Origin: a virus
Virus record (IMG/VR): IMGVR_UViG_3300007734_000428
Coordinates: 1-20,021 of that record
Reading direction: 5' to 3' (one strand)
DNA length: 20,021 nucleotides
Part shown: piece after piece, positions 1 through 20,021 of the stretch
Layout: each line of letters starts with the position of its first letter
Numbering within the stretch: position 1 is the stretch's first letter
Notes under the pieces: generated by a model
The model's input: only the letters and a program-made list of their open reading frames with translations
Told to the model about the DNA's origin: nothing
Databases searched by the model: none
Program-made: the position numbers and the translations under genes

Positions 1-1
1 A

Positions 2-577
2 GCTAGATCTATGGCGAATACAAAGCAGGTAACTGCGGCTAACGTATTGAATAACGGATTCAGCACATCTTATTTAGGTGGTGACGGATCTCCTTTATTC
101 TCTACGACTCACGCTACAATCTCTGGATCATTTAGAAACACGCTTGCAACAGCAGCTGATTTAAATGAAACATCTTTAGAGCAGTCTTTAATAGATATTG
201 CTGCTTTCACAGATGAAAGAGGTTTAAAAATTGCGGCTCAAGGAATGAAATTAATCATCCCTTCTGAACAGCAATTTACTGCAGACAGATTAATGTCTTC
301 TGCTGGTAGAGTTGGAACAGCTGACAATGATATCAATGCAATTAAGAACAAAGGAATGATTTCACAAGGTTATGTTGTGAACCATTACTTAACTGATTCT
401 GATGCATTCTTTATTATGACAGATGTACCAAATGGCTTAAAGTATTTTGAAAGATCCCCAATTAGAACTTCTATGGAGGGAGATTTTGAAACTGGCAACG
501 TAAGATATAAAGCTAGAGAAAGATACAGCTTCGGCTGGTCTGACCCAAGAGGCGCTTTCGGTTCACCAGGAGCATAA
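2..577 (+). CDS. Major capsid protein, C-terminal part (5' end outside window)
   Basis: The reading frame is already open at base 2, so this is the 3' part of a gene that starts before the window. The ATG at 11 has no Shine-Dalgarno in view and is probably an internal methionine. About 190 residues are visible. They have the look of the C-terminal half of an HK97-fold capsid protein of the type that forms the icosahedral head: a segment of the form GGDGSPLFSTTH, a long alpha-helix with ADLNETSLEQSLIDI, a core strand KLIIPSEQQFTADRL, then a region with FFIMTDVPNGLKYFERSPIRT and a closing RERYSFGWSDPRGAFGS. The order capsid, small genes, adaptor proteins, tail supports the call. The gene is followed directly by a stable hairpin, as is usual for a very highly expressed capsid gene. 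I am confident it is the capsid protein; the exact subfamily (Mu gpT-like or other) is not settled by the fragment. Confidence 0.8.
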   Translation, partial: ARSMANTKQVTAANVLNNGFSTSYLGGDGSPLFSTTHATISGSFRNTLATAADLNETSLEQSLIDIAAFTDERGLKIAAQGMKLIIPSEQQFTADRLMSSAGRVGTADNDINAIKNKGMISQGYVVNHYLTDSDAFFIMTDVPNGLKYFERSPIRTSMEGDFETGNVRYKARERYSFGWSDPRGAFGSPGA

Positions 578-586
578 GAACTTTAT

Positions 587-617
587 TTTATAGGGCGGGC
601 TTGACTCGCCCTATAAA
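587..617 (+). other. Hairpin after the capsid gene
   Basis: The arms are bases 587-597 and 607-617, giving an 11-bp perfect stem with a 9-base loop. The core is GGGCG paired with CGCCC. It lies 10 bases after the capsid stop codon. The tract after the stem is A-rich instead of T-rich, so it does not have the form of a standard intrinsic terminator. It may instead protect the 3' end of capsid mRNA or mark a processing site. Confidence 0.6.
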
Positions 618-642
618 TCAATATAAAAACATCCGTGAGAAG

Positions 643-915
643 ATGACCTACCTAATAAAAGTATTTACAAACAGCATTAAGATTCAATTTTTATTAGAAT
701 CTGAACCCATAAATACTACAGAATCTTTACATCAGAAAGTACTTGACTTTCTGGGAAAAACAAGTAAAGAGCAATTAGAAAAAATGATTAGTCCTAAACA
801 GATTAGTAATTTTTTCTATATAACCTACGAGGAGGTTGAACGTGACATCATTGTCCCAATCACTTCTGGCCAAGAAAATAGACTTGGAATCACAGTGGAA
901 CAAGTCTTATCTTGA
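643..915 (+). CDS. Small protein of unknown function
   Basis: This is a 90-residue protein starting at the ATG at 643. The frame is open back to a TTG at 601, but that codon lies inside the hairpin that follows the capsid gene and has no ribosome binding site, so the ATG is preferred. GAGAAG lies directly upstream of the ATG, which is closer than ideal. The protein is charged and mixed alpha/beta, with a helical stretch around residues 25-50 (SLHQKVLDFLGKTSKEQLEKM). I see no membrane segment, signal peptide or known motif. Its last 74 bases overlap the next gene in another frame. The position between capsid and decoration-like genes suggests a small head-associated or assembly protein, but that is only inference. 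Confidence 0.55.
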   Translation: MTYLIKVFTNSIKIQFLLESEPINTTESLHQKVLDFLGKTSKEQLEKMISPKQISNFFYITYEEVERDIIVPITSGQENRLGITVEQVLS

Positions 916-1066
916 ACAGGGAAAACTAACTACTGATATGCAGTGGTTGGAAGTGGAGTTGAAGGAAGTCAAAAGACAAATTCTTCAACAGGATCTTGAA
1001 ATCGCTAGACAAGAAAATAACCTTGTTTTAAGCGAAGATGAAGATCCAGCATTTATAGCTAGTTAA
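842..1066 (+). CDS. Small coiled-coil protein, unknown function
   Basis: This is a 74-residue protein. The start chosen is the GTG at 842, because GAGGAGG at 829-835 sits six bases upstream, a strong Shine-Dalgarno. A TTG at 836 lies too close to that site. The protein is almost wholly helical, with heptad-like spacing of hydrophobic residues between about residues 5 and 60 (runs such as QWLEVELKEVKRQILQQDLEI), and it ends in an acidic tail, SEDEDPAFIAS. This suggests a coiled-coil oligomer. It overlaps the preceding gene by 74 bases in a different frame, which is more than the usual few bases. I do not recognise the family. Small coiled-coil proteins next to capsid genes can be scaffold- or chaperone-like, but nothing here shows this directly. 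Confidence 0.65.
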   Translation: MTSLSQSLLAKKIDLESQWNKSYLEQGKLTTDMQWLEVELKEVKRQILQQDLEIARQENNLVLSEDEDPAFIAS

Positions 1067-1113
1067 ACTAGTTATATATTTGGAATAAAAGTGAGAGAAA
1101 CTTAAGCCACCTC

Positions 1114-1142
1114 TTGCTCTTTTTAAAAAATTAAGCTATATT
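1114..1142 (+). promoter_or_regulatory. Possible sigma70-type promoter before the decoration-like gene
   Basis: TTGCTC (1114-1119), a 17-base spacer and TATATT (1137-1142) match four and five of six positions of the bacterial consensus. The 161-base gap it lies in holds no gene. Further down the gap, a weak 6-bp inverted repeat (ATGTAG 1167-1172, CTACAT 1199-1204) and a strong AGGAGG site precede the start at 1228. AT-rich DNA produces such matches by chance, so the call is moderate. Confidence 0.35.
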
Positions 1143-1227
1143 TATAGAACTATACATTAACATCTGATGTAGACGCGTATAGTCGACATGCCTAATGACT
1201 ACATTGGATTAATAGGAGGATAAAAAC

Positions 1228-1707
1228 ATGGGAACAAAAAGTACATTTCAAGGATATGTAAGAACTTACGGCGGACAAGATAAAAGTTCTGGTGTTACAC
1301 CAGCAGTTTTAGTTGCGTCAGAAGTTATTACTTTTTTAGCATCAACAACAACAGCAACGGCAGTATCAGTTGGAGCAACTGTAAATAGTTCAGTTCCATT
1401 TGTATTACCACAAGGAGCTATACCACTTAATTTTGCGGTATTATCTACTTCAGCTGGTGGAGCTACAACAACTATTAATTTAGGATCTGCAGCTAACTCA
1501 ACTGGATTTGCACAAAATTTAGTTTCTGGAGCAAAAGGTGTTACAGCACTTACGGGAGCTTTAGTAGTTGCAGCTGGTCTTTCAGCTAATACAACAGTTG
1601 TAGGAAGTGTTGGATCTACAGCAGGAACAGGTAACGTTACAGGTGTAATTACATTTGCATTTAATGACGCTACAGCTAAACCAGGCGAAGAAACATACAC
1701 TAACTAA
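1228..1707 (+). CDS. Putative head decoration / virion surface protein
   Basis: This is a 159-residue protein with a strong ribosome binding site (AGGAGG, eight bases before the ATG). It has its own possible promoter upstream and a UUCG hairpin just downstream, a layout that suggests very high expression. The sequence is small-residue rich and beta-prone: a basic, aromatic start (KSTFQGYVRTYGGQDKSSG), then many Ala/Thr/Val/Gly strands, including VPFVLPQGAIPLNFAVLST and TTTINLGSAANSTGF. There are no cysteines and no membrane helix. The pattern of a sequence entering with a proline-glycine turn (LPQGAIP) resembles trimeric capsid-decorating or spike-like proteins, and the place next to the capsid genes fits. 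The name is inferred from context and composition and not from a recognised family. Confidence 0.6.
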   Translation: MGTKSTFQGYVRTYGGQDKSSGVTPAVLVASEVITFLASTTTATAVSVGATVNSSVPFVLPQGAIPLNFAVLSTSAGGATTTINLGSAANSTGFAQNLVSGAKGVTALTGALVVAAGLSANTTVVGSVGSTAGTGNVTGVITFAFNDATAKPGEETYTN

Positions 1708-1711
1708 TATT

Positions 1712-1743
1712 TTTTTTAGGGACTCTTCGGAGTCCCTATAAAA
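1712..1743 (+). other. Stable UUCG hairpin between virion genes
   Basis: GGGACTC (1719-1725) and GAGTCCC (1730-1736) close a C(TTCG)G tetraloop, one of the most stable RNA loops known. The stem extends outward by two A-T pairs and then, after one T-T mismatch, by four more T-A pairs. The T-run is on the 5' side and the A-run on the 3' side, the reverse of an intrinsic terminator on this strand. It most likely stabilises or delimits the upstream transcript. Confidence 0.65.
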
Positions 1744-1757
1744 TACAAGGAGAAAAA

Positions 1758-2093
1758 ATGAGTTTTAAAAGTGATGTAAAACCAGTTTACATAAGCACTG
1801 CAAATGCAGTTGCATTTGCTGGAAGAACAAGACTTCGAGGATATGTTGTTCAATCAACAGGAAGTTCAGGAACATTAATTATTAATGGTTTAGCAAATGC
1901 TACAACTGTTAGTTCATCAACTAATACACAAGTATTTTTTACAGTAGCTGTTGGAGCAGGACAAACTGAAACTTTAAATATTCCAGAAGATGGAGTTTTA
2001 TATGCTGCAAATAATGGAACTGGAATAGTAGATGGTATTGGTGTAACAGCTAATGCATCTTCATTAACTGCGATATTATTTATAGATAAGTAG
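1758..2093 (+). CDS. Small beta-rich virion protein
   Basis: This is a 111-residue protein with AAGGAG nine bases before its ATG. It is predicted to be nearly all beta: RLRGYVVQSTGSSGTLIINGLANA, then a strand TQVFFTVAVGAGQTETLNIPEDGVLY and a final TAILFID. The plan (early strand with a 'yvv' segment, a central strand pair, a turn of the form IPEDGVLY, a last strand of aliphatic residues) resembles two other small proteins in the window, at 6857 and 15983, and suggests a compact jelly-roll-like fold of the kind used in phage neck, fibre or decoration parts. It lies between the decoration-like gene and the neck genes. The exact role is unknown. Confidence 0.6.
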   Translation: MSFKSDVKPVYISTANAVAFAGRTRLRGYVVQSTGSSGTLIINGLANATTVSSSTNTQVFFTVAVGAGQTETLNIPEDGVLYAANNGTGIVDGIGVTANASSLTAILFIDK

Positions 2094-2101
2094 GAGAGTA
2101 G

Positions 2102-2839
2102 ATGACTACTTCCGGAACTACAAGTTTTAATCTTGAACTAGATGAGCTTATTGATGAAGCTTTTGGACGTGTAGGTATTGGAACAGCTAGATCTGGTAAT
2201 CAATTAAAAACAGCAAGAAGAAATTTAAATATTTTATTATCTGAATGGGACAATAGAGGAGTTCATTTATGGAAAGTTAAATTAGCCACAATCCCTTTAG
2301 TATTGGGACAAGCTGAATATAGCTATACTACTGATCCGACAAATTACCCAAATGATATTAACGATGTATTAGAGGCATATATTAGAAATAATACTTCACC
2401 TAATGCTTCACTACCCACAGATACTTCATTAACTAAAATAGATAGATCTGCTTACGCTGCATTACCTAATAAATTATCTCAAGGTACACCTTCACAATAT
2501 TATGTTCAAAGAGGATATAGTCCAAGTGTATTTTTATATCAAACACCAGGATCAGGATTTTCTAGTTCATCAACACCAAGTAATTATCAATTAAGATTTT
2601 ATTATCTTGCAAGAATAGAAGATGGTGGAAGATATACAAATACTCCAGATGTTGTATTTAGATTTTTACCATGTCTAACTTCAGGACTTGCTTACTATTT
2701 AAGCATTACTTACAAACCTGAAAAGACAGACATGTTAAGATTAATTTATGAGGATGAATTACAAAGAGCTTTAACAGAAGACGGACAAAGAACATCTTTA
2801 TTCATATCACCAAAAACATTCTACGGAGATGGTGTATAA
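2102..2839 (+). CDS. Head-tail adaptor, P22 gp4-like tail accessory factor
   Basis: This is a 245-residue protein. The N-terminal region is helical and carries the characteristic signature LKTARRNLNILLSEWDNRGVHLWKVKLATIPL (seen at about residues 34-67; two adjacent parts quoted together here are RRNLNILLSEWDNRG and VHLWKVKLA), followed by LGQAEYSY. This is the hallmark of the P22 gp4-type adaptor that binds under the portal ring, closes the packaged head and accepts the tail. A middle region rich in Ser/Thr/Pro/Tyr is beta-prone, and the C-terminal part is helical again (TDMLRLIYEDELQRALTED). It starts eight bases after the preceding gene, and its stop overlaps the next start in TAATG, so it belongs to the neck operon with the next two genes. 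Confidence 0.75.
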   Translation: MTTSGTTSFNLELDELIDEAFGRVGIGTARSGNQLKTARRNLNILLSEWDNRGVHLWKVKLATIPLVLGQAEYSYTTDPTNYPNDINDVLEAYIRNNTSPNASLPTDTSLTKIDRSAYAALPNKLSQGTPSQYYVQRGYSPSVFLYQTPGSGFSSSSTPSNYQLRFYYLARIEDGGRYTNTPDVVFRFLPCLTSGLAYYLSITYKPEKTDMLRLIYEDELQRALTEDGQRTSLFISPKTFYGDGV

Positions 2840-3606
2840 TGACAACTTTTGCTACAGGTAAAAAAGCATACGCCATATCAGATCGATCTGGCCAACGATT
2901 CCCGTATGATGAAATGGTAACCGAGTGGAATGGATCCTTTGTTCATATTTCAGAATACGAACCTAAACAACCTCAATTAGAACCAAAAGTACCAGGCAAC
3001 GATCCACAAGGATTATTAAATGCAAGACCCGATAGAACAGAACCATTATCAGTTGTGCTGTTATCTTTTAATCCTTTATTATCAACAGCAGGAAGTTCTA
3101 CTATTTTAGTTAATGAACCAGGTCATGAAAAAACAACAGGAGATAAAATTATATTTAATAATGTAAATGCAAGTAATGGATTTACTAATGCAATGTTGAA
3201 TACTACAATTGGATTTTCATTAACAGTTGTTAATACCAATCAATATACTATCAACGCTCAAACTACCGCGATCGCGCGCGGGAACTTTGGTGGACAACCA
3301 TCTGTTGGTCCTTCTGCCGTTGCATTACCTAACAATGCTTTTAAAACAACAGCAGGTAGTTCTACTATACAAGTCAATCAACCCGATCATGGTAAAGTTA
3401 CGTCAGATACAGTTAAATTTCAAAATTTAACAGTAGTTAATTCATTTTTAACTTCTTCTGGTTTTTCACAATCAGTCTTAACAACTTCATCTGGATATAG
3501 TATAACTGTTATCAATTTAGATAATTATAGCTTTAATGCATCGTCAGGAACGGCTTTAATAACAACAACCATTGGCGGTGGATCGGCGACCGCGGAGACA
3601 ATATAA
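2839..3606 (+). CDS. Virion structural protein with two FCCH-like beta modules
   Basis: This is a 255-residue protein. Residues 8-50 carry a conserved phage N-terminal region of the form KKAYAISDRSGQRFPYDEM followed by WNGSFVHISEYEPKQPQLEPK, seen in structural proteins of several marine phages. Two copies of a beta module of about 60 residues follow: about 78-140 (STAGSSTILVNEPGHEKTTGD and onward) and about 166-235 (TTAGSSTIQVNQPDHGKVTSD and onward). Each ends with a strand of the form SxTVxNxxxYxxNA. The module recalls the small beta domain (FCCH-like) reported in some phage tail proteins and also appears in the gp10-like protein encoded at 13950. The linker between the two copies is unusually GC-rich (CpG-rich at 3266-3282). 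The gene overlaps its upstream neighbour by one base and ends one base before the next start. The role is probably in the neck or proximal tail. Confidence 0.65.
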   Translation: MTTFATGKKAYAISDRSGQRFPYDEMVTEWNGSFVHISEYEPKQPQLEPKVPGNDPQGLLNARPDRTEPLSVVLLSFNPLLSTAGSSTILVNEPGHEKTTGDKIIFNNVNASNGFTNAMLNTTIGFSLTVVNTNQYTINAQTTAIARGNFGGQPSVGPSAVALPNNAFKTTAGSSTIQVNQPDHGKVTSDTVKFQNLTVVNSFLTSSGFSQSVLTTSSGYSITVINLDNYSFNASSGTALITTTIGGGSATAETI

Positions 3607-3607
3607 T

Positions 3608-4303
3608 ATGGCACTAACATATTCACAACTTGTAACTCAAATTAGAAACTATACAGAAGTAGATAGTAATGGATTATCTGATTCTACTCTTTCTGTGATA
3701 GTACAAAATGCTGAAAATAGAATTTATAGAGAATTAAATATTGATTCTTTTAGAGTATATGCATCTGCAGTAGCTGTTACAGGAACAACTACAATTTCTG
3801 TACCATCTGGACTTCGTAATATTAGATATGTTGAAATGATTACACCAGGAACAAATGAAGCTTCTGTTGTAGAACAAAAAGATAGTTCTTTTATGTCAGA
3901 ATTTAATAATTTACCTGGTAACTCTACTTATTATGATAAACCAAAATACTATGCAAATTTTAATGAAACAACTTGGTTTGTAGCACCAACCCCTAATACA
4001 ACTTATGCAATTAATATTGCTTATTATTCACAAGGAACTTCTATAACAGCTGGTAATTCAGCAACTTCAACAACTTATATATCTTATTTTGCCCAAGATT
4101 TACTTCTTTACGGATCTTTAGTAGAAACATATAAATACTTGAAAGGTCCTGATAATATGATACAAGTCTACGAACAATCATATCAACAAGCGAGAGAATC
4201 TTTCGGTGTTGAACAAACAGGTAGAAGAAGAAGAGACGAATATGTTGATGGAGAACCACGTGTTGTGGTAGAAGCTCCACCACCATCTAATAACAGGAGT
4301 TAA
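3608..4303 (+). CDS. Head-tail adaptor, SU10/T7 gp11-like (tail tubular protein A type)
   Basis: This is a 231-residue protein. The ATG at 3608 is chosen because it lies one base after the preceding stop and gives a family-like start, MALTYSQLVTQIRNYTEVDS; an in-frame ATG at 3572 lies inside the previous gene. The region that follows, TLSVIVQNAENRIYRELNID, then FRVYASAVAVTGTTTISVP and IRYVEMITPG, is characteristic of the adaptor proteins of T7- and SU10-type podoviruses. These form a ring between the portal and the tail nozzle. A helical C-terminal region (YFAQDLLLYGSLVETYKYLKGPD) follows, with a short basic and proline-rich tail (GRRRRDEYVDGEPRVVVEAPPP). The presence of both a gp4-like and a T7-like adaptor is compatible with a podovirus neck of several rings. 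Confidence 0.75.
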   Translation: MALTYSQLVTQIRNYTEVDSNGLSDSTLSVIVQNAENRIYRELNIDSFRVYASAVAVTGTTTISVPSGLRNIRYVEMITPGTNEASVVEQKDSSFMSEFNNLPGNSTYYDKPKYYANFNETTWFVAPTPNTTYAINIAYYSQGTSITAGNSATSTTYISYFAQDLLLYGSLVETYKYLKGPDNMIQVYEQSYQQARESFGVEQTGRRRRDEYVDGEPRVVVEAPPPSNNRS

Positions 4304-4304
4304 T

Positions 4305-4730
4305 ATGGCAAATATAGTACCAGATAGTTTTAAAAACGAATTGTTTTTATCAACACATAATTTTTCATCTACAGCAGGTAATACTTTTAAATTAGCATTG
4401 TATTCAACAGTTACAGGTTTTTCTGCAGCAGCAACAACTGCATATACAACTACAAACGAAGTTAGTGGTACAGGATATACAGCTACAGGAGCATCTCTTA
4501 CAAATTTAGGATCTACAGTTGCACAAAATATTTCTTTTGTAGATTTTTCTGATGTAACTTTTTCAACAGCTACAATCACTGCCTCTGCGGCATTAATTTA
4601 TAATAGTACAAGTTCTAACAAAGCAGTTGTGGTATTAGATTTTGGTGGTAATAAAACTTCAACAAACGGCGACTTTACTATTCAATTCCCAGCAGCTAAT
4701 TCTACGAGCGCAATCATAAGAATTTCGTAG
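4305..4730 (+). CDS. Conserved phage virion protein, unknown function
   Basis: This is a 141-residue protein whose ATG lies one base after the preceding stop. The sequence follows a plan common to a widespread phage family: MANIVPDSFKNELFLSTHNF, then a strand TFKLALYSTVTGF, then YTTTNEVSGTGYTATGASLTN, a core VAQNISFVDFSDVTFSTATIT, a strand AALIYNSTSSNKAVVVLDFGG and a closing NGDFTIQFPAANSTSAIIRIS. It is all-beta with many Thr and Ser. In related phages it lies among tail or fibre genes, as it does here between the adaptors and a WG-rich beta protein. I am sure of the family pattern and not of the exact place in the particle. Confidence 0.65.
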   Translation: MANIVPDSFKNELFLSTHNFSSTAGNTFKLALYSTVTGFSAAATTAYTTTNEVSGTGYTATGASLTNLGSTVAQNISFVDFSDVTFSTATITASAALIYNSTSSNKAVVVLDFGGNKTSTNGDFTIQFPAANSTSAIIRIS

Positions 4731-4748
4731 TAGTTCGCCATAAAAATT

Positions 4749-6053
4749 ATGGCTACAGATACTTCATGGGGCTTTGGAGAATGGGGTGCTTATAACTGGG
4801 GCGGTCTAGGTCAAGACGTTACAGTTTTAGTAGGCGCTGAAGATGGATGGGGAAGATCCACTTGGGGCTCTGGTTATTATGGAACAATCGTTCCTGATGT
4901 TACTTTACAATTACAAACAAATGTAGGAACAGCATTAGTTTCTTTACCTGTTATTGTTGATGTCTCGGGCGCGGGCGCGCAGGTATCTATTGGCACAGTT
5001 GAATTTTCATTAGACATTGTTGTTCCAGTTACAACTAATTTAATTCAATTACAAACAGGAGATGCACAAGCTTCTATACCTGTTACTGTTGAAGTTGGAT
5101 TAATAGATGGATGGGGAAGAGCTGCATGGGGATCTGGAGCGTGGAATATTGGCACTATTGATCCTGCATTAACTTTATCTTTACAAGATGCACAAGTTGC
5201 AGTTTCTGGAAAAGCAGAAGTTATATTATCATCTAATGAATTAGGTATTCAAACAGGTACATTACAATTTGCTGGTAAAGCAATTGTAAATGTAACCGGT
5301 GAGCAAGTAACTTTAACAATTAATAATGCAACTGTTATTGGCAAATCAAATGTTAATGCTACAACAAATTTATTAGATTTATTAGTTCAAAGTCCAAGTA
5401 TTATTGCAGGTGGAAATGTAACCGATGCAGTTGTTGGACAAGAATTAGATATTGAATCGGGAACTGTATCATTTAAATTAGATAATATTATTACCGCTAC
5501 TGGATCAAGCGTTCAAATAGGAACGGGCCAAGTTATAGTTGCTTTACCAACTATTGTTGAAGCTACTGGATCAAGTGTTGTAACATCTGTTGGCAACGCT
5601 CAAGTTATAGCTAAAAATTTTGTAGATGTAGATGGTAATCAAGTAACTATATCTACAGGCGATCCGACATTATCTTTAGGGGCTGGTGTTTTAGTTACAG
5701 GATCAAGTGTTTCTGTACAAGTAGGCACTCCTACAATTGTATCTACTTATAAAGTTACAGGAAATGATGTAAATTTAGGGGTTGGAACAGTAACACTTTC
5801 TACTCAACAAATAGTAATACCAACATCAAATCAATTGACAGTTGGAACTGGAAGTCTTATTATATATGGCTGGGTTATTATAAATCCTACAACAGGTCAG
5901 TCTTGGTCTGCTATAAATCCGACAACAGGACAAACTTGGAGTACTGTTAACCCAACAACAGGTCAAACGTGGTCTGCTATAAGTCCAACAACTGGACAAA
6001 CTTGGAGTACTGTTAGTGTAACAACAGGTCAAACATGGGTTAATTTACCATGA
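4749..6053 (+). CDS. Beta-repeat tail/virion protein with C-terminal TTGQTW repeats
   Basis: This is a 434-residue protein with no good Shine-Dalgarno before the ATG at 4749 (an AT-rich leader after the previous gene). The N-terminus is rich in Trp and Gly (SWGFGEWGAYNWGGLG), and a GWGRxxWGSG element occurs twice (around residues 33-42 and 119-128). From about residue 55 to 370 the chain is a series of short beta repeats of the type 'V-x-VGT-x-x-V', with Val, Thr, Gln and Gly dominant and no cysteine. Residues 379-433 are five 11-residue repeats (NPTTGQTWSxx). The whole suggests an extended fibrous beta structure in the tail. The WG element recurs in the gp10-like protein encoded at 13950, which suggests that both belong to the same tail structure. 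I do not recognise a named family. Confidence 0.6.
   Translation: MATDTSWGFGEWGAYNWGGLGQDVTVLVGAEDGWGRSTWGSGYYGTIVPDVTLQLQTNVGTALVSLPVIVDVSGAGAQVSIGTVEFSLDIVVPVTTNLIQLQTGDAQASIPVTVEVGLIDGWGRAAWGSGAWNIGTIDPALTLSLQDAQVAVSGKAEVILSSNELGIQTGTLQFAGKAIVNVTGEQVTLTINNATVIGKSNVNATTNLLDLLVQSPSIIAGGNVTDAVVGQELDIESGTVSFKLDNIITATGSSVQIGTGQVIVALPTIVEATGSSVVTSVGNAQVIAKNFVDVDGNQVTISTGDPTLSLGAGVLVTGSSVSVQVGTPTIVSTYKVTGNDVNLGVGTVTLSTQQIVIPTSNQLTVGTGSLIIYGWVIINPTTGQSWSAINPTTGQTWSTVNPTTGQTWSAISPTTGQTWSTVSVTTGQTWVNLP
5883..6047 (+). repeat. 33-bp in-frame tandem repeat, five units
   Basis: Five units of 33 bases each encode 11 residues of the form NPTTGQTWSxx. Units 1 and 3 share a TCTGCTATA end and units 2 and 4 an AGTACTGTT end, so the higher-order unit is 66 bases. 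The fifth unit diverges and meets the stop codon. The array ends the gene that starts at 4749. Confidence 0.8.
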
Positions 6054-6090
6054 TGACAAAACTTTAAAATAGTGATAAATAGAATTTAAT

Positions 6091-6834
6091 ATGGCAAGTA
6101 CGTTTAGTAATTTAGGATTAAATCTTCAGGCAACAGGTGAAAACTCCGGTACATGGGGTGCTATCACTAACGTTAACTTACAAGAAATTGATAATGCAAT
6201 CGCAGGTGTAATTACAGTTACATTAACTGGAAATACAACTTTAGCATTCACAACAAATTCATCTTCTACAACATATACTGACGAAGCAGGAAGAAATAAA
6301 ACAATTATTTTATCAGGTTCATTATCAGCAACAACGGTTACAGTTACAGTTCCAAATATAGAAAAAGATTATTACATTATAAATAATTCTGGAGCTACCG
6401 CTACAATTTCTTCAGGAGGTTCTACAACTGTATCTATTGCAACAGGATCTAAAAATATTGTTATTGTAAATCCAAGTGTAACTTCTGTAATATCTGCTTT
6501 ACCAGCTGACCAAGTTAATTCACCTGGTGGAACTACAAACTCTATTCAATATAACTCTGCAGGTTCTTTTGCAGGTTCAACTAATTTTACTTATGATGCA
6601 ACTAACGTATCGCTATTAAATAATGGTGCTTTAAGATTATATAATACTGCAGGTACTTTCTATACAGGTTTAAAAGTGGCAGCAGCTGCGGCAGCTACGG
6701 CTACCTTTACTTTACCATCGGCTGATGGTACAAACGGACAAGCTTTAATTACCAACGGTTCTGGTACTTTAAGCTTTGGTAATGCTGGAATTACAGCTGG
6801 AAAATCTATTGCATTAACTCTAGTTTTCGGATAA
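6091..6834 (+). CDS. Putative tail fibre protein
   Basis: This is a 247-residue protein. Its first 40 residues follow a plan common in phage fibre and collar proteins: NLGLNLQATGENSGTWGAIT, then NVNLQEIDNAIAGVITVTL. A beta-rich middle follows (LAFTTNSSSTTYTDEAG, NIEKDYYIINNSGATATI). Near the C-terminus, GGTTNSIQYNSAGSFAGSTNF, ALRLYNTAGTFYTGLKVAA and FTLPSADGTNGQALITNGSG form a pattern typical of trimeric tail fibres just before the tip, and the chain ends soon after. The expected receptor-binding tip is missing, so this may be a fibre stem or an adaptor for other fibre proteins, such as the glycine-rich ones encoded next. The start has only a weak ribosome binding site. Confidence 0.7.
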   Translation: MASTFSNLGLNLQATGENSGTWGAITNVNLQEIDNAIAGVITVTLTGNTTLAFTTNSSSTTYTDEAGRNKTIILSGSLSATTVTVTVPNIEKDYYIINNSGATATISSGGSTTVSIATGSKNIVIVNPSVTSVISALPADQVNSPGGTTNSIQYNSAGSFAGSTNFTYDATNVSLLNNGALRLYNTAGTFYTGLKVAAAAAATATFTLPSADGTNGQALITNGSGTLSFGNAGITAGKSIALTLVFG

Positions 6835-6856
6835 TAATCAACAAGGAGAATAAAAT

Positions 6857-7231
6857 ATGGCTAATCCAAATATAGTATCAGTAAACTCGATATACGGTAA
6901 CACAACTGTATTTGCTCTTACTACAACTCTTACAAACGTATTACTTGCTAACGGAACTTCATCAAACAAAGTTTTAAAAATAGAATCAATCATGGTTGCA
7001 AACGTGACATCAGCAGCTACAAACGTTACAATACAACTTCACACAGCAGCAAATGGAACAGCAGGAACTTCATATGCATTTGCAAATGTTATTTCAATAC
7101 CATCAAGTGCAACTTTATCTGTAATAGATAAAAATAATACTTTCTATCTAATGGAAAACCAATCAATCGTTGGTGGTGCTAGTGCTAACTCTTCTTTACA
7201 AGTAGTTATTAGTTACGAAGATATAAGTTAA
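6857..7231 (+). CDS. Small conserved virion protein (beta-rich)
   Basis: This is a 124-residue protein with AAGGAG before the ATG. It is predicted all-beta: an opening with IVSVNSIYGNTTVFALTTTL, a strand with VLKIESIMVANVTSAATNVTI, a central FANVISIPSSATLSVIDKNNTFYLMENQSI and a closing LQVVISYEDIS. Such proteins accompany fibre genes in marine phages. Its plan ('kvl.iesi.vaN', 'ip....l.vid..nt.yL.e..si', last strand) resembles the proteins encoded at 1758 and 15983. It probably forms a small trimeric collar, fibre connector or decoration. There are no cysteines and no signal peptide. The function is not known. Confidence 0.6.
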   Translation: MANPNIVSVNSIYGNTTVFALTTTLTNVLLANGTSSNKVLKIESIMVANVTSAATNVTIQLHTAANGTAGTSYAFANVISIPSSATLSVIDKNNTFYLMENQSIVGGASANSSLQVVISYEDIS

Positions 7232-7246
7232 TCGGAGGTTCGGGCT

Positions 7247-9082
7247 ATGGCAAATGGCGGAATTATCGGACCAATTAATGATCCAACTCGTGGACCTTAT
7301 ACCACATCATATACAGCATCAGGAACATATACATCACCAGGTTTTGGACCAGGTACAGCAACTATTTTAGTTGTAGCTGGAGGAGGTGGAGGTGGTGGTA
7401 ATAGAGGATCTGGCGGAGGTGGTGCTGGAGGTTTAAGAATAATTTCATGTCAACCAATTCCAAGTTCATCTTTTCCAATTACAGTTGGAGCAGGTGGTGC
7501 GGGTACACCAGTATCAACGGGAAGAGGAGTTAGTGGCGGGGATTCAATTTTTGCAACATCAAGTTCACCTATAACATCTACAGGAGGTGGAGGAGGTGGA
7601 GCAGGAGGAAATTGTGCTACAGCAAATACAGGCGGATCAGGCGGATCAGGTGGAGGAGGAAGTAAATCTGGAGTAGGTGCAACAGGACCAGCGGGAACAG
7701 GAAATTCACCGCCAGTTAGTCCACCACAAGGAAATTCAGGAGGAACTGCAGCAGGAACTACTTCTTGTAATGAGGCAGGTGGAGGTGGAGGTGGTTCGTC
7801 ATCTGTAGGTTCAAATGGAGTAACTCCTAGACAAGGCGGAGCAGGAGGATCAGGAACAAGTGTTACACCTTATTTTGGAACTTCACCACAACCTTTTTAT
7901 CAAGCGGATCAACCAAATAGAGGACCAAGTTCAACAGGAATTTTTGCAGGAGGTGGAGGTGGTGGAGCAGGACAACCAGGAGCGTCACCAACAGTTGGAG
8001 GAACAGGTGGACCTGGAGGAGGAGGTGCTGGAGTAGGTGGACCAGCTACTAATGGTTTTGCTGCAACAACTAATACAGGAGGTGGAGGTGGTGGAGCAGG
8101 AGAAGCTACAGGAGGAAATGGTGGATCAGGAATTGTTATAGTAAAACAAAATGCAGCAGGAGATGTAGCTGCACCAGGAGTCTGGTCAATTAATGACGCA
8201 TACAATTACAAGAAAGCTGGACAATGGGTATCGGCACCAGTGTCAGTAGATTATTTAGTAGTAGCAGGTGGAGCAGGAGCTGCAGGTGATAGAGGTGGCG
8301 GTGGTGGAGCCGGCGGTTATCGTACTTCATTTCCTGGAGGAACAAAAATTTCATTAAGTGGAGGAACATCTTATCCAATTACAGTTGGAGCTGGAGGAAC
8401 AGCTGGAAATTCTTCTACTAAAGGTGGCGATGGTAATCCATCTATATTTTCATCAATTACATCAGCAGGTGGAGGAGGATCTTCAGGAGCTTCAACACCA
8501 GCTTCTACAGCAAATTCGGGAGGATCAGGTGGAGGAGGAGGTGGTTATTGTGCTCCAAGAGGAACAGCAGGATCAGGAAATAGTCCACCAGTAAGTCCAC
8601 CGCAAGGTAATCCTGGGGGAAATGGAAATGGAACTGAAAGTGGGCCATCTTTAAGAGGAGCAGGTGGAGGTGGTGGAGCAGGTGCAGCTGGAACAACAGC
8701 AACAGCACCAACAGGAGTTGGACCAGGTGGAGCAGGAGCAACAAATTCAATTAGTGGATCACCAGTAACTTATGCAGGTGGTGGAGGTGGAGGAACACAA
8801 GTAGGAACTGGAGGAACCGGTGGACCAGGAGGAGGAGGAGCAGGAGCAGGATTTCCAGGATCAGGAGTTTCAGGAACAGCTAATACTGGAGGTGGAGGAG
8901 GTGGAGGAAATGGTGGAGCTAGCCCTGTTACAGGAGCAGGAGGTTCAGGAATCGTTATTATTAGAGCATCTGGTGGAATATCAGCAGTTGCTCCAGGAAC
9001 TAATACTTTAACTACATTGCCAGCGCCAGCAGGCGGTTGTCAGGTGGCTACATTTACAGTATCCGGTACTTTAACAACATAA
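7247..9082 (+). CDS. Glycine-rich tail adhesin A (two-domain)
   Basis: This is a 611-residue protein with a strong ribosome binding site (CGGAGG, then nine bases). Residues 1-30 are a short N-terminal region with MANGGIIGPI. Two glycine-rich domains follow, about 36-300 and 335-580. Each opens with a strand of the LVVAGG type followed by a Gly run and GGGGAGG, continues with PITVGAGG, SIF...ITS and further Gly runs, and closes with GGSGIVIV. A linker (GVWSINDAYNYKKAGQW, about 311-327) joins them. Each domain carries one PPVSPPQGN motif (residues 152-162 and 444-454). Such domains pack as polyglycine type II helices in the known T4-like gp38 adhesins, so a receptor-binding role is likely. The last 25 residues (LPAPAGGCQVATFTVSGTLT) are nearly the same in the sister protein at 9623. 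Confidence 0.75.
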   Translation: MANGGIIGPINDPTRGPYTTSYTASGTYTSPGFGPGTATILVVAGGGGGGGNRGSGGGGAGGLRIISCQPIPSSSFPITVGAGGAGTPVSTGRGVSGGDSIFATSSSPITSTGGGGGGAGGNCATANTGGSGGSGGGGSKSGVGATGPAGTGNSPPVSPPQGNSGGTAAGTTSCNEAGGGGGGSSSVGSNGVTPRQGGAGGSGTSVTPYFGTSPQPFYQADQPNRGPSSTGIFAGGGGGGAGQPGASPTVGGTGGPGGGGAGVGGPATNGFAATTNTGGGGGGAGEATGGNGGSGIVIVKQNAAGDVAAPGVWSINDAYNYKKAGQWVSAPVSVDYLVVAGGAGAAGDRGGGGGAGGYRTSFPGGTKISLSGGTSYPITVGAGGTAGNSSTKGGDGNPSIFSSITSAGGGGSSGASTPASTANSGGSGGGGGGYCAPRGTAGSGNSPPVSPPQGNPGGNGNGTESGPSLRGAGGGGGAGAAGTTATAPTGVGPGGAGATNSISGSPVTYAGGGGGGTQVGTGGTGGPGGGGAGAGFPGSGVSGTANTGGGGGGGNGGASPVTGAGGSGIVIIRASGGISAVAPGTNTLTTLPAPAGGCQVATFTVSGTLTT

Positions 9083-9092
9083 AATTAACCAC

Positions 9093-9121
9093 TTTCTTTT
9101 TATGAAAATTTATACTATAAC
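9093..9121 (+). promoter_or_regulatory. Weak possible promoter before the small conserved gene
   Basis: TTTCTT (9093-9098), a 17-base spacer and TATAAC (9116-9121) lie in the 60-base gap between the first adhesin and the next gene. The -35 element is poor and the region is very AT-rich, so this could be chance. Confidence 0.25.
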
Positions 9122-9142
9122 AAACAATAAGGAGTAAAAAAT

Positions 9143-9589
9143 ATGGCACATTTTGCAGAAGTAAACAGCTACGGTTTAGTATTAAGAGTTGTTGTTATTG
9201 ATAACAATGACGTAAACGCAAATGGCGGTGATCAATCACTGGGCGCAGAAGAAGCGGTTAAAAAAATCGTTCCTTTCACGTCTGGAAATAGATGGGTTCA
9301 AACTTCTTATAACAATAATTTCAGAAAACAATATGCTGGAATTGGTTACACGTTTGATTCCACAAAAAATAAATTCATTGCACCACAACCATTCGCATCT
9401 TGGTCGCTAGACGCTAATGACGACTGGCAAGCCCCAGTTGCATATCCAACAGTTACAACTTATGGAGATAACGTTAAATACTTTATTTCTTGGGATGAAG
9501 CTGTACAAAGATGGACTGGTAAAGACGATCAACAAAATTCATTCGCTTGGTCACCTGACACTTCATCTTGGATTGCTACAGGCAATTAA
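9143..9589 (+). CDS. Conserved marine-phage protein between adhesin genes, unknown function
   Basis: This is a 148-residue protein with AAGGAG before the ATG. The plan is well known from cyanophage and pelagiphage genomes: MAHFAEVNSYGLVLRVVVID, then NRWVQTSYNNNFRKQYAGIG with YTFDSTKNKFIAPQPFASW, then DDWQAPVAYPT and a Trp-rich end (YFISWDEAVQRWTG, AWSPDTSSWIA). The recurring Trp and aromatic residues in short beta units suggest a small modular beta protein. It is always close to fibre or tail genes in such phages, which suggests a virion or fibre-assembly role. The family is recognised from its pattern; the function is not known. Here it sits exactly between two duplicated adhesin genes. Confidence 0.65.
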   Translation: MAHFAEVNSYGLVLRVVVIDNNDVNANGGDQSLGAEEAVKKIVPFTSGNRWVQTSYNNNFRKQYAGIGYTFDSTKNKFIAPQPFASWSLDANDDWQAPVAYPTVTTYGDNVKYFISWDEAVQRWTGKDDQQNSFAWSPDTSSWIATGN

Positions 9590-9622
9590 GTTAAAGAGTT
9601 TTTAAACAGGAGTAAGTGACCT

Positions 9623-11419
9623 ATGGCCAAATCCAATGGCGGTATTATCGGCGCATTAAATCCAACATCGTTTGGAAAGTGTACTCAAACTATTGCCACA
9701 TCATCAACAACAGTAACAACGCAACCTGGAACTAGGTTAGTTGCAACAGCAGTTGTAGCTGGTGGTGGAGGAGGTGGAGGCCTTTATGGAGGTGGAGGAG
9801 CAGGAGGATTTAGAACTTCTTGTTCAATATCAGTTTGCGGAGCAACACCTTATTCAATTACAGTAGGTGCAGGTGGAGCAGTAGGTGGTTCAACTTCTTT
9901 ACCAGGTGCCAATGGAACAGATTCAATTTTTTCAACAATCACATCAGCAGGTGGAGGAGGTGGTGGACCTATTGGCCCATCAGCAGCTGGAGCTGCAGGC
10001 GGATCTGGTGGAGGAGGAAGAGGAACTGGAGTTGGTGGAGCAGGAAATACACCACCAGTAAGTCCCTCACAAGGAAATTCAGGAGGAGCTGGATCTACAG
10101 ATTCTAGTACATATACATCAGGAGGAGGTGGAGGTGGTGCAGGTTCTACAGGAACAAATGCATCAGGACCACCAACAATAACAGGAGGAGCAGGTGGAGC
10201 AGGAACAGATGTAAGCCCAATATTTGGACCAGGTTTACCTAATTCAGGAGTTTATGCAGGTGGTGGTGGAGGTGGATTAGATACTTGTGTAACTGGAAAT
10301 AGAGGAGCAGGAGGAACAGGTGGTGGTGGAACTGGAGCCAATATAAATATAGATAATGGAACAGCGGGAACTGCAAATACTGGAGGCGGAGGTGGAGGTG
10401 GTAGATCAGGTGGACCTAGTGGTGTTGGAAAAGCCGGCGGTTCAGGAATCGTTATCGTAAAAGAATTAAACAAGGCAAGTGGTGTTTGGAATTTGAAAAG
10501 TGCATTTGGGGCAATTAAAGCTGGTAGCTGGCCACAGACACAATGTTCAGTATCATTAGATTATTTAGTTATCGCTGGAGGTGGTGGAGGTGGTAATACA
10601 GCAGCTGGAGGTGGTGGTGCAGGTGGATATAGAACATCTTTTCCAGGAGGAACAAAATTAAAAATAGGAACTGGAGCATATCCAATTACAGTTGGAGCAG
10701 GTGGAACTGGATCTCCTTCTAATACAATAGCAGGTACTTCAGGATCACCTTCAATATTTTCAACAATTACTTCAGCAGGTGGAGGTGGTGGATCAAGTTC
10801 TTCAGGTCCAGGAGGTACGGGTGCATTAGCATTATCAGGAGGATCAGGTGGAGGTGGTGGAGGTGGTATAGGATCTAGTTTTTATGCTGGAGGAACAGGA
10901 AATAGTCCTCCAGTTAGTCCATCACAAGGTAATTCAGGAGGAACAACTACCGGTCCAGCTGGAGGACCAGCATATGCTGGATCAGGTGGAGGTGGAAGTA
11001 ATGCGGCAGGTTCAGCTGGAAGTTCTTCAGCGGCTGGAAATGGTGGATCTGGTACAGCAAATTTAATTTCTGGATGTTCAGTAACATACGCTGGAGGAGG
11101 TGGAGGTGCTTCAGATGCAAATAATCCAAGTTCTGGTTTAGGTGGATCAGGTGGAGGAGGTGCAGGTGGAATAGCATCTGTAAGATGTGGAACTCCAACA
11201 ATAGGTACAATTAACACTGGAGGTGGAGGTGGAGGAAAATCTTATAATAGTTCAGCACCAACAGGAGCAGGTGGATCAGGTATTGTAATAGTAAGAGCAC
11301 CAGGATCAGCAAATTTATCTGCAGCGCCAGGAACAAACACAGTTACAACATTACCGGCACCAGCTGGAGGATGTACTGTTGCGACATTCACGGTTTCTGG
11401 AACGCTTACAGTTAGCTAA
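9623..11419 (+). CDS. Glycine-rich tail adhesin B (two-domain), paralogue of adhesin A
   Basis: This is a 598-residue protein, AGGAG about 11 bases before the ATG. It starts with MAKSNGGIIGALNP, close to the start of its sister at 7247. The two glycine-rich domains cover about 39-283 and 309-575, with a linker (GVWNLKSAFGAIKAGSW) from residue 287. Each domain has PITVGAGG (or SITVGAGG), SIFSTITSAGGGGG and a PPVSPSQGN motif (residues 141-151 and 426-436), and ends in GGSGIVIV. The C-terminal TLPAPAGGCTVATFTVSGTL is nearly identical to that of adhesin A. Cysteines are scattered (GKCTQ, TSCSISVCG, DTCVTG, TQCSV, SGCSV, VRCG, GGCTV). It probably forms an alternative or partner receptor-binding tip. 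The gene pair looks like a duplication with divergence of the glycine loops. Confidence 0.75.
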   Translation: MAKSNGGIIGALNPTSFGKCTQTIATSSTTVTTQPGTRLVATAVVAGGGGGGGLYGGGGAGGFRTSCSISVCGATPYSITVGAGGAVGGSTSLPGANGTDSIFSTITSAGGGGGGPIGPSAAGAAGGSGGGGRGTGVGGAGNTPPVSPSQGNSGGAGSTDSSTYTSGGGGGGAGSTGTNASGPPTITGGAGGAGTDVSPIFGPGLPNSGVYAGGGGGGLDTCVTGNRGAGGTGGGGTGANINIDNGTAGTANTGGGGGGGRSGGPSGVGKAGGSGIVIVKELNKASGVWNLKSAFGAIKAGSWPQTQCSVSLDYLVIAGGGGGGNTAAGGGGAGGYRTSFPGGTKLKIGTGAYPITVGAGGTGSPSNTIAGTSGSPSIFSTITSAGGGGGSSSSGPGGTGALALSGGSGGGGGGGIGSSFYAGGTGNSPPVSPSQGNSGGTTTGPAGGPAYAGSGGGGSNAAGSAGSSSAAGNGGSGTANLISGCSVTYAGGGGGASDANNPSSGLGGSGGGGAGGIASVRCGTPTIGTINTGGGGGGKSYNSSAPTGAGGSGIVIVRAPGSANLSAAPGTNTVTTLPAPAGGCTVATFTVSGTLTVS

Positions 11420-11431
11420 TAATTCATCTAC

Positions 11432-11460
11432 TTGACAAATATTCTATAAATTTATATATA
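11432..11460 (+). promoter_or_regulatory. Likely promoter for the oxygenase genes
   Basis: TTGACA (11432-11437) is a perfect -35 consensus. After a 17-base spacer comes TATATA (11455-11460), four of six at -10. The expected start of transcription, about seven bases on, would be only about four bases before the ATG at 11471, giving a nearly leaderless message; the AGGA at 11460-11463 would then not be in it. It could equally serve as an AT-rich spacer, but the consensus -35 is the best in the window. Confidence 0.45.
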
Positions 11461-11470
11461 GGATTTAGAA

Positions 11471-12109
11471 ATGAATTTACAAAACTACTATTACTACTTT
11501 CAGAGTGCACTCACGCCTAGATTTTGTGATGAGTTAATTAAGTATGGAATATCACAACAAGAACAATTAGCTTTAACAGGTGGTCAAACTGAAAAAATTA
11601 ATAAAGGAAAAGATTTATCTGAAGAAGATTTAAAAGATTTAAAAAAGAAAAGAGATTCAAATATTGTATGGTTAAATGATCGTTGGATTTATAAAGAAAT
11701 TCAACCCTTTATACATCAAGCAAATAGATTAGCAGGTTGGAATTTTGATTGGGATTTTTCTGAATCATGTCAATTTACAAAATATAAATTAAATCAATTT
11801 TATGATTGGCATTGTGACTCTTGGGAGTCTGCATATGCAAATAAAGATAATCCAGATACATTTGGAAAAATTAGGAAGTTGTCGGTCACTTGTAGTCTGT
11901 CTTCGCCAGAAGATTATGAAGGTGGAGAATTAGAATTTGATTTTAGAAACATGGATCCTGATAAACCAACAATTAGAAAATGTGCAGAAATTAAACCAAG
12001 AGGTTCAATTGTTGTGTTCCCATCTCACGTTTGGCACCGCGTCAAAGCAGTTACAAAAGGAACAAGATATTCACTGGTTATTTGGAATCTTGGATATCCA
12101 TTTAAATAA
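11471..12109 (+). CDS. 2OG-Fe(II) oxygenase, prolyl 4-hydroxylase-like
   Basis: This is a 212-residue protein of the family whose members use 2-oxoglutarate, O2 and Fe(II) to hydroxylate proteins, small molecules or DNA. The iron-binding triad is visible: H114 and D116 in FYDWHCDSW, and H189 in FPSHVWHRV. R199 in GTRYSLVIW is the expected 2OG-binding arginine. The core QFTKYKLNQFYDWHCD, the GGELEFDF turn and the RGSIVVFPSHVWHRV strand match the P4H-type core domain. About 100 residues precede the core, with a charged insert (INKGKDLSEEDLKDLKKKRD). The gene follows a promoter-like site and is the first of three oxygenase genes, one base before an endonuclease gene. The substrate is unknown; prolines in the neighbouring adhesins are a candidate. 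Confidence 0.8.
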   Translation: MNLQNYYYYFQSALTPRFCDELIKYGISQQEQLALTGGQTEKINKGKDLSEEDLKDLKKKRDSNIVWLNDRWIYKEIQPFIHQANRLAGWNFDWDFSESCQFTKYKLNQFYDWHCDSWESAYANKDNPDTFGKIRKLSVTCSLSSPEDYEGGELEFDFRNMDPDKPTIRKCAEIKPRGSIVVFPSHVWHRVKAVTKGTRYSLVIWNLGYPFK

Positions 12110-12110
12110 T

Positions 12111-12548
12111 ATGCCACATAAAGATCCTATAAAAAGAAAAGAATATTCTAGACAATATATTCAAAAAAATAGAAAAGAACATAATACAAGAAATAAAAAT
12201 TGGAGAGATAAAAATAAAGAATATGGTTCTGAATATCAAAAAGAATATCGTAAAAAAAATGCAGAAATAATTAAAATTAAAAAAAGAGATTATGTTTTAA
12301 GAAAAGCTTATGGTCTTTCTACAGAAAAATATAATCAAATATTTGAAAGACAAAATGGTAAATGTGCTATTTGTAATAAACATCAAAAAGAATTATCTAG
12401 ACCTTTAAATGTAGATCATTGTCACAATACAAATAAAATTAGAGATTTACTTTGTGATAGATGTAATTTAACAGTTGGATATGTTGAAAATTGTAATATA
12501 GATGTTATATTACAGTATATAAATAAACACAGAAAGGACGTAAACTAA
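12111..12548 (+). CDS. Endonuclease VII-type HNH endonuclease
   Basis: This is a 145-residue protein of the recombination endonuclease VII family. It starts at the ATG at 12111, one base after the upstream stop (the frame is open further upstream only inside the previous gene). The Zn-binding CxxC pairs are C85/C88 in GKCAICNKH and C115/C118 in LCDRCN; the DHCH motif at 102-105 holds the catalytic beta-beta-alpha metal site. The first 65 residues are Lys/Arg/Asn-rich and helical (RKEYSRQYIQKNRKEHNTRN), a common DNA-binding start in freestanding phage endonucleases. Base use is even more A-rich than in the neighbours. It may be a selfish homing gene that cuts related phage genomes, or a DNA-branch resolvase. 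Its position inside an oxygenase operon favours the homing view. Confidence 0.8.
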   Translation: MPHKDPIKRKEYSRQYIQKNRKEHNTRNKNWRDKNKEYGSEYQKEYRKKNAEIIKIKKRDYVLRKAYGLSTEKYNQIFERQNGKCAICNKHQKELSRPLNVDHCHNTNKIRDLLCDRCNLTVGYVENCNIDVILQYINKHRKDVN

Positions 12549-13270
12549 TGGCAAAAACAGATCAATTAAATTCATCTATATATTTCTCTACACCTGTTTA
12601 CTCAATCGAAATTCCAGAGTGGGTAGATCATGTAGATAAAGTTTGTGATAAATATATTAAAGCAGCTAAAGATAATAATAGAAAAAATATTAAACAACGT
12701 GAAAAAGAATTAGGTAAAAAAGTAGGTGATTTTTCAATGTCACATCATTCTACATCATTAGTTGGTGATCCAGACTTAAAAGAATTACAAGAATATATTG
12801 GTTCAACTTCATGGAATGTTTTAGATCATATGGGTTATGATTTAACTAACTATGAATTATTTTGGACTGAATTTTGGGTACAACAATTTGCAGAAAAAGG
12901 AGCTGGCGCGCACAGCCCTCACGCACACTACGACAATCACATTAGTGGTTTTTATTTTTTAAGATGTTCAGATAAAACGTCTTTACCAGTATTCCACGAT
13001 CCCCGTCCAGGTAAGCTCATGACACAATTACCTTTAAAAAATGAAAAAGAAATTACGTTAGGAACTGACAAAATTCATTATCGTCCTAAACCAGGTACAA
13101 TGATATTTATTCCAGCGTATTTAACACATGAATATATCGTTGATGCAGGTATTGAAGATTTCAGATTTATTCATTTTAATCTACAAGCTGTAAGAAAAAT
13201 GATTACTGATACAGTAAGAGTACAAGCTAGAGCGGAAAACAAAACAGAAACTAAAAAGGAGAAAAAATGA
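12548..13270 (+). CDS. 2OG-Fe(II) oxygenase, TIGR02466-like
   Basis: This is a 240-residue protein whose ATG overlaps the previous stop by one base. It belongs to the putative 2OG-Fe(II) oxygenase group with a core of the form HxH...SGFYFL...PVFHDPRP...KPGTMIFIPAYLTHEY. The metal ligands are likely H125 or H127 with D129 (SPHAHYDNHISGFYF) and H194 (YLTHEY), with R206 near the end (EDFRFIHFNL) as a candidate 2OG anchor. The N-terminal half is helical and starts with a phage-typical IYFSTPVYSIEIPEWV; the C-terminus is a charged tail (ENKTETKKEKK). The active-site DNA around 12902-12930 is more GC-rich than the rest. The substrate is unknown. It is the second oxygenase of the cluster and is not similar to the first outside the motif pattern. 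Confidence 0.75.
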   Translation: MAKTDQLNSSIYFSTPVYSIEIPEWVDHVDKVCDKYIKAAKDNNRKNIKQREKELGKKVGDFSMSHHSTSLVGDPDLKELQEYIGSTSWNVLDHMGYDLTNYELFWTEFWVQQFAEKGAGAHSPHAHYDNHISGFYFLRCSDKTSLPVFHDPRPGKLMTQLPLKNEKEITLGTDKIHYRPKPGTMIFIPAYLTHEYIVDAGIEDFRFIHFNLQAVRKMITDTVRVQARAENKTETKKEKK

Positions 13271-13923
13271 GTTTTAAAAAAAATAAATACACAGTAATTA
13301 AAGGAGCAATATCAGAAGATCTTGCAAAGTTTTGTTATGATTATTTCATGATGAAAAGAACAGTTGCAAGAACTATGTTTGATACAAAGTACATAAGTCA
13401 ATTTACAGAATACTTCGGTGTATGGAATGATCAACAAGTTCCAGATACTTATTCACACTATTCTGACATCGTAATGGAAACATTACTTGTTAAACTTCTT
13501 CCTATCATGGAAAAAACAACAGGATTAAAATTAAACTCTAATTATTCATATGCTAGAATTTATAAAAAAGGAGATGTATTACATCGCCATAAAGATAGAT
13601 TCTCATGTGAAATATCTACAACTATGCATTTAGGTGGTGGTTGTTGGCCAATATATCTTGAACCAGATGCATCATTAGGTGGTGTAGATGAAAAAACAGG
13701 AAACTATAAACCATCAAAATCTAAAGGTGTTAAAGTATTATTAGAACCAGGTGATATGTTAGTGTATCGTGGAAATGAATTAGAACATTGGAGAGATAAA
13801 TTAACTTTTGATGACTGTGGTCAAGTGTTCTTACATTACAATAATGTTGAAACTAAAGGATCTAAAGAAAATATATACGATCGTAGACCTCATTTAGGTC
13901 TTCCCGCTTGGTTTAAAAAGTGA
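13267..13923 (+). CDS. 2OG-Fe(II) oxygenase, third family member
   Basis: This is a 218-residue protein, with its ATG four bases before the previous gene ends. The HxD dyad is H108/D110 in YKKGDVLHRHKDRFSCEIS, and the distal His is H174 in GNELEHWRD. The PGDMLVYRGNELEHWRD segment is the classic C-terminal half of the double-stranded beta-helix. The usual arginine for 2OG is not clear in this segment; the following QVFLHYN strand is the last of the core. The region between (GGVDEKTGNYKPSKSKG) is an inserted loop. The ending YDRRPHLGLPAWF is seen in related phage proteins. The substrate is unknown. It ends just upstream of the hairpin that covers the next start codon. Confidence 0.75.
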   Translation: MSFKKNKYTVIKGAISEDLAKFCYDYFMMKRTVARTMFDTKYISQFTEYFGVWNDQQVPDTYSHYSDIVMETLLVKLLPIMEKTTGLKLNSNYSYARIYKKGDVLHRHKDRFSCEISTTMHLGGGCWPIYLEPDASLGGVDEKTGNYKPSKSKGVKVLLEPGDMLVYRGNELEHWRDKLTFDDCGQVFLHYNNVETKGSKENIYDRRPHLGLPAWFKK

Positions 13924-13924
13924 T

Positions 13925-13951
13925 ATAAAATCTCTTTTATAGAGGTTTTAT
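13925..13951 (+). promoter_or_regulatory. Hairpin that covers the ribosome binding site and start codon
   Basis: Bases 13925-13935 pair with 13941-13951 in an 11-bp stem with one U-G pair and a five-base loop. The 3' arm holds the Shine-Dalgarno AGAGG (13941-13945) and the first two bases of the ATG at 13950. In the folded state the gp10-like gene should be poorly translated unless ribosomes coming from the upstream gene open it, so translational coupling is likely. Confidence 0.55.
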
Positions 13952-15803
13952 GCCATTAAGCAAATTACAATTTAAACCAGGAATAGATAAACAAAATACT
14001 CAATACGGCGCAGAAGGCGGTTGGGTAGATTGTGATATGGTCCGTTTTAGATACGGCGTTCCTGAAAAGATAGGTGGATGGTCACCTGCAGTTGGTAACA
14101 ACTTAATAGGAGTTGCGCGAGACATTCATACCTATACAGATTTAGCAGGAGACTCATTAGCTGCCATTGGTACTGATAGAAAACTATATTTATACTATGA
14201 TAACAACTTTTACGACATTACACCTTTATCAACTACAATCCCCGCAGTATTCTCATTTACTTCCGGCACAACTATAGTTAATGTTACAGCAACTTCTAAT
14301 GGAGCGGTAGCAGGAGACTTTGTTACATTTTCAGGAGTATCAGGAGTTAGTGTTGTAAATATTACTAATTCAAACATGGCTCAAGAATTTGAGATTCAAA
14401 CAATTACTGATGCTAATAATTTTACAATTGATGTTGCATCTATTGCAACACCAGGAGTAGTTACTACTTCTGGATCAGCAACTTCAGCAGCATTTCAAAT
14501 AAATGTAGGTACAGATGTTACACAAATTGGTAATGGATGGGGTGCAGCTTCGTGGGGTTTTTCTACTTGGAATACAGCAAGACCATCAGGAGTTATTACA
14601 GCTAATCCAAGAATTTGGAAGATTGATAACTTTGGTGAAGATATAATTGCAACAATTGTAGGTGGTAAAACTTATTACTTTGATACATCAGCATTTTTAC
14701 CTGCAAGAAATACTAGAGCTACATTATTATCCAATGCTCCAACACAATCTAATTACATGACAGTATCTCCAAGAGATAGACACGTTATATTCCTTGGTAC
14801 TCAAACAACACCAGGATCAACTACAACTTATGACCCAATGTCCGTGCTCTTCGGTTCACAAGAATCTATTACTGATTTTACACCGAATGCAACTAACACA
14901 GCAGGATTTCAAAGATTATCATCAGGTAATAGAATTGTAACTGCAGTTCCAACAAGAGGAGATATATTAATATTAACTAATACATCAGCTCATTCTATGC
15001 AGTTTGTAGGCCCACCATTTACATTCTCATTTAAACAAATTGGTACGAACTGTGGAGCTTTAGGAATACATTCAGCAGTAGAAGCCGAAAACGTTGTTTA
15101 TTGGATCGCGGATGGTGCTTTCTATTTATTTGACGGGGTTGTTAAACAGATACCTTGTTCAGTACAAGATTATGTATTTCAAGATATAAATACAGATGAA
15201 CATGCTACAATTTATGCTGGAGTTAATTTAGAGTTTTCAGAAGTTAATTGGTTCTATGCATCAACAGGATCTACAGTAATAGATAAAGTAGTGACTTATA
15301 ACTATCTTGAAAGATTATGGACTATTGGAACTTTAGCTAGAACTACTTGGGCTTCTAAAGACGTGTTTGCAAATCCACTTGCAACTAAATATATGCCAAA
15401 CTCTACAACACTTGCTCAACCGACAGTTATCGGTTTAACATCTGGTGTATCTACTTTATATGATCAAGAAACAGGAACAAATGATGATACAAGTGCAATT
15501 ACCGCTTACATTACTTCAGGTGATGTTGATATTGTAGATGGTGATAATTCTTTATTTATTAAACGCTATATTCCAGATTTTAAAGATCAACAAGGTTCTC
15601 TTAATATGCAATTTCTAGTTAGACAATATCCAGGTTCAGTTCAAACAGTTGCATCAAGCACTTTAGTTTATTCTACAACAACTAAAGTCGACATGCGCGC
15701 GCGAGGACGTCAGGTTGCGATTAAAATTATAAGCACAGATGTTGACACTAAATGGAGATACGGAACTCTTCGTATAGACGGTCAACAGGATGGTTTGAGA
15801 TAA
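13950..15803 (+). CDS. P22 gp10-like tail hub / packaged-DNA stabilisation protein
   Basis: This is a 617-residue protein that starts with MPLSKLQFKPGIDKQNTQYG followed by AEGGWVDCDMVRFRYGVPEKIGGW, a pattern seen in the tail hub or nozzle proteins of P22-like (gp10) and T7-like (gp12) podoviruses. These form the tube beneath the adaptors that keeps the DNA in and guides it out. The first third has a beta-propeller-like pattern (ARDIHTYTDLAGDSLAAIGT, KLYLYYDN). Residues about 101-163 form an extra module like those in the protein at 2839, followed by a GWGAASWGFSTWN element at 196-208. The rest is beta-rich with typical pieces (PTRGDILILTNTSAHSMQFVG, YWIADGAFYLFDGVVKQIP) and ends in VDMRARGRQVAIKI. 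Its stop overlaps the next start in TAATG. Confidence 0.75.
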   Translation: MPLSKLQFKPGIDKQNTQYGAEGGWVDCDMVRFRYGVPEKIGGWSPAVGNNLIGVARDIHTYTDLAGDSLAAIGTDRKLYLYYDNNFYDITPLSTTIPAVFSFTSGTTIVNVTATSNGAVAGDFVTFSGVSGVSVVNITNSNMAQEFEIQTITDANNFTIDVASIATPGVVTTSGSATSAAFQINVGTDVTQIGNGWGAASWGFSTWNTARPSGVITANPRIWKIDNFGEDIIATIVGGKTYYFDTSAFLPARNTRATLLSNAPTQSNYMTVSPRDRHVIFLGTQTTPGSTTTYDPMSVLFGSQESITDFTPNATNTAGFQRLSSGNRIVTAVPTRGDILILTNTSAHSMQFVGPPFTFSFKQIGTNCGALGIHSAVEAENVVYWIADGAFYLFDGVVKQIPCSVQDYVFQDINTDEHATIYAGVNLEFSEVNWFYASTGSTVIDKVVTYNYLERLWTIGTLARTTWASKDVFANPLATKYMPNSTTLAQPTVIGLTSGVSTLYDQETGTNDDTSAITAYITSGDVDIVDGDNSLFIKRYIPDFKDQQGSLNMQFLVRQYPGSVQTVASSTLVYSTTTKVDMRARGRQVAIKIISTDVDTKWRYGTLRIDGQQDGLR

Positions 15804-15976
15804 TGTCAAAACTAGATCAACCAAGACTTGCAAACGCTACAACAGAATATAGTCAGCAACAGATGGACCAGATTATTAGAACATTAGAACAAATGGTGTT
15901 ACAATTAAATAATACCTTTACACAAGATGTACAAGATGTTAATGAAGCTGAATCTTGGTATTTTATTAGAGTATAA
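15803..15976 (+). CDS. Small helical tail-associated protein
   Basis: This is a 57-residue protein. The ATG at 15803 overlaps the preceding stop in TAATG. The chain opens with MSKLDQPRLANATTEYSQQQ and continues in an amphipathic helix, MDQIIRTLEQMVLQLNNTF, then ends with a short NEAESWYFIRV. The helix spacing suggests a small coiled coil. Small proteins with a similar start and helix lie near fibre genes in several marine phages; none is known to me in function. The tight coupling to the tail-hub gene suggests that it is made in step with it, perhaps as a fibre linker. Confidence 0.65.
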   Translation: MSKLDQPRLANATTEYSQQQMDQIIRTLEQMVLQLNNTFTQDVQDVNEAESWYFIRV

Positions 15977-15982
15977 AGAATA

Positions 15983-16318
15983 ATGTCTAACGTATATAAA
16001 AACGCAATCTATAAACCTACAACTACGGTTAGTACAACTGTATACACATGCAACGCTACGGCAAGAGCTGTTATTCAAAATATACAAGTAACAAATCAAT
16101 CAGGGACACATGCTGTCCAAGCATATATTTATAAAAGTGCTAATAGTACTACATTAGAATTTTCTCATGCATCTTTAGGTGCAAATGATACAGTTAATAT
16201 GTGTAAAGGACCTGTTATATTACAAGAAGGAGATGCTATATTAATAAGCACCGATTCAACAGTAGTGACAGGTATTGTATCAATATTAGAAGTGAACAGA
16301 GGATCATTAACAACGTAA
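15983..16318 (+). CDS. Small beta-rich virion protein
   Basis: This is a 111-residue protein that begins six bases after the preceding stop. It is predicted beta-rich: TTVSTTVYTCNATARAVIQNI, then a strand VTNQSGTHAVQAYIYKS, then VNMCKGPVILQEGDAILISTD and a last TGIVSILEVNRGS. The 'ILQEGDAI' turn before a final strand, together with the 'iqnIqVtN' segment, resembles the plan of the protein at 6857, so the two could share a fold. Two cysteines (TCNAT, MCKG) are present. It probably belongs to the virion tail; the precise role is unknown. Its stop overlaps the next start in TAATG. Confidence 0.6.
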   Translation: MSNVYKNAIYKPTTTVSTTVYTCNATARAVIQNIQVTNQSGTHAVQAYIYKSANSTTLEFSHASLGANDTVNMCKGPVILQEGDAILISTDSTVVTGIVSILEVNRGSLTT

Positions 16319-16491
16319 TGAAAGAAATAAAAGTACTTTGTGATTCAGAGATCACAATTGTAAATTTAAAGACCGGATACATCTATAAGAATGAAGCAGA
16401 AGCGCAAGCTGATAAAACTGTTGATCCTAAAGATATTAGACGTGATGTTAAAATTATAGTTCCAACCATACCATTATTTAGTGAAACATGA
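16318..16491 (+). CDS. Small protein of 57 residues, unknown function
   Basis: The ATG at 16318 shares its A with the preceding stop (TAATG), and the TGA at 16489-16491 overlaps the next ATG (ATGA), so this short gene fits the chain exactly, which is the main evidence that it is real. The protein reads MKEIKVLCDSEITIVNLKTG, then YIYKNEAEAQADKTVDPKDI, then RRDVKIIVPTIPLFSET. It has an alternating beta start, a small helix with NEAEAQAD, and a basic strand RRDVKIIVP. The segment VNLKTGYIYKNEAEA recalls a motif in other small marine phage proteins found beside fibre genes. It has no known function. Confidence 0.65.
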   Translation: MKEIKVLCDSEITIVNLKTGYIYKNEAEAQADKTVDPKDIRRDVKIIVPTIPLFSET

Positions 16492-17084
16492 TTACTGGAG
16501 ATAGCAGAGAATATGAATTTTTTGATGAAGCTATAAAATTATTAAAAAATCCAATAGGAATTAGTGTTGAGATAGGTGTTCGTCGTGGCATGGGTAGTAA
16601 ATGTATTATTGATGCTTATAGAAAATATCATCCTCATATAAAATTAAATCATTTAGGAATAGATCCTTATGGTAATATTTTATATCGCACAGCAGATAAT
16701 GATCTAGGTGGAAGATTAGATTATACAAATAAAATGAAGCAAGAAGCGTTGTTAGATTTAATTAAAGAATATCCAGAATTTAATTTAGTAAATCTAGAAG
16801 ATTTAGAATTCTTTAAAAGATTTGCAGATGGTTATCCAATTTATAATGAAAATAAAATACTATTAACTCAATATGAAGTAGTTCATTTTGATGGGCCACA
16901 TGATACAGATTCTGTTATGAAAGAAGTTAATTTTTTTGTAGAAAGAAAACCTAAACAATGTGTGTATATATTTGACGATATAGATACTCATGATATTGAC
17001 AAGATAGGTGAACATCTGATATGGAATGGTTTTAAAGAATTTAAAAAAGGTGAGAGAAAGGCAGTCTATACATATGAATCCTAA
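16488..17084 (+). CDS. Class I SAM-dependent methyltransferase-like protein
   Basis: This is a 198-residue protein whose ATG overlaps the preceding TGA. The N-terminal half has an SAM-binding pattern: motif I with VEIGVRRGMGS (27-37), then a strand LNHLGIDPYG ending in D59, as expected for the acidic residue that binds the SAM ribose. Further on, YEVVHFDGPHD (129-139) and CVYIFDDIDTHD (158-169) correspond to the later core strands of the Methyltransf_24-like group. The target is unknown: a sugar or lipid, or a protein side chain. It is the first of three overlapping genes, followed by two glycosyltransferases, which suggests that it acts on glycans or on glycosylated products. The usual GxGxG is replaced by GVRRGMG, which is common in this group. 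Confidence 0.7.
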   Translation: MITGDSREYEFFDEAIKLLKNPIGISVEIGVRRGMGSKCIIDAYRKYHPHIKLNHLGIDPYGNILYRTADNDLGGRLDYTNKMKQEALLDLIKEYPEFNLVNLEDLEFFKRFADGYPIYNENKILLTQYEVVHFDGPHDTDSVMKEVNFFVERKPKQCVYIFDDIDTHDIDKIGEHLIWNGFKEFKKGERKAVYTYES

Positions 17085-18006
17085 AGGTGGGACGGAGATT
17101 TTAAAAGAGCAATTGCTTGCTCAACTACCAGAACAATCATTAGAGGGAATTAATTTAATTGGTTCTATTTGTCATCCATCTCTTGTTAAACCAGATCAAA
17201 CTAACATTCTTTGGCAACATCTAAACTACGATCAACCTAACGTTAAGTTAATGAAAGATCGTAAATTTGTAGACTCTATTGATTATTTTATCTATGTTAG
17301 TCATTGGCAATACAATAGATTTAGAGAAGTTTATCAGATCCCAGAATACAAATCATTTGTAATTAAAAATGCTACTCATGCATTTAGTACAGTTGAAAAA
17401 CAAAAAGATAATAAGATTAAATTATTATATACATCTACACCATGGCGAGGACTTATTGTTTTACTAAAAGCTATTGAGATTTTAAATAAAACTAGAGATG
17501 ATTTTGAAGTGGATATTTATTCATCTACTAAAATATATGGATCAACATTTGATGAAAATGAAAAAGATAAATTTACTGATTTATTTGATAAATGTAAAAA
17601 TACTAAAAATGTTAATTATCATGGATATACTTTTAATGGTGAAATAAGAAGAGCTGTAGAAAAAGCTCATATCTATGCTTATCCATCTATCTTTGAAGAA
17701 ACATCATGCCTTGCAATTATAGAAGCAATGTCAGCGGGCTGTCATGTGGTGACCACGAATTACGGAGCGTTGCCGGAGACCTGTGGTGAATTCGCAACGA
17801 TGATTGAATTTGATTCTAGTGGCCAGAACCTAATAGAAAGATACGCAGAAACGTTAAATTCTGTTATTGACAATTATAAAAATAATTTATATAAAGATGA
17901 TTTAGAAATGCAAATTAAATACTATAACAAAAACTATTCATGGGAAACCAGAATACAAGAATGGATAAACTTTTTTAATTATGTCAGAACAAAAAAAACA
18001 AGTTAA
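17074..18006 (+). CDS. GT-B glycosyltransferase (GT1/GT4-like)
   Basis: This is a 310-residue protein. The ATG at 17074 is used because it gives the glycine loop (MNPKGGTEILKEQLL) at the N-terminus; it overlaps the preceding gene by 11 bases. An in-frame ATG at 17026 would add 16 residues and a larger overlap. The C-terminal domain has the donor-site signature EETSCLAIIEAMSAGCHVV (E209-x7-E217) and, before it, KLLYTSTPWRGLIVLLKAIE with NVNYHGYTF, all typical of the GT4 class. The N-terminal domain is shorter than in cellular enzymes, starting directly at the GGTE loop. The DNA around 17739-17800 is more GC-rich than the rest of the gene. The likely activity is transfer of a sugar from a nucleotide-sugar donor to an unknown acceptor. 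Confidence 0.8.
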   Translation: MNPKGGTEILKEQLLAQLPEQSLEGINLIGSICHPSLVKPDQTNILWQHLNYDQPNVKLMKDRKFVDSIDYFIYVSHWQYNRFREVYQIPEYKSFVIKNATHAFSTVEKQKDNKIKLLYTSTPWRGLIVLLKAIEILNKTRDDFEVDIYSSTKIYGSTFDENEKDKFTDLFDKCKNTKNVNYHGYTFNGEIRRAVEKAHIYAYPSIFEETSCLAIIEAMSAGCHVVTTNYGALPETCGEFATMIEFDSSGQNLIERYAETLNSVIDNYKNNLYKDDLEMQIKYYNKNYSWETRIQEWINFFNYVRTKKTS

Positions 18007-18727
18007 GCTATTTATAGCAACACCAGCATTCGGTCATCAAGTAACAACTAATTATGCAAACAGTTTATTAAAGTTTGTATCAACATCTCATCCAAGATTA
18101 GCAGTATCATCAGCAGTACATATGCAATCAGGAATGGCTTTAGTTACTCAAGCAAGAAATAATTGTGTAGCTTATTTTCTTAATTCAGACTGCACGCATT
18201 TTTTATTTATAGACGCGGACATTGGATTTGAACCAGAAGCAATTTATAGATTAATAGAAAGAGATGTACCATTATGTTTAACACCTTATCCTGTAAAAGG
18301 TTATGGTAAAGATCATCAATTACAGTTCATTGTACATTTTCCAGATAAAGATAACGTAAGAATAGATAAAGATGGATTTACAGAAATCACTGCAGGACCT
18401 ACTGGATTCATGATGATTAAAAGAGAAGTGTTTGAAAAACTTGCAGAAAAATATCCAGAACGAAAGACTGTTAATAAACAATTAGTCGGCAACAAAGTAG
18501 AGACTATGGAAAAAGGTTGGTATACATTCTTTGAAACAGCTCAAGATCCTGAAAACGGATACCTTGGTGAAGACATTGCTTTCTGCAGATTATGGACTAA
18601 TATTGGCGGTAAAATATACGCGGATACACAAACTCCGTTAACGCATTTTGGATCGCATGCATTTCATGGTAGTTTAAACATGATGTTTGCTAAACAAAAA
18701 CCAATTGACGATAAGCCAAAAGAGTAG
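17981..18727 (+). CDS. GT-A glycosyltransferase (GT2-like fold)
   Basis: This is a 248-residue protein that overlaps the upstream glycosyltransferase by 26 bases in another frame. The nucleotide-sugar-binding fold is visible: KLFIATPAFGHQ (9-20), ALVTQARNNCVAYFLNSD, then the DxD motif in FLFIDADIGF (D78 and D80), which binds the metal and the diphosphate. ITAGPTGFMMIKREVFE (136-151) and GYLGEDIAFC (193-202) match the acceptor-side glycine and catalytic ED motif of the GT-A class. The end LTHFGSHAFHGS supplies a further candidate metal-binding His. No membrane helix is present, so the enzyme should be soluble. An A8 run lies inside the overlap. Acceptor unknown; adhesins, DNA and host glycans are possible. 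Confidence 0.8.
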   Translation: MSEQKKQVKLFIATPAFGHQVTTNYANSLLKFVSTSHPRLAVSSAVHMQSGMALVTQARNNCVAYFLNSDCTHFLFIDADIGFEPEAIYRLIERDVPLCLTPYPVKGYGKDHQLQFIVHFPDKDNVRIDKDGFTEITAGPTGFMMIKREVFEKLAEKYPERKTVNKQLVGNKVETMEKGWYTFFETAQDPENGYLGEDIAFCRLWTNIGGKIYADTQTPLTHFGSHAFHGSLNMMFAKQKPIDDKPKE

Positions 18728-18796
18728 TAAATTCAACGTTCTGGCTTAATTCAAGACTAGCAATCTTGCCTAACTTACTATAAAATTAATTAATAT

Positions 18797-20021
18797 ATGT
18801 ACGGAATTAACACATTACCTTATTACACTAATACTTCAATGACACCTTACGGATATGCACGTGGTGGAATAGCTGGTTTACGACCAGGATATGGTTTTGG
18901 TGGTAAAATTAGAGGAGCAATTAAAAGTATTACAAAACCAGTAGCTAAAGTTTTAGATAAAATTGTACCTAACGAAATTAAACCTGCATTACCATTTATA
19001 GCAGCAGCTGTTCCTTTTTTTGGACCTGCTTTAGCATCAAGCGCATTTGGAATGACCGCAGCACAATATGCTGCATTAGCTCCATATATCCAAGCAGGAG
19101 CAAGTGCGTTTTCACAGCTTTCTCAAGAAGGAGCCGCGGAACGTGGATTAAATCCAGTATCATTAGGTTTATCGGCTTTACAAGGATATTTAGCTGCGCC
19201 TGGAGCAACTGATTCATTAGGTGCTGGAAAAATAATTGGAAATGTTGGGGATAAAGCTATTACTGCGGCTGATCTTCAAAGTTTTGGAACAAATTTATCT
19301 AGTAATGTTAGCCCAGAAGCAATTAGAGGTTTAAGTTTAACAGAAGGATCTAATGTATATAATGCTTTACAAAATTTAACAGGAGCATCTGAAGCAGCTC
19401 CATATTTATCTGGTATAACTTCTCCTACATTTTTACAATCAACTGAAAATTTAGCTAGAAGTGTTGGATCTATTGGTGCTGAAACTTTAGGAACAGGAAG
19501 AGAATCTTTTGAAAATATTATAAGTGGTAGTTCAGCAAATTTAGGAAAAGATTTTATAAATGTTGGTAAAGCTTATGTACCAGGAGCTTTACAAGCTTCA
19601 GGTGAATTAGCTTATAATGCCGCATTAGATGCACAAAAAAAATATCAAAATGAATTACTAGCTATGGGTAATTTAGCTTCAGCTAATAAACAAGATCAAA
19701 TTAATTATATAAGAAGAGCTATGCAATCAGCTGGATTTAATGAAGATGAAATAGCTAGCGCTATAACTAGATCAGGATTTGCTGGAGGTGGAAGAGTTGG
19801 ATATGGTTTAGGATCACTTGTTAAACCAGCAGTGCGAGGTTTAAAAAATATGAAAAATAAAGTTGTAGATTTTATATCTAGAATGACTGATGATATTGAA
19901 ATAAGAACACAAACGGATTATGCCGATGATAGTGGCGCAAGTTTTGATATTTATATTACACCTAAAACTGAAAGAGGAAAAAATACTTTAGATCAAATAA
20001 GTCAAATGGGGTTAGCTGAAA
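18797..20021 (+). CDS. Putative internal virion/ejection protein, N-terminal part (3' end outside window)
   Basis: This open frame runs from the ATG at 18797 to the end of the window without a stop (408 complete codons). A 69-base gap precedes it and holds only a short stem-loop; no good Shine-Dalgarno is seen. The protein opens with MYGINTLPYYTNTSMTPYGY and a Gly motif, ARGGIAGLRPGYGFGGKIRG (21-40). A similar motif recurs at about 328-341 (FAGGGRVGYGLGSL). Between them lie a hydrophobic segment (ALPFIAAAVPFFGPALASS, 64-82) and long Ala/Ser/Leu-rich helices, and a basic helix follows the second motif (KPAVRGLKNMKNKVVDFI). Large proteins with GGIAxL-GY-GG motifs are frequent in marine phages and are usually near tail genes. 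A role in DNA ejection or membrane interaction is possible; this is inference. Confidence 0.65.
   Translation, partial: MYGINTLPYYTNTSMTPYGYARGGIAGLRPGYGFGGKIRGAIKSITKPVAKVLDKIVPNEIKPALPFIAAAVPFFGPALASSAFGMTAAQYAALAPYIQAGASAFSQLSQEGAAERGLNPVSLGLSALQGYLAAPGATDSLGAGKIIGNVGDKAITAADLQSFGTNLSSNVSPEAIRGLSLTEGSNVYNALQNLTGASEAAPYLSGITSPTFLQSTENLARSVGSIGAETLGTGRESFENIISGSSANLGKDFINVGKAYVPGALQASGELAYNAALDAQKKYQNELLAMGNLASANKQDQINYIRRAMQSAGFNEDEIASAITRSGFAGGGRVGYGLGSLVKPAVRGLKNMKNKVVDFISRMTDDIEIRTQTDYADDSGASFDIYITPKTERGKNTLDQISQMGLAE

What the first reader, a model, noticed from the sequence alone, without database searches (positions are those of the whole stretch)
7247..18727. Possible phage-encoded adhesin modification pathway: hydroxylases, glycosyltransferases and methyltransferase next to proline-bearing polyglycine adhesins
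Seen: two polyglycine adhesin genes with conserved proline motifs are followed by three 2OG-Fe(II) oxygenases, and, after the tail hub, by a methyltransferase-like protein, a GT-B and a GT-A enzyme, all co-directional and tightly spaced among virion genes. Known: P4H-type oxygenases hydroxylate prolines in collagen-like, glycine- and proline-rich chains, and hydroxyproline or hydroxylysine can then be glycosylated. Inference: the phage may hydroxylate and decorate its own receptor-binding tips, which would alter stability or host range. Alternatives are hypermodified DNA bases, host-surface glycan change, or 2OG-linked host metabolism. Co-location among tail genes favours a virion substrate but does not show it.
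Basis: partly seen in the sequence, partly recalled or inferred. Interest (0 to 1): 0.75.

Follow-up and report, generated by a model that had tools for sequence, protein, structure and literature searches.

The report
Phage prolyl hydroxylases for adhesin tips
This aquatic phage carries a prolyl-hydroxylase-like enzyme beside its glycine-rich receptor-binding tips; across hundreds of related sequences the enzyme is present where particular prolines sit in the tip loops and absent where they do not, so the phage probably hydroxylates its own host-recognition proteins.

Summary
The genes are all there. Hub, methyltransferase and glycosyltransferases stay with the phage backbone.

Oxygenase presence is not specific to polyglycine adhesins, but oxygenase clades sort perfectly with adhesin type (223 Oxy1: 1 change on the tree, 42 when shuffled; hub 18 against 23).

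Main result: Oxy1, whose profile matches peptidyl-prolyl hydroxylases, covaries with adhesin prolines. In a sample blind to oxygenases, loops with Pro at the second position have Oxy1 in 24/25 loci, other loops in 1/21. Of 225 adhesin columns, the five most informative about Oxy1 are all proline. Kelch adhesins (3.6% against 0.9% Pro) and unrelated isolates, including phages of one host strain, show the same; neighbouring proteins do not. Oxy2 alone does not track proline.

So hydroxylation of the phage's own adhesins is well supported; glycosylation is not. "Ferrochelatase" Oxy3 is an oxygenase. Supported independent evolutionary contrasts are few, and no biochemistry exists.

The parts
6091..6834 (+). 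gp6091 (phrog_31104), tail protein; the upstream edge of the swapped cassette falls in its 3' part
   Evidence: DNA homology between opposite-cassette relatives stops about two thirds into this gene (window/L044 homology ends at 6598)
6857..7231 (+). 124-aa protein within the swapped region
   Evidence: no function assigned
7247..9082 (+). Polyglycine adhesin 1 (611 aa, PF21722, phrog_2295), two Gly domains
   Evidence: covarying prolines at residues 77, 156, 160, 214 and 377, 448, 452, 456, 506
7706..7729 (+). Loop SPPVSPPQ, domain 1 of adhesin 1 (predicted hydroxylation site; second Pro at 7712-7714)
8582..8605 (+). Loop SPPVSPPQ, domain 2 of adhesin 1 (second Pro at 8588-8590)
9143..9589 (+). 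phrog_7759 protein (MAHFAE...), marker of the polyglycine module in podoviruses and T4-like phages
9623..11419 (+). Polyglycine adhesin 2 (598 aa, PF21722)
   Evidence: AlphaFold model pLDDT 84, pTM 0.54; Foldseek: Pam3 fibre 7ypx E 7e-5, Bxb1 tail tip, ALK/LTK glycine-rich domains
10049..10072 (+). Loop TPPVSPSQ, domain 1 of adhesin 2 (second Pro at 10055-10057)
10904..10927 (+). Loop SPPVSPSQ, domain 2 of adhesin 2 (second Pro at 10910-10912)
11471..12109 (+). Oxy1: prolyl-hydroxylase-like 2OG-Fe(II) oxygenase, the enzyme that covaries with adhesin prolines
   Evidence: PF13640; HxD...H...R at residues 114, 116, 189, 199 invariant; profile to PDB: PiuC 1e-15, PBCV-1 P4H 1.4e-11, other P4Hs; covariation
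12111..12548 (+). Endonuclease VII/HNH gene, probably homing; among labelled loci found only in polyglycine cassettes (12 of 26)
   Evidence: PF02945 E 8e-19
12548..13270 (+). Oxy2: 2OG-Fe(II) oxygenase of PF13759, substrate unknown; does not track proline
13267..13923 (+). Oxy3: 2OG oxygenase annotated elsewhere as ferrochelatase; almost always accompanies Oxy1
   Evidence: AlphaFold pLDDT 90; Foldseek best P. putida prolyl 4-hydroxylase/EF-Tu 4iw3 E 4e-9; HxD...H invariant
13950..15803 (+). Tail hub / stabilization protein; downstream edge of the cassette; not associated with adhesin type
16488..17084 (+). Methyltransf_24 gene, backbone; in relatives replaced by an FkbM-like methyltransferase
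17062..18006 (+). GT-B glycosyltransferase, backbone
17981..18727 (+). GT-A-like protein (phrog_1574), backbone

Best explanation
The phage encodes a receptor-tip modification cassette. Oxy1, probably together with Oxy3, is a 2OG/Fe(II) peptidyl-prolyl hydroxylase that acts on the phage's own polyglycine adhesins, chiefly on prolines in the loops between glycine-rich stretches (second Pro of N-[T/S]-P-P-x-S-P-x-Q-G-N and a few others), before or during assembly in the infected cell. The adhesin and its matching hydroxylases are inherited as one exchangeable block. The unrelated Kelch-like adhesin has its own matching set with the same proline rule. Shown here: gene content, block exchange, clade matching, enzyme-proline covariation, fold class. 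Inferred: the chemical reaction, which prolines are modified, and a role in stability, loop rigidity or receptor recognition.
For: (1) Oxy1 profile matches PKHD and prolyl 4-hydroxylases including PBCV-1 P4H (1e-15 to 1e-4) with invariant metal and 2OG residues; Oxy3 fold is closest to a prolyl 4-hydroxylase that acts on EF-Tu. (2) Oxygenase clades sort perfectly with adhesin type while the hub 26 bp away does not; DNA breakpoints bracket the block. (3) Oxy1 relatives in T4-like phages and HTVC033P lie beside a polyglycine adhesin plus phrog_7759, 58 of 61 in IMG/VR; uvsW-linked control oxygenase 0 of 5. (4) Loop sampling blind to oxygenases: Pro 24/25 against non-Pro 1/21 with Oxy1; larger samples 61/62 against 3/77. 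(5) Top five of 225 columns are proline in Oxy1+; 10 majority switches to Pro, 0 away; GC bias runs the other way. (6) Replication: Kelch adhesins, isolates of several families, some on the same host strain, and within HTVC023P. (7) Specific: Oxy2 without Oxy1 = 23 of 23 non-Pro; the prolines are gained in the adhesin, not in neighbouring proteins to any comparable extent.
Against: No biochemical or mass-spectrometric data. Few independent transitions: supported contrasts on adhesin-side trees are only 2-3, all concordant or undecided; in Kelch cassettes loss of Oxy1 is a single event on the Oxy2b tree. Exceptions exist both ways (L266, L389, L403, L444; L508, L525, L535). Block exchange alone would make interior genes co-inherit without a functional link. 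In several T4-like adhesins the exact loop is absent and only the overall proline content is raised. Proline position 2 and position 4 are partly confounded by the sampling pattern.
Confidence: 0.75

Rival explanations
1. Hitch-hiking: the oxygenases do something unrelated (host metabolism, host protein such as EF-Tu) and are merely carried in the same recombination block; two old adhesin lineages happen to differ in prolines.
For: Block exchange is mechanical. Few independent transitions. Oxy3 resembles a hydroxylase that acts on EF-Tu.
Against: Hitch-hiking does not predict that the differing residues are proline in particular (10 to 0 majority switches), that two unrelated adhesin folds show it, that T4-like and podovirus lineages and phages of one host strain show it, that only adhesins beside Oxy1 within one genome are proline-rich, or that Oxy1 but not Oxy2 tracks it.
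Confidence: 0.15
2. DNA hypermodification: oxygenases and glycosyltransferases act on nucleobases (TET/JBP plus base glucosyltransferase type).
For: Oxy3 alone gives a weak single-sequence match to Naegleria TET (E 0.013). Related pelagiphages carry separate DNA hypermodification genes (PMC9599517).
Against: Structure of Oxy3 is closest to prolyl hydroxylases. No Tet_JBP domain or cytosine C5-methyltransferase found in 14 related records (the TET search had no positive control and some records are fragments). The published hypermodification genes lie near the DNA polymerase, not here. Does not predict proline covariation or block exchange with adhesins.
Confidence: 0.03
3. Iron or haem-linked auxiliary metabolism (2OG oxygenase plus ferrochelatase partner genes), as proposed for HTVC023P-type phages.
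For: Published reading of co-located '2OG oxygenase + ferrochelatase' genes (PMC9599517).
Against: The 'ferrochelatase' is a 2OG oxygenase by predicted fold and active-site residues. Does not predict adhesin linkage.
Confidence: 0.02
4. Hydroxylation followed by glycosylation or methylation of the adhesin by the downstream GT-B, GT-A and methyltransferase.
For: The genes lie after the hub in all 11 Oxy1-bearing loci of this hub group with at least 4 kb downstream. Other phages are thought to glycosylate virion proteins (literature; not tested here).
Against: GT and methyltransferase trees show no association with adhesin type; they also accompany Kelch cassettes without Oxy1 and HTVC027P; HTVC033P has the full adhesin-oxygenase cassette with no annotated GT in the 16.6 kb read. 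The methyltransferase slot is exchanged independently.
Confidence: 0.15

Closest known systems
PBCV-1 (chlorovirus) prolyl 4-hydroxylase and bacterial P4Hs (P. putida P4H on EF-Tu, B. anthracis P4H)
   Same: Fold and profile class, HxD...H motif; a virus-encoded peptidyl-prolyl hydroxylase with viral protein substrates was reported for PBCV-1 (Eriksson 1999, cited in PMC9301287).
   Different: Here in tailed bacteriophages, co-inherited with a swappable receptor-binding adhesin and tied by covariation to named residues. Activity not shown.
Mimivirus collagen hydroxylation and glucosylation system
   Same: A virus with enzymes that modify its own fibrous, Gly-rich proteins (PMC9546862, title and abstract).
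   Different: Substrate here is a polyglycine sandwich or a Kelch-like repeat, not collagen; hydroxylases of a different family; glycosyltransferases are not linked to the adhesin.
Polyglycine tail-fibre adhesins: Salmonella phage S16 gp38, cyanophage Pam3 gp24
   Same: Glycine-rich receptor-binding domain; the model of adhesin 2 matches the Pam3 fibre and ALK/LTK glycine-rich domains (Pam3 described in PMC9608196).
   Different: Two domains per protein, proline loops, adjacent oxygenases instead of only a chaperone.
2OG-Fe(II) oxygenases and 'ferrochelatases' of cyanophages and pelagiphages
   Same: Same gene families (PHROG 61, 81, 2954). Wittmers 2022 (PMC9599517) described the co-located genes; Phold 2026 (PMC12774648) noted likeness to human EGLN3; Clokie 2010 (PMC2984593) cited a DNA-repair reading.
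   Different: None of the passages read links them to adhesins or to proline content. A Baltic Sea study states that how viruses use prolyl 4-hydroxylase 'remains cryptic' (PMC9301287).
Glycosylated phage virions (mycobacteriophages)
   Same: Phage-encoded modification of virion proteins.
   Different: Hydroxylation rather than glycosylation; target is the receptor-binding tip.

Membership tests
2OG-Fe(II) oxygenase superfamily (Oxy1, Oxy2, Oxy3) | Double-stranded beta-helix fold with HxD/E...H metal site and 2OG-binding basic residue | tested here: met
   Oxy1 H114, D116, H189, R199 invariant; Oxy3 H108, D110, H174 invariant and fold match; Oxy2 PF13759 above cut-off. The 2OG-binding residue of Oxy3 is not at the usual H+10 place; R176 is the invariant candidate.
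Peptidyl-prolyl 4-hydroxylase (Oxy1) | Homology to known prolyl hydroxylases | tested here: met
   Profile matches PBCV-1 P4H 1.4e-11, several P4Hs 4e-5 to 1e-4; best match is PKHD hydroxylase PiuC 1e-15
Peptidyl-prolyl 4-hydroxylase (Oxy1) | Converts peptidyl proline to hydroxyproline | not testable with these tools
   No biochemical data; covariation with adhesin prolines is indirect
Polyglycine tail-fibre adhesin (gp38/Pam3 gp24 type) | Glycine-rich domain with polyglycine lattice | tested here: met
   PF21722; Foldseek to Pam3 fibre 7e-5 and ALK/LTK glycine-rich domains; pTM 0.54, so domain arrangement is unsure
Polyglycine tail-fibre adhesin (gp38/Pam3 gp24 type) | Located on the virion and binds a host receptor | not testable with these tools
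   Position between tail genes only
Ferrochelatase (PHROG 2954 and 3531 label of Oxy3) | Ferrochelatase fold | tested here: not met
   Model with pLDDT 90 matches 2OG oxygenases; 690 PDB matches at E <= 0.001, the best being prolyl hydroxylases
TET/JBP nucleobase oxygenase | PF12851 domain, DNA modification partners | tested here: inconclusive
   No PF12851 match in Oxy1-Oxy3 of the window or in 14 related records (no positive control); no PF00145; weak single-sequence PDB match of Oxy3 not borne out by fold
Mimivirus-type fibre hydroxylation plus glycosylation pathway | Hydroxylase and glycosyltransferase co-inherited and acting on the same fibre protein | tested here: not met
   GT-B, GT-A and methyltransferase are not associated with adhesin type and lie outside the swapped block

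The most novel reading that the evidence does not exclude
Aquatic tailed phages of several families carry a general, exchangeable receptor-tip modification system: each adhesin type travels with its own prolyl hydroxylases, so that hydroxyproline-bearing loops form part of the host-contact surface, and in the Kelch-type cassette a sulfotransferase with activation enzymes may add sulfate to the same tips.
Probability: 0.6. Interest if true: 0.92.

Novelty: new variant of a known kind. Interest (0 to 1): 0.85.

Why it matters
2OG-Fe(II) oxygenases are common in cyanophages and pelagiphages (342 phage records match Oxy1), and the literature read here explains them as DNA repair, iron/haem metabolism or unknown. 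This work gives a subset of them a concrete, residue-level substrate prediction: loop prolines of the phage's own receptor-binding adhesins. If true, tailed phages modify their host-recognition tips after translation, so binding cannot be read from gene sequence alone, adhesins made in a foreign host without the enzyme may not behave as in the virion, and oxygen, iron and 2-oxoglutarate supply in the infected cell could affect infectivity. It also corrects a widespread misannotation (ferrochelatase). One mass-spectrometry run on an existing isolate would decide it.

Tried and rejected
Presence/absence co-occurrence of oxygenases with polyglycine adhesins: rejected as evidence, since Kelch-like cassettes carry oxygenases too. 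First labels for Kelch loci used an oxygenase (Oxy2b) and would have been circular; repeated with adhesin-only labels, same result. DNA modification: no support. Ferrochelatase: rejected by fold. Host or GC confounding: same-host isolates differ and GC bias runs the other way. General proteome composition: neighbouring proteins change little (ratios 0.7 to 1.3) next to the adhesin (3.9 for Kelch). Attempts to obtain many phylogenetically independent contrasts from the adhesin-domain tree and the phrog_7759 tree failed: only 2-3 supported pairs. Fisher p-values (7.6e-11, 5e-42) therefore must not be read as independent-event probabilities. tblastn of the polyglycine adhesin in isolate phages found one record, probably because of low-complexity filtering. 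Pfam does not recognise the Kelch-like adhesins; the name rests on the repeat pattern. Two quoted loop patterns fix the second position; the neutral pattern was run to remove that bias.
Full report
1. What is in the window. The window is a 20,021-base virus fragment from IMG/VR. Its genes run from major head protein (1-577) through tail proteins to the hub (13950-15803) and beyond. The finding's genes are all present: two PF21722 glycine-rich adhesins (7247-9082, 9623-11419), three 2OG-Fe(II) oxygenases (11471-12109 Oxy1, 12548-13270 Oxy2, 13267-13923 Oxy3), hub, methyltransferase (16488-17084), GT-B (17062-18006) and GT-A-like protein (17981-18727). Spacing is from -26 to +60 bases except before the methyltransferase (169 bases).

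2. Enzyme classes. Oxy1 is PF13640. A profile of 28 relatives matches, in the Protein Data Bank, PKHD hydroxylase PiuC (1e-15), the chlorovirus PBCV-1 prolyl 4-hydroxylase (1.4e-11), P. putida prolyl 4-hydroxylase (4e-5), B. anthracis and Chlamydomonas prolyl 4-hydroxylases (about 1e-4) and prolyl 3-hydroxylase 1; H114, D116, H189 and R199 are invariant. Oxy3 has no Pfam match and is called ferrochelatase in PHROGs and in the pelagiphage literature. Its AlphaFold2 model (pLDDT 90, pTM 0.88) matches 2OG oxygenases, best P. putida prolyl 4-hydroxylase in complex with EF-Tu (4e-9), Dictyostelium PHD and proline hydroxylases, with invariant H108, D110, H174. It is an oxygenase, not a ferrochelatase. 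Oxy2 is PF13759. Adhesin 2 modelled with pLDDT 84 but pTM 0.54; its best structural matches are the cyanophage Pam3 fibre, the mycobacteriophage Bxb1 tail tip and the ALK/LTK glycine-rich domains. The Pam3 paper describes the glycine-rich domain as the receptor-binding tip with a variable distal end (PMC9608196).

3. A swapped block. Loci were gathered with the hub as a neutral anchor (80 IMG/VR contigs, plus isolates). Upstream of the hub lies one of two cassettes: the polyglycine cassette [Gly, phrog_7759, Gly, Oxy1, (endonuclease VII), Oxy2, Oxy3], or a Kelch-like cassette [repeat adhesins, a 104-aa protein, a coiled protein, sulfotransferase, APS-kinase-like protein, HxGH nucleotidyltransferase, Oxy2b, Oxy1, Oxy2, Oxy3]. 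Pairs with near-identical hubs carry opposite cassettes, and DNA homology stops inside gp6091 and resumes at the hub start codon (for L020 and L023, homology up to 1278 and again from 8552; for window and L044, up to 6598 and again from 13948).

4. Oxygenases belong to the block; glycosyltransferases do not. With labels taken only from adhesins seen in the contig, the tree of Oxy1 needs 1 change of adhesin type (shuffled mean 5.6), Oxy2 1 (9.6), Oxy3 1 (5.5); the hub, 26 bases beyond Oxy3, needs 9 (8.9), GT-B 4 (3.5) and GT-A 2 (3.3, 47 of 500 shuffles as low). With all loci: Oxy1 223 sequences 1 change (42), Oxy3 160 sequences 1 (37), Oxy2 177 sequences 2 (47), hub 82 sequences 18 (23, minimum 18). 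So presence of oxygenases is not specific to polyglycine adhesins (every labelled locus of either type has at least one), but clades are. The methyltransferase slot is exchanged on its own between Methyltransf_24 and an FkbM-like enzyme.

5. Beyond this phage group. tblastn with Oxy1 gave 342 phage records. The best hits outside the group, HTVC033P (65%), S-SM1 (47%), HTVC008M (46%), S-RSM4 (44%) and Mosig (40%), all have a polyglycine adhesin in the immediate neighbourhood, most with a phrog_7759 protein too, although the query was the enzyme alone. HTVC033P has the exact order Gly, phrog_7759, Gly, Oxy1, Oxy2, Oxy3. In IMG/VR 58 of 61 Oxy1 relatives with enough upstream DNA lie within 4 kb of such an adhesin; of the three others one is truncated, one has a polyglycine adhesin just under the threshold, and one (L282) is a true exception. 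A uvsW-linked cyanophage oxygenase used as control has none in 5 loci.

6. Enzyme and prolines covary. In loci without the Gly-type Oxy1 the loop reads N-T-P-S-T-S-P-S-Q-G-N instead of N-T-P-P-V-S-P-P-Q-G-N. This was tested with DNA patterns on the loop alone, blind to oxygenases. With the pattern that leaves the position free, Pro loops have Oxy1 in 24 of 25 loci and non-Pro loops in 1 of 21 (Fisher 7.6e-11); with the two fixed patterns 61 of 62 against 3 of 77. Among 444 adhesin domains from 263 loci, the five columns most informative about Oxy1 of 225 scored are all proline in Oxy1+ domains, replaced mainly by Ser, Thr or Asn in Oxy1- domains. Proline is 7.4% against 3.3% of residues; of 50 columns whose majority residue differs, 10 switch to proline and none away from it; Oxy1+ loci have lower GC (0.37 against 0.45), which would act the other way.

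7. Replication and specificity. Kelch-like adhesins: 3.6% proline (2.4-5.2) with Oxy1 and Oxy3 (39 loci), 0.9% (0.7-1.8) without (10 loci, 7 distinct contigs); in the inter-repeat loops 12% against 2%. Isolates: proline in the polyglycine region is 3.8-7.5% in six Oxy1+ phages and 1.1-3.6% in five Oxy1- phages, without overlap (p = 0.004); HTVC023P, HTVC033P, HTVC008M and Mosig against HTVC025P all infect strain HTCC1062 as recorded; within HTVC023P the four adhesins before Oxy1 have 7.6-10.8% and the separate glycine-rich gp70 2.0%. Other proteins of the same loci do not gain proline to a comparable extent: ratios 0.7 to 1.3 against 3.9 for the Kelch adhesin, although Oxy2 and Oxy2b of the Kelch loci differ slightly. 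Loci with Oxy2 but not Oxy1 are 23 of 23 non-Pro; loci with Oxy1 and Oxy3 but not Oxy2 are 18 Pro to 2. Oxy3 cannot be separated from Oxy1.

8. Limits. The two states of the adhesin module are old and change rarely: supported independent pairs number 2-3 on the adhesin-domain and phrog_7759 trees (concordant or undecided), and loss of Oxy1 from Kelch cassettes is one event on the Oxy2b tree, though 3 of 3 supported pairs on the hub tree agree. The Fisher values overstate independence. The case rests on residue specificity, on two unrelated adhesin folds and on several phage families agreeing.

9. Mechanism. Best reading: Oxy1 (perhaps with Oxy3) hydroxylates loop prolines of the adhesin made beside it, and selection keeps enzyme and prolines together. 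What the hydroxyl does (rigid loops, hydrogen bonding to a receptor, anchor for further groups) is inference. Glycosylation by the backbone GTs is possible but unsupported. In Kelch cassettes a sulfotransferase with activation enzymes suggests a second modification.

10. Known work. Wittmers 2022 (PMC9599517) reported co-located 2OG oxygenases and 'ferrochelatases' in HTVC023P-type phages as auxiliary metabolic genes and placed DNA hypermodification genes near the DNA polymerase. Clokie 2010 (PMC2984593) cites a DNA-repair reading. Phold 2026 (PMC12774648) notes structural likeness of marine phage oxygenases to human EGLN3 without a substrate. A Baltic Sea study calls viral use of prolyl 4-hydroxylase cryptic (PMC9301287). 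No paper found in ten searches links these enzymes to phage adhesins; most subscription journals and preprints were not searchable.

Noticed in passing
L055 5962-7500 (and the same order in more than 40 Kelch-type loci): The Kelch-like cassette carries a sulfotransferase (PF13469/PF00685), an APS-kinase-like P-loop protein (PF01583) and a small HxGH nucleotidyltransferase (PF01467): a possible compact sulfation pathway. The adhesin repeats TEEYDGSxW hold tyrosines flanked by acidic residues, which resembles tyrosine sulfation sites.
   Followed up: partly
window 13267-13923; PHROG 2954/3531: Proteins annotated as ferrochelatase in cyanophages and pelagiphages appear to be 2OG oxygenases; conclusions drawn from a ferrochelatase partner gene need revision.
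   Followed up: yes
window 16488-17084; L021 11352-12702: The slot before the GT-B holds either a Methyltransf_24 protein or an FkbM-like methyltransferase, sometimes with a second methyltransferase-like gene; it is exchanged independently of the adhesin cassette.
   Followed up: partly
window 12111-12548: Endonuclease VII/HNH gene between Oxy1 and Oxy2 occurs in 12 of 26 polyglycine cassettes and 0 of 25 Kelch cassettes; possibly a homing endonuclease that spreads the adhesin module.
   Followed up: no
window about 5870-6050: C-terminus of the 4749-6053 protein is a repeat of (N/S)PTTGQ(T/S)W, conserved position next to the cassette; function unknown.
   Followed up: no
L139, L144, L145, L160, L161 and HTVC027P (L083 12292-13953): Oxygenase groups inverted to the opposite strand yet still beside the tail-fibre genes, so adjacency survives inversion.
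   Followed up: no
L054 1624-5001: Hybrid cassette: a polyglycine adhesin with a non-Pro loop followed by sulfotransferase, kinase and nucleotidyltransferase genes of the Kelch type.
   Followed up: no
444 polyglycine domains: Cysteine is also enriched in Oxy1+ domains (1.0% against 0.3%), for example SVCG and GCSVTYAGG in window adhesin 2; unexplained.
   Followed up: no
HTVC008M L245 2525-3919; Mosig L247 11832-13068: A tryptophan-halogenase annotation near tail genes in HTVC008M, and heme oxygenase and PcyA-like annotations beside the oxygenase run in Mosig.
   Followed up: no
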